A stretch of DNA of 40,957 nt from a bacterium. GTDB taxonomy: Bacteria; Patescibacteriota; Minisyncoccia; Minisyncoccales; JANBVM01. Where the stretch lies: contig DAOUYT010000002.1 in NCBI GenBank assembly GCA_030665965.1, positions 1-40,957 of the forward strand, written 5' to 3'. Below the pieces are notes generated by a model. The model ran no database searches, was not told the origin of the DNA, and saw nothing but the letters and a program-made list of their open reading frames with translations. Position numbers and translations under genes: made by a program. This document shows, in pieces, positions 1 through 40,957 of this stretch (positions within the stretch are counted from its first letter, which is position 1; each line of letters begins with the position of its first letter).

Positions 1-3
1 TTG

Positions 4-88
4 TGCCCGGGGAGGGACTTGCACCCTCACGGGTTAAAAACCCAATAGATTTTAAGTCTATACTGTCTTCTAGTTCCAGCACCCGGGC
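4..88 (-). tRNA. tRNA-Leu(UAA)
   Basis: On the minus strand a 7-bp acceptor stem (GCCCGGG with CCCGGGC) closes a cloverleaf with a long variable arm. The anticodon loop CTTAAAA gives anticodon UAA. The discriminator is A and CCA is not encoded. It lies just downstream of tRNA-Cys on the same strand, probably in one transcript. Confidence 0.95.
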
Positions 89-119
89 AGATTTAATTAA
101 TTTGCTAAGGCAAATTATG

Positions 120-192
120 AGGCCAGGGCGGGATTTGCACCCGCGTATAGCGCTTTTGCAGAGCGCCGCCTTAGCTGCTTGGCTACCTGGCC
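120..192 (-). tRNA. tRNA-Cys(GCA)
   Basis: Minus-strand cloverleaf with acceptor GGCCAGG/CCTGGCC and anticodon stem-loop GCGCT-CTGCAAA-AGCGC, giving anticodon GCA. The discriminator is U, as expected for tRNA-Cys. CCA is not encoded. Confidence 0.95.
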
Positions 193-221
193 CTAATTAT
201 TAATCGTCATTCCACAATATC

Positions 222-566
222 TTATTCTTCTTTCTTTTTCAACTGCTCTAAGATTCTTTCAATTTTTTCAGCTTCTTTTGTTATTTTATCTTGTACAAAC
301 TTTATCTTTGGAACAGGTTTCATGTGTAACCTCTTATTAATTTTTTGCTGTAACCGATAGATATTTCTATTTAAAAATTTAATAATCTTATTTGTATTTT
401 CCTCTGGTATCACGCTAAGAAAGATTTTGCTTTCTCTTAAGTCAGGAGTGGTTTCTGCCCTGGTTACTGTTACCAGGGTGTTTTTTAAAGAATCAATTTC
501 CCGCAAGAGAATTTGAGATATTTCCTGTTTTATCAATTGATTAACTCGTTTGATGCGTTTTGACAT
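222..566 (-). CDS. rbfA: Ribosome-binding factor A
   Basis: A 114-residue protein matching RbfA, a cold-shock and 30S maturation factor that binds the 5' region of 16S rRNA. The N-terminus (MSKRIKRVNQLIKQEISQIL) and the later IPEE and LHMKPVPKIKF segments follow the RbfA type II KH-fold pattern, and the length is normal for the family. It starts 8 bases after the infB stop codon on the same strand, the classic infB-rbfA order, so the two are almost certainly cotranscribed. The C-terminal tail is rich in Lys and Glu. Confidence 0.93.
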   Translation of the reverse strand: MSKRIKRVNQLIKQEISQILLREIDSLKNTLVTVTRAETTPDLRESKIFLSVIPEENTNKIIKFLNRNIYRLQQKINKRLHMKPVPKIKFVQDKITKEAEKIERILEQLKKKEE

Positions 567-573
567 TAGAGCT

Positions 574-2073
574 TTATAGTTCTGCCTTTTTTCTTTCTTT
601 TATGAAGATGATTAATGTATCTCCCTTTTCGATTTTCTTATTTCCTTCATATAATATTCCCACCTCCTCTCCTTTTGGAGCCCTTTCAATATCCTTTTTA
701 TTCTTCTGAAGATTAATCATCTTTCCCTTATCAATCACCTCTTCATTCCTTGAAACCTCAATTGAAGCTCCTTTTTTTATTTCTCCTTCAGTAACCCTTC
801 CTCCAATAATCTGGCGATTCTTTTTACTCCAGAAAGTCACCAGAACCTTGATTTTTCCAATATCAGTCCTGATGGTTTCAAGTTCTAGAATCTTTTCCAT
901 GAACTTTCTAACCCCTTCAACCAATTCATAAATTATTTCAACATTCATCACCTTAACCTTATTTCCCTCTCTCTGGAGCAGTCTTTTGGCAACCAGATCT
1001 ATCTTTACCCTGAAACCTAAAATTAATGCTTGGGAACTTTGTGCTAATTTAATATCTTTTTCATTTACATTTCCAACCTCTGACTTTAAAACCCTGAGAA
1101 CAATTTTTTCCTGAGGTAATTTTTTTAACACCTCATTAATCGCTTCAATTGAACCCACAACATCGGTTTTTAAGATTAAATTTAAAACTTTTTGTTCTGG
1201 TTTCACTTCCAATCTCTCTGGGATTACTTTCTTTTTTTCCGGGGCCTGAAGATAGATTTTGGCTTGTTCTAAACTGGAAAAGACCTTAAATCTTTCTCCT
1301 ACCTTGGGTACATTTTCCAATCCCAGGAATACTGCTGGGTCTGCTGGAAAAACCTCAGACACCTGCTTTCCTTCAAAATCTTCCAAAACCTTTATTTTTC
1401 CAAGTGTTGAGGGGGTGGCTATAATATCTCCTCGTTTTAACACTCCTTCATTTAAGATTAAGGTAGCCGTAGGTCCTCTTTTGCTGTCCAGATAAGATTC
1501 AACAATTACTCCTGTGGTTGGTTTTGAAATGTCAGATTTTAGATTTTCCATTTCTGCCACAAGGAGTATTAAATCTAAAAGGTCTTCAATTCCTTTTCCC
1601 GTGATGGCTGAGATTTCAATTGAGGGTATCTTTCCTCCCAAAGATTCAACCAAGATATCTTCTTTTTGCAGTTCTCTTTTTGCTTTTTCAGCATCAGTTT
1701 CAGGTCTGTCAGTTTTATTTAAGGCAACTATTGTCGGGATTTTAGCTTCTTTAATATGAGAAATAACCTCTTTTGTTTGTTTCTCCACTCCCTTGCAGCT
1801 GTCTATCACCAAGATAGCAATATCAGCTATTTTTGCTCCCCTGGACCTCATTTGAGAAAAAGCTTCATGGCCCGGGGTATCAATAAAGGTTATTTTTTTC
1901 CCTTCTTTTTCAACCTGGTAGGCACCAATGTGCTGGGTAATACCACCTGATTCTTTCTTGGCAACCCTGGTTTTTCTGATTTGGTCAAGTAAAGTGGTTT
2001 TTCCGCTATCAATATGACCCAGTATTACTACCACCGGAGGACGGGTAATTAGTTTTTTATTTGTTTTTGGCAT
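574..2073 (-). CDS. infB: Translation initiation factor IF-2 (short form)
   Basis: A GTPase that brings initiator tRNA to the 30S subunit and promotes subunit joining. The G domain starts almost at once: G1 GHIDSGKTT (residues 19-27), G3 DTPGHE (65-70) and G4 NKTD (119-122). These are followed by the domain II, C1 and C2 regions typical of IF-2. At 499 residues it lacks the long N-terminal region of E. coli IF-2 (about 890 residues). The G1 motif has Ser where GHVDHGKT is usual. It lies between the DUF4446 gene and rbfA on the minus strand. Confidence 0.95.
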   Translation of the reverse strand: MPKTNKKLITRPPVVVILGHIDSGKTTLLDQIRKTRVAKKESGGITQHIGAYQVEKEGKKITFIDTPGHEAFSQMRSRGAKIADIAILVIDSCKGVEKQTKEVISHIKEAKIPTIVALNKTDRPETDAEKAKRELQKEDILVESLGGKIPSIEISAITGKGIEDLLDLILLVAEMENLKSDISKPTTGVIVESYLDSKRGPTATLILNEGVLKRGDIIATPSTLGKIKVLEDFEGKQVSEVFPADPAVFLGLENVPKVGERFKVFSSLEQAKIYLQAPEKKKVIPERLEVKPEQKVLNLILKTDVVGSIEAINEVLKKLPQEKIVLRVLKSEVGNVNEKDIKLAQSSQALILGFRVKIDLVAKRLLQREGNKVKVMNVEIIYELVEGVRKFMEKILELETIRTDIGKIKVLVTFWSKKNRQIIGGRVTEGEIKKGASIEVSRNEEVIDKGKMINLQKNKKDIERAPKGEEVGILYEGNKKIEKGDTLIIFIKERKKAEL

Positions 2074-2095
2074 TTCTTTTATTGTGAGCTGGTTT

Positions 2096-2461
2096 TTAGA
2101 CTTTAATGCTTTTTGTTTGTTCTATTGCTCTTTTTTCCTCCCCAGATAATAAATATTTTGATTGACCATTCTTTATTTGTTTTGCAAAAAATCTGTTTCC
2201 TTCTCTGTTGTAGAGACTGGTGAGCACTACTCCGTCGTTATTGGCATCCAAGAGAGCAATGGAGAAGCTTTGATTTCCACCGATTTCTTTAAAAGGATTG
2301 AATCTAACTACGCCTACTCTTTGAATTGAGAACTTACCGTTTCTTTTTAAACCCTTCACTTCTTTGGAGATTTTTTCAAAATCCTTTTTTAAGACTCTAA
2401 ACTGAGACAAAAGCTCATTAAGGTTTTTAGGTTCTTTTTGCTTTTTTAAAAACTTGAACAT
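2096..2461 (-). CDS. DUF4446 family protein
   Basis: A 121-residue protein of unknown function. It matches the DUF4446 pattern: an N-terminal coiled-coil-like segment (roughly residues 12-45), then a core with VGVVRFNPF, GGNQSFSIALLD and DGVVLTSLYNREG, ending in a SGEEKRAIE helix. No catalytic residues can be named. It is the first gene of the minus-strand set DUF4446-infB-rbfA and stops 22 bases before infB. Its start is at the ATG read from 2461, and an AT-rich, promoter-like segment (2466-2486) lies directly upstream. Confidence 0.8.
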   Translation of the reverse strand: MFKFLKKQKEPKNLNELLSQFRVLKKDFEKISKEVKGLKRNGKFSIQRVGVVRFNPFKEIGGNQSFSIALLDANNDGVVLTSLYNREGNRFFAKQIKNGQSKYLLSGEEKRAIEQTKSIKV

Positions 2462-2557
2462 AGTATTTATATATATAATGTAGCTTGTCTTTACTAAATC
2501 TTTTAATAAAGCAAACCCTTTATATATTAAGTTATAGAATTAATCCCTATTTTCTTG

Positions 2558-2640
2558 CGGAGGGTGTAGGACTCGAACCTACAAGGGATTACTCCCACTG
2601 GTTTTCGAAGCCAGGGCATTTCCATTTTTGCTAACCCTCC
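2558..2640 (-). tRNA. tRNA-Ser(CGA)
   Basis: Minus-strand cloverleaf with acceptor GGAGGGT/ACCCTCC, a long variable arm and loop TTCGAAA, giving anticodon CGA. The last anticodon-stem pair is a C-A mismatch. The discriminator is G, as expected for tRNA-Ser. CCA is not encoded. Confidence 0.93.
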
Positions 2641-2754
2641 TAAAAAGGATTTTAATTAGCATTTATCAAGATATCATTTTTTAAAGCTAAAATCAATTTA
2701 TTCAACAAGATTAAGATTGGGTATTTAACTGGATCAGGTTAAAGCTGAACTGAA

Positions 2755-2783
2755 TTTATCGAAGCATCAAATAATGATATACT
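2755..2783 (+). promoter_or_regulatory. Predicted sigma70-type promoter of the panE-like gene
   Basis: A -35-like TTTATC (2755-2760), 17-base spacer and extended -10 TGATATACT (TATACT at 2778-2783) predict a start near 2790, about 36 bases before the preferred ATG at 2826. Confidence 0.5.
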
Positions 2784-2825
2784 TCATAAGATACTATAAC
2801 TAGTTTGATATACTTTATCAAAATC

Positions 2826-3818
2826 ATGAAAAAGATAGCTGTAATCGGAGTTGGAGGAAGAACCGGCACAATGTTTTTTTCTGAACTCAGAAAATCTGCT
2901 GACGTTCTGGGTGTGGCAAAAGAAAGAGAGGTAAGGCTGGTTGAAGAAAAAAACCTTTATATTGAGAGAAACAAGGAATCACCAGAGTTATTAAAAGGAA
3001 GAATTATCAAAGATACTGAGTTTCAGGAAAAACTTAAACCAGATATCATATTTTTAACGACCAAGAATCCGGTTTCTACTCCTATTAAATATTATTTTCA
3101 AAGGTGTAAAGAAAAAATACCTGCTCTTATTCTTTCTCAAAATGGAATTGATGCCCTTTTAGCAGCAAAAGAAAGCCTTGAGCAGGTTTTAGGGCAAGAA
3201 TCAGAAAAAGTCAGGCTGGTTAGAATGGTTCTTTTTAATCCGATAGATAAAAGAGAATCAGAAGATAAAATATATATTAAATATTCCCTACCCATCAAAA
3301 TAGCCCTGGCAAAGGCTTCAGGCAAAGGAGAGATTAAAGATATTGTTGATATTTTAAAGAGAGCTGGCTTTGAGATTAAGGAGTTTCATTCAAGTGATGC
3401 GAAAAATTTAGAATTCTCTAAACTGTTTTTAAATTTAATAGGTATGGCAGCTGCTTCAAGAGGTCTTCCAGTAAGAAAAGGATTTGAAAATAAAGAAATA
3501 TTTAAAGAAGAAATAAAAGCTTTAAAAGAATATATTAAGACTGTTAAGTTATCAAAGGGAAGATTCCTTAACTTCCCTCATTATCCAGTAGGATTTCTAG
3601 CTGATTTGTTTGGTTTTTTACCTGTATCTTTTTTATTACCTTTCAGAAACATATTGGCTGGCATTGTTAGCAAAGGAAGAGAAGGAAAGCCAAAAGATTT
3701 AAACGAGATAGATTATTATAATGGGGCAGTGGTTAGTCTTGGAAAGAAAATTGGGGTTTTAACCCCGATTAATGAAAAGGTGTACAAGAGGGCTTTGGAA
3801 AGATTAAATAGAACCTAA
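2826..3818 (+). CDS. Ketopantoate reductase family (PanE/ApbA-like) protein
   Basis: A 330-residue NAD(P)-binding protein. The N-terminus MKKIAVIGVGGRTG is a Rossmann dinucleotide fold. The ILSQNG segment and the C-terminal helical region around LEFSKLFLNLIGMAAASRGL resemble the Lys-containing substrate region of 2-dehydropantoate 2-reductases. That enzyme reduces ketopantoate to pantoate in coenzyme A synthesis. CPR genomes often lack the rest of that pathway and no other pantothenate gene is seen here, so the substrate is uncertain. An in-frame ATG at 2805 would add seven residues (MIYFIKI); I prefer 2826 because it begins the fold directly. It stands alone between minus-strand tRNA genes. 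Confidence 0.75.
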   Translation: MKKIAVIGVGGRTGTMFFSELRKSADVLGVAKEREVRLVEEKNLYIERNKESPELLKGRIIKDTEFQEKLKPDIIFLTTKNPVSTPIKYYFQRCKEKIPALILSQNGIDALLAAKESLEQVLGQESEKVRLVRMVLFNPIDKRESEDKIYIKYSLPIKIALAKASGKGEIKDIVDILKRAGFEIKEFHSSDAKNLEFSKLFLNLIGMAAASRGLPVRKGFENKEIFKEEIKALKEYIKTVKLSKGRFLNFPHYPVGFLADLFGFLPVSFLLPFRNILAGIVSKGREGKPKDLNEIDYYNGAVVSLGKKIGVLTPINEKVYKRALERLNRT

Positions 3819-3843
3819 TCTTTATTAGGATGTTTTTAAAAAG

Positions 3844-3876
3844 CTACATTATATATATATTTAATGTAGTTCTTTT
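3844..3876 (+). terminator. Possible terminator after the panE-like gene
   Basis: An 8-bp hairpin (CTACATTA/TAATGTAG, 3844-3851 and 3862-3869) is followed by TTCTTTTT. The stem is AT-rich, so this is a weak candidate. It overlaps the right arm of the 19-bp inverted repeat. Confidence 0.45.
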
Positions 3877-3934
3877 TGAGTGGACGAGATAGAAATCTAC
3901 AGGTAAAACTTGCCAGGTTCCAAGTTTCAAAACG

Positions 3935-4008
3935 TGGGCACTGAGGGACTTGAACCCCCGACCTCCGCGATGTAAGCGCGGCGCGCTAAACCACTGCGCC
4001 AAGTGCCC
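3935..4008 (-). tRNA. tRNA-Val(UAC)
   Basis: Minus-strand cloverleaf with acceptor GGGCACT/AGTGCCC and anticodon stem-loop CCGCG-CTTACAT-CGCGG, giving anticodon UAC. The discriminator is A and CCA is not encoded. It is closely related in sequence to tRNA-Val(GAC) at 8461. Confidence 0.95.
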
Positions 4009-4020
4009 GATAAACTACTG

Positions 4021-4104
4021 TGCCGAGGGCGGGATTTGAACCCGCACGTCATTGCTGACACATCCACCTCAAGGATGCAAGTCTTCCAGTTCCTCCACCT
4101 CGGC
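4021..4104 (-). tRNA. tRNA-Leu(GAG)
   Basis: Minus-strand cloverleaf with acceptor GCCGAGG/CCTCGGC, stem-loop CATCC-TTGAGGT-GGATG (anticodon GAG) and a long variable arm. It lies 12 bases upstream of tRNA-Val(UAC) and 5 bases after the rplS stop codon, so it may be cotranscribed with both. Confidence 0.95.
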
Positions 4105-4109
4105 TCTTT

Positions 4110-4559
4110 TTATTCTTTATTAATTTCTTGCCGGGGCCTGATTTCATCTTCTTGTTTTTCCTGTGAAGGTTCTTTAACTTCTTTTTCTGGTTTTTCTTCT
4201 GCCATCACCTGAACAAACTCCTTTCTTTTTAATCTTGCCCTCTTTCCCTTAGCTTTCCTTAAATAATAAAGCTTCGCTCTCCTTACCTTACTTCTTTTTA
4301 ATATCTCTATTTTTTCAATTGTTGGCAGGTGAAGAGGGAAAATTCTTTCTACTCCAACACCATCGATCACCCTCCTGATGGTTATTGTAGCTCCAATCTC
4401 TTTTCTGTGTTTTCTGGCAATAACCAGTCCTTTGAAGGTTTGGGTTTTCTCTTTATCTTTTTCTTTAATCTTTTGGAAAACCTTAACCGTATCGCCGGGA
4501 CGAATATTAGGAATGTCTTTTTTTAAAAATGGTCTTATAATATCTTTTATTCTTTTCAT
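4110..4559 (-). CDS. rplS: 50S ribosomal protein L19
   Basis: L19 sits at the interface of the 30S and 50S subunits. Residues 1-115 follow the family: IRPGDTVKVFQKIKE, FKGLVIARK, TITIRRVIDGVGVERIFPLHLP, KRSKVRRAKLYYLR. A Lys/Glu-rich extension of about 35 residues follows, making it 149 residues against the usual 115 or so; such charged tails are common in these lineages. Its start overlaps the stop of the upstream metallo-hydrolase gene by four bases (ATGA arrangement), and the tRNA-Leu(GAG) gene follows closely. Confidence 0.96.
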   Translation of the reverse strand: MKRIKDIIRPFLKKDIPNIRPGDTVKVFQKIKEKDKEKTQTFKGLVIARKHRKEIGATITIRRVIDGVGVERIFPLHLPTIEKIEILKRSKVRRAKLYYLRKAKGKRARLKRKEFVQVMAEEKPEKEVKEPSQEKQEDEIRPRQEINKE

Positions 4560-5209
4560 TTTTTTAAAACTATTATTTTAGCTTCATCAACAGGTATATC
4601 TTTCTTTTTAATCGATAATTTGTTTAGGGGTGTTAAAGATTTTATCCCAAACATTTTTAAAAACCTATTCAGGGGGTTTAATTTAATCTTTAATTTCGGG
4701 ATAGCATAATGCATGGGAATGGTAATTTTGGGTTCAAGTTGGGACATTATCTTTGCAACTTCTTTTAATGAGATGGTATAGTTACCTCCTACCGGAATCA
4801 TTAAAATATCAATCTCCCCTATTTTCTCCATTTGTTCGTCGGTCAGTTCTTTTTGACCAAAATCTCCCAGATGACAGAGTTTAATATCTTCACTTTCCAT
4901 AACGTATATTGTATTCATGCCTCTTTCTTTTCCCCTGGAGTCATCGTGAAAAGAGAGAATCCCCCGAATAAAAACACCTTTTACCTCGTATTCTCCGGGT
5001 CCCTCAATCAAGAAAGGATTTCCAGAAACTGCCTTAATATTGTTATGGTCATGATGTTGATGGGTGACCAATAAGATGTCAGCCTCGAGTTTGGGAACCC
5101 TTAATCCTATACTTTTGTCAAAAGGGTCAATAACAATCTGGACCTGATTATTTTTCTCAGGATTAGTTGTTATTTGAAATAAAGAGTGGCCGTGCCACAC
5201 AATTTTCAT
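4556..5209 (-). CDS. Metallo-beta-lactamase fold hydrolase (UPF0173-like)
   Basis: A 217-residue metallo-hydrolase. The metal-binding motif HxHxDH is seen as HQHHDH (residues 50-55). HLGDFG and MHYAIP supply the later metal ligands of the fold. The start MKIVWHGHSLFQI resembles the UPF0173/YtkL group, which is related to UlaG lactonases. The substrate is unknown. It is translationally coupled to rplS by a four-base overlap, which says little about function, and diverges from rpsA. Confidence 0.85.
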   Translation of the reverse strand: MKIVWHGHSLFQITTNPEKNNQVQIVIDPFDKSIGLRVPKLEADILLVTHQHHDHNNIKAVSGNPFLIEGPGEYEVKGVFIRGILSFHDDSRGKERGMNTIYVMESEDIKLCHLGDFGQKELTDEQMEKIGEIDILMIPVGGNYTISLKEVAKIMSQLEPKITIPMHYAIPKLKIKLNPLNRFLKMFGIKSLTPLNKLSIKKKDIPVDEAKIIVLKK

Positions 5210-5274
5210 GATTTGTGAAGTCTATTTTAATCTTATCTCTGAATCCTATCACAAATTATTCCTTCATTCAACTG

Positions 5275-5303
5275 TTGAAAATTTCAGAAATATGTTTTAA
5301 GAT
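5275..5303 (+). promoter_or_regulatory. Predicted promoter of rpsA
   Basis: -35 TTGAAA (5275-5280), 17-base spacer and -10 TAAGAT (5298-5303) predict a start near 5310 and a leader of about 45 bases. Confidence 0.55.
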
Positions 5304-5321
5304 AAAGAGTATAAGAAATGC

Positions 5322-5339
5322 GGTTCTTTGGCAAGAACC
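5322..5339 (+). promoter_or_regulatory. Leader hairpin upstream of rpsA
   Basis: A perfect 7-bp stem with a 4-base loop (GGTTCTT-TGGC-AAGAACC) lies 15 bases before the preferred rpsA ATG. It could regulate translation, as leader structures do for S1 elsewhere. That role is inferred from position only. Confidence 0.45.
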
Positions 5340-5354
5340 TTGATTCTTGGAATT

Positions 5355-6416
5355 ATGAAAGATGTATTAGAAAAAAACAATTTTTCAAGGCCAGCAAGGA
5401 TTGGAGAGATTGTTGAGGGACAAGTTGTTGGTAAAGGGAGATCAGCAGTTTTTTTAGATTTGGGACGGATTGGGACAGGGGTGATTTATGGAAAGGAGTT
5501 TTATGATGCTAAAGAAAAGTTAAAGGGATTGAAAATCGGTGATAAGATTTTCAGTAAAATAATTGATTTGGATAATGAAGAAGGTTTTATTGAGTTATCC
5601 ATTACCAGGGCTTTCAAAGAATTATCTTTTGGAAGCCTTGAAGAAAAGAAGGAAAAGAACGAACTGGTAAAGGTTAAAATCTTGGGAGCAAACAAAGGAG
5701 GTTTAATAACAGAGATTTCTGGGATACCTGCCTTTCTACCGGTTTCCCAACTAGCAAGCGAACACTATCCCAAGGTTGAGGGAGGAGACAAGTCAAAGAT
5801 TTTAACAGAGCTTCAGAAATTTATTGGTGAAGAATTAGAGGTGAAAATCCTTGATTTGTTTCCAAAGAAAGGACAGATTATTTTATCAGAAAAGGCAAAG
5901 GATTTAGATAAGGTAAGAGAAATAATGAAGAATTACAAGCTGGGAGATGTTGTAAAGGGAAAGATTACTGGAATTACTGATTTTGGAGCCTTTATTAAGT
6001 TTCCAGTTGACAAAGTTGAACAGCTTGAGGGATTGATTCATATTTCTGAACTGGACTGGAAAATTATTGATGATCCTTCAGATATCGTTAATCCTGGCGA
6101 CAAAGTGGAGGCAAAGATTGTTGATATCTCTGATAGTAAGATTTCCTTATCCCTAAAAGCTTTGAAAAAAGACCCTTGGGGAGGAATTGAGAAAAAATAT
6201 AAAAAAGGAGAAACAATTCCAGGAAAGGTTACCAAGATCAATCCTTTTGGAGCTTTTATTCAAATAAATAAAGCTATTCAGGCACTCTGTCATGTATCTG
6301 AGTTCGAAGGTGAGAAGATGGAGGATGTTTTGAAAGTAGACAAAAAATATAAGTTTCAAATCTTATTCATTGATGAAAAAGAACACCGGATGAGCTTGAA
6401 ATTAATTAAGAAATAA
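5355..6416 (+). CDS. rpsA: S1 RNA-binding domain protein, probable 30S ribosomal protein S1
   Basis: Carries four S1 (OB-fold) repeats beginning near GEIVEGQVVGKG, NELVKVKILGANKGG, GDVVKGKITGITDFGAF and GETIPGKVTKINPFGAF. Repeats 3 and 4 match the consensus best, with GLIHISEL and ALCHVSEF. S1 helps mRNA bind the small subunit. E. coli S1 has six repeats, and four-repeat forms are common in other bacteria. A TTG at 5328 would add nine residues (MARTLILGI) but sits inside the leader hairpin, so the ATG at 5355 is preferred. No strong Shine-Dalgarno sequence is visible. The gene is 15 bases upstream of ftsH. Confidence 0.88.
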   Translation: MKDVLEKNNFSRPARIGEIVEGQVVGKGRSAVFLDLGRIGTGVIYGKEFYDAKEKLKGLKIGDKIFSKIIDLDNEEGFIELSITRAFKELSFGSLEEKKEKNELVKVKILGANKGGLITEISGIPAFLPVSQLASEHYPKVEGGDKSKILTELQKFIGEELEVKILDLFPKKGQIILSEKAKDLDKVREIMKNYKLGDVVKGKITGITDFGAFIKFPVDKVEQLEGLIHISELDWKIIDDPSDIVNPGDKVEAKIVDISDSKISLSLKALKKDPWGGIEKKYKKGETIPGKVTKINPFGAFIQINKAIQALCHVSEFEGEKMEDVLKVDKKYKFQILFIDEKEHRMSLKLIKK

Positions 6417-6431
6417 TTTTTATCACAAATA

Positions 6432-8336
6432 ATGAAAACTTTAGGTAAAAATCTTTTATTGATGTTAGTGATTTTTCTAAGCATATCCGCTGTTTTCAGC
6501 TTATTTTTTCAACCCTTTACTGAGATAAAACAATTATCCCTTACCCAACTGGTTGGAGATATTAATGAAGGCAAGGTTAAAAAAATAACTGTTTCTGGAG
6601 AAGAGCTTGAAATAACATACCAAGATGACTCAAAAGCTATATCCAGAAAAGAATCTGAGGCTCCTTTATCTGACTCTTTAGTGAATTATGGAGCTGAGAG
6701 AGAAAAGTTAAACAAGATTAATGTTGAGATAAAAGAAAGCGGTGGAGGCTGGGTGTGGTTGGGACCGGTTTTGTTTTCAATTCTTCCTGTATTACTTTTC
6801 GGCCTGTTCTTCTGGATGATTTTCAGACAGGCTAAGACAGGAGCCATGCAGACTTTTGATTTTACCAAGGCCAAAGCCAGATTGTTTGGGGCTACAGGTC
6901 ACCCACAGGAAAAGATTAGCTTTAAAGACGTGGCCGGTCAAAAAGAGGCAAAGGAAGAATTAAAAGAGATTGTAGATTTTCTAAAGAATCCAAAGAAATA
7001 TTTAAAGATGGGAGCAAGAATTCCCAGGGGGGTATTGCTCTTGGGTCCAGCTGGTGTGGGGAAAACTTTATTGGCAAGAGCAGTAGCTGGAGAAGCCAAT
7101 GTCCCCTTTTTTTCAATTTCCGGATCAGAATTTGTGGAGATGTTTGTTGGGGTTGGAGCTGGGAGAGTTCGGGATCTTTTTGCTACTGCTAAAAAAGCTG
7201 GCAGGTCAATAATTTTTATTGATGAACTAGATGCTGTTGGTCGGGCAAGAGGAGCTGGAATTGGCGGAGGACATGATGAAAGAGAACAAACCTTAAATCA
7301 AATATTAGTTGAAATGGATGGATTTGAAAGAGATGATAGTAGAGTAGTTCTCGCAGCGACCAATAGGCCTGATATCTTGGATAGAGCTCTTTTACGACCA
7401 GGTCGTTTTGATCGAAAAGTAGTCTTGGATATTCCTGACATTAATGACAGAGAAAAAATTTTAAAGATTCACTGCAGGAAAAAACCACTGGCTTTAGATG
7501 TAGACTTGAGAGAGACTGCTGAGAGAACCCCGGGATTTACTGGAGCGGATCTGGCAAATGTTGTTAATGAAGCAGCAATTTTAGCTGCCAGAAGAAACAA
7601 AAATCAAGTTTTTCAAAAGGAATTTTTAGAATCAATTGAAAAGGTTTTGTTGGGACCTGAAAGAAAAAGCCATATTCTATCAAAAAAAGAAAAGAAAATA
7701 GCTGCTTTTCATGAAGCAGGTCACGCCTTGATTTCTTCTTCCTTGTTAGAAGCTGAACCAGTAAGAAAGATATCAATTATTGCCAGAGGGTTTGCAGCTG
7801 GTTATACCCTGAAGATGCCTAGAGAGGAAAGGAGAATCAAAACAAAATCAGAGTTTTTAGCAGAGATAACAACCCTGCTTGGAGGGTATTGTGCAGAGAA
7901 ATTGACATTTGGTCAGATTACAACAGGAGCTGCCGATGACTTAAAAAAAGCTTCTGATTTAGCCAGAAAACTGGTTAAGGAATACGGAATGTCAAAGCTG
8001 GGGCCCATTTCTTTTGGTAAAAAAGAAGAATTGGTTTTTTTGGGAAGAGAGATTTCAGAACAAAGGAATTATTCTGAAAAGGTGGCTGCCTTAATTGATG
8101 AAGAGGTGGCAAGATTTATTAAGAATGCTCAAGTGCAAGCCCAAAGAATATTGGTGAGAAAAAAGAAGTTGTTAGGAGAGATTGCAGAGGTCCTGATTGA
8201 CAAAGAAATAATTGAAAGAGAGGAATTTGAGAGATTGATTGGGAAAAAGAAGACCAAAAAAGTCAAAGTTTCAAAACCTAGGATAAAGAGGGGAAAAAAA
8301 GAAAAATCACTTAAAGTGAAAGTTAAATCTCTATAA
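6432..8336 (+). CDS. ftsH: ATP-dependent zinc metalloprotease FtsH
   Basis: A membrane-anchored AAA+ protease for quality control of membrane and regulatory proteins. There is a transmembrane segment at about residues 8-27, an extracytoplasmic domain, and a second segment at about 108-131. The AAA module has Walker A GPAGVGKT, Walker [12 protein letters not shown], and a second region of homology with ATNRPD and RPGRFDR. The zinc site HEAGH and a downstream TGAADDL acidic ligand form the protease domain. At 634 residues it is of normal length, and the C-terminus is very Lys-rich. It is probably cotranscribed with rpsA. Confidence 0.97.
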
Positions 8337-8382
8337 GAGGGTTTTCAGAACATATTTAACAATCTTAGTGAACAAGATGAAG

Positions 8383-8454
8383 GGGCATGTAGTTCAGTGG
8401 TAGAACGCCACTCTTATAAAGTGGAAGTCCCAGGTTCGATCCCTGGCATGCCCA
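8383..8454 (+). tRNA. tRNA-Ile(UAU)
   Basis: Plus-strand cloverleaf with acceptor GGGCATG/CATGCCC and stem-loop CCACT-CTTATAA-AGTGG, giving anticodon UAU. This reads AUA directly. The discriminator is A and CCA is not encoded. It is seven bases-scale close to tRNA-Val(GAC) and probably shares its transcript. Confidence 0.93.
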
Positions 8455-8460
8455 TATAGA

Positions 8461-8533
8461 GGGCATTTGGCGCAGTGGTTAGCGCGTCTGCTCGACATGC
8501 AGAAGGTCGGGGGTTCAAGTCCCTCAATGCCCA
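8461..8533 (+). tRNA. tRNA-Val(GAC) with C33
   Basis: Acceptor GGGCATT/AATGCCC and stem-loop TCTGC-TCGACAT-GCAGA give anticodon GAC. Position 33, almost always U, is C here. The body is nearly identical to tRNA-Val(UAC) at 3935, which supports the Val identity. The rluA-type start codon follows after a single base. Confidence 0.9.
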
Positions 8534-8534
8534 C

Positions 8535-9275
8535 ATGAGGCTCAAGATTATTTATGAAGATGAGAATCTCTTGGTAATTGATAAACCTTCCAATATGGTA
8601 GTTTTTCCCGAAGGATTGACCAGCCAAGATACTTTGATTGATTTACTTCTGAAGCAATTTCCTTATCTAAAGAATGTTGGTAAACCTCCCAGATACGGAA
8701 TAGTTCATAGGTTAGATAAAGACACCTCAGGAATTTTGTTGACAGCTAAAAACAACAAGGGTTTAATCTTTTTACAAGAACAATTTAAGAACAGAAAAGT
8801 AGTTAAAAAATACATTGCCTTGGTTGTTGGGAACGTCAAGAAAAGCCAGGGAGAAATTAAAACCTTAATCGGTCGTTCGCCAAAAAACAGAATAAAACAA
8901 AGGGTTTATCTACCTCTTGAGCCTGGTTCAAAAGACAAAAGGGAAGCTATAACAAAATACAGGGTTTTAAAGAGATTCTTAAAGAAAGAAAATTCTGGTT
9001 TAAAGAAGGAAGGATATACCTTGCTTGATATTATCCTAAAGACAGGCAGGAAACATCAGATTAGGACCCATTTTAATTATCTGGGCTATCCGATTACAGG
9101 AGATAAACTCTATGCTTTTAAAAATCAAGCCTGTCCTGAAGATTTGAAAAGGCAGTTCCTCCATGCCAGTTTCTTAAAGATAAAGCTCTTAGACGGCAGA
9201 GAAAAAGAATTTAGTTCAGAACTGCCAGAGGATTTAAAAAATGTTTTAGAAAAATTAAATGAAGATACTGGATAA
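8535..9275 (+). CDS. RluA-family pseudouridine synthase
   Basis: A 246-residue RNA pseudouridine synthase. The catalytic motif HRLDKDTSG holds the nucleophile Asp61, and GRKHQIRTHFNYLGYPITGD is the second conserved block. No N-terminal S4 domain is present, so it resembles short RluA/RluD relatives; the target uridine cannot be assigned. The frame opens further upstream (8475), but that would run through tRNA-Val(GAC), so the ATG at 8535 is chosen. It lies one base after the tRNA, leaving no room for a Shine-Dalgarno sequence on a processed message. It overlaps the next gene by 17 bases. Confidence 0.9.
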   Translation: MRLKIIYEDENLLVIDKPSNMVVFPEGLTSQDTLIDLLLKQFPYLKNVGKPPRYGIVHRLDKDTSGILLTAKNNKGLIFLQEQFKNRKVVKKYIALVVGNVKKSQGEIKTLIGRSPKNRIKQRVYLPLEPGSKDKREAITKYRVLKRFLKKENSGLKKEGYTLLDIILKTGRKHQIRTHFNYLGYPITGDKLYAFKNQACPEDLKRQFLHASFLKIKLLDGREKEFSSELPEDLKNVLEKLNEDTG

Positions 9276-9486
9276 AGTTCAGGGACTACCCGATAAAAGG
9301 AAAAAGATAATTGTTTGGGTGGTGTTGATAATCACAGCTGTTTTTCTTTTTAAATTATATGTTCAAAACATGCAAGAGAAAGTTAGAAACATTGAAGGAG
9401 AAAAGATTAAACAAGAGCTTCAAATCCCAAAGCTGCAGGAAGAGCTTAAGGGTTTGCTGCAGTTTGAAATCCCGGAAATAAAATGA
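9259..9486 (+). CDS. Small single-pass membrane protein, function unknown
   Basis: A 75-residue protein with a Lys-rich start, one hydrophobic segment (about residues 19-36, [18 protein letters not shown]) and a charged, coiled-coil-like tail. I do not recognise a family. It overlaps the pseudouridine synthase gene by 17 bases and gyrA by four (ATGA), so the three genes are translationally coupled. The tight coupling supports it being real. Confidence 0.65.
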
Positions 9487-12400
9487 AAAAAAGAGAAAAA
9501 AAAGTCAACAAAGAAGTCACTAAGGTAGAATCAAGAGAGATTACTCAAGAGATGAAGGAATCATACATTGATTATGCCATGTCAGTGATTATTTCCCGGG
9601 CTCTGCCTGATGTCAGGGATGGATTAAAACCTGTCCAGAGGAGGATTTTATATACCATGTTTGAAGACGGGTTACGGCATGATGCAAGGTCTAGAAAATC
9701 AGCCACTGTTGTTGGGGGTTGTTTGGGCAGGTATCACCCTCACGGTGACCAGGCAGTATACGGGGCGGCAATAAGAATGGCTCAAGATTTTTCCCTGAGA
9801 TATCCTTTGATTCAAGGTCAGGGAAACATGGGTTCAATCGATGACCCAGGAGAATTTGCAGCCATGAGATATTGTATTGCTGGTGATTCCATGGTAGTGA
9901 CCAATCGTTGTTTGGAAAGAATTGATGAAATTTCTGACAAAGAAGATATTTCTTTAAATGTTTTGTCTTTTGCTCAAAAAATAAACTCAGCATCTAAGTG
10001 GTTTGATTCAGGTATTCATCCTGTGTTAGAAGTGAAGACATTCAGAGGTTATAAATTAAAAGGAACAAATAATCATCCAATCTTAACTCTTCAAAAAGAT
10101 ACTGAGGGCAAACCCATATTTAAATGGAAATTATTTAAAGACATTAAAAAAGGAGATTTCGCAGTTATTGATAGAAACAATAAAGCTTTATGGCATTCAA
10201 AGGAAGTAAGTCTCAAACAGTATTATCCTCAAATAAAGAACAGACGCATTGTAATCCATAAGCTACCTTTAAGAATGAACCCAGACTTAGCTTTTTTAAT
10301 GGGTGCAGTTTTATCTGAAGGTTATGTTTCACACAAAAAATCAAAAGCAAAATCTGTTGGTTTTGTTAATACAGATAAAGAATTCATAAGTGCTTTCAAA
10401 AAGAGTTTTAAAAAAATATTTCCTGATTGTAGATTACATGAATTTGAAAGAAGACCTTCAGGTTATGGAAAACTAAAATATACTGCTTTGGAGATTCATT
10501 CTTATCATGTCGTTGAATTTTTGGAAAATTTAGGATTAAAAAATAGTCCTGCATCTAAAAAACAAATTCCTGAAACCATCTTTCACTCAAGTAAAAAATC
10601 AATAGCTGCTTTTCTGAAAGGACTTTTTGAAGGAGATGGATCTATTTATCTTTGTAAATACCGCAATAAAGATACAAAACAAAAATCAATAGAAATAGTC
10701 TATACTTCTTGTAGTAAGAAATTGCTTGAACAGTTACAAATCATATTTTTAAGATTTGGCATAGATTCGTTTTTAAGACCCGAAAGAACAAGAACAACAT
10801 TAAGATTATTCATTCGTGGACACAGCAATTTTAGTTTGTTTAAAAAACAAATTGGTTTTCTCTCAAAACAAAAGAAACAAAGATTAGAGGAATTTTCTAA
10901 AATTAATTCCGATTACAGAATAATGTCTAAGACTGATTATATTCCGTATTTAGCTCAGTATATAAGGGAAAAGTATCAGGGATTAGACATAAAGCGAGCA
11001 GATAAGGTTTGGCTTAAAACCCATAATTTAGATAGATATCCAAAGCTGAGAAAATATTATAATCGTCTGGAACAAATACTAGACCAATTCGATTTAGAGC
11101 TTGTTAAGAATTTCTTAAAAAGCCATTATTTATTTGAGCAGATTGTTTCTATAAAGCAACAAGGAGGGGAACGAGTTTATTCTTTAAGAGTAGATAGTCT
11201 ATGTCATTCTTTTATTTCTAATGGATTTATTAGTCACAACACAGAGATGCGGCTTTCAAAACAAGGCGAAGAAACATTAAAGGATATTAGAAAAGACACT
11301 GTTGATTTTATTGATAATTATGATGGGACACGAAAAGAACCTGTTGTCTTGCCATCTCCCCTTCCCCAGCTTTTATTAAACGGCACCTTGGGAATTGCAG
11401 TGGGAATGGCAACAAACATTCCTCCCAATAATCTGAATGAAATCTGCGATGCTTTAATTTACCTTATCGACCATCCAAAGGCTGACACAGAGGATTTGTT
11501 TAAATTTGTTCAGGGTCCGGATTTCCCAACAGGTGGTTTTATTTATAACAAAAAAGAAATAATTGAAGCCTATTCTCAAGGCAAGGGTCCCATCTTGGTA
11601 AGGGGTAAAACAGAGATAGTTGAAGACAAGAAAGAAAGGCAGCAAATCTTAATTACTGAAATTCCATTTCAGGTTAATAAATCATCCCTGCTTGAAAAAT
11701 TTGCCAGATTGGTTTCAGAAAAGAGACTCAAAGGAATAAGGGATATCAGAGATGAATCAGATAAAGACGGAATGAGGATTGTAATAGATTTACAAAAAGG
11801 GGCAATAGCCAGAAGGGTATTGAACAGGCTTTTTAAATTTACTGATTTACAAAGAGCTTTTCATATGAATATGGTGGCTTTAGTGGATGGAATTCAACCC
11901 AGGATTTTAAACTTTGTTGAGATCTTAAATTATTTTATCTTACACCGAAAAAAAGTTATTTTGAGGAGGGTGAGATATGAATTGAAAAAAGCAAAAGAAA
12001 GGGCTCATATCCTGGCAGGTTTGAACAAATGTTTGTCAAAGATAGATATGGTCATAAAGACAATTAAAAAATCAGCAAACAGGGAGGATGCCAGGAAGAA
12101 TTTAATGAAGCAATTTAAGCTTACAGAGATTCAGGCCAATGCTATTTTAGATACCAGGTTGGCTACCCTGGCCCGTCTGGAAAGAAAAAAGATTGAAGAT
12201 GAGTTAAAAGATTTAAGGGCTAAGATTAAGGAATTAACAGCTATTTTAAAGAGTCCTCAGAGAATAAAACAGATAATCAAAAAAGAACTGAATATGCTGA
12301 AGCAAATCTTTGGAGACGAAAGAAGAACAAAGGTTTTTAATCAGAAGGTAGGGGAAATATCTGAAGAGGATTTAATCCCAAAAGAAGAAACAATTATTAC

Positions 12401-13331
12401 CCTGACCCAGGGAGGATACATTAAAAGAATAAATCCCAAAACCTACAGGATTCAGAGGAGGGGAGGAAAAGGAATTATGGGAATGAAAACAGTGGGTGAG
12501 GATATTGTGGAGCATTTCTTGATAGCCAATACCCATGACAATCTCTTGTTTTTTACTGATTCGGGAAAGGTTTTTAAAGTACCTGTTTATGAGATTCCCG
12601 AAGGAGCAAGAACAGCTAAGGGCAGGGGCTTACTCAACTTCCTGGAAATCTCTTCTGAGGAAAAGGTTTTGTCTTTAATACCTTTGGGTAAAAAAGCTGA
12701 AATGGTTGAAACGAAATATTTAGTAATGGTGACTAAGAAAGGTATAATTAAAAAAACCGCCCTGGAGGATTTCAAAAACATCAGGCGTTCAGGATTAATT
12801 GCCATTTCTTTGAAAAAAGGAGATTTATTGAAAAAGGTGGGTAAAACCACAGGTCAAAATGAAATAATCTTGGTAACCAAGAAAGGACAGTCCATCAGGT
12901 TTAAAGAAAAAGACATCAGGTCCATGGGTCGTTCAGCCGCAGGAGTGAAGGGAATCAGATTGAGAAAAGGAGATGAGGTAGTGGGAATGGATATAGTAAG
13001 ATTAAAAACCAAGAAAGAGTTAAACAACAAACAATATTTACTGGTGGTAAGTGAGAAAGGTTATGGAAAAAGGACGGATTTAAAAGAGTATGGCTTGCAG
13101 AAAAGAGGAGGGGTGGGGGTTAAAACAGCAAGGGTGAGCCCAAAAATAGGAAACCTGGTTGCCTCTAAGGTTTTGACAGGTCAGGAAGATGATTTGATTG
13201 TCATTTCTCAGCATGCTCAGGTAATCAGGATAAAGATTGGTTCCATTTCAAAGATAAGCAGGGCAACCCAGGGAGTCAGGATTATGAGGCTGGGTGAGGG
13301 AGATAGGGTTGTTTCAGCAGCTTTTGTTTAA
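9483..13331 (+). CDS. gyrA: DNA gyrase subunit A with in-frame intein
   Basis: A 1282-residue precursor: 826 residues of GyrA plus a 456-residue intein. The extein has the N-terminal [21 protein letters not shown] and GRYHPHGD regions and the catalytic tyrosine Tyr130 in AAMRY, which passes DNA strands through the enzyme. The C-terminal beta-pinwheel contains QRRGGKG, the GyrA box that separates GyrA from ParC. The intein starts immediately after Tyr130, so the enzyme is inactive until splicing. The start overlaps the upstream small gene by four bases. No gyrB is in the window. Confidence 0.96.
9873..11240 (+). mobile_element. GyrA intein with LAGLIDADG homing endonuclease
   Basis: Residues 131-586 of the precursor. 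It begins with Cys131 (CIAGDS, block A), has a block B TNNH (195-198), and ends [17 protein letters not shown] (blocks F and G) before extein Thr587, so all splicing residues are present. The endonuclease region has two LAGLIDADG helices, [10 protein letters not shown] (271-280) and [10 protein letters not shown] (378-387). Their acidic residues Glu279 and Asp385 are intact, so homing activity is plausible. The insertion site, directly after the active-site tyrosine, is the one used by mycobacterial GyrA inteins. Confidence 0.95.
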
Positions 13332-13358
13332 AGATTTAAAATTCCTTGCATCTGTCAC

Positions 13359-13378
13359 AAGACTTTGAAAAGTCTTTT
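13359..13378 (+). terminator. Possible terminator after gyrA
   Basis: A 7-bp stem AAGACTT-TGAA-AAGTCTT followed by TT. The stem is short and the T-run poor. It overlaps a promoter-like TTGAAA, so readthrough is likely. Confidence 0.4.
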
Positions 13379-13392
13379 AAAAGAGGTAAAAT
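13365..13392 (+). promoter_or_regulatory. Predicted promoter of the methyltransferase gene
   Basis: TTGAAA (13365-13370), 16-base spacer and TAAAAT (13387-13392). An AAGGTGAA Shine-Dalgarno-like element follows at about 13397, suitably placed for the ATG at 13412. It is one of the few clear ribosome-binding sites in this window. Confidence 0.5.
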
Positions 13393-13411
13393 AAATAAGG
13401 TGAAGTAAAAC

Positions 13412-13924
13412 ATGGCTTTTCTCAATCCTTCAAAAGTTTTAGACATACTTGATTTAAAAGAAAGCTTAACTGCAGCTGATTTTGGTTCAGGCTCTGGGGG
13501 CTGGGCCATACCTTTGGCAAAGAGATTAAAGCAGGGAAAGGTGTATGCTATAGATATCTTGCAGGAACCCCTTTCAGCCTTAAAAAGCAAGACACGGTTG
13601 GAAAACATCTTAAACATTGAGACAGTAAAATCAGACGTAGAAAGAACATCCAAGTTGTTAAGTAATAGTTGCGATCTGATTTTAATGACAAATCTTTTAT
13701 TTGAGGTGGATGATAAAAAGAAAACAATGGAAGAGGGAAAAAGGGTTTTAAAAAAAGGAGGAAAGCTTTTGATAGTAGACTGGAAGAAAGGCGCTCCCTT
13801 GGGACCCAAAGACAAGGTTTCTGTTGAAGAGATAAAAAAAATAGCCAGAGAAATTGATTTTAAACTGGAGAAAGAATTTGAGGCAGGTCTTTATCACTGG
13901 GGTATGGTGTTTAAAAGGTCTTGA
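13412..13924 (+). CDS. Class I SAM-dependent methyltransferase
   Basis: A 170-residue Rossmann-fold methyltransferase. Motif I is AADFGSGSGG (about residues 19-28), an acidic motif II is in VYAIDI, and LKKGGKLLIVDWK is the post-II strand typical of the UbiE/Methyltransf_11 group. The substrate is unknown. It seems to have its own promoter and ribosome-binding site between gyrA and the VirB2-like cluster, so functional links to either are not shown. Confidence 0.85.
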   Translation: MAFLNPSKVLDILDLKESLTAADFGSGSGGWAIPLAKRLKQGKVYAIDILQEPLSALKSKTRLENILNIETVKSDVERTSKLLSNSCDLILMTNLLFEVDDKKKTMEEGKRVLKKGGKLLIVDWKKGAPLGPKDKVSVEEIKKIAREIDFKLEKEFEAGLYHWGMVFKRS

Positions 13925-13950
13925 GGCTTTAATTTATTTTGTGGTAAAAT
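13921..13950 (+). promoter_or_regulatory. Predicted promoter of the VirB2-like cluster
   Basis: TTGAGG (13921-13926), 18-base spacer and extended -10 TGGTAAAAT (TAAAAT at 13945-13950). The ATG is 31 bases beyond the -10, across an AT-rich stretch. Confidence 0.5.
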
Positions 13951-13980
13951 AATATATATACATAATATATATAAATATAT

Positions 13981-14601
13981 ATGAGAAAAAAAATGTTTCT
14001 TGCTCTTTTAATGGGAGTATTTTGTTTGCTACTTATTTTTTCAATAGCGAGTAATACAAAAGCTGCTTACACTTACATCCCTGTTAATGGAGGAAATGGA
14101 AATGGAAATGGGAATGGGAATGGGAATGGAGGACCTCAACTTTGTAGTCAGGCTCCAGGCGATTGTGACTGTCGAAGTAGTGCCTCATGTCTGGCAGTGG
14201 GAGGGGTCCCAACTGACCACCTTTGTAATAGCGGGATTTGTTGCTGCTATCATGGGACTATTCCTCCAAATGGAAATGGAGATGGAAATGGAAATGGAAA
14301 TGTAAATGGGAATGGAAATGGAGGAGATGGATTAGGTATCACAATTAAAAATCCTTTAGCTGCTAAAAATTTTGAGGACATTATTAATAATCTTATTGAT
14401 TTTATTTTTAATATTGCCATTGTTTTAACTCCTTTGATGATAATTTTAGGTGGAGTCTTATTTGTTACAGCAGCCGGTAACCTTGAACAGGTTACCCGGG
14501 CTAAAAAAATAATCATCTGGACGCTTGTTGGGTTTTTCATAGTTTTACTTGCAAAAGGCATTTCAGATTTAATAGCAACCCTTTTGGGAATTTCAGGTTA
14601 A
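13981..14601 (+). CDS. VirB2/TrbC-like membrane protein with Asn-Gly repeats and Cys-rich region
   Basis: A 206-residue secreted or membrane protein. It has a signal peptide (about residues 1-26), a run of Asn-Gly repeats, and a Cys-rich segment holding eight cysteines (CSQAPGDCDC ... CNSGICCC). A second Asn-Gly run follows, then two hydrophobic helices (about 137-162 and 176-200) separated by a GNLEQVTRAKK loop. The two-helix end matches the TrbC/VirB2 pilin style common in CPR genomes. It is the first of three tandem relatives. The cysteines suggest disulfides outside the cell. No type IV secretion ATPase is nearby. Confidence 0.7.
   Translation: MRKKMFLALLMGVFCLLLIFSIASNTKAAYTYIPVNGGNGNGNGNGNGNGGPQLCSQAPGDCDCRSSASCLAVGGVPTDHLCNSGICCCYHGTIPPNGNGDGNGNGNVNGNGNGGDGLGITIKNPLAAKNFEDIINNLIDFIFNIAIVLTPLMIILGGVLFVTAAGNLEQVTRAKKIIIWTLVGFFIVLLAKGISDLIATLLGISG
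14091..14326 (+). repeat. Two GGAAATGGGAAT-type tandem repeat runs encoding Asn-Gly
   Basis: Hexamer-based repeats (GGAAAT/GGGAAT) lie at about 14091-14131 and 14268-14326 inside the first VirB2-like gene. Both encode Asn-Gly runs that act as linkers on either side of the Cys-rich segment. Their length probably varies by slippage. Confidence 0.8.
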
Positions 14602-14614
14602 ATTTTCATTAATA

Positions 14615-15067
14615 ATGAATAAAAACTTATTAAATTTAATATTATTGTTTTTATTAACTGTTTTAATTCTTCCTTTTTTCGTTTTAGCCCAAGACAGACC
14701 CTTGGATTGTTGTATATTGGGCAAGACAGTTGTCATAGAAGGAAATACCTATAATAAGGGTGAGACCGTTGGGAGAGGAGATATTTGTTCCTTAACCAAT
14801 GCAGCTACAGACCATATAACAAAAAAATGGACATTGATATGTCTCTTGAGTTCGGTAAAGCTTGTTACTGATTGGGTATTTACTTTTTTGGTAATATTTG
14901 TTTCAGCAATGGTAATATTGGGAGCTTATGAAATAAGTACTGCTGCAGGTTCTCCTGAAAAAGTTAAAAAAGGAAAAGACTATATATTATATGCCCTTGT
15001 CGGATTTGTAGTTGCCCTTCTTTCAAAGGGTATTCCAGACCTCATCAGTGTATTGTTGGGAATTTAA
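14615..15067 (+). CDS. VirB2/TrbC-like membrane protein (second copy)
   Basis: A 150-residue paralogue of its neighbours. It has a signal peptide (about residues 1-25, ending VLA-Q), a short extracytoplasmic part with Cys pairs (CCILG, DICS, LICLL), then two hydrophobic helices (about 89-113 and 126-148). The loop between them, TAAGSPEKVKKGKDYI, is shared with the third copy. It starts 13 bases after the first copy ends. Pilin-like function is inferred from the family pattern; an AT-rich hairpin follows the gene. Confidence 0.7.
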   Translation: MNKNLLNLILLFLLTVLILPFFVLAQDRPLDCCILGKTVVIEGNTYNKGETVGRGDICSLTNAATDHITKKWTLICLLSSVKLVTDWVFTFLVIFVSAMVILGAYEISTAAGSPEKVKKGKDYILYALVGFVVALLSKGIPDLISVLLGI

Positions 15068-15071
15068 AGGT

Positions 15072-15089
15072 AGTTTTTAATTAAAAACT
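15072..15089 (+). terminator. AT-rich hairpin between second and third VirB2-like genes
   Basis: A perfect 7-bp stem AGTTTTT-AATT-AAAAACT followed by TTCTG. It is a weak terminator or attenuator that could set relative expression of the pilin-like genes. Confidence 0.35.
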
Positions 15090-15114
15090 TTCTGTTATAG
15101 AATAAAAGGTCGGG

Positions 15115-15120
15115 TAAAAT
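15115..15120 (+). promoter_or_regulatory. -10 element directly before the third VirB2-like gene
   Basis: TAAAAT ends five bases before the ATG at 15126. If used, transcription would start at or next to the start codon and give a leaderless message. No good -35 is visible. Confidence 0.3.
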
Positions 15121-15125
15121 AAAAG

Positions 15126-15548
15126 ATGAAAGTAAACAGAAAAATGAGAAAAATACTTCCAAGTTTGATCTTAGTGGCTGTTTTAGCAGCAGTTCCTTTA
15201 TTGTCTTTAGCTCAACCAGTAGATAGTTGCACCTTGAGACACGATCTTTCAGATTTTGATGCTGCTTGTATTGAAGGTGCCACGGTGAGTGAAGCAGAAA
15301 CTAAGTCTTGGGGAATGTGCTGTATGTTAGATGCAGTTTATACCGTGGTTGATTGGGTATTTTTTGTTCTGGTAGCGGTGGTAGCTCTTTTAACCATTTT
15401 TGGAGGGTTCACCATATCTACGGCAGGTGGAGACCCGGAAAAAGTAAATAAAGGAAGGGATTATATACTATATGCTATGATAGGTTTGGCAGTTGCCCTT
15501 TTGTCTAGAGCAGTTCCATCGGTTGTTGCAGGATTAATAGGAGGATAA
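15126..15548 (+). CDS. VirB2/TrbC-like membrane protein (third copy)
   Basis: A 140-residue paralogue. It has a signal peptide (about residues 1-29, ending SLAQ), a short outside segment with four cysteines (CTLRH, ACIEG, MCCML), and two hydrophobic helices (about 79-102 and 116-138). The shared loop STAGGDPEKVNKGRDYI lies between them. It is closest to the second copy. It ends before a good terminator at 15605, closing the cluster. Confidence 0.7.
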   Translation: MKVNRKMRKILPSLILVAVLAAVPLLSLAQPVDSCTLRHDLSDFDAACIEGATVSEAETKSWGMCCMLDAVYTVVDWVFFVLVAVVALLTIFGGFTISTAGGDPEKVNKGRDYILYAMIGLAVALLSRAVPSVVAGLIGG

Positions 15549-15604
15549 GAATAAGACAGACTGAAGACAGATTTTTTGTGTTTTAAAAAACATTTGATTT
15601 GAAA

Positions 15605-15637
15605 AAATCAGCCCTATTTTTGGGGTTGATTTTATTT
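15605..15637 (+). terminator. Terminator of the VirB2-like cluster
   Basis: A 10-bp stem with one G-U pair (AAATCAGCCC with GGGTTGATTT, seven- to eight-base loop) followed by TATTTATTTT. Confidence 0.7.
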
Positions 15638-15654
15638 ATTTTAAAAGCTAAAAT
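15626..15654 (+). promoter_or_regulatory. Predicted promoter of tRNA-Leu(UAG)
   Basis: TTGATT (15626-15631), 17-base spacer and TAAAAT (15649-15654). The -35 overlaps the 3' arm of the preceding terminator. Confidence 0.45.
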
Positions 15655-15689
15655 TCCTGTAGATAGGGTGAGGTTATAAAATGTTTTTT

Positions 15690-15771
15690 GCCCTCGTGGC
15701 GGAAATGGAATACGCGCAACGCTTAGGACGTTGTCCCGCAAGGGTTGCAGGTTCAAATCCTGCCGAGGGCA
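15690..15771 (+). tRNA. tRNA-Leu(UAG)
   Basis: Plus-strand cloverleaf with acceptor GCCCTCG/CGAGGGC, stem-loop CAACG-CTTAGGA-CGTTG (anticodon UAG) and a long variable arm. The discriminator is A and CCA is not encoded. Confidence 0.95.
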
Positions 15772-15790
15772 TTATCTGTATCTCAAACAA

Positions 15791-15814
15791 AAAACCGCTT
15801 TTTAGGGCGGTTTT
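15791..15814. terminator. Bidirectional terminator between tRNA-Leu and hsp20
   Basis: A perfect 8-bp stem AAAACCGC/GCGGTTTT with an 8-base loop. It has a T-run after the plus-strand arm and an A-run before it, so it can serve both the tRNA and the convergent hsp20 operon. Confidence 0.8.
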
Positions 15815-15825
15815 GATTTTAATAA

Positions 15826-16401
15826 TTAGTCTTCTTTTATAATAATCTTTCTTTTCTTTTCCCTTAATATTTTGGGTACCCTGATTGTTAAAATTCCTTG
15901 TTTTAGGGTTGCCTCAACCTGATTGGGATTAACCTCAACAGGTAATATTATCTGTCTGGAAAATTGTCCCCAATAACATTCCTGAAAAAAATAGTCTTCA
16001 TTTTCTTCTATGGGTCTTTTTCTTTCTCCTCTAATAGTGAGAAGGTCTCCTTCTATTGAAATATCCAGAACTTCTGGTTTTATGCCAGCAATGGCTGATC
16101 GGACAACCAGGTGTGATTCTGTCTGATAAACATCAATTGCCAACTGACCTTCTGTTTCTGGCCATCTTTCTTCTTCCTTTACCAAGGGCTTTTTTATTTT
16201 AACTCTTTCTTTTTTGGGCATTTTTTTTAGTTCTGGTTTCTTTTCTTTTTCAACCTCCAGTTCAATAGGTATTTCTTTGATTTGTTCTTTTTTCGTTTCT
16301 TCTTCAGGCTCTTCTTTTATTTCTTCTTCAGGCTCTTCTTCATTAACCACTTGTTTGATACCCATGCCCTTTTTAAGTTTTTTAAAAAAAGAATTGTTCA
16401 T
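15826..16401 (-). CDS. Hsp20/alpha-crystallin family small heat-shock protein
   Basis: A 191-residue ATP-independent chaperone that holds unfolding proteins. The C-terminal half (about residues 90-190) is the alpha-crystallin domain: AIDVYQTESHLVVRSAIAGIKPEVLDISIEGDLLTIRGERK, then YWGQFSRQIILPVEVN and GILTIRVPK. The first 85 residues are unusually long and charged, with repeated Glu-Glu/Lys blocks. It is the last gene of a minus-strand set after the GT2 and PrsW-like genes, and ends at the bidirectional terminator. Confidence 0.9.
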   Translation of the reverse strand: MNNSFFKKLKKGMGIKQVVNEEEPEEEIKEEPEEETKKEQIKEIPIELEVEKEKKPELKKMPKKERVKIKKPLVKEEERWPETEGQLAIDVYQTESHLVVRSAIAGIKPEVLDISIEGDLLTIRGERKRPIEENEDYFFQECYWGQFSRQIILPVEVNPNQVEATLKQGILTIRVPKILREKKRKIIIKED

Positions 16402-16427
16402 GTGTTAATAAATTAAATAATTAATAA

Positions 16428-17153
16428 TTAAATATTTTGTTTGTGGGATATGTCTATTTTCTTTAGTTTTTTAAAACCAAAAGAAATAAAGACAGCTGAA
16501 ATCATTAAAAGGGAAAAGGGAATTAAAATCTCTGAACCTTTTTCCATTTCTATTATAGAGAAATTATAGAAACCATGCAAGAGGATAGCTAATAGAAAGC
16601 CTACTGTGAGTAATTTCCCTCTTTTTTGTTTTTCAAAGAATGAAAGACCAATGAAAAAACCAATGATGGCTGAAGACAGGGCGTGTAAAAAAGTAGCCCC
16701 CAGGAACCTTAAGAGAGAAATCTTAAATATTTCTCCCCAAAAGACAGGCCTTATCAAGGGAGACAGGATTAAAAGGTTTTCTCCGGCAGCAAAACCTAAA
16801 GCTGCAATAATCATATAAATCATAGCGTCTACGGGTTCATCAAATTCAGGGTCGTTTAAAATCTTTTCTTTAACCACCAAGAATTTTAAGAATTCTTCAA
16901 CCAAGGCCACCCCCACAAACATGCTTAAAACCAAGGTAACAAAAGGCGAAAGATTTAATAATTTAATTTTTTCATAAAATATTGTTTCAAAAAAAAGGGC
17001 AGGCAGGGTCAACAGCATCCCGTAAAAAAAGATTTTTAGAATCATTGATTTTGGTTCTGGTTTGACGTCTCTCCTGAGATAAAATTGGAGCCACAAGAAG
17101 CTGGGCAGTATTCCAAAAAAGATGTAGACAGAATAATTTAGAAAATAATTCAT
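16428..17153 (-). CDS. PrsW-family intramembrane protease
   Basis: A 241-residue protein with about seven hydrophobic segments. It shows the hallmarks of the PrsW family: VEEFLKF (the EExxK-type motif), FLHALSSAIIGFFIG, and HGFYNF near the end, which carry the Glu and His residues thought to form the active site. In Bacillus, PrsW cuts an anti-sigma factor, but the substrate here is unknown. Its start overlaps the glycosyltransferase stop by four bases (ATGA). Confidence 0.85.
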   Translation of the reverse strand: MNYFLNYSVYIFFGILPSFLWLQFYLRRDVKPEPKSMILKIFFYGMLLTLPALFFETIFYEKIKLLNLSPFVTLVLSMFVGVALVEEFLKFLVVKEKILNDPEFDEPVDAMIYMIIAALGFAAGENLLILSPLIRPVFWGEIFKISLLRFLGATFLHALSSAIIGFFIGLSFFEKQKRGKLLTVGFLLAILLHGFYNFSIIEMEKGSEILIPFSLLMISAVFISFGFKKLKKIDISHKQNI

Positions 17154-18673
17154 ACGCTTGTTTTTTCAGTTACCCAAAAACCTAAATGTTTTCCCAGAAT
17201 CAATCTTGTCTGGGCATCTAAAGAGGGAATGCTTCCAAAAAAAATCAAAGTAAAAGGCAATAATAGCCATTGCAAGATTAAGGAAAGATTTTTTAATTTA
17301 CCCCATTGTTTTGGTTTTGGGGGTAGAATTAAAAAGCTAATTACACAAGACACAAGCATTCCTCCCATAGCCAGGGTCATTATGTTTCTGGTGGCCCTGG
17401 GTAAATTATATGATAAAAGGGTGATGTTGAACCTTTCCCCTCCAAAGATTAAAGGTAGCCATCCTAAAAAGAAAATCAATAGAGACACGGTGGCCCAGGA
17501 CCAGAATCCGTCCAGGATATTCCAGGAATGATAGAATTTCTTTGAAAGAGGAATCTTTTTGTTTTTTAAGAAACCAAACAACAAAAAGGGAATATCAATG
17601 CATCCCCAGGCCCAACGCCTCTGTTGCTTATATTGATTAACTATTGTACCTGAGAGATTCTTGGCTAAAACAGCATCCATTGAAACAGGATAATAGAGAG
17701 GGATAACCCGATAATCCCCGTTGTAAAAAAGATAAGATTTCCAGAAGATTCTTGAATCGTCAGGTACAACATTGTTGGGATAACCCACTTCCTCTAAAAC
17801 CTTAAAAGGTATGGAATGAGAAGAATAGCTTACCAGGACCTCTGGTCTTTCTTGCTGTATCATCTGCCAGAAAGTGTTGGAGATGGCAACCACCCTTGAA
17901 AAGTTGGGTGCTGACCAGATATTGTTGTTATATACGGGGATGGGTTGGTAAGAGGACCGGTGAGGTTTTTTAGAGGTTAAATAATGGAATGTCAAACAAG
18001 CAAAATATTGAGGATATGGTCTTGTATCAATATCAAAACCAGAAACAATAATGTTCTCTTTAGGAATGTTTAAAGGTCTAATTATCTTTTCTTTTATCAC
18101 CTTTATTACCCAGGCCGTATTAGACCCTCTGCCCTTTATTTCTCCTGGCATATCCTTTGGATGAACCGTAACTAAAAAATTCAGAAATTCTTGGGAAAAC
18201 TTTTCTTTTATCTCTTCTGCCCTTTTCCGAACCATTTCTCCTGCTCTTTCTTCTGTGGCCAAAACCACTATCATCCTATTTTTTGGATATTTTGAATTAA
18301 CCAGAGCCTGACAAGAGCTTTCCACTATCTCTTTTTTCTCGTTATACATGGGTAAGACTATTAAATGATAGATTTTTTTCCAATCACCAAGCTCATTGAG
18401 TTTTTCCAGCCAGTTGGTTTTGAGATTCTTTTTCATCTGCCTGAAACTTGTTATTTGATGAAAAGATAAATAGGTAATTTTAAACAACCAATAGAGGTCA
18501 AACAAGATAATAAAAACAGCTACCACCACAGGGGCTAACCAGGAAAGGAGAAAAACTCCAGCAAGGGTTGTCCAAGATAAAAATCCAGGAAGGATTTCCA
18601 GGAATCGATATATAAACTTTTCCTTTTGATTGTTTAAATCTTTAGCTCTTGATAGCGAGAGATAATCTTTCAT
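17150..18673 (-). CDS. Membrane glycosyltransferase, family 2
   Basis: A 507-residue processive-type GT2 enzyme. Two hydrophobic segments lie near residues 30-70. The GT-A domain follows, with LPMYNEKKEI at its start, a DxD-type DIDTRP motif, and QQRRWAWG, the QxxRW motif of polysaccharide-making GT2 enzymes. Further membrane segments make up the C-terminus. It probably makes or exports a cell-surface glycan; the sugar is not predictable. The ATG lies one base after the 3' end of tRNA-Glu on the same strand, so no separate ribosome-binding site exists on a processed transcript. Confidence 0.87.
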   Translation of the reverse strand: MKDYLSLSRAKDLNNQKEKFIYRFLEILPGFLSWTTLAGVFLLSWLAPVVVAVFIILFDLYWLFKITYLSFHQITSFRQMKKNLKTNWLEKLNELGDWKKIYHLIVLPMYNEKKEIVESSCQALVNSKYPKNRMIVVLATEERAGEMVRKRAEEIKEKFSQEFLNFLVTVHPKDMPGEIKGRGSNTAWVIKVIKEKIIRPLNIPKENIIVSGFDIDTRPYPQYFACLTFHYLTSKKPHRSSYQPIPVYNNNIWSAPNFSRVVAISNTFWQMIQQERPEVLVSYSSHSIPFKVLEEVGYPNNVVPDDSRIFWKSYLFYNGDYRVIPLYYPVSMDAVLAKNLSGTIVNQYKQQRRWAWGCIDIPFLLFGFLKNKKIPLSKKFYHSWNILDGFWSWATVSLLIFFLGWLPLIFGGERFNITLLSYNLPRATRNIMTLAMGGMLVSCVISFLILPPKPKQWGKLKNLSLILQWLLLPFTLIFFGSIPSLDAQTRLILGKHLGFWVTEKTSV

Positions 18674-18674
18674 G

Positions 18675-18746
18675 TGGCCCCAAGGAGAATCGAACCCCTG
18701 TTGACGGGTTGAAAACCCGCCGTCCTGACCACTAGACGATGGGGCC
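18675..18746 (-). tRNA. tRNA-Glu(UUC)
   Basis: Minus-strand cloverleaf with acceptor GGCCCCA/TGGGGCC and loop TTTTCAA (anticodon UUC). The discriminator A is followed by C and then the glycosyltransferase ATG. Confidence 0.95.
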
Positions 18747-18793
18747 TTAAAATCGATTTATTGACTTGTTTAATCTTCTATTTTATCTCAAAA

Positions 18794-18822
18794 TTGAAAA
18801 AAGGCAAGTTTTTCTATATTAT
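18794..18822 (+). promoter_or_regulatory. Predicted promoter of tsaD-valS
   Basis: TTGAAA (18794-18799), 17-base spacer and TATTAT (18817-18822). The expected start near 18829 leaves a leader of only about nine bases before the ATG at 18838, close to leaderless. Confidence 0.6.
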
Positions 18823-18837
18823 ACCTTATTATCAAAT

Positions 18838-19908
18838 ATGATTATTCTTTCTATTGAAACTTCATGTGATGATACCTGCGTAGCTTTAATAGAGGCTAAT
18901 GAGCGAAAAAGGTCAAGGATCAAGGTGTTGTCAAATCTTGTTTCTTCCCAAGTAAAGATTCATCAAAAATACGGTGGAGTTTATCCTTTTTTAGCAAAGA
19001 GAGCCCATCAAAAAAATCTTCCTTTCTTGTTTAAAAAAGCAAAAAAGCAGGCTAAGAACCCCAACATTGATTTAATTGCCGTAACCACAGGTCCTGGTCT
19101 GGAGCCCTGTCTTTGGGTGGGGGTGAATTTTGCCAAGGATTTGGCCAAGGAGTTAAAATTACCCATTCTTCCCATAAACCATATTGAGGCTCATATCTTT
19201 ACTGACTGGGCAATATCAAGTGTTAAACACCAGACACTGGATAAAATTTTTCCAGCTATTTATTTAATAGTTTCTGGAGGACATACCCAGTTGATTTTAA
19301 TAAGAGATTTCGGGGAATATAAGATTTTGGGAGAAACCCGGGATGATGCAGCTGGTGAATGTTTTGATAAAATAGGAAGGATGCTGGGACTGAATTATCC
19401 TGGTGGACCGGCCATAGAAAAACAGGCAGCCAAGATACAAAATATAAAGGATAAAATGCAGATTAGTTTGCCCAGACCAATGATTCATCAGAAAAACTAT
19501 GACTTCAGCTTTTCCGGGTTAAAGACAGCCGCCTTGTATAATTACAAAAGCCAAAAACCAGAGGTCAGGAAATCAAAAGAATACATTCAGGCAATGTGTG
19601 CTGAAACCCAGCAGGCAATCATTGATGTTTTGCTCCATAAGACATTGAGAGCAGTAAGAGATTATAGGGTAAAAACCATTATTCTGGGAGGCGGGGTAAC
19701 TGCCAATAAAGCATTAAGGAAGCAGTTTAAGGGGAAAATTAAAAAACAATTGCCAAATATAAAGTGCTTCTTGCCAGACACAGAGTACAGTACTGACAAT
19801 GCTCTAATGGTGGCTATAACTGCTTACCATCATTGGTTGAGAGGAACAAAGAGAAACTGGAAACAGGTGAGCGTAAATGCTAACCTGAGCATAGAACATG
19901 AAATCTAA
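18838..19908 (+). CDS. tsaD: tRNA N6-adenosine threonylcarbamoyltransferase
   Basis: TsaD transfers threonylcarbamoyl to A37 of ANN-reading tRNAs. The N-terminus MIILSIETSCDDT is the family start, so I choose the ATG at 18838; the open frame runs upstream to 18766 but through the promoter. The metal ligands are in NHIEAHIF (His115, His119). SGGHTQLI, GECFDKIGRMLGL-PGGP and GGGVTANKALR are also present. At 356 residues it is slightly longer than usual. It overlaps valS by 11 bases. Confidence 0.95.
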   Translation: MIILSIETSCDDTCVALIEANERKRSRIKVLSNLVSSQVKIHQKYGGVYPFLAKRAHQKNLPFLFKKAKKQAKNPNIDLIAVTTGPGLEPCLWVGVNFAKDLAKELKLPILPINHIEAHIFTDWAISSVKHQTLDKIFPAIYLIVSGGHTQLILIRDFGEYKILGETRDDAAGECFDKIGRMLGLNYPGGPAIEKQAAKIQNIKDKMQISLPRPMIHQKNYDFSFSGLKTAALYNYKSQKPEVRKSKEYIQAMCAETQQAIIDVLLHKTLRAVRDYRVKTIILGGGVTANKALRKQFKGKIKKQLPNIKCFLPDTEYSTDNALMVAITAYHHWLRGTKRNWKQVSVNANLSIEHEI

Positions 19909-22015
19909 AATATTAAAAGCATACAATTTCAAAAAAGTAGAAGATAGAATCTATAGGCTTTGGTTAAGGTCTGGTTTTTTTAATCCTGATAAACTGCCGG
20001 GAAAGAGAAAGAAAACCTATACCATTATGCTTCCTCCTCCAAATATTACAGGAAGGCTTCACATGGGTCATGCTTTAAATGCCACTGTCAATGACATTTT
20101 AATCCGCTGGAAAAGGCTTCAGGGATACAAGACCTTATGGTTGCCAGGGACAGATCATGCTGGAATATCTACCCAGGTTCGGGTTGAAAAAGAATTAAAA
20201 AAACAAGGAAAAACCCGTTTTGATTTGGGCAAGAAGTTATTTATCAAAGGGGTCTGGAAATGGAAAAAGGAATACGGAGGTATTATTTTGGAACAATTTA
20301 AGAAACTGGGCTCTTCTTTGGATTGGTCAAGGATAAGATTTACCATGGACAAAAAATACTCAGACGCAGTAAAAGAATCCTTTTTGAATTATTATAAGAA
20401 AGGTTTGATTTATAAAAAAGACAGACCGATTAATTGGTGTTCAAGATGTAAAACCAGTTTGTCAGATTTAGAGTTAGATTATAAAGAAGAAAAAGGAAAG
20501 CTGTGGTATATCAAATATCCTTTAATGAAAGGTTCCAGGAAAGTTTCTAGAACCTCAGGTTTTATTATTGTAGCCACCACCAGACCTGAAACAATGTTAG
20601 GTGATACAGCAGTAGCTGTAAACCCTACAGACAAGAGATACAAAAACATGGTTGGCAAATATGCTCTTTTGCCTCTGGTGAATAAAAAAATCCCCATTGT
20701 TTCTGACAGATTAATTGATCCCAAATTTGGAACAGGAGCTGTAAAAATTACCCCTGCCCATGATTTGAAAGATTATAATGTGGGTATTTCTCACAATCTG
20801 GAGATTGTCCAGGTTATTGATGAAGAAGGCAGGATTACAGGGAATGCTCCAGCTGTCTACCAGAACCTCCGGGTTTCAGAAGCCAGAGAGAGGATTGTTA
20901 AAGATTTGGAAAAATTAGGGTTAATAAAAAAGATTGAAGAATTTTCTCATCAGATCCCTTATTGCGATCGTTGTAAAACAAGAATAGAGGTTCTGCCTTC
21001 AGAACAGTGGTTTGTGAAAATGGACAGATTGGCAAAAATGGCAGAAAAAGAAGTGAGATCAGGGAGAATAAAATTTCATCCAAAGAGATTTGAAAAAACC
21101 TATTTTGACTGGCTTTCAAATATTAAAGATTGGTGCATTTCAAGACAAATCTGGTGGGGACACAAGATTCCCGTCAAAGGGGTGAATGATGTTTTAGACA
21201 CCTGGTTTTCTTCAGCCCTTTGGCCCTTTGTTGCCTTAGGCTGGCCCAAGAAAACCAGGGATTTAGAAACATTTTATCCCACTGATGTTTTATCCACAGC
21301 AAGGGACATCATTAACCTCTGGGTGGTGAGGATGATATTTTCTGGAATGGAATTTATGAAAAAGAGACCTTTCAAAGATGTCTTTATTCACCCTATAATT
21401 TTAACAAAACAAGGAAAGAGAATGTCAAAATCTTTGGGGACAGGGATTGACCCCATACTCTTGATTGATAAATACGGGGCTGATGCTACCAGGTTTGGAA
21501 TTGTCTGGCAGCTGACCGGGGTGCAAGATGTCAGGTTTAATGAAGACAGTATTGTAATGGGGAAAAAGTTTTGTAATAAGATTTGGAATGCAACCAGGTT
21601 TGTAATGTTCCAGATTTCAGACTCCAGGTTCCAGATTTCTTCCAAACTCCAGGTTTCCAAATCAAAACTTACAGAAAATGACAAGAAGATTCTAAAAGCC
21701 TTGAATAAGACAATAAAATCTGTTGATGGTTATTTAACAAAGTTTCGTTTTGGAAAGGCAGCTAGAGAGGTATACAACTTTTTTTGGCATGATTTTTGTG
21801 ACAAATACATTGAACAATCAAAGTCACAGATTGCAAATTCAAAGTCCCAGACTGAGAAAGAAAACACAAAAAAGATTCTATCACATATCTTATTGAGTTC
21901 CCTAAAGATTCTGCACCCTTTCTTACCTTTTATTACCGAGGAGATTTATCAAAAATTACCCTTAACAAACAAGAAGAAATGTTTAATGATTGAAGACTGG
22001 TTTTATTCAAGATGA
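19898..22015 (+). CDS. valS: Valine--tRNA ligase (short form)
   Basis: A class Ia synthetase that charges tRNA-Val. The HIGH motif is HMGH (residues 55-58) in PPPNITGRLHMGHAL, and the KMSKS motif is KRMSKS. The editing domain is present (ATTRPETMLGDTAVAV, GTGAVKITPAHD). At 705 residues it is much shorter than the usual 870-880. The segment between WWGHKIPV and DVLDTWFSSALWPF is nearly gone, losing some 45 residues. The C-terminal coiled-coil arm is also missing. Two repeat-like Ser/Lys/Gln stretches occur in the anticodon-binding half. It ends convergent with recG, overlapping by 13 bases. Confidence 0.95.
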   Translation: MKSKILKAYNFKKVEDRIYRLWLRSGFFNPDKLPGKRKKTYTIMLPPPNITGRLHMGHALNATVNDILIRWKRLQGYKTLWLPGTDHAGISTQVRVEKELKKQGKTRFDLGKKLFIKGVWKWKKEYGGIILEQFKKLGSSLDWSRIRFTMDKKYSDAVKESFLNYYKKGLIYKKDRPINWCSRCKTSLSDLELDYKEEKGKLWYIKYPLMKGSRKVSRTSGFIIVATTRPETMLGDTAVAVNPTDKRYKNMVGKYALLPLVNKKIPIVSDRLIDPKFGTGAVKITPAHDLKDYNVGISHNLEIVQVIDEEGRITGNAPAVYQNLRVSEARERIVKDLEKLGLIKKIEEFSHQIPYCDRCKTRIEVLPSEQWFVKMDRLAKMAEKEVRSGRIKFHPKRFEKTYFDWLSNIKDWCISRQIWWGHKIPVKGVNDVLDTWFSSALWPFVALGWPKKTRDLETFYPTDVLSTARDIINLWVVRMIFSGMEFMKKRPFKDVFIHPIILTKQGKRMSKSLGTGIDPILLIDKYGADATRFGIVWQLTGVQDVRFNEDSIVMGKKFCNKIWNATRFVMFQISDSRFQISSKLQVSKSKLTENDKKILKALNKTIKSVDGYLTKFRFGKAAREVYNFFWHDFCDKYIEQSKSQIANSKSQTEKENTKKILSHILLSSLKILHPFLPFITEEIYQKLPLTNKKKCLMIEDWFYSR
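21608..21864 (+). repeat. Short imperfect repeats inside valS
   Basis: TTCCAGATTTC occurs at 21608 and 21629, and ACTCCAGGTT at 21621 and 21646. They encode FQISDSRFQISSKLQVSKSK. A second stretch near 21816-21860 has CAAAGTC/CAGATTGCAAATTC units encoding SKSQIANSKSQ. These look like intergenic-type repeats absorbed in frame. Confidence 0.6.
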
Positions 22016-24105
22016 ATTTTCTTTCCAAACTCTTTTATTTTATCTGCCAAAAGCGGATATTTTTTTAATTGAGGAGTTTTTTGTAAGATTTCTTTGGCCC
22101 AGAACCTGGTTTTTTCCATCAAGGAAACATCTGTTAAAGAAGCCATTACCAGATCAGGAATTCCCCATTGTCTGGCGCCAAAGACATCACCTGGACCCCT
22201 GATGGCTAAATCTTTTTCTGCCAGTTCAAAACCATTTTCTGATTTTAAAATAGCTTGTAGTCTCCTGGTGGTTTTAATAGCTGGAGAGCCGGTGAATAAA
22301 AAGCAAAAAGATTGATCTTTACCCCTGCCTACCCTTCCCCTGAATTGGTGCAGCTGGGCCAGTCCAAATCTTTCAGCTCCCTCAATTATCATTAAGGTAG
22401 CGTTGGGAATGTCAATTCCCACTTCTATCACCGAAGTTGAAACCAAGATATCGCTTTTCCTGTTTTTAAATCTTTTCATTATTTCATCTTTTTCTTTTGG
22501 CTTCATTTTTCCATGCAGCATGTCTACCTTCAGATCAGGGAAGATTTTTTTTGATAGTTTTTCATGTTCTTCTTTAACAGCTTTGGCTTCTGCCCAGACC
22601 CCAATTGTTTCTCTGGGCTCTATTCGGGGACAGATCACAAATACCTGTTTTCCTTTTTTTATTTCCTCTCTAATAAATTTATATATCTCTTTTCTTTTTT
22701 GAGGAGGGACTAATTTGGTGATTACTTTTTTTCTCCCTTTGGGCATTTCATCAAGCAGGGATAAATCCAGGTCTCCATAAATAGTTAAAGCCAATGTTCG
22801 GGGGATAGGGGTGGCGGTCATGGAAAGCAGGTGGGGTATAAGTCTTTTTTGAGAATTTGCATTCTGACAGAGATGGGCTCTTTGTTCAACGCCAAAGCGA
22901 TGCTGTTCGTCTAAAATCACCAGAGCTAATTTTTCAAATTTTACATTTTCTTGAATTAAGGCATGGGTTCCAATGACAATATCTATGTTTCCTTTGTTTG
23001 TTTGTTCTAAGAACTCTTTTTTGGAAACCTTTTTTTCTGAAATCTTACAATCTTGCCCTGTTAAAAGCCCAATCTTTAATTTAAATTGCTTAAAAAGTTT
23101 TTTGAGATTTTTAAAATGCTGCTTGGCTAAGATTTCTGTCGGAGCCATAAAAGCTACCTGAAAATCTGCTTTAATCACGTTGAGAGCAGCAATCATAGCT
23201 ACAACTGTTTTTCCAGAACCCACGTCGCCCTCTAATAATCTGTTCATTGGCCTTGGTTTTTCCAGGTCTTTTAAGATTTGCCAGCTAGATTTTCTTTGGG
23301 CTGTGGTCAATTCAAAGGGTAAGGACTCAACAAATCCTTTGACAGCTTTGAGATTAAAGGGAATGGGCACTGCTTTTTCTCTTTTTAACCTCATTTTTTC
23401 CCTCAAGACGTTTAACTGAATGAAAAAAAGTTCCTGGAAAGAGAATCTTTCTCTAGCCTGTCTGGCTAATTCTTTTGAGTCAGGAAAATGAATCTGCCAG
23501 AGCGCTTTATTTAATGGTAATAATTCATTCTCTTTTATAACTACATCGGGCAAGGGGTCTTTGATTTTTCTTTTAAAGTCAGCCAGAAGAGGCCTTAAGA
23601 TATATCTCAGCCATCTGGAGGAAAGCCTTTCTGTTTCAGGATAGACCGGGATTAAGCCTCCTGTATGAATAAGGTTTTTTCTTTCCAGGTCAGAAATTTT
23701 TTCATAAGCTGGACTTGATAAATAAATACCGGCATAGCTTTTTTTACCCATAGCTACTTTTCCGGCCAGACAAACAAGGGTTCCAGATTTTAAGGTATCG
23801 GTTAAATAAGGCTGGTTAAACCAGACAACCTTTATAGCGCCTGAATCATCTTTTACTATGGCATTGGTTATCATCATTCTCTTTTGCCAGGTTCTGGTAG
23901 TGTTGATTTCTAAGATTTTCCCCTGGATGCAGACTGTTTCTCTGGCTTTTACCTTTGAAATCGGGGTCAATGTGGAAAAATCCTCATAGCGATGAGGAAA
24001 ATGAAACAAAAGGTCTCCAACAGTTTTGATTCCCAACTTTTTTAATTTTTTTTGATATTGGGGACCGACTCGTGGAATTTTTTCAATTGGAGTAGAAAGA
24101 TTCAT
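22003..24105 (-). CDS. recG: ATP-dependent DNA helicase RecG
   Basis: A 700-residue superfamily 2 helicase that reverses stalled forks and processes recombination intermediates. The N-terminal wedge/OB domain (about residues 1-230) includes KIPRVGPQYQKKLKKLGI and the HFPHRYED motif. Walker A is LLEGDVGSGKT, motif II is DEQHRFG, motif III is MTATPIPRT, and the end holds QFRGRVGRG and a RecG-type C-terminus. The ATG lies one base after the 3' end of tRNA-Arg, on the same strand. The length is normal. Confidence 0.96.
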   Translation of the reverse strand: MNLSTPIEKIPRVGPQYQKKLKKLGIKTVGDLLFHFPHRYEDFSTLTPISKVKARETVCIQGKILEINTTRTWQKRMMITNAIVKDDSGAIKVVWFNQPYLTDTLKSGTLVCLAGKVAMGKKSYAGIYLSSPAYEKISDLERKNLIHTGGLIPVYPETERLSSRWLRYILRPLLADFKRKIKDPLPDVVIKENELLPLNKALWQIHFPDSKELARQARERFSFQELFFIQLNVLREKMRLKREKAVPIPFNLKAVKGFVESLPFELTTAQRKSSWQILKDLEKPRPMNRLLEGDVGSGKTVVAMIAALNVIKADFQVAFMAPTEILAKQHFKNLKKLFKQFKLKIGLLTGQDCKISEKKVSKKEFLEQTNKGNIDIVIGTHALIQENVKFEKLALVILDEQHRFGVEQRAHLCQNANSQKRLIPHLLSMTATPIPRTLALTIYGDLDLSLLDEMPKGRKKVITKLVPPQKRKEIYKFIREEIKKGKQVFVICPRIEPRETIGVWAEAKAVKEEHEKLSKKIFPDLKVDMLHGKMKPKEKDEIMKRFKNRKSDILVSTSVIEVGIDIPNATLMIIEGAERFGLAQLHQFRGRVGRGKDQSFCFLFTGSPAIKTTRRLQAILKSENGFELAEKDLAIRGPGDVFGARQWGIPDLVMASLTDVSLMEKTRFWAKEILQKTPQLKKYPLLADKIKEFGKKIHLE

Positions 24106-24106
24106 G

Positions 24107-24178
24107 TGTCCCCAGAAGGAGTCGAACCTTCACCCAAGGATCCGCAATCCTTTACTCTATCCATTAAGCTATGGGGAC
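24107..24178 (-). tRNA. tRNA-Arg(GCG)
   Basis: Minus-strand cloverleaf with acceptor GTCCCCA/TGGGGAC and stem-loop AAGGA-TTGCGGA-TCCTT, giving anticodon GCG. Bacteria more often read CGU/CGC with an ACG anticodon edited to ICG. The discriminator is A, followed by C and the recG ATG. Confidence 0.93.
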
Positions 24179-24195
24179 ATTATTATTTCTTGATT

Positions 24196-24224
24196 AATTT
24201 ATCATAAAATTTGTTTTAAATCAA
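24196..24224 (-). promoter_or_regulatory. Predicted promoter of tRNA-Arg and recG
   Basis: On the minus strand: TTGATT (24219-24224), 17-base spacer and extended -10 TGATAAATT (TAAATT at 24196-24201). The expected start near 24189 is about 11 bases before the tRNA. Confidence 0.6.
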
Positions 24225-24251
24225 TCCAGCTTAATTGATTTTTTAAATAAA

Positions 24252-24280
24252 TTGACTTAATTTATTTTAAAAGATAAAAT
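24252..24280 (+). promoter_or_regulatory. Predicted promoter of the tRNA-Ser operon
   Basis: TTGACT (24252-24257), 17-base spacer and TAAAAT (24275-24280), divergent from the tRNA-Arg/recG promoter. The expected start is about 8 bases before tRNA-Ser(GCU). Confidence 0.65.
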
Positions 24281-24294
24281 ATATCCAGTTATAA

Positions 24295-24382
24295 GGAGGA
24301 GTCGGATAATGGTTATTCCAACAGTTTGCTAAACTGTAACTGTCTAAACAGCGGTTTGTGGGTTCGAGTCCCACCTCCTCCG
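24295..24382 (+). tRNA. tRNA-Ser(GCU)
   Basis: Plus-strand cloverleaf with acceptor GGAGGAG/CTCCTCC, stem-loop ACAGT-TTGCTAA-ACTGT (anticodon GCU), a long variable arm and discriminator G. CCA is not encoded. Confidence 0.95.
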
Positions 24383-24399
24383 CATTGGAACTCCGAGAT

Positions 24400-24813
24400 A
24401 TGACTAATGCTATTGTTATTGAAAACAAAATCAGTTCGGTTAAAAAATATCTAAAAATTTTAGGAAGGTATAAAAAGTATTCTCAAAAAGAAATTGAAGA
24501 TAATATCGATATTAAAGGAGCGGTGGAAAGGTATCTCTATTTGGCGGTTCAAGCAACGATTGATTTAGCTGAAGCAATCATTTCTTTCAGGGGTTTTCGA
24601 AAACCAACTACCATGAGAGAAAGTTTCCATATTTTAAAAGAAGAGGGACTTATCAACAAAGAACTGGCTGAGGAACTTGCCAAAATGGTTGGCTTTAGAA
24701 ATATTATTATTTATGATTACGAGGAAATAAATTATGCGGTGGTTTGTAATATTTTGAAAGATAGATTAAAGAACATAGAAGAATTTTTAGGGATAATTGA
24801 AAAAACAAAATAA
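24400..24813 (+). CDS. HepT-like (DUF86/YutE) protein with altered active site
   Basis: A 137-residue all-helical protein of the HepT/DUF86 family, RNases that act as toxins in HepT-MntA pairs. The family motif RxxxxHxY appears here as RNIIIYDY, with Arg100 and Tyr107 kept but His105 replaced by Tyr. No MntA nucleotidyltransferase antitoxin is adjacent. The longer open frame from 24358 would begin inside tRNA-Ser(GCU), so the ATG at 24400 is chosen. The gene sits 17 bases after one tRNA-Ser and two bases before another, apparently within one transcript. RNase activity is doubtful because of the substitution. Confidence 0.78.
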   Translation: MTNAIVIENKISSVKKYLKILGRYKKYSQKEIEDNIDIKGAVERYLYLAVQATIDLAEAIISFRGFRKPTTMRESFHILKEEGLINKELAEELAKMVGFRNIIIYDYEEINYAVVCNILKDRLKNIEEFLGIIEKTK

Positions 24814-24815
24814 AT

Positions 24816-24902
24816 GGCGGGATGCCGGAGTGGACGAACGGGGCTGTCTTGAAAACAGTTGTACTTGAAAGAGTACCGTAGGTTCGAATCCTACTCCCGC
24901 CG
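24816..24902 (+). tRNA. tRNA-Ser(UGA)
   Basis: Plus-strand cloverleaf with acceptor GGCGGGA/TCCCGCC, loop CTTGAAA (anticodon UGA), a long variable arm and discriminator G. It begins two bases after the stop codon of the HepT-like gene. Confidence 0.95.
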
Positions 24903-24913
24903 ATGTATAAAAT

Positions 24914-24935
24914 CCGAGGTGTTAACCTCGGTTTT
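24914..24935 (+). terminator. Terminator of the tRNA-Ser operon
   Basis: A perfect 7-bp stem CCGAGGT-GTTA-ACCTCGG followed by TTTT. Confidence 0.75.
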
Positions 24936-24955
24936 GGGTTATGATGAAATAAAAA

Positions 24956-25642
24956 TTAAACATTTCGAAAATTGTCTTGCCCTGATTTGGCTCTGGCAAT
25001 CACTATTCCTATAATTTCTTTTACCCCCGAATCTTTTAAGGTTGTGGCGCACTCTTCCATGGTAGAACCTGTAATGTAGATATCATCAATTAATAAAACC
25101 TTTTTGTTTTGAATCTTTTCTTTGTTTTGCCAACAAAAAGCTTTTGAGATATTTTCTTTCCTTTCTTTTTCAGAAACCTTAACCTGAGGTAATGTCTTTC
25201 TTTCTTTGATTAAGACATCATTGATTAAAGGTATTTTAAAAAACCTTGAGAGTTGTTTTGCAATCTCTTCTGCCTGATTGAATCCCCTCCATTTTAACCT
25301 TGTTTTTTCAAGTGGCACGGGAATTAAAACAAAATCTGAAAAATCAGGTTTTTTATCAAGCAATTGAAAATGAGCTGTTATTAAAGAACAAAGAGGCAGA
25401 GATAGTTCTTTAATAAAGGGTTCTGATTTGAATCTCTGAATCAGGTTTTTAAGGAGAGGATTTTTATACTCTGTGACAAAATATAAATCATTAATTTCTT
25501 TTGTTTTAAATTTTTTATGGAAACCAGAAACATCAAGAATGCTTTCACAGTCTTTACAGAGATAATATCCTTGTTTCTGGCAGCCAAAACAAAACCTGGG
25601 GAAAAGTAATTCGAGGAAAAACTTTTTAATTTTTTCTTTCAT
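24956..25642 (-). CDS. comF: ComF-family phosphoribosyltransferase-like protein
   Basis: A 228-residue ComF homologue. ComF helps single-stranded DNA uptake in competent bacteria. It has an N-terminal zinc-finger-like CFGCQKQGYYLCKDC (about residues 18-32), the VPLEKTRLKWRGFNQAEEIAK segment, and the PRPP-binding loop VLLIDDIYITGSTMEEC. The length is normal. It diverges from the type IV pilus cluster, whose pilus could drive DNA uptake; that link is an inference. Confidence 0.9.
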   Translation of the reverse strand: MKEKIKKFFLELLFPRFCFGCQKQGYYLCKDCESILDVSGFHKKFKTKEINDLYFVTEYKNPLLKNLIQRFKSEPFIKELSLPLCSLITAHFQLLDKKPDFSDFVLIPVPLEKTRLKWRGFNQAEEIAKQLSRFFKIPLINDVLIKERKTLPQVKVSEKERKENISKAFCWQNKEKIQNKKVLLIDDIYITGSTMEECATTLKDSGVKEIIGIVIARAKSGQDNFRNV

Positions 25643-25643
25643 G

Positions 25644-25652
25644 TGATATAAT
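25644..25652 (+). promoter_or_regulatory. Extended -10 promoter of the pilus cluster
   Basis: TGATATAAT (TATAAT at 25647-25652) lies 20 bases before the pilM ATG, giving a predicted leader of about 13 bases. It overlaps the comF start region, so the two units diverge from a very short intergenic space. Confidence 0.6.
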
Positions 25653-25671
25653 TATGACATAATAACACAAA

Positions 25672-26751
25672 ATGCGATTATTAGGATTAATTCCCCAAAA
25701 ATTTTTAGGAATAGATATTGGTACTTCTTCTATTAAGGTTGTGGAAATGTCGAGCTGGGCAGGAAGAAAGAAACTGGAAAACTATGGTGAAATCTCAGCT
25801 TCGGTTCTCTACAAAAAACCCTTCAGGACATTTGAAAAAACCATCCTGTTGCTTTCCAGTAAAGATATTGCCAGGGCAATTAAAGCCATCATTGAAGAAG
25901 CTAAGATTAAATCAAGCAAGGCTGCTTTTTCAATCCCTGATTTCTCTACTTTTTTTACCACCTTTGAATTGCCGCCAATGACCCCTGAAGAAATTCCTCA
26001 GGCTGTAAGGGCTGAAGCCAGACGCCATGTTCCCCTTCCTCTGGGAGAAGTGACCTTAGACTGGCAGATACTGGAGAAACCCATTGATACCAGAAAGGGA
26101 AAAGTGAAGATTCTTTTGGTTACTGTTCCCAACGAAGTTATCAATCAATATCAAAATATTGCTGCAGATTTAAACCTTGAGCTCCTGGCCCTGGAAGCAG
26201 AGATATTCGGTATGATGAGGTCATTGGTTGATAAAGACGAGAAAGACATTCTTGGTTTAATTGACATTGGCGCTAGAAGCACGACCTGTAGTATAATTAG
26301 TAAGAAGGTCTTAAATATCTCCCGCAGTTTTGACCTCTCGGGAAATAGTTTGACAGAAAGGATAGCAAAAGGACTTTCGGTAGATTATAAAAAGGCAGAG
26401 GATATTAAAAAGAAACATGGAATCTTATCTTCTCAGGAAGATGTAAGCAGGAACAATAGCAGAGATATTTTAATTCCTTTAATTGATTTAATCATTAGTC
26501 AGATTGATAAAGTTTTTAAGAGTTTTTATCTAAAAGAGAAAAATGAGGTTAAAAAGATTATTCTATCTGGAGGAACTGCTCTTTTGCCCGGTCTGTTGGA
26601 ATATTTCCAGGACCATTTTCCCCAAAAAGAAGTGGAGATTGCCAATCCCTTTTCAAAGATTTTCTGTCCTCCCATTCTTGATGAAACGTTAAAAGAGATG
26701 GGACCTTCTTATACTATTGCCATAGGTATGGCCCTGAGGGGATTGGAATAA
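25672..26751 (+). CDS. pilM: Type IV pilus assembly protein PilM
   Basis: An actin/FtsA-like ATPase that forms a cytoplasmic ring under the pilus machine. The first nucleotide motif is FLGIDIGTSSIKVVEM (about residues 12-27), followed by FELPPMTPEEIPQAVRAEA. The second phosphate motif is LIDIGARSTTCSII, and the adenosine motif is IILSGGTALLPGL. At 359 residues the length is typical. It is the first gene of the pilus cluster and normally binds the N-terminus of PilN. Confidence 0.92.
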   Translation: MRLLGLIPQKFLGIDIGTSSIKVVEMSSWAGRKKLENYGEISASVLYKKPFRTFEKTILLLSSKDIARAIKAIIEEAKIKSSKAAFSIPDFSTFFTTFELPPMTPEEIPQAVRAEARRHVPLPLGEVTLDWQILEKPIDTRKGKVKILLVTVPNEVINQYQNIAADLNLELLALEAEIFGMMRSLVDKDEKDILGLIDIGARSTTCSIISKKVLNISRSFDLSGNSLTERIAKGLSVDYKKAEDIKKKHGILSSQEDVSRNNSRDILIPLIDLIISQIDKVFKSFYLKEKNEVKKIILSGGTALLPGLLEYFQDHFPQKEVEIANPFSKIFCPPILDETLKEMGPSYTIAIGMALRGLE

Positions 26752-26803
26752 TGATTCGTATCTTGAGGAAATAATGATAAACTACTAATGAGGAATTATT
26801 AAG

Positions 26804-27331
26804 ATGGTTGAAATAATACCAAGACCAATTAAAAAAATAGTTCGTTGGGAGGAAATCTTATTCTATTTCTTGGTATTCTTAATAATGGCAATGATTGTGG
26901 TTTATTTTGTATTAGGTTCTCTTCAAGAAAGGGCCCAGAGCAAACTCCAGGATTTAGAGGAAGGATTGTCTCAAGGAAGAACCCCTCAAATGACTGCTTT
27001 AGAACAAGAAGCCCTTTATTATAAGGTAAAGATTGATGAATTCTCTCCTTTTCTTGAAAAGCATACCTTAAGTTCAAAATTCTTTGATTTTTTAGAAAGC
27101 AGGACCCATCCCAAAATTTTCTTTTTTCAAATCAATCTAAATCCTGGAAATTCAAAGGTTCTCCTTTCTGGACTGGCCGATAGTTTTCTGTCTTTGGGAC
27201 AACAACTTTTAATTTTAAGTAAGGATCCAATGGTTGAAAGCATAAATCTGTCCAGTGTGTCTCTCGGCGAAACAGGGGGAATTGAGTTTGCCTTCGATAT
27301 GGTATTAGCCGGGGAGGTTTTCAGGTATTAA
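26804..27331 (+). CDS. pilN: PilN-like inner-membrane pilus assembly protein
   Basis: A 175-residue bitopic protein. It has a short cytoplasmic start (VEIIPRPIKKIVRWEE), one membrane helix (about residues 20-41), a coiled-coil segment and a ferredoxin-like extracytoplasmic domain. The sequence itself is poorly conserved; the call rests on topology and on the pilM-N-O order. The IIPRP start resembles the PilN segment that docks with PilM. Confidence 0.72.
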   Translation: MVEIIPRPIKKIVRWEEILFYFLVFLIMAMIVVYFVLGSLQERAQSKLQDLEEGLSQGRTPQMTALEQEALYYKVKIDEFSPFLEKHTLSSKFFDFLESRTHPKIFFFQINLNPGNSKVLLSGLADSFLSLGQQLLILSKDPMVESINLSSVSLGETGGIEFAFDMVLAGEVFRY

Positions 27332-27380
27332 TAAAAGCCCTGTCTGTGGCCAAGATACTGATTTCCCTTTTAGCCAAATT

Positions 27381-27899
27381 ATGACAAACTATTCATTTTA
27401 CATCATTATTGCTTTATCCCTCTCTTTATTGTTGATATTCGGTTTGGTTTTGCCGAGATATAGGGACTGGGATTCTTTAAACCAGGAGATTTTAAAGAGG
27501 GGGATTGAATTCCGCTCTCAGGAGAACTATTTTCAAGAAATCCAGAGAATTTCTGGAAAGCTTAAAGAAAACCAGGATTCTCTTTCAAAGATTGAATCTG
27601 CCTTACCTGAAGATCGTTCCCTGCCCCAGGTGTTAAACTTTTTCCAAAAAGCAGCTTCTCAGTCAGGCACTACCTTGAAACACATTGTTCCGGTTTTTGT
27701 TGTTTTAGAAAGAGGACAGAATATCAGAACCACCAAGGTCAACCTTGTTTTAGGTGGTGATTATTACAGTTTTAAAAATTTTCTTTCCCTTGTAGAAAAA
27801 TCAGCCAGACTCATTGAGGTTGAGAATATCTATTTTTCCTATCCTAAAGAAGGAGGTCCATTTATCTTTAATATATCAACAAAGACTTATTCATATTAG
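27381..27899 (+). CDS. pilO: PilO-like inner-membrane pilus assembly protein
   Basis: A 172-residue bitopic protein with a membrane helix at about residues 5-25, a coiled coil (about 30-75), and a C-terminal domain with LPEDRSLPQVLNFFQKAASQSGTTL. That segment matches the PilO pattern of a pairing domain acting with PilN. The gene ends one base before the next start codon. Confidence 0.8.
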   Translation: MTNYSFYIIIALSLSLLLIFGLVLPRYRDWDSLNQEILKRGIEFRSQENYFQEIQRISGKLKENQDSLSKIESALPEDRSLPQVLNFFQKAASQSGTTLKHIVPVFVVLERGQNIRTTKVNLVLGGDYYSFKNFLSLVEKSARLIEVENIYFSYPKEGGPFIFNISTKTYSY

Positions 27900-27900
27900 T

Positions 27901-28170
27901 ATGGCTATAACATTTCAAGAGCAACTGAAGAAACAGAAAAATTTAGTCTTTATTTTTTTATCCTTGGTGTTAGTCACTGTTTTTATCATTTGGTGGGGGT
28001 ACTATTATGTGGGAGAAGAGCCCAGGGAGGAATTAATTATAAAACATTTTAAAAAAATAGAGATAGATTTCGAGCTTTTAGAGAACCCTCTTTTAAACCA
28101 GCTTCAACCAATAGAGAAGATACCGCCTTTTGAGGGAGAGGTGGGCAGAGAAAACCCCTTTATTCCTTAA
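27901..28170 (+). CDS. PilP-like small membrane protein
   Basis: An 89-residue protein with one membrane helix (about residues 16-38) and a short extracytoplasmic tail ending VGRENPFIP. The GRxxPF ending recalls the N-terminal region of PilP, which links the inner-membrane complex to the outer-membrane secretin. A secretin is absent here, which fits a cell without a typical outer membrane. The open frame extends upstream to 27814, but the ATG one base after the pilO stop is the likely start. PilP identity is tentative. Confidence 0.6.
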   Translation: MAITFQEQLKKQKNLVFIFLSLVLVTVFIIWWGYYYVGEEPREELIIKHFKKIEIDFELLENPLLNQLQPIEKIPPFEGEVGRENPFIP

Positions 28171-28237
28171 AATTAAAAAGGGTGTTTTGTTAAATTCCTG
28201 ATTAATTATTTTTATTGAGTTAGTTTTTTTCACCAAT

Positions 28238-29950
28238 ATGGCATTATTAAAAGAACTAGTTAAAAAAGGATTTTTAGAAAAAGGCAAAGCTGATTTTTTA
28301 GAAAAGGAGGTTAAGGCTTCAGGAAAAAAAGAAGAAGAGGTTATTCTGGAAAAAAAGATTGTTTCCGAAGAATTTTTGTTTAACCTAAAATCAGAACATT
28401 TAAAGATGTCTTTGAGAGATATAGATCCTAAAAAGGTTGCTCTGGAGGTTTTGGAACTCATTCCCGAGGAAACTGCCAAACACTACAAGATGGTTGCCCT
28501 ATCCAAGAAAGACGATGTTTTAGAAGTGGGAATGATTTATCCTGAGGATCTGGATGCCCAGGAGGCAATGAAGTTTTTGTCAAGGAGGGGTAAATTTGAC
28601 TATCGATTATATCTGATTACTCCCACCACTTTTACTAAGATATTGAAACAGCATCAAACCTTAAAAAAGGAGATAAAAAAGGCTTTAGAGAAATTAGAAA
28701 GTGAATTGAAAGTGGAAAAGGTTTCCAGACCCCCTAGAGCTGAAATAGAGAGACTGGTTGAAGAAGCTCCTATTTCCAAGGTAGTGTCCGTAATCTTAAG
28801 ATATGCGGTTGAAGGAAAGGCATCTGACATCCACATTGAACCAGGTCAAGAGACGTTGAGGGCCCGCTTTAGATTACTAGGGTCTTTACATTCCTCATTT
28901 TTTCTACCCATTAGACTCCATAGGGCTATAGTTTCCAGGATTAAGGTTTTGTCTAATTTAAGACTTGATGAAACCAGGATTCCCCAGGACGGCAGGTTTT
29001 CAGCCATAATAAACAATAAAAACATTGACTTTAGGGTTTCAACATTTCCCACAACCCTGGGGGAAAAGGTAGTGCTCAGGATTCTGGATCCCACAGTGGG
29101 TTTGAGGAGCTTTAAAGAACTAGGAGTGCTTAAGAAAAATGCTAGAATTATCAATAAAGCGATTCAGAAACCCTATGGATTGATTTTGAGCACCGGTCCA
29201 ACCGGTTGCGGAAAAACAACCACCCTGTATGCGATCTTGCAGATTTTAAATAAAGAAGGAGTAAATATCGTTGCCCTGGAAGATCCGGTAGAATATTTCA
29301 TAAAAGGGATTAATCAATCTCAGGTTAAACCGGAAATTGGCTACAGCTTTGCCCGAGGTTTAAGGCATATCCTCAGACAGGATCCTGATATAATAATGGT
29401 GGGGGAGATTAGAGATAAGGAAACTGCCTCTTTGGTTACCCATGCTGCTCTGACAGGCCATATTGTTTTATCAACCCTGCACACATCCAACTCCCTGGGA
29501 GTAATTCCCAGATTAGTGGATTTGGGGGTTCAACCATTTTTGATCCCCCCTACCCTGATATTAGCCATAGCCCAGAGATTGGTCAGAAGGTTGTGTAATG
29601 AGTGCAAAAAAAAGGTAAAGCCCTTAAAAAAGATTGAAGATTTAATTTTAAAGGAGATTGAAGGATTTCCCCCAACAATCAAAAAAGGGATTGATCTTTC
29701 AAAACCCTTATTTGTTTGGGAACCAAAGGGTTGCCCGCATTGTAATAACAAAGGTTTTTCCGGAAGAGTCGGTCTTTTCGAGATTTTAGAAATGACCCAC
29801 CAACTTGCCGAAATAGTTTTAGAAGATATTTCAGAAAAAACTATACAGCAGGAGGCTGAGAGACAATTAATGACCACAATGAGGCAGAATGGTATTTTAA
29901 AAGTATTAAATGGAATGACCACCATAGCTGAGGTTTTAAGGGTAACCTAG
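28238..29950 (+). CDS. pilB: Type IV pilus extension ATPase PilB (GspE/PulE family)
   Basis: A hexameric motor that drives pilus polymerisation. It has an N-terminal MshEN-like domain (about residues 1-150), then KASDIHIEP and the linker. Walker A is STGPTGCGKTTTL, an Asp box is in ALEDPVEY, Walker B is DPDIIMVGEIRD, and the His box is THAALTGHIVLSTLHT. A Cys4 zinc site (CNECKKK ... CPHCNNKGFSGR) marks it as PilB/GspE rather than PilT. At 570 residues the length is normal. Confidence 0.95.
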   Translation: MALLKELVKKGFLEKGKADFLEKEVKASGKKEEEVILEKKIVSEEFLFNLKSEHLKMSLRDIDPKKVALEVLELIPEETAKHYKMVALSKKDDVLEVGMIYPEDLDAQEAMKFLSRRGKFDYRLYLITPTTFTKILKQHQTLKKEIKKALEKLESELKVEKVSRPPRAEIERLVEEAPISKVVSVILRYAVEGKASDIHIEPGQETLRARFRLLGSLHSSFFLPIRLHRAIVSRIKVLSNLRLDETRIPQDGRFSAIINNKNIDFRVSTFPTTLGEKVVLRILDPTVGLRSFKELGVLKKNARIINKAIQKPYGLILSTGPTGCGKTTTLYAILQILNKEGVNIVALEDPVEYFIKGINQSQVKPEIGYSFARGLRHILRQDPDIIMVGEIRDKETASLVTHAALTGHIVLSTLHTSNSLGVIPRLVDLGVQPFLIPPTLILAIAQRLVRRLCNECKKKVKPLKKIEDLILKEIEGFPPTIKKGIDLSKPLFVWEPKGCPHCNNKGFSGRVGLFEILEMTHQLAEIVLEDISEKTIQQEAERQLMTTMRQNGILKVLNGMTTIAEVLRVT

Positions 29951-29996
29951 AAAAGATAACGATGACAAGAATCTTAACACTAAGTTTGTTGTAATT

Positions 29997-30362
29997 ATGA
30001 AACATATTTTATTAATAGAGGACGACCCCTTCCTTGTTAACATTTATACTACCAAACTGAACGAGTGTGGTTTTTCAGCAGAGGTTGCTATTGATGGTCG
30101 GGCAGGTCTAAGAAAAATAAAAGAAAAAAAATTTGATTTGATACTTTTGGATATTGTTTTACCCCACATTGATGGATGGCAGGTTCTAAAGGAGCTTGAG
30201 AAAACAGGTAAATTAAAGGATTTAAAGGTTTTTATTCTTTCCAATCTTGGTCAGAAAGAAGAAGTGGAAAAAGGTTTGAAGATGGGTGTGGTAAGATATT
30301 TTATCAAGGCCCATTATACTCCGGCTGAGGTGGTGGATGAAATTAGAAAAATATTAAAATAA
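29997..30362 (+). CDS. CheY-like response regulator (receiver domain only)
   Basis: A 121-residue stand-alone receiver. The acidic pocket is EDD (residues 8-10), the phosphoacceptor is Asp52 in LLLDIVLP, the switch Ser lies in ILSNLG, and the conserved Lys104 is in YFIKAHYTP. No output domain is present. It sits between pilB and pilT with eight bases to pilT, so it most likely controls pilus motors, as receiver proteins do in twitching systems. No histidine kinase is in the window. Confidence 0.9.
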   Translation: MKHILLIEDDPFLVNIYTTKLNECGFSAEVAIDGRAGLRKIKEKKFDLILLDIVLPHIDGWQVLKELEKTGKLKDLKVFILSNLGQKEEVEKGLKMGVVRYFIKAHYTPAEVVDEIRKILK

Positions 30363-30369
30363 TAACATT

Positions 30370-31437
30370 ATGTCAAACTACGTCTCTCAACTTAAAAAAC
30401 TCCTTGAATTAACCATTAAAGAACAGGCTTCAGATTTACATCTCTCAGTGGGTCACTCCCCGGTTATGAGAATTGCCGGTCGTCTTATCCCTTTATTAAA
30501 AGAAAAAAAGCTTTCTCCTGAAGACACCAAGAATCTTGCTTTTACCCTTATGACCGATAGCCAGAGAAAAGAATTCCTGAAAGAAAAGGAGATTGACTTT
30601 TCCTATAAATTTGAAGAAAAAGCTCGCTTCAGGATAAACATATTCTTTCAGAAAGGGTATGTCTCTTGCGCCCTGAGATTTGTGCCAGCTAAAATTAAAA
30701 CCATTGATGAGCTTAACCTCCCCCCGATTTTACACGAGTTTGCAAAGGCCAGCCAGGGTTTTGTTTTGGTCTGTGGTCCCTCGTCTCAGGGAAAATCAAC
30801 AACCTTGGCAGCCTTAATTGACGAGATTAATCATACTAGGACCGATCACGTGGTAACCATTGAAGACCCCATTGAATATGTTTTTACTCCTGATAAGGCC
30901 ATCATTGATCAGAGAGAGGTAGGTGAAGATACCCTGAGTTTTGCCAGGGCCCTTCGTTCCACCTTTCGTCAGGACCCCGATGTAATTATGGTAGGAGAAA
31001 TGAGGGATCCAGAGACAATGGCTACAGCCATTACAGCAGCTGAAACCGGTCACCTGGTTTTTGCTACCTTACATACCAATTCTGCTGCCCAGACAATCCA
31101 TCGAATCGTTGATTCCTTCCCTCCCCAGCAACAGAATCAAATCAGGGTTCAGTTCTCAGGATCTCTGTTAGGGGTGGTTTCCCAACGATTACTACCCAGG
31201 ATTAAAGGAGGATTGATACCTGCCTGTGAAGTCATGATTTCTACTCCTGCTGTTGCCAATCTGATCCGGGAAAACAAGATCCATGAAATTCCTATGTTTA
31301 TTGAAACCAATCTTGAGGTAGGAATGATTTCTTTGAATCGCTCTTTAGCCGATTTAGTAAAAAGAAAAGAAATCTCTTTGGAAAGCGCCCTCAATTATTC
31401 TCTTTCACCAAGCGAACTAAGAATACTTATACGTTAG
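30370..31437 (+). CDS. pilT: Type IV pilus retraction ATPase PilT
   Basis: A 355-residue motor for pilus retraction. The start ASDLHLSVGHSPVMRI is the PilT N-terminal domain. Walker A reads GPSSQGKSTT, where GPTGSGKSTT is usual, but it still fits GxxxxGKS. Further motifs are IEDPIEYVF, Walker B DPDVIMVGEMRDPET and ETGHLVFATLHTNSA. It lacks the Cys4 site of PilB. It lies seven bases before pilC. Confidence 0.94.
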   Translation: MSNYVSQLKKLLELTIKEQASDLHLSVGHSPVMRIAGRLIPLLKEKKLSPEDTKNLAFTLMTDSQRKEFLKEKEIDFSYKFEEKARFRINIFFQKGYVSCALRFVPAKIKTIDELNLPPILHEFAKASQGFVLVCGPSSQGKSTTLAALIDEINHTRTDHVVTIEDPIEYVFTPDKAIIDQREVGEDTLSFARALRSTFRQDPDVIMVGEMRDPETMATAITAAETGHLVFATLHTNSAAQTIHRIVDSFPPQQQNQIRVQFSGSLLGVVSQRLLPRIKGGLIPACEVMISTPAVANLIRENKIHEIPMFIETNLEVGMISLNRSLADLVKRKEISLESALNYSLSPSELRILIR

Positions 31438-31444
31438 CTAATTA

Positions 31445-32647
31445 ATGAAATTCAATTATCAGGTCAGAACCAAAGAAGGAGAGATTCAGACAGGGATAGT
31501 GGAGGCTTCTTCAAAAGACGCTGCTCTTTCTCTTTTGCAAAAACACGGATTTTACGTCACCTATCTTGAGAAGGCCAAGCTTCCTTTTTATGCCAGAGGT
31601 CTGGGGCTTTTTAGAGGCATCACCGTAAGGGACATTGTTTTATTTTCCAGACAATTGGCAATGATGTTTACAGCAAAGGTTTCCCTGGTGGAAGCCTTGA
31701 GGGTTTTGGCCAGCCAGATCAAGAACCTGGAGTTTCAAGCAAAAATTTTAAATCTATCTGAAGAAGTAGAAGGAGGAACAGCTTTTTCAAAAGCCCTCTC
31801 CCTTCATCCCAAGATATTTTCTGTCCTTTATATTTCAATAGTTAAGGCTGGAGAAGTTTCAGGTAAACTATCTGAATCCCTTAATTATCTGGCCGATCAC
31901 CTGGAAAGGGAATATCATTTATCATCTAAAACAAAAGGAATACTTATATATCCCTCTTTTATTGTGTTATTGGTTGTTCTGGTTTTCACCTTAATGATTT
32001 ATACGGTTATTCCTCAGCTAAAATTGGTACTTGAGGAAAGTGGAGTTGACATACCGATAATTACTCGGTATGTCATCGCAGCCTCTGAATTTTTAAGGGT
32101 CTATGGTTTTATTTTCATTTTGGGATTCTTTATTTCTTTATTCTTGCTCTTTCGATATTACAAGACAGAAAGAGGGAAGGATTTTCTTGATAAAATATTT
32201 ATTAGATTACCGATCCTGGGTACCATTTTGAAAACAATATATCTTTCCAGGTTCGCAGAAAATCTTTCTACCTTAATCTCAGGAGGCTTAATGATTACTC
32301 AAGCCCTTGATCTTTGCGCCAATCTTATTGGTAGTTCAGTTTATAAAAAGGCAGTTCTTTCAACAATGGAAGAGGTGAGAAAAGGGGTACCCATATCATC
32401 CTCCCTGGCTCTTTTTCCGGATATTTTTCCCCCGGTTTTCGTTCAGATGACCCTGGTAGGAGAAAAAACAGGAAGTTTAGATACCAGTTTAATGCAGATT
32501 GCCACCTTTTATCAGGTAGAGGTTGAAAGGGGAATTACCAATATATTGAGTATTCTGGAACCTGTCCTGATTATCACTTTAGGAATTATGGTCGGGGGAT
32601 TGATGTTTTCCATTTTAATGCCTCTTTATCAAATGATGTCTATTTAG
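31445..32647 (+). CDS. pilC: Type IV pilus platform protein PilC (GspF family)
   Basis: A 400-residue inner-membrane protein on which PilB and PilT act. It carries two GspF repeats: FSRQLAMMFTAKVSLVEALRVL (first) and FAENLSTLISGGLMITQALDL (second). Each is followed by membrane helices, about three in all (near residues 168-190, 220-245 and 370-395). The N-terminal FNYQVRTKEGEIQTGIVEA is also typical. The length is normal. Confidence 0.94.
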   Translation: MKFNYQVRTKEGEIQTGIVEASSKDAALSLLQKHGFYVTYLEKAKLPFYARGLGLFRGITVRDIVLFSRQLAMMFTAKVSLVEALRVLASQIKNLEFQAKILNLSEEVEGGTAFSKALSLHPKIFSVLYISIVKAGEVSGKLSESLNYLADHLEREYHLSSKTKGILIYPSFIVLLVVLVFTLMIYTVIPQLKLVLEESGVDIPIITRYVIAASEFLRVYGFIFILGFFISLFLLFRYYKTERGKDFLDKIFIRLPILGTILKTIYLSRFAENLSTLISGGLMITQALDLCANLIGSSVYKKAVLSTMEEVRKGVPISSSLALFPDIFPPVFVQMTLVGEKTGSLDTSLMQIATFYQVEVERGITNILSILEPVLIITLGIMVGGLMFSILMPLYQMMSI

Positions 32648-32663
32648 TTTCTTGACAGGGATA

Positions 32664-32672
32664 TGTTATAAT
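32664..32672 (+). promoter_or_regulatory. Extended -10 promoter of the pilin gene
   Basis: TGTTATAAT (TATAAT at 32667-32672). A TTGACA at 32652 is too close (9 bases) to serve as its -35. The pilin ATG is at 32820, so the predicted leader is about 140 bases. Confidence 0.5.
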
Positions 32673-32819
32673 AAATATCATAAGAAGAATTGTGTTTTAG
32701 AATAATTGATTCTTGCTTTGCTCAAATTAAAAAATAAAAAAAGTTGTTAAAAATTTAAAGGTCGAATCCTTTAATCATCACTCAATAGATATTAAACATA
32801 AATAATAAAAATAATTAAT

Positions 32820-33293
32820 ATGATTAAAAAAAATAAAGGTTTCACCTTAATTGAGCTTTTGGTGGTTATAGCTATTATAGGGACTCTGTCTGGGATTGTT
32901 CTGGTTTCTTTGGGAGGGGCAAGAAGTAAAGCCAGGGACGCAAACAGACAATCTGATATGAGGCAGATAGTTACTGCTCAAGAGATGTATTATCTTGATA
33001 ACGAAGAATATGTCGCTACCACTTCCGTAGATTATATACCTCAAATCGGGGAATATCTGGAGAAACTATATGATCCTCAGGAGAGCCAAGGTGTGCATTA
33101 TAAATGGGTAGCCAATACTACCGACCATCAGAAATTCTGTGCCTATGCTACCTTAGAGAATGTAGGAGATTGTGTTGGAATTACCAGCGATACCCGTTAT
33201 TTCACTTCTTCTCCAAATGGAACCAGAATATATTGCGGTACTGTTTCAGATCTCCCCACTCTTACCAATTGTTTTTCAAAAGTCGCTTACTAA
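32820..33293 (+). CDS. pilA: Type IV prepilin (major pilin candidate)
   Basis: A 157-residue prepilin. The leader MIKKNKG is cut before Phe8 in [20 protein letters not shown], with Glu at position 5 of the mature protein and N-methylation at Phe1. Four cysteines near the end may form disulfide loops. The size and the [15 protein letters not shown] helix resemble GspG/PilE-type pilins of CPR. It has its own promoter with a long leader and ends at a strong terminator, which fits high separate expression. Confidence 0.93.
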
Positions 33294-33317
33294 TACAAGA
33301 TATTTATTCTTTCAGGG

Positions 33318-33350
33318 AACTGGCGGGAAGAATTTCCCGTCAGTTTTTTA
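33318..33350 (+). terminator. Strong terminator after the pilin gene
   Basis: A 12-bp stem with one G-U pair (AACTGGCGGGAA with TTCCCGTCAGTT, loop GAAT) followed by a T-rich run. Confidence 0.88.
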
Positions 33351-33364
33351 TATTTTATTTAAAA

Positions 33365-33373
33365 TGCTAAAAT
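33365..33373 (+). promoter_or_regulatory. Extended -10 promoter of the prepilin peptidase gene
   Basis: TGCTAAAAT (TAAAAT at 33368-33373), about 30 bases before the ATG at 33403, just after the pilin terminator. The same TGCTAAAATAA string recurs at 34205. Confidence 0.5.
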
Positions 33374-33402
33374 AAAGTTGTGTTTTTCTAATTTAATTTA
33401 AA

Positions 33403-34215
33403 ATGAGATTTTTAATTTATCTTTTTTCCTTTTCTTTTGGATTGATAGTGGGGAGTTTTTTAAATTGCGTGATTTACAGACTTCATATTGGTAAGGGGTT
33501 TTTGGAGGGAAGATCCTACTGCCCCAGCTGTAAACACATGTTGACCTGGCAGGATTTAATTCCTGTTTTGAGTTTTTTAATTTTAAGGGGTAGGTGTAGA
33601 TATTGTAAAAAGCCCATTTCTATTCAGTATCCTCTGGTGGAATTTACTACTGGAATTTTATTCACCTTTATAGTTTTTCAAAATATAACTTCATTGTTTT
33701 ACGGTTCTGTAATTTCAAGCCTTTTAAATATTTTTTTCTTGTTTCTTATCTCTTGTTTCTTAATTATTATCTTTGTTTATGATTTAAAACACTATATTAT
33801 TCCTGACAAGGTAATCTATCCTGCCATACTGGCAGTTGCCAGCCGGTATCTACTAGCTGATGTTTTTTTAAATCTTTATACGAGAGACGAGCTGGTGAAT
33901 ATTGTTTATTCTGCCTTGGGAGCAGGAGCCCTTTTTTTAGCAATAGTGTTGTTTTCTCGCGGCAAGGGAATGGGAATGGGAGATGTGAAGCTATCTTTTT
34001 TTATGGGATTGCTGCTTGGCTTCCCAAATATTTTAGTAGCTTTATTTTTAAGCTTTTTTATTGGAGCTACAGTGGGAGTGATATTGATTGTTCTTAGAAA
34101 AAGGAGTTTTAAATCAGAAGTTCCCTTTGCTCCATTCTTGGTTACAGGAACCTTTCTGGTAATGTTTTTCAGTGAAGAGATAATAGATTATCTTAATTTA
34201 ATTTTGCTAAAATAA
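33403..34215 (+). CDS. pilD: Prepilin peptidase / N-methyltransferase
   Basis: A 270-residue polytopic aspartyl protease that trims and methylates prepilins. The N-terminal GSFLNCVIYRL and the paired CPSCKH and CRYCKK zinc motifs belong to the methylase domain. The catalytic aspartates are in VYDLKHYIIPD and GMGDVKLSFFMG. About eight hydrophobic segments are present. It has its own extended -10 promoter and ends the pilus cluster. Confidence 0.94.
   Translation: MRFLIYLFSFSFGLIVGSFLNCVIYRLHIGKGFLEGRSYCPSCKHMLTWQDLIPVLSFLILRGRCRYCKKPISIQYPLVEFTTGILFTFIVFQNITSLFYGSVISSLLNIFFLFLISCFLIIIFVYDLKHYIIPDKVIYPAILAVASRYLLADVFLNLYTRDELVNIVYSALGAGALFLAIVLFSRGKGMGMGDVKLSFFMGLLLGFPNILVALFLSFFIGATVGVILIVLRKRSFKSEVPFAPFLVTGTFLVMFFSEEIIDYLNLILLK
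34205..34213 (+). promoter_or_regulatory. Extended -10 promoter before the DUF483-like gene
   Basis: TGCTAAAAT (TAAAAT at 34208-34213) overlaps the end of the prepilin peptidase gene. Downstream, the 10-mer CCATAACCTT is repeated in tandem (34228-34247). Confidence 0.45.
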
Positions 34216-34287
34216 GAACATGGCAGGCCATAACCTTCCATAACCTTGATTTTTACTTGGTCTAAGTTTAAAATAAAAAAAGAATTT

Positions 34288-35151
34288 ATGCTAAGAATAT
34301 TTAATATCTCAGAATTTGGAGATTACTCTTTTAATGCGGTAGAGTTTATCAGTTTAAAGTATAATCTTAGAAAAGTTGTTCAATTGGATTTACGTTCTGA
34401 ACGTAGATTTTTGGATTTACAAAAAATAGTTAAAAAATTGGGTTGGGCAGTTGTAAAGTCTAATTTTAAATTTGATTTAGAAGAAAGAAAAAAAGGAAAT
34501 TTTAAACGTATAGACATTAATGATAAAAGAAAAGGAGAGTTCCGTATTTATATTTTTAATCCTAAGAGATTGAGATTTAAAATACCCAATGAACCAAAAG
34601 AATTAGCCAGATTAATGGGTTATTCCTCTTGTTGTATTGATTCATATATGGAGCGTATGAAGGCAAACAAAAACATATTTGGATGTATGAATATTACCAA
34701 AGATTCAAGTTTTTCTTTCCTGATTAACCCTTTTGCAAAATTAGTATCTAATGCTTATTTAATAAATCACTTCCCTTGTTCTCTTAATTGTAAGAAAAGT
34801 TTAAAATTAGCAAAAGCAATATCGAAAGTAATTCAGTCAGATTATCCACACTTTTATAAAAAAATATATCAATATTGCCATTTTCCTGTTTTAGTGTTCC
34901 CTAATTCCAGTGCTAATTATGATATGGAAGAAGAAGTTCCTTTTTTGTTGTTAATGGAGAAATCAAAGGAAGAGCAAAGTTATAAAATCTTAAACAACAC
35001 ATTACACGGTGATAATAATTTATCTAAGAATTTTAAGAATGCAGATACAATTGTAGTATCTCGGAAAAACATAAAGGTTTTTAGGAATAATATCTTAAAG
35101 AGTCAAATTAATAGAAGCGCCGTAGAATCCTATTTTCTCATTCCTTATTAA
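34288..35151 (+). CDS. DUF483-like Cys-rich protein of unknown function
   Basis: A 287-residue protein. The recognisable core is ELARLMGYSSCCIDSYMERM, followed by SNAYLINHFPCSLNCKKSLKLAKAI. The GYxxCC and PCxxxC motifs recall DUF483-type proteins, which have no known function; the Cys residues could bind metal. I choose the ATG at 34288; a TTG at 34246 would add 14 residues. Codon use is more AT-rich than in the pilus genes, which suggests a boundary between core and accessory DNA. It lies upstream of the HxsD/HxsB genes on the same strand but is separated by a hairpin and a promoter. Confidence 0.5.
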   Translation: MLRIFNISEFGDYSFNAVEFISLKYNLRKVVQLDLRSERRFLDLQKIVKKLGWAVVKSNFKFDLEERKKGNFKRIDINDKRKGEFRIYIFNPKRLRFKIPNEPKELARLMGYSSCCIDSYMERMKANKNIFGCMNITKDSSFSFLINPFAKLVSNAYLINHFPCSLNCKKSLKLAKAISKVIQSDYPHFYKKIYQYCHFPVLVFPNSSANYDMEEEVPFLLLMEKSKEEQSYKILNNTLHGDNNLSKNFKNADTIVVSRKNIKVFRNNILKSQINRSAVESYFLIPY

Positions 35152-35156
35152 TACTC

Positions 35157-35188
35157 CTACGAGACCTGTCCTCGTAGAGATTTTGATT
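35157..35188 (+). terminator. Hairpin after the DUF483-like gene
   Basis: A perfect 7-bp stem CTACGAG-ACCTGTC-CTCGTAG followed by AGATTTTGATT. It is a plausible but weak terminator that separates this gene from the Hxs operon. Confidence 0.5.
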
Positions 35189-35245
35189 CTCGTCATGCTC
35201 AAAAATAAAATTATTTTTTAAACTCAAATACTAATAATATTAGAT

Positions 35246-35274
35246 TTTACAATGGTAAGTTTTTATCTTATACT
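35246..35274 (+). promoter_or_regulatory. Predicted promoter of the Hxs operon
   Basis: TTTACA (35246-35251), 17-base spacer and TATACT (35269-35274). The expected start near 35281 leaves a leader of about 39 bases before the HxsD-like ATG. Confidence 0.6.
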
Positions 35275-35319
35275 GGATAGTAATGAACAAACCCAAGAAA
35301 AATTTATATTAATAAAACA

Positions 35320-35799
35320 ATGTCAAAGCCAAATATTAATAAATCAGAAAACAAAATAGTTATTTCTGTAGACCCTAAGCTTTACCCTTTAGAGTCTATC
35401 TACGGGGCAGCTTATGTTTTTTTAGATAGAGCCTATGTTTTTCTAGATGGTGATTCTAAAAAAGAAGTCTATGTTCATCTAAAAGGAAAGAAGAAACTTA
35501 CAGATGGAGACATGGAGAATTTGGCAGATGAATTTCTTAATGAATTGTTGAATTACAGCTTGCGGTATCAGATTTCCAAGGATAACCGTCAGATTAGAGA
35601 ATATATAGTGGGAGCTGCCCTAATAGGTGCTTTAGGAGAGAACATCGACAAATCAATGGAATCAGATGAAAAGGATTGGAAAAAGGATCCTTTGGGAATT
35701 GCAGTTCCCTGGGAAGAAAAGTACGCAAAAAGAGATGGTACAAAAAAGAAAGAACCTCCTTTAAAAGGAGCAGTTGGACAAAAGGATGGTAAAAAATAG
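35320..35799 (+). CDS. hxsD: HxsD-like protein of a His-Xaa-Ser system
   Basis: A 159-residue protein matching HxsD, the small conserved partner of the His-Xaa-Ser radical SAM system. Key segments are VDPKLYPLESIYGAAYVFLDRAYVF (residues 18-41) and DEFLNELLNYSLRYQI (70-85), the region behind the family's LLNDYxLRE signature, then IREYIVGAALIGAL. The last 40 residues are Lys-rich and probably disordered. Its biochemical role is unknown; substrate recognition or scaffolding of the maturase is a reasonable guess. It is followed after six bases by a shorter relative and then the HxsB-like gene. Confidence 0.8.
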   Translation: MSKPNINKSENKIVISVDPKLYPLESIYGAAYVFLDRAYVFLDGDSKKEVYVHLKGKKKLTDGDMENLADEFLNELLNYSLRYQISKDNRQIREYIVGAALIGALGENIDKSMESDEKDWKKDPLGIAVPWEEKYAKRDGTKKKEPPLKGAVGQKDGKK

Positions 35800-35805
35800 A
35801 GCATT

Positions 35806-36012
35806 ATGACTATTGTTTTTAATAAACAATTTTATCATCTGCAGGCTATAAAAAAAGCAACTGAGGCTTATAAAGAATTGGCTGTCTTTAACATCAAAGA
35901 AAAAGATAATAATATTGAGATTGACATAGATGGGGTGGATAAAGATGTTAAAGACGTTATTAAAGACGAATTTTGCAACTATGTATTGGCAGAAACCAAA
36001 AAGTTTACATAG
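35806..36012 (+). CDS. Short HxsD-like protein (tandem paralogue)
   Basis: A 68-residue protein. By eye it aligns with the first 85 residues of the upstream HxsD-like protein: QFYHLQAIKKATEAY against KLYPLESIYGAAYVF, and KDEFCNYVLAETK against ADEFLNELLNYSL. It lacks the IREYIVGAAL segment and the Lys-rich tail. It lies between the HxsD-like and HxsB-like genes with gaps of 6 and 24 bases, so one operon is likely. It may form a heterodimer with the longer copy; this is inference. Confidence 0.6.
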   Translation: MTIVFNKQFYHLQAIKKATEAYKELAVFNIKEKDNNIEIDIDGVDKDVKDVIKDEFCNYVLAETKKFT

Positions 36013-36036
36013 TAGCTTTGTATATTTTTTATCATT

Positions 36037-37497
36037 ATGTTGTCAGATTCAAATAAGATTAAATTAAACAGGGAAAAGGTAGGTTTTTGCCGTTTTAAGA
36101 AACTAGATGATAAATATCTATTAACCAATGATGTGGGATATTATTATTTTTTAGAACCTGATAAATTTAAAGATTTTATGGAGGGAAAACTAAAAAGAGA
36201 AAGTGATATTTATCAAGAATTGAAAGATAAAGGATTTATCAGGGATGATTTTGACATAGATGAAATGATTAAGACGTGTAGCTCCTGTAATATTTCTTCA
36301 ATTGGTGGTCCTTCCCTTCATATAATAGTTGTTACCTTGAGGTGTAATTTTAAGTGTATCTATTGTCAGGCAAGCCGTCGTTCAATGGAAGAGAAACAAT
36401 ATGACATGGATGTAAAAACAGCAAAAAGGGTTGTTGATACAATATTTGAAAGCCCGAGCAAGGTGATTACAATAGAGTTTCAGGGCGGAGAACCATTGGT
36501 CAACTGGCCGGTGGTTAAATTCATTGTTGAATACGCAAGAGAAAAAAACAGAACAGAGAAAAAGAAACTTTTAATTTCTCTGGTTTCTAATTTCAGCTTG
36601 ATGACAGAGGAAAAATATAAATTCTTAACTGAAAAAGAGGTAAGTCTTTGTACTTCTCTGGATGGTCCTGAAGAGCTTCAGAATAGAAATCGGCCTTTGC
36701 CCAATGGAAATGGTTATCGGCTTACTACCTCGTGGATTAATAAAATAAAAAAAGATGAACAAGATAAAACAAAAAAAGGTCATGCCTGTTATTATTTATC
36801 TGCCCTCGCTACCATATCCAGGTTTTCTCTTAAATATCCAAAAGAGATTATAGACGAATATGTTAAATGGGGATTCAGGGGCATACATTTACGACCCTTA
36901 AGCTTTTTAGGTTTTTCTGGCGGCCCAGCTAAGGAAAAGATTGGTTATTCACCTGAAGAATTTATGGAATTTTGGCGGGAAGCAATGGATTACATTATAG
37001 AGATTAATGTCAGAGGGAAGTTATTCTATGAAAGGGGGGTGAGGATAATGCTCACAAAGATTTTAACAGACAGGGATCCTGGTTTCCTCGATTTACGTTC
37101 ACCTTGTGGAGCGGCAATTGGTCAGTTGGTCTATAACCATGATGGTAAGGTTTATACCTGTGATGAAGGGAGAATGGTGAAAGATGATACTTTTATGCTC
37201 GGTGATGTAAATAAAGATACTTATAAAAAGATAATCTCTAATCCAAAAGTCAAGACAATGGTTACAGCTTCAATATTAGACAATTTATCATGCGATTACT
37301 GTGTTTATAAACCTTATTGTGGTGTATGCCCGGTTCTGGCTTACGCTCTTTACGGGAATCTTTTTCCCCAGGTAATAAATACTGACCGTTGTAAGGTGCA
37401 TAAAGAAATGTTTGACTATGTTTTTAGAAAATTGCAAAATGAAAGAACAGGTAAGACTTTTAATCAATGGGTAACATTGCCGAAGACAAAAGCTTGA
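36037..37497 (+). CDS. hxsB: HxsB-like radical SAM/SPASM maturase
   Basis: A 486-residue peptide-modifying enzyme. The radical SAM motif is CNFKCIYC (Cys103, Cys107, Cys110), with EFQGGEPL as the SAM-binding GGE motif. A SPASM domain for auxiliary iron-sulfur clusters has Cys357, 375, 419, 422, 428, 431 and 452 (SPCGAAIGQLVYNHDGKVYTCDEG, CDYCVYKPYCGVCPV). This spacing and the CDEGRM segment match HxsB. An extra CSSC pair (residues 81-84) precedes the core. The N-terminal 80 residues may be a peptide-recognition domain. The neighbouring HxsA-like protein with His-Xaa-Ser repeats is the expected substrate. Confidence 0.85.
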   Translation: MLSDSNKIKLNREKVGFCRFKKLDDKYLLTNDVGYYYFLEPDKFKDFMEGKLKRESDIYQELKDKGFIRDDFDIDEMIKTCSSCNISSIGGPSLHIIVVTLRCNFKCIYCQASRRSMEEKQYDMDVKTAKRVVDTIFESPSKVITIEFQGGEPLVNWPVVKFIVEYAREKNRTEKKKLLISLVSNFSLMTEEKYKFLTEKEVSLCTSLDGPEELQNRNRPLPNGNGYRLTTSWINKIKKDEQDKTKKGHACYYLSALATISRFSLKYPKEIIDEYVKWGFRGIHLRPLSFLGFSGGPAKEKIGYSPEEFMEFWREAMDYIIEINVRGKLFYERGVRIMLTKILTDRDPGFLDLRSPCGAAIGQLVYNHDGKVYTCDEGRMVKDDTFMLGDVNKDTYKKIISNPKVKTMVTASILDNLSCDYCVYKPYCGVCPVLAYALYGNLFPQVINTDRCKVHKEMFDYVFRKLQNERTGKTFNQWVTLPKTKA

Positions 37498-37558
37498 GAG
37501 ATGAATGGTGGAACCAAGAATAGCCTGGACTGAAGAAATGCTATTTTATTGAAATCTA

Positions 37559-37567
37559 TGGTATAAT
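37559..37567 (+). promoter_or_regulatory. Extended -10 promoter of the HxsA-like gene
   Basis: TGGTATAAT (TATAAT at 37562-37567) lies 30 bases before the ATG at 37598, so the substrate gene can be expressed apart from its maturase. Confidence 0.55.
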
Positions 37568-37597
37568 AATATAATAATATTAAAATCATATAAAAAT

Positions 37598-39052
37598 ATG
37601 TTAATAAAAAAACTACCATCTATAAAAAAGAATATTGAAGCATTTCTCACAAGCGAGGAAGGAAAGATAAGCAAAAAGAGTGCTTTGGAATTAGGTATGG
37701 GGGTGGCTATGTTAGGGACGATGCTGACCCAAACAGCTTCAGCCGTCCACAAGAGCTTTTCTCAAGCTGGCTCTCCCTCCTCTCATGCCAGTCATCTCTC
37801 GAAAGGATCAGGTGGTATGGCTGCTGTGCATTCGTCTGGTGGACACACTTCCCATATTTCCCATAGTTCTCATAGCTCTCATAGTTCTCATACCTCTCAT
37901 AGTTCCCACAGTTCCCATGGTTCCCATGGTTCCCATAGTTCCCATGGTTCCCATGGTTCCCACAGCTCCCATAGTTCCCACGGTTCCCACGGTTCCCACA
38001 GCTCCCATGTCTCCCATGCTAGTTGTGGTGGTGGTTGTCCATTTGTTTTAGTTTGGAACGGTAAAAGGTTTATTATTGATAACAACATCTTACCTGACTC
38101 CGAAAATATATTAAGGAAAAATACTGTTGTGGAGGAATTATACAAATTAGAAGTAGTACCCAAATCCAAAAACAAAAAGTATCTTTTACAGGTAATGGAG
38201 TTTGAAAAAGAACATTCTTACTTTCATGGATTTGAGCTTATTAAAATTGTCCATTCAAAAGAACTGAGCATTGGCATTATCAATAAGAAAATAGTTGCTT
38301 TCAAAAACCTTATCTTACCCTCTTTGATTAAAGACAAAAAAGGCAAAGACTGGACAAAGCAATTATCTGCTTTAGATGATAAAGCATTCTTTAATGGAGA
38401 AAAAGATGATGTATTAAATATCAAATTTGGCAATATCCAAAGTTTAAAGAACTGCCATCTGGTTTTTAGAGCCAGTCTTAGGGCAGGCTATCCCAGGATT
38501 GCCAAGATAGGGCAAAGATTAGAAAGAGCTGTTTCTGAAAACAAACTGATTGATTCCTTAAAAAAGATAGCAGCAGCTTCCTTGGCAGCTGCCAAGATAA
38601 TGGAATCTGACACTGCTTCTGCAGAAATTGTTAAATCCATTAATCTCTCTGTTGTATATATCGGGGAGAATAAAGAGAAATTAGTTAACATCATTCATCC
38701 TAGAGAACAATTCTCTGTGGGTTTGGTTAATATTTTCCCACACATAAAGAGGGGACAGAAGTCTTTATCTTTAACATTAGAATGGACTGCTCCTCACAAT
38801 TTAAGCTTTATTGGCTTAGCAGATGTTGATTCATTAACGAGTCCCCATATTAAGCAAGAGATTGTTAAACTATCTAATCTAAGACATTCAGAAGATAAGG
38901 ATATTAATAAAAAGCATTTAAAGGATGGAAAAGTAGAATTAATTCCTGGTAAATATCTTGAATTAGAGTTTCCTGCAAAAGAAGAAGAGGTTAAATCTAA
39001 TCAAAAAACTTCCCTTGTCCTTAAATCTAAAGGATACTATACACCTCTTTAA
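37598..39052 (+). CDS. hxsA: HxsA-like His-Xaa-Ser repeat protein with large C-terminal domain
   Basis: A 484-residue protein, probably the substrate of the HxsB-like enzyme. Residues 1-35 form a charged leader (FLTSEEGKISKKSALELG); a hydrophobic segment (about 32-46) ends in TASA-VH, a possible signal peptidase site. Residues 83-140 are a strict HxS repeat: 20 His, each exactly three residues apart, with Ser before each His and Ser, Gly, Thr, Ile or Val in the variable place. Then comes CGGGCPFVLVWNGKRFIIDNN and a roughly 340-residue, beta-rich, non-repetitive domain with no family I can name. Known HxsA proteins are, to my knowledge, much shorter. Modification of the repeats, possibly on a surface protein, is inferred. 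Confidence 0.75.
   Translation: MLIKKLPSIKKNIEAFLTSEEGKISKKSALELGMGVAMLGTMLTQTASAVHKSFSQAGSPSSHASHLSKGSGGMAAVHSSGGHTSHISHSSHSSHSSHTSHSSHSSHGSHGSHSSHGSHGSHSSHSSHGSHGSHSSHVSHASCGGGCPFVLVWNGKRFIIDNNILPDSENILRKNTVVEELYKLEVVPKSKNKKYLLQVMEFEKEHSYFHGFELIKIVHSKELSIGIINKKIVAFKNLILPSLIKDKKGKDWTKQLSALDDKAFFNGEKDDVLNIKFGNIQSLKNCHLVFRASLRAGYPRIAKIGQRLERAVSENKLIDSLKKIAAASLAAAKIMESDTASAEIVKSINLSVVYIGENKEKLVNIIHPREQFSVGLVNIFPHIKRGQKSLSLTLEWTAPHNLSFIGLADVDSLTSPHIKQEIVKLSNLRHSEDKDINKKHLKDGKVELIPGKYLELEFPAKEEEVKSNQKTSLVLKSKGYYTPL
37844..38017 (+). repeat. 9-bp tandem repeat encoding His-Xaa-Ser
   Basis: Nineteen 9-base units, mostly TCCCATAGT and TCCCATGGT variants, in perfect codon phase. The unit sequence varies mainly at the third base and in the Xaa codon. 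It is a coding repeat, not a CRISPR. Confidence 0.92.
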
Positions 39053-39119
39053 TGAAATTAGGGTATTTGATAAAAAGTGATATATTATACTTTATGATTT
39101 TAAAGTATTATTGTAATAT

Positions 39120-39145
39120 TGGCTATTGAAGAAATAGCCATTTTT
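39120..39145 (+). terminator. Terminator after the HxsA-like gene
   Basis: An 8-bp stem TGGCTATT with AATAGCCA and a five-base loop, followed by TTTTTATT. Confidence 0.7.
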
Positions 39146-39150
39146 ATTAA

Positions 39151-39401
39151 ATGAAAAGATTGATTCATATTAACCTTACTTATTATTGTAATAGAAGCTG
39201 TGGTTACTGTTTTGCCAAGGGTTTTTTAGAAAAATCATTAATGAATTACAATGGGAAGTAAATTTGTTTCCCCAGTGCAAGGATTGTGTTTTTAAAAAGA
39301 ATAAACAATGCCAAGCGGGTTGCTTGAATCGTAAACTTCTTCAGGTTAAGGATGCTGTCAAATTAACAGACAGGAATTTAAAACCGCCAAGCATACATTA
39401 A
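39151..39401 (+). pseudogene. Internally deleted radical SAM/SPASM gene remnant
   Basis: The frame from ATG 39151 reads MKRLIHINLTYYCNRSCGYC, a clear radical SAM start with CxxxCxxC, but stops at 39261 after 36 codons. In another frame the next bases (from about 39245 to the stop at 39401) read WEVNLFPQCKDCVFKKNKQC and then QAGCLNRKLLQ, which looks like the Cys-rich end of a SPASM domain. The middle 250-300 residues of the enzyme are missing. It is best explained as a decayed second maturase gene. It lies downstream of the HxsA-like gene, where an HxsC-type partner could once have been. Confidence 0.7.
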
Positions 39402-39682
39402 TCTTATCTTGTTTAATTATATTGAAAGTGTTATTCTTAATTACGAGCAAAGCGAGGAATCAAGGTTCTTGCTGAAAGCAAGGTTCTTATTAAGAGATTT
39501 ATATTCTTTCTAGCAAGAACAATCCAAAGAACAATCTAGGATTGATGTGAGAATTGATTCAAAGACAATAATGTTGATATAGCCAGACAACCCTTTATAC
39601 TTTTTGGATATTACTGAATAAATTAATTTTTCTAAAGGTCAAAAAATAATAAAAATAATAAAAATTAAGTCAAAATAAAAAT
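39402..39682. other. Noncoding stretch with short repeats
   Basis: No convincing gene. It holds CAAGGTTCTT twice (39461, 39479), an inverted partner AGCAAGAAC (39512), AAGAACAATC twice (39515, 39527), and a GAGCAAAGCGAGGAATCAA element (39445-39463) related to sequences at 32706 and 35183. It looks like decayed or recombined DNA between the radical SAM remnant and the next gene. Confidence 0.6.
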
Positions 39683-40321
39683 ATGAATAAGATACTAATA
39701 TTTTTAATAAGTGTTGTTTTTGTGGTGGTTGTTTTTGTGGTAGTAGTTAATACTGTATTCTCTCCTCAATACCCTACTCAAAACAATTCTTTAATTGAAG
39801 AATTGCCACCTATTACAGATGAAGAATTAAATAGGATTCTTGGTCTGGTTACCCAAAATCTAGGCCAAGATTTTTCAGATTTAAACGAAAGCCATTTAAT
39901 TAATTTAGTTCATATTGTAAAAGAAAATTATGATTATGAAATTTCTTGCCGGCTTGGTCCTGCTTATGAGACCGCAAATTTAAATAAATACTTCCCTGAA
40001 GAACTGGTTTCTATGGGTCAAATAAGAAACTGTGATGTTGAAACCGCCAAAGTAATAGATAAGGCAGTGCGCTCTTTTAGAGTAGACTGCAGGGTTTTTA
40101 CAGGTGAAATACCACCTGGGCTTACTGATTATTATTTCTTTGCTGTATCTTTTAAAGAAGAGAAAGTAACTCAAGAATGGATTGATACGATAACTCAAAC
40201 ACAGAGTGATAGACCAGAAGTGCTAAAGTGTCTTGAACCCTTAAAGAATCTAATAGGAGAGACAGTAGCCAAGTCTGGAGCAGGGGTAGTAGATTTAAAA
40301 GAGAACCTTGTCTTTTTCTAA
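39683..40321 (+). CDS. Membrane-anchored or secreted protein of unknown function
   Basis: A 212-residue protein with an N-terminal hydrophobic helix of about 22 residues (ILIFLISVVFVVVVFVVVVN) after a single Lys, so it is either an anchored or a secreted protein. The rest is soluble, acidic, and carries four Cys (ISCRLG, RNCDVE, VDCRVF, LKCLEP). I recognise no family. It lies between two radical SAM reading frames of the accessory locus, so it could belong to the Hxs region, but nothing in the sequence proves that. Confidence 0.6.
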   Translation: MNKILIFLISVVFVVVVFVVVVNTVFSPQYPTQNNSLIEELPPITDEELNRILGLVTQNLGQDFSDLNESHLINLVHIVKENYDYEISCRLGPAYETANLNKYFPEELVSMGQIRNCDVETAKVIDKAVRSFRVDCRVFTGEIPPGLTDYYFFAVSFKEEKVTQEWIDTITQTQSDRPEVLKCLEPLKNLIGETVAKSGAGVVDLKENLVFF

Positions 40322-40468
40322 TGAGAAGCTATTTAGGCGCCAGTAGAGATAATATCTATAAACATTAAGGGTTATTTACTTTACAAAATAAAAAATTATT
40401 AGATTTCATACAGATCCTTAATTTATAGAATCAAGATTCTTGTAATAAATAAATATTGTATCTTTCAA

Positions 40469-40957
40469 ATGACAATGAGACGAGTTGATTTAAAAGTGGG
40501 CTTTCAATGTAACAATCGTTGTAGATTCTGTGTTCAGGGTAATAAAAGAGAGGCGTGTCCCGATAAATCCACAGAAGAGGTAATGGCAATCTTAAAAAAA
40601 GAAGTTAAAGACCATGAAGGTATTGTTTTTACAGGAGGGGAACCCACTATTAGAAAAGAACTTATAGAGTGGGTGAAATATGCCAGGGACTTGGGCTATA
40701 AAACAATTCAGATTCAAACCAATGGAAGAATATTTGCTTATAAGAGTTTTTGCGAAAAAATGATTAAAGCTGGTGCTAATGAATTTTCACCAGCTCTTCA
40801 CGGTTCCACGGCTGAAATCCACGATTATTTAACCCGGGTGCCAGGAAGTTTTAACCAAACTATTCAAGGAATTAAAAATCTAAAGGATTTAGGGCAGTAT
40901 ATCTTAAGCAACACAGTAATTACTAAACCAAATTATAAGGATTTGCCAAATTTAGCT
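40469..40957 (+). CDS. Radical SAM protein, 3' end beyond the window
   Basis: An open frame of 163 codons running off the right edge. CNNRCRFC (Cys14, Cys18, Cys21) is the iron-sulfur motif, followed by VQGNKR, FTGGEPTIRKEL (GGE motif), IQTNGR and SPALHGSTAEIHD. The short CxxxCxxC-VQG type start differs from the HxsB-like protein, and from HxsC as I recall it. The C-terminal domain is unseen, so class and target cannot be assigned. Its position in the Hxs region suggests a second maturase. Confidence 0.85.
   Translation, partial: MTMRRVDLKVGFQCNNRCRFCVQGNKREACPDKSTEEVMAILKKEVKDHEGIVFTGGEPTIRKELIEWVKYARDLGYKTIQIQTNGRIFAYKSFCEKMIKAGANEFSPALHGSTAEIHDYLTRVPGSFNQTIQGIKNLKDLGQYILSNTVITKPNYKDLPNLA

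Follow-up and report, generated by a model that had tools for sequence, protein, structure and literature searches.

A patescibacterial gene cluster, very likely of the His-Xaa-Ser (Hxs) kind, with a probably exported repeat protein as the putative substrate of radical SAM enzymes

Described systems closest to the locus

The HxsABCD His-Xaa-Ser family was reportedly catalogued by Haft and Basu in 2011. The open literature that we found names the family in passing, and we found no characterization of Hxs chemistry there. Models for the same kind of components, namely, HxsA3 (NF038309), HxsA4 (NF038313), HxsC4 (NF038332), and HxsD_rel (NF038315), exist in NCBIfam, which shows that this kind of system is known and that the variant is catalogued. 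In the window (the whole stretch of 40,957 nucleotides analyzed here), HxsD_rel passes its model, while the HxsA and HxsC-like proteins fall below theirs.

A similar cassette lies on Aeromonas salmonicida plasmid NC_009349, with adjacent HxsD and HxsB over cutoff, an HxsC-type radical SAM enzyme, and an HxS-repeat HxsA precursor that consists of a hydrophobic N terminus (an apparent signal peptide), the HxS array, and a C-terminal domain. In the plasmid cassette the order is D-B-C-A, a single gene is annotated as HxsC, HxsA has 7 triplets, and the FLTSEEG motif is lacking, whereas the window has D-d-B-A and 20 triplets. Further differences are the second HxsD of the window, its HxsC-like enzymes below cutoff (several per locus in relatives), its different C-terminal domain, and an A24 peptidase in the clusters of relatives.

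Repeating aromatic-x-polar substrate triplets are also found with the triceptide enzymes XncB, OscB, MscB, HaaB, and YhhB (PMC11002830). Radical SAM enzymes are reported to link Trp to the Cβ of Asn or Asp, Phe to the Cβ of Ser, and His C2 to the Cβ of Ala, in each case at position i+2 (PMC11002830). However, other maturases resemble HxsB more closely in sequence, its matches to the YhhB and GrrM/OscB models being weak, and the window HxsA has 484 amino acids and is not a short precursor peptide. The protease of the relatives carries the A24 domain of type IV prepilin peptidases (Peptidase_A24, PF01478) but differs from them in having no detected A24_N domain, in its long C-terminal extension, and in its location among HxsC-like genes. 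No paper that we found connected prepilin peptidases with both radical SAM enzymes and leader peptides.

Genomic context and gene order

The window is an entire contig (C14) of a MAG of 470 kb in 33 contigs (91% complete, 0.02% contamination), and the hxs cluster therefore lacks its true 3' end here. The hxs genes lie on the plus strand within positions 34288 to 40957, immediately downstream of a type IV pilus cluster (25672 to 34215, plus strand) that encodes PilM, probable PilN and PilO, PilB-like and PilT-like ATPases, a response regulator, PilC, a pilin, and the prepilin peptidase PilD. Except for PilN and PilO, which were assigned by position alone, these proteins are supported by Pfam (PilM_2, two T2SSE, Response_reg, T2SSF, N_methyl, and A24_N_bact plus Peptidase_A24). 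The pilus cluster named in an earlier, sequence-only reading of this DNA is thus real, but its adjacency to hxs is common to one relative alone: among the clusters read, it is shared by the same-family, single-contig genome G003, which has the same hxs arrangement including the pilus block. A conserved hxs-pilus linkage was therefore rejected.

The genes that the sequence-only reading had placed in order on one strand, with radical SAM coding DNA behind them, were all located, in that order, on the plus strand, and two of the models it had called for were passed: HxsB (36037 to 37497), a radical SAM/SPASM maturase, scored 494.1 bits with TIGR03978 (cutoff, 370), and HxsD (35320 to 35799) scored 60.5 bits with TIGR03976 (cutoff, 50). 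Between them on the same strand lies only the short HxsD paralogue HxsD_rel (35806 to 36012), which also passes (NF038315, 69.2 bits; cutoff, 41). The HxsA-like precursor (37598 to 39052) fell below its cutoffs (HxsA3, 48.3 bits with a cutoff of 65; HxsA4, 47.2 bits with a cutoff of 55) but had an E value of about 1e-12, and the HxsC-like enzyme was likewise below cutoff.

The gene order recurs in distant phyla. Of 82 loci, 71 have adjacent D-(d)-B genes and 46 the longer order D-(d)-B-A; these loci come from Patescibacteria, Elusimicrobiota, Omnitrophota, Myxococcota, and others. HxsD_rel is present in 45 of 79 loci from other organisms. The suggestion that the repeat protein accompanies these genes in relatives also held: a protein with HxS repeats or an HxsA leader lies near HxsB in 52 of the 82 loci, many of which are ended by contig edges. 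A scan of the genome contigs with the window HxsB alone returned nothing, and an alignment of 11 relatives was required. It is very likely that the cluster is an Hxs-type system.

HxsB, HxsD, and HxsC-like enzymes

HxsB keeps the C103-x3-C107-x2-C110 motif, GGEP, and the SPASM cysteines, all conserved across 11 patescibacterial sequences, and MetK is encoded in the MAG, so the genome is able to make SAM. We count both in favor of HxsB being a working enzyme. The assignment of the DNA to a CPR genome agrees with the HxsB tree, in which the window and a same-family relative form a pair (support, 99) inside a mostly patescibacterial clade of 14 sequences (support, 99).

For HxsD, AlphaFold2 predicted a beta-alpha-beta-beta-alpha arrangement with a pLDDT of 94 to 98 over residues 11 to 90; the protein also has a conserved C-terminal tail (D...PWEEKY). 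A fold search of the PDB gave weak, nonsignificant ferredoxin-like and Rpb11/Pcc1-like matches (Z of about 7 or less), and PqqD, the winged-helix type of RRE recognition protein with which HxsD was compared, was not among the matches listed.

The HxsC/HxsC4-like radical SAM gene (40469 to 40957) is cut by the contig end; its product scored 130 bits with HxsC4 (cutoff, 500) and 103 bits with HxsC (cutoff, 267.9) and is 81% identical to a complete 299-amino-acid protein of G003, which itself stays below both cutoffs (176.6 and 106 bits, respectively). Since the HxsC (TIGR03977) cutoff is not reached, we file the cluster as an Hxs variant and not as canonical HxsABCD. Upstream, at 39160 to 39359, two frames match residues 1 to 25 (80% identity) and 269 to 314 (59% identity) of an intact 316-amino-acid G003 protein and are the remnants of an internally deleted radical SAM gene.

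The HxsA precursor and its relatives

The HxsA-like protein is the sole HxsA3-type match in the genome, and its counterpart in one relative (G105) passes both HxsA3 (71.7 bits; cutoff, 65) and HxsA4 (79 bits; cutoff, 55). Its leader (37598 to 37744) comprises a basic N terminus, FLTSEEG (residues 16 to 22), a hydrophobic stretch (residues 29 to 44), and an ASA cleavage-like site (residues 47 to 49), with putative signal and cleavage functions. FLxxEE[G/A] is found in 53 leader-bearing sequences from several phyla, and this cross-phyla F-L-x-x-E-E-G/A leader is a new observation. The motif resembles the Flp pilin pattern; a Flp-pilin reading was not supported, as none of 12 leaders matched N_methyl or Flp in Pfam. 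Some Myxococcota leaders have a Tat-like TRRDF (L100, L107), and Tat export was considered on that account. A search of this MAG for TatC found none, however, and we therefore assume Sec-type export of HxsA. Both negative results weigh against our overall explanation.

The HxS array (37748 to 38023) has 20 consecutive His-x-Ser triplets (residues 83 to 142) after a few scattered ones and contains a 9-bp tandem array at 37849 to 38017. The run is well beyond chance, the longest run in 5000 shuffles of HxsA being 2. H-x-N and H-x-Q arrays also occur. In loci L047 and L077, the HxsA leader recurs on a paralogue of HxsA that lies beside a second HxsB and carries W-x-[D/N] triplets (18, versus a shuffled mean of 6.5 and maximum of 15). 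As judged from sequence, this array is the known three-residue-cyclophane motif, which is a new observation.

The C-terminal domain (38036 to 39052; CPFV...GYYTPL), about 340 amino acids long, is 42 to 67% identical in four relatives and has strong matches in 6 genomes, all HxsB positive. Pfam and PDB sequence searches with this domain gave nothing useful, and an AlphaFold2 model of it, built with three sequences, was too poor for use (pLDDT of 45), which also counts against our explanation. A distant relative of it was found on pilin-like proteins (hhalign, 95.4%, E value of 1.8e-8), among them a G148 protein with a type IV pilin start and a 791-amino-acid G014 protein with a pilin-like start. 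This relatedness to a domain of type IV pilin-like proteins is new, and it lends support to the earlier suggestion that a surface or contact protein is modified. Export is favored by the hydrophobic leader segment, by the Tat-like leaders of some Myxococcota, and by the apparent signal peptide of the Aeromonas plasmid HxsA. HxsA is probably an exported or surface protein.

An A24 protease in the clusters of relatives

A prepilin-peptidase-like A24 protease was present in 9 of 11 HxsB-positive genomes versus 1 of 186 other relatives (P of 5e-13). The protease genes linked to the clusters lie beside or close to HxsC-like genes; their products exceed the Peptidase_A24 gathering score and match no NCBIfam model. 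We propose this protease as a new candidate component of Hxs clusters, and its association in relatives raises the tentative idea, at somewhat less than even odds, that it is the protease of HxsA. The window's own A24 protein is the ordinary PilD, and the cluster-linked gene is absent before the contig end, which counts against our overall explanation.

Proposed mechanism and alternatives

The best explanation as a whole, to which we give a probability of about 0.6, is a patescibacterial variant of the Hxs system in which radical enzymes very probably rebuild the histidine-serine repeat of a surface-bound protein. The conservation of the HxsA leader (IKK..FLTSEEG) suggests that HxsB would recognize it, aided by HxsD and its short paralogue. 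HxsB and then the HxsC-like radical SAM enzymes would work in the cytoplasm on the H-x-S triplets, the most likely bond being one between the imidazole of His and the beta-carbon at i+2, giving three-residue cyclophanes, and the cross-linked array would become a stiff rod. Export of HxsA may proceed through the hydrophobic leader segment, the A24 peptidase would probably share in maturation, and the C-terminal domain would reach the cell surface, perhaps for cell-cell contact. In short, the most likely activity of HxsB and HxsC would be the cross-linking of aromatic residues to those two positions on (i to i+2) in a surface protein that the cell exports. The aromatic-x-X3 core motif is present in the H-x-S arrays and in the W-x-[D/N] paralogue, although the motif alone does not establish membership. 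Cyclophane chemistry on the H-x-S triplets themselves is a reading we hold a little below even odds, and two findings count against it: the Trp array was seen in one genome only, and the known cyclophane formers match HxsB more weakly (DynA, 1.5e-18; YhhB, 5e-14; GrrM/OscB, 2e-12) than the nif11-type (9e-38), PapB (4e-34), and SCIFF (6e-31) SPASM maturases do. The nearest solved relative of HxsB is 5wgg (E value of 6e-26), and AnSME-type enzymes also match. PapB and SCIFF maturases form thioethers, and AnSME-type enzymes oxidize Ser or Cys. This pattern of similarity would suit a different radical SAM modification of the triplets (epimerization, another C-C or ether bond, or Ser oxidation) in a protein that is still exported, which we consider the leading competitor, with roughly a one-in-three chance. 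The window array has no Cys, however, so an array-wide thioether is excluded, and a reaction confined to Ser agrees less well with the W-x-[D/N] paralogue and the H-x-N and H-x-Q arrays than an aromatic i to i+2 rule does.

Metals bind to dense His arrays, and in several relatives Cys is interspersed with His (HSSCH), so that the array could be an un- or lightly modified metal-binding polymer, with the radical SAM enzymes acting on other substrates or other HxsA residues. This is improbable, given that HxS arrays with a shared leader lie beside HxsB in distant phyla, as expected of a maturase-substrate pair, and that the Trp paralogue mostly replaces His while its neighboring HxsB remains. Equally doubtful is a small secreted peptide, such as a bacteriocin or signal, released from the array of a nonstructural precursor; the RiPP-like leader and core and the many relatives of 69 to 150 amino acids without the C-terminal domain fit such a precursor, but the window HxsA keeps the domain related to a pilin-associated one, and the cluster genes read showed no peptide exporter that carries a peptidase domain. 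Two radical SAM genes of G003 are missing here, one internally deleted and one absent, which weighs against our explanation; together with the missing A24 gene, this means that the window copy is incomplete or decaying. That it is a nonfunctional remnant, or the repeat an assembly artifact, is nonetheless the least probable account, as the core genes are intact and 70 to 76% identical to those of G003 in the same arrangement, with catalytic cysteines kept.

On the patescibacterial Hxs variant reading, a cell with a genome near 0.5 to 0.7 Mb would devote a whole gene cluster to remodeling one exported protein, and this would be a strong candidate in patescibacterial surface chemistry, a field in which little is known. 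The relatives suggest both the bond to look for and an unnamed protease helper: the comparison predicts i to i+2 cross-links and a mass change of about -2 Da for every triplet, for which the W-x-[D/N] paralogue offers a natural control. A more elaborate version, in which several radical SAM enzymes serially cross-link tens of aromatic-x-polar triplets of an exported protein to give a rigid surface rod, with its own A24 protease for maturation and a pilin-type tip, for cell contact in reduced cells, appears unlikely in full.

Additional genes of the cluster

Besides the radical SAM remnants, the earlier reading had left two genes unnamed. One, a possible accessory of the hxs cluster, opens the segment and encodes a DUF483 protein (34288 to 35151, plus strand; PF04467, 32 bits with a gathering score of 25); G003 has a copy in the corresponding position that is 88% identical. 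The other (39683 to 40321, plus strand) encodes a membrane-anchored protein of 212 amino acids that matched no family in NCBIfam or Pfam searches and has homologues in loci L039 (two copies) and L037 (52%, 43%, and 45% identical). Weaker relatives of the DUF483 protein occur in Hxs loci L035, L050, L073, and L080.

The Hxs cluster and its same-family counterpart

The window, the entire contig 14 of a 470-kb metagenome-assembled genome (MAG) in 33 contigs, carries a real patescibacterial variant of the catalogued, chemically unsolved His-Xaa-Ser (Hxs) system. On the forward strand lie a DUF483 gene (34288-35151), HxsD (35320-35799), its short paralogue HxsD_rel (35806-36012), the radical SAM/SPASM maturase HxsB (36037-37497), an HxsA-like repeat precursor (37598-39052) and a gene for a membrane-anchored 212-amino-acid protein (ORF39; 39683-40321); an HxsC-like radical SAM gene follows, truncated by the contig end after its first 163 codons. 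HxsD, HxsD_rel and HxsB score over the NCBIfam cut-offs; the HxsA-like (HxsA3/HxsA4) and HxsC-like (HxsC/HxsC4) matches are clear and below cut-off. The sequence-only reading, which proposed a probable Hxs system at 34288-40957, is thus supported overall: HxsB and HxsD pass when checked against their models, and the order HxsD, HxsD_rel, HxsB, HxsA-like, further radical SAM DNA on one strand is confirmed. The cluster is probably working; in HxsB the radical SAM motif and the SPASM cysteines are conserved, and a MetK gene is present in the genome.

A type IV pilus cluster, with the prepilin peptidase PilD last, lies upstream of the hxs genes. A same-family genome, G003, carries the matching block (pilins, PilD, DUF483, HxsD, HxsD_rel and HxsB, then HxsA, ORF39-like and HxsC-like genes) on a single contig, which argues against a binning artefact. 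Identities are 88% for DUF483, 75% for HxsD, 70% for HxsD_rel and 76% for HxsB. G003 has a radical SAM gene separating HxsB from HxsA that is absent from the window; another, following HxsA and intact in G003, is reduced in the MAG to two fragments (39160-39359) by an internal deletion. The pilus adjacency noted earlier holds for these two genomes and for none of the other clusters read.

Distribution of HxsB loci

Within the relatives set, 11 genomes (own genome counted) had HxsB over the cut-off, mostly members of the same taxonomic order; of 380 genomes drawn phylum-wide only 3 did, all again from that order. Scanning genome contigs with an HxsB alignment yielded 79 loci from Patescibacteria, Elusimicrobiota, Omnitrophota, Myxococcota, Bdellovibrionota, one spirochaete, one cyanobacterial bin and one Woesearchaeota bin. 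Of these, 69 have HxsD, 45 HxsD_rel, 55 HxsC-like genes and 45 an HxsA leader, many loci ending at contig ends. The predicted conservation of gene order was borne out: HxsD, optional HxsD_rel and HxsB were adjacent in 71 of 82 loci (a few being repeat records of the same genomes), and HxsA followed in 46 of the 82. In a quick maximum-likelihood tree, the window HxsB groups with that of G003 (support 99) inside a mostly patescibacterial 14-row clade (support 99). Since the remaining patescibacterial HxsB fall elsewhere, multiple origins or exchange are possible. In a plasmid collection, HxsB relatives occurred in 357 records; of the 357, 316 are from Klebsiella and 284 are predicted conjugative.

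HxsA leader, proposed processing and C-terminal domain

Hxs systems as a kind were already known; the leader motif FLxxEE[G/A], a linked A24 (prepilin-peptidase-like) protease as a new component, a pilin-type domain of HxsA and a Trp-array paralogue are additions of the present survey, and make the 2011 question testable. The window HxsA leader reads MLIKKLPSIKKNIEAFLTSEEG-KISKKSALELGMGVAMLGTMLTQTASA-VH, and its hydrophobic stretch plus ASA looks like an export signal. The motif occurs in 53 leader-bearing rows from several phyla, in a tally whose pattern presupposes EE, the rows themselves being profile-found. Two Myxococcota leaders (L100, 2704-3099; L107, 5353-5706) carry a Tat-like TRRDF at that region, a hint that export may follow folding or modification. 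No TatC was detected in the window's own genome.

Hxs loci from Patescibacteria, Elusimicrobiota, Omnitrophota, the spirochaete and the Woesearchaeota bin repeatedly contain A24-domain proteins of ~290 to 440 amino acids. No A24_N domain was detected in the cluster-linked A24 proteins scanned, and none of four scanned matched an NCBIfam model. Over the relatives set, a profile of these proteins matched 10 genomes, namely 9 of the 11 with HxsB (hypergeometric P of 5e-13, kinship ignored) and G044, whose short contig places the gene next to one for an HxsC-like radical SAM enzyme. Both HxsB-positive genomes lacking a match (G000 and G186) have clusters that reach contig ends. From this association with HxsB and the conserved Gly/Ala of the leader, we infer that the cluster-linked A24 protein may have a part in processing HxsA.

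The HxsA C-terminal domain (38036-39049, forward strand) is conserved in four relatives, and the six genomes in which its profile matched strongly all carry HxsB. A weak match (E of 2e-5) was to a 537-amino-acid protein of G148 with a type IV pilin start; the reverse search from this protein retrieved a 791-amino-acid G014 protein with a pilin-like start, whose repeats we take to be InlB-like, and, weakly, the G003 HxsA. Profile-profile comparison of the HxsA domain with that of the pilin-like proteins gave 95.4% probability (E of 1.8e-8) over the first 131 columns. These two large pilin-like proteins with the related domain lie at L134 (988-2601) and L136 (1297-3672), the second being the one with the InlB-like repeats. 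An HxsA carried on an Aeromonas plasmid shows what appears to be a signal peptide, together with 7 triplets and a C-terminal stretch that we read as resembling a peptidoglycan-binding domain.

Repeat arrays and candidate chemistry

The window HxsA contains 20 H-x-S triplets without a break; in 5000 shuffles of the same protein the longest run was at most 2. H-x-N replaces this triplet in L071 and H-x-Q in L043. G161 (L047/L077) encodes two HxsA proteins with a common leader, one with HxS triplets. The second (L047, 11841-12461; identical in L077), directly 3' of a second HxsB, carries the array WSDWSDWSDWDNWDDWSNWSD and more in place of HxS, with 18 W-x-[D/N] triplets against a mean of 6.5 and a maximum of 15 in shuffled sequences.

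In three-residue cyclophanes, the bonds reported for radical SAM enzymes run from Trp to the C-beta of Asn, Asp or Arg, from Phe to that of Ser or Asn, and from His C2 to that of Ala or Arg (PMC11002830). The HxsA arrays share the rule of these cyclophanes, in which position i is aromatic and position i+2 polar. However, HxsB is nearer in sequence to the nif11-type, PapB and SCIFF maturases, which counts against such chemistry; conversion of Hxs triplets into three-residue cyclophanes seems to us to have slightly under an even chance.

The HxsD model is a high-confidence beta-alpha-beta-beta-alpha fold, whereas its tail, which includes a conserved PWEEKY motif, is poorly predicted. PDB matches of the model are weak, to ferredoxin-like or Rpb11/Pcc1-like structures. 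As HxsD and HxsD_rel each match the other's NCBIfam model, a heterodimer is plausible.

Other cluster neighbors

A small protein of 62 to 74 amino acids (YIVxYRSxEHYEVLGW...), a candidate accessory, recurs in Hxs clusters (L150, 5637-5840; L151, 4619-4828; L149, 6699-6923; L047, 1938-2126 and 13713-13901). PMT_2-like glycosyltransferases lie in relatives' clusters (L039, 3936-5594; L044, 12247-13932; L045, 5475-7175), a possible link to surface glycosylation. At L041 (9092-11391), the Hxs cluster is adjoined by a SagB-like dehydrogenase and a YcaO protein.

Follow-up and report, generated by a model that had tools for sequence, protein, structure and literature searches.

Organization of the locus

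The window analysed here is a stretch of 40,957 nucleotides from the genome (G000; 470 kb in 33 contigs) of a Minisyncoccales bacterium. As none of the searches gave a match past position 40,957, we treat it as a complete contig. An open reading frame on its forward strand, 37598-39052, encodes a protein of 484 aa that consists of a leader, a tract of H-x-S triplets, a CGGGC motif and a C-terminal domain (CTD), and the surrounding genes belong in large part to a His-Xaa-Ser (Hxs) system (Table 1). Of the components that mark such a system, HxsB, HxsD and a protein with tandem HxS repeats are found at the locus.

Table 1. Features of the Hxs locus in the window, and leader peptidase genes of related loci
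Feature	Position	Strand	Basis or remark
DUF483-containing protein	34246..35151	+	PF04467 32.0 bits, cut-off 25; homologue in G438, the closest relative
HxsD, His-Xaa-Ser system protein, 159 aa	35320..35799	+	NCBIfam TIGR03976 60.5 bits, cut-off 50
Second HxsD-like protein, 68 aa	35806..36012	+	NCBIfam NF038315 69.2 bits, cut-off 41
HxsB radical SAM/SPASM maturase, 486 aa	36037..37497	+	TIGR03978 494.1 bits, cut-off 370; Pfam Radical_SAM, SPASM
HxsA-type leader, residues 1-49	37598..37744	+	Motif alignment, hydrophobicity; cleavage site judged by eye
HxS tract, residues 77-142	37826..38023	+	Repeat finding, triplet counts
CGGGC hinge, residues 143-147 (C143-GGG-C147)	38024..38038	+	Second Cys is the start of the CPF motif
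CTD, residues 147-484 and stop, 338 aa, without repeats	38036..39052	+	Relatives, AlphaFold2, fold search
Accessory radical SAM gene remnant	39160..39359	+	tblastn with intact G438 copy, 80% and 59% identity
mem210, conserved companion, 212 aa, N-terminal hydrophobic segment	39683..40321	+	Homologues in the G438 (two) and G475 loci
HxsC4-like radical SAM protein, cut by contig end	40469..40957	+	81% identity to intact G438 copy
A24 leader peptidase	L047:3-797		
A24 leader peptidase	L102:5238-6395		
A24 leader peptidase	L103:2356-3513		
A24 leader peptidase	L105:6854-7846		

The radical SAM remnant downstream of the 484-residue protein retains the N-terminal 25 aa and the C-terminal 46 aa with the middle deleted, and the same gene is intact in G438 (L045:5963-6913) and G475. 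The protein truncated by the contig end has HxsC4 as its best NCBIfam match (130 bits, cut-off 500; HxsC 103, cut-off 267.9), and its intact G438 relative is also under both cut-offs (HxsC 106.2 bits; HxsC4 176.6 of 500). Between HxsB and HxsA, G438, G273 and G558 have an ACGX-like radical SAM gene that this locus lacks (37498-37597) and to which the rest of the window's genome has only weak matches. Because this gene is absent and the other accessory gene is a remnant, the system here may be reduced. The companion protein mem210 has no family match in NCBIfam or Pfam. Elsewhere in the window, at 9483-13331, lies a GyrA-like frame of 1282 aa with an intein-like insertion, the translation being judged by eye.

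Architecture of the 484-residue protein

The leader combines the motif P.[IF]KK[ND]...FL..EEG.[IV].K[KE] with a hydrophobic stretch and an A-x-A signal-peptidase-like site (TASA/V), and P.[IF]KK...FL..EEG.[IV].K is common to all 13 precursors aligned, these being the ones with an intact start. Twenty-four H.S triplets lie ahead of the CPF motif, and in residues 77-143 a Ser stands two positions after every His, of which there are 21. Spaced three residues apart, His recurs 20 times without a break; when residues 51-143 were shuffled 10,000 times, the longest such run never exceeded 10 and averaged 3.0. At the nucleotide level, TRF reports a 9-base unit in 18.8 copies (37849-38017, 83% matches), with mixed codons for both residues (His as CAT 15 times and CAC 6 times; Ser as TCC, AGT, TCT, AGC and TCG).

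All parts named in the preliminary description of this DNA (484 residues with leader, HxS tract, CGGGC and a repeat-free C-terminal part, here of 338 residues) were recovered from the open reading frame, and since proteins joining the tract to the CTD occur in five other genomes, neither chance nor run-on translation accounts for the frame. The two-Cys hinge of that description is present here but does not extend to the family as an invariant feature: across the six proteins only the CPF Cys is invariant, and a second Cys lies within four residues upstream in five of them. An LPxTG motif is absent from all six, and the hydrophobic stretch of the G000 leader is weak (mean 1.08), so that the protein could be released.

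Relatives and distribution

With the window sequence as sole query, the full-length CTD was found in 2 of 379 genomes of the phylum, and a two-row profile run against the 246 genomes of the order recovered the full-length CTD, joined to an HxS tract, in six, the window's own included and the G452 copy having its 5′ end cut by a contig end. The order search gave eight matches, and those in G406 and G569 were dropped as chance, as these ORFs have neither the CPF motif nor HxS and that of G569 is by eye an isoleucyl-tRNA synthetase. In each of the six CTD-bearing genomes, HxS repeats lie ahead of the domain. HxsB exceeds its cut-off in 3 of the 379 phylum genomes and 13 of the 246 order genomes, and the six CTD genomes all fall within these 13. 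Short HxS precursors that end without a CTD are encoded in G348 (two), G602, G558 and G533 (two), and both forms occur in one G475 locus; in G560 the contig ends within the precursor, and no precursor was seen in G592 or G527 within the stretch read.

Family searches placed the CTD in 1 of 24 genomes around G475 and 2 of 6 around the window, adding no new member. Against the species-genome collection, the CTD as a single query found no relative and the two-row alignment found two, in Candidatus Nealsonbacteria and Candidatus Paceibacterota assemblies taken as the same records as G273 and G498. The domain was not found in viral contigs, nor was it matched on plasmids with the window domain or the G677 domain as query. 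Separately, 414 plasmid records out of 72,556 have HxsB-like matches, Klebsiella accounting for 317. Between G000 and G438 the dN/dS of the CTD is 0.19/1.38 (about 0.14, with dS near saturation) and that of HxsB 0.14/1.32; judged from these substitution values, the CTD is under purifying selection.

Several related loci hold further genes. Extra HxsB-like radical SAM genes, with other radical SAM genes packed around them, are present in G475 (L046:4799-6280) and G348 (L032:1-6530), and G533 encodes, beside a second HxsB copy, an HxsA leader followed by Trp-Ser-Asp repeats in place of HxS (L105:11841-12461). Stand-alone A24 leader peptidases (PF01478, over cut-off, lacking the bacterial N-terminal domain) are encoded in 4 of the 13 HxsB loci and might cut the leader after EEG. 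The EEG motif and the A24 genes also raised the idea of a Flp/Tad prepilin leader, which, as five leaders gave no match to a Pfam pilin family, is kept only for the broader reading given below.

Proposed exchange of the C-terminal domain in G475

The leader of HxsA-CTD in G475 has 91% identity with its G602 counterpart and 50-52% with those of G000 and G438, and its HxsB follows the same pattern (78-81% to G602 and G592; 51% to G000 and G438), while its CTD is 60-62% identical to the domains of G000 and G438. The HxsB tree places G475 with G348, G602 and G592 (100/100) and rejects its placement with G000 and G438 (p 1.6e-34). On the CTD tree, the HxsB-like arrangement, in which G000, G438, G273 and G498 group without G475, is rejected (p 0.009), as is the grouping of G000, G438 and G498 without it (p 0.007); the grouping of G000, G438 and G273 without it, one of three tests, was not rejected (p 0.115), and the clade tests on the CTD were picked after the identities were seen. 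Because the leader and HxsB of G475 lie in one clade and its CTD in another, the domain behaves as a swappable module. These alignments and trees are most simply read as a leader and tract that stay with the maturase and a CTD that was exchanged.

Predicted fold of the C-terminal domain

No Pfam family was found in the window CTD, and none scored above chance in the 6 Hxs-type members or the 14 members combined; a PDB sequence search with the CTD gave no credible relative. AlphaFold2 run on 15 CTD sequences gave a model with pLDDT 82.5 and pTM 0.82, superseding one built from only 2 sequences (pLDDT 36). Within the modelled stretch, confidence is low for a helical insert at about residues 175-204. 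The core of the model (about 82-272) matches CBM6/32/36-type modules, the BcsB beta-sandwich and other jelly rolls with Z of 9-11 and an rmsd of about 3 Å over 102-131 residues, the parts outside this core being barely covered by the comparison. As Foldseek gave no PDB match below E 0.001, the fold is assigned by shape only. The Eph receptor ligand-binding domains at the top of the Foldseek list, with E just above 0.001 and low TM-scores, were read as generic jelly roll, and a viral fold library gave only low TM-scores, several of them to tail or lectin-type proteins.

We describe the CTD as having a predicted carbohydrate-binding-module-like beta-sandwich core. By predicted shape it resembles CBM6, CBM32, CBM36 and the BcsB beta-sandwich, but it differs from them in showing no sequence match and in having extra N- and C-terminal strands and the helical insert. 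A jelly-roll shape alone shows no ligand. The preliminary description had called the domain large and unknown; it is large, conserved and outside Pfam, though not wholly unknown, given the binding-like prediction and the family's presence in proteins that lack HxS. The structure prediction and structural search proposed there gave a predicted binding-like fold and no sign of a known enzyme, and none of the six CTD-bearing proteins that the Hxs-type profile found lacks the tract. As a result, neither of the two findings that would speak against a modified stalk, an enzymatic domain or orthologues lacking the tract, was encountered.

The C-terminal domain outside Hxs loci

A class-wide CTD profile search gave a match in 10 of 237 genomes, and partial matches in G357, G363 and G365 were left out of all alignments. 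One group of proteins (G643, G802, G748, G732, G676 and G736, with G815 added by a later search) is homologous to the Hxs-type CTD over its whole length (hhalign 99.9%, E 2.2e-35, 329 columns for the first six members), while a second (G677 and G205) consists of longer ORFs and is more distant (hhalign 97.4%, E 9.5e-12). Of the seven loci of the first group, three have YcaO and SagB-type genes beside the CTD gene and six have TPR genes there. These YcaO/SagB-linked proteins (G643, G802 and G748) resemble the window protein in a CTD homologous over its full length, but they have a hydrophobic N-terminal segment instead of the HxsA leader and no HxS tract, and their loci carry YcaO and SagB-type genes where the window locus has HxsB and HxsD.

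The two settings meet in G498, where the HxsA-CTD gene adjoins YcaO, SagB and TPR genes. In G643 and G498 alike, SagB exceeds its cut-off and YcaO falls below the TOMM cut-off of 219.25 (203.7 and 59.1, respectively), with the YcaO of G498 over the Pfam YcaO cut-off. YcaO, SagB-type, CTD and TPR genes occur together at L065:4230-9737, L066:1454-8666, L069:3987-10716 and L047:4820-9909. No obvious small substrate peptide was noticed in these loci, and the CTD protein itself may be the substrate there.

A proposed surface-held modified stalk and its alternatives

The protein is probably a secreted, radical-SAM-modified His/Ser stalk that is held at the surface by a glycan-binding-like domain. 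This proposal draws on the architecture, gene neighbours, conservation, predicted fold and separability of the CTD described above, and, for the modification and its chemistry, export, surface retention and ligand, on what we infer from the Hxs family and the domain type. The protein would be the substrate of the Hxs system of its host, a Paceibacterota-type ultra-small bacterium. HxsD and HxsB would bind the leader (residues 1-49), and HxsB, probably together with the HxsC4-like radical SAM enzyme, would modify the HxS tract in the cytoplasm, after which the hydrophobic leader segment would export the whole protein. Outside the cell, the CTD would retain the modified stalk at the surface via a cell-envelope glycan or a partner cell, doing the job that a peptidoglycan-binding domain probably does in classic HxsA. 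The preliminary description had likewise seen an HxsA-like substrate joined to a large domain as a surface protein rather than a released peptide; the fusion and the adjoining HxsB and HxsD genes are confirmed and the design suggests retention, modification and surface location being expectations.

Alternatively, cleavage at the CGGGC hinge or close to it could set the tract free as a modified peptide, leaving the CTD as a discarded carrier, chaperone or immunity-like module that aids maturation or export. The short precursors in the same order, the G475 locus that encodes both forms and the A24 peptidase genes at some HxsB loci are all in keeping with release. We nonetheless consider it unlikely, as CTD homologues are found in proteins that have no HxS tract, very long ORFs included, the fold prediction points to a binding domain, one of the six proteins lacks the pair of hinge Cys, and an unsystematic look at the loci noticed no dedicated hinge protease.

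A broader reading treats the CTD as a general display module of these ultra-small bacteria, whose surface proteins would be given chemical modifications of exchangeable kinds: in Hxs loci, radical SAM enzymes would act on HxS or Trp-Ser-Asp repeats, and in YcaO/SagB loci the chemistry would be of the azole type, with both kits side by side in G498. The EEG-motif leader might then be cut by a dedicated A24 (prepilin-type) peptidase, and the modified stalk, if this were true, would serve attachment to host cells. We regard this as speculative and rather improbable. To our knowledge, neither the way in which ultra-small Patescibacteria attach to their hosts nor the function of Hxs systems has been settled.

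It is more improbable again that the tract is an unmodified, metal-binding His-rich stalk, with HxsB and HxsD acting on other substrates. A His at every third residue is a plausible binder of Zn, Ni or Cu, and Cys enters the tract too in relatives; against this, the tract-CTD protein always occurs with HxsB (six of six), the leader type of G475 tracks the HxsB clade as that of a maturase substrate should, and the Trp-Ser-Asp precursor of G533, with the same leader beside its own HxsB, is not explained by metal binding through His. Gene decay, in which a relic locus would keep its substrate while the modification machinery fails, would fit the radical SAM remnant and the lack of a good match to the radical SAM gene that adjoins HxsB in several relatives, but is very improbable given intact HxsB, HxsD and CTD and their low dN/dS against G438 (HxsB and CTD).

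For the surface-held stalk that we favour, the surface would be the workplace of the modified repeat, because leader and repeat follow the maturase while the binding module swaps, being peptidoglycan-binding in classic HxsA and lectin-like here. The CTD also offers a single recombinant domain with a testable ligand.

Comparison with known HxsA proteins

Our literature search on Hxs chemistry gave passing mentions only: a passage of one paper has the His-Xaa-Ser motif of Haft and Basu putatively relying on HxsB and HxsC for maturation (PMC9062424), and a passage of another mentions Hxs in passing (PMC8446631). Among described types, HxsA3 and HxsA4 (NF038309 and NF038313) share a leader and HxS tract with the window protein, which scores 48.3 with the first (cut-off 65) and 47.2 with the second (cut-off 55); the relatives in G475 and G498 exceed the HxsA4 cut-off, with 79.0 and 91.3, respectively. 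These models span 81 and 93 positions, and the CTD lies outside their coverage. Nostoc HxsA2 (96 aa) has its tract at its end and no C-terminal domain of the PG_binding_1 type.

The closest parallel in plan is classic HxsA (TIGR03979). The TIGR03979 model matches that of Aeromonas salmonicida plasmid 4 (WP_011899282) above its cut-off and from end to end; this protein ends in PG_binding_1, and its gene, like that of the window protein, adjoins hxsD and hxsB. An Adhaeribacter HxS protein beside hxsD, hxsB and hxsC has the same layout with a score of 65.8, below the cut-off of 121.65. Classic HxsA and the window protein share an N-terminal signal-like segment, an HxS tract and a C-terminal folded module of binding or binding-like type. 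They differ in that the window protein has a much longer tract and a different leader, gives no TIGR03979 match at E up to 1, and carries, instead of a PG_binding_1 module of about 54 aa, a different domain of 338 aa with a predicted beta-sandwich core and with neither PG_binding_1 nor any other Pfam match. The embedding of the repeat to which the preliminary description drew attention is not new, and the architecture is less odd than supposed there, because the order of signal, HxS and PG_binding_1 in classic HxsA already ends in a peptidoglycan-binding domain. The window protein is a variant of that known plan, in which the wall-binding module is replaced by a lectin-like one.
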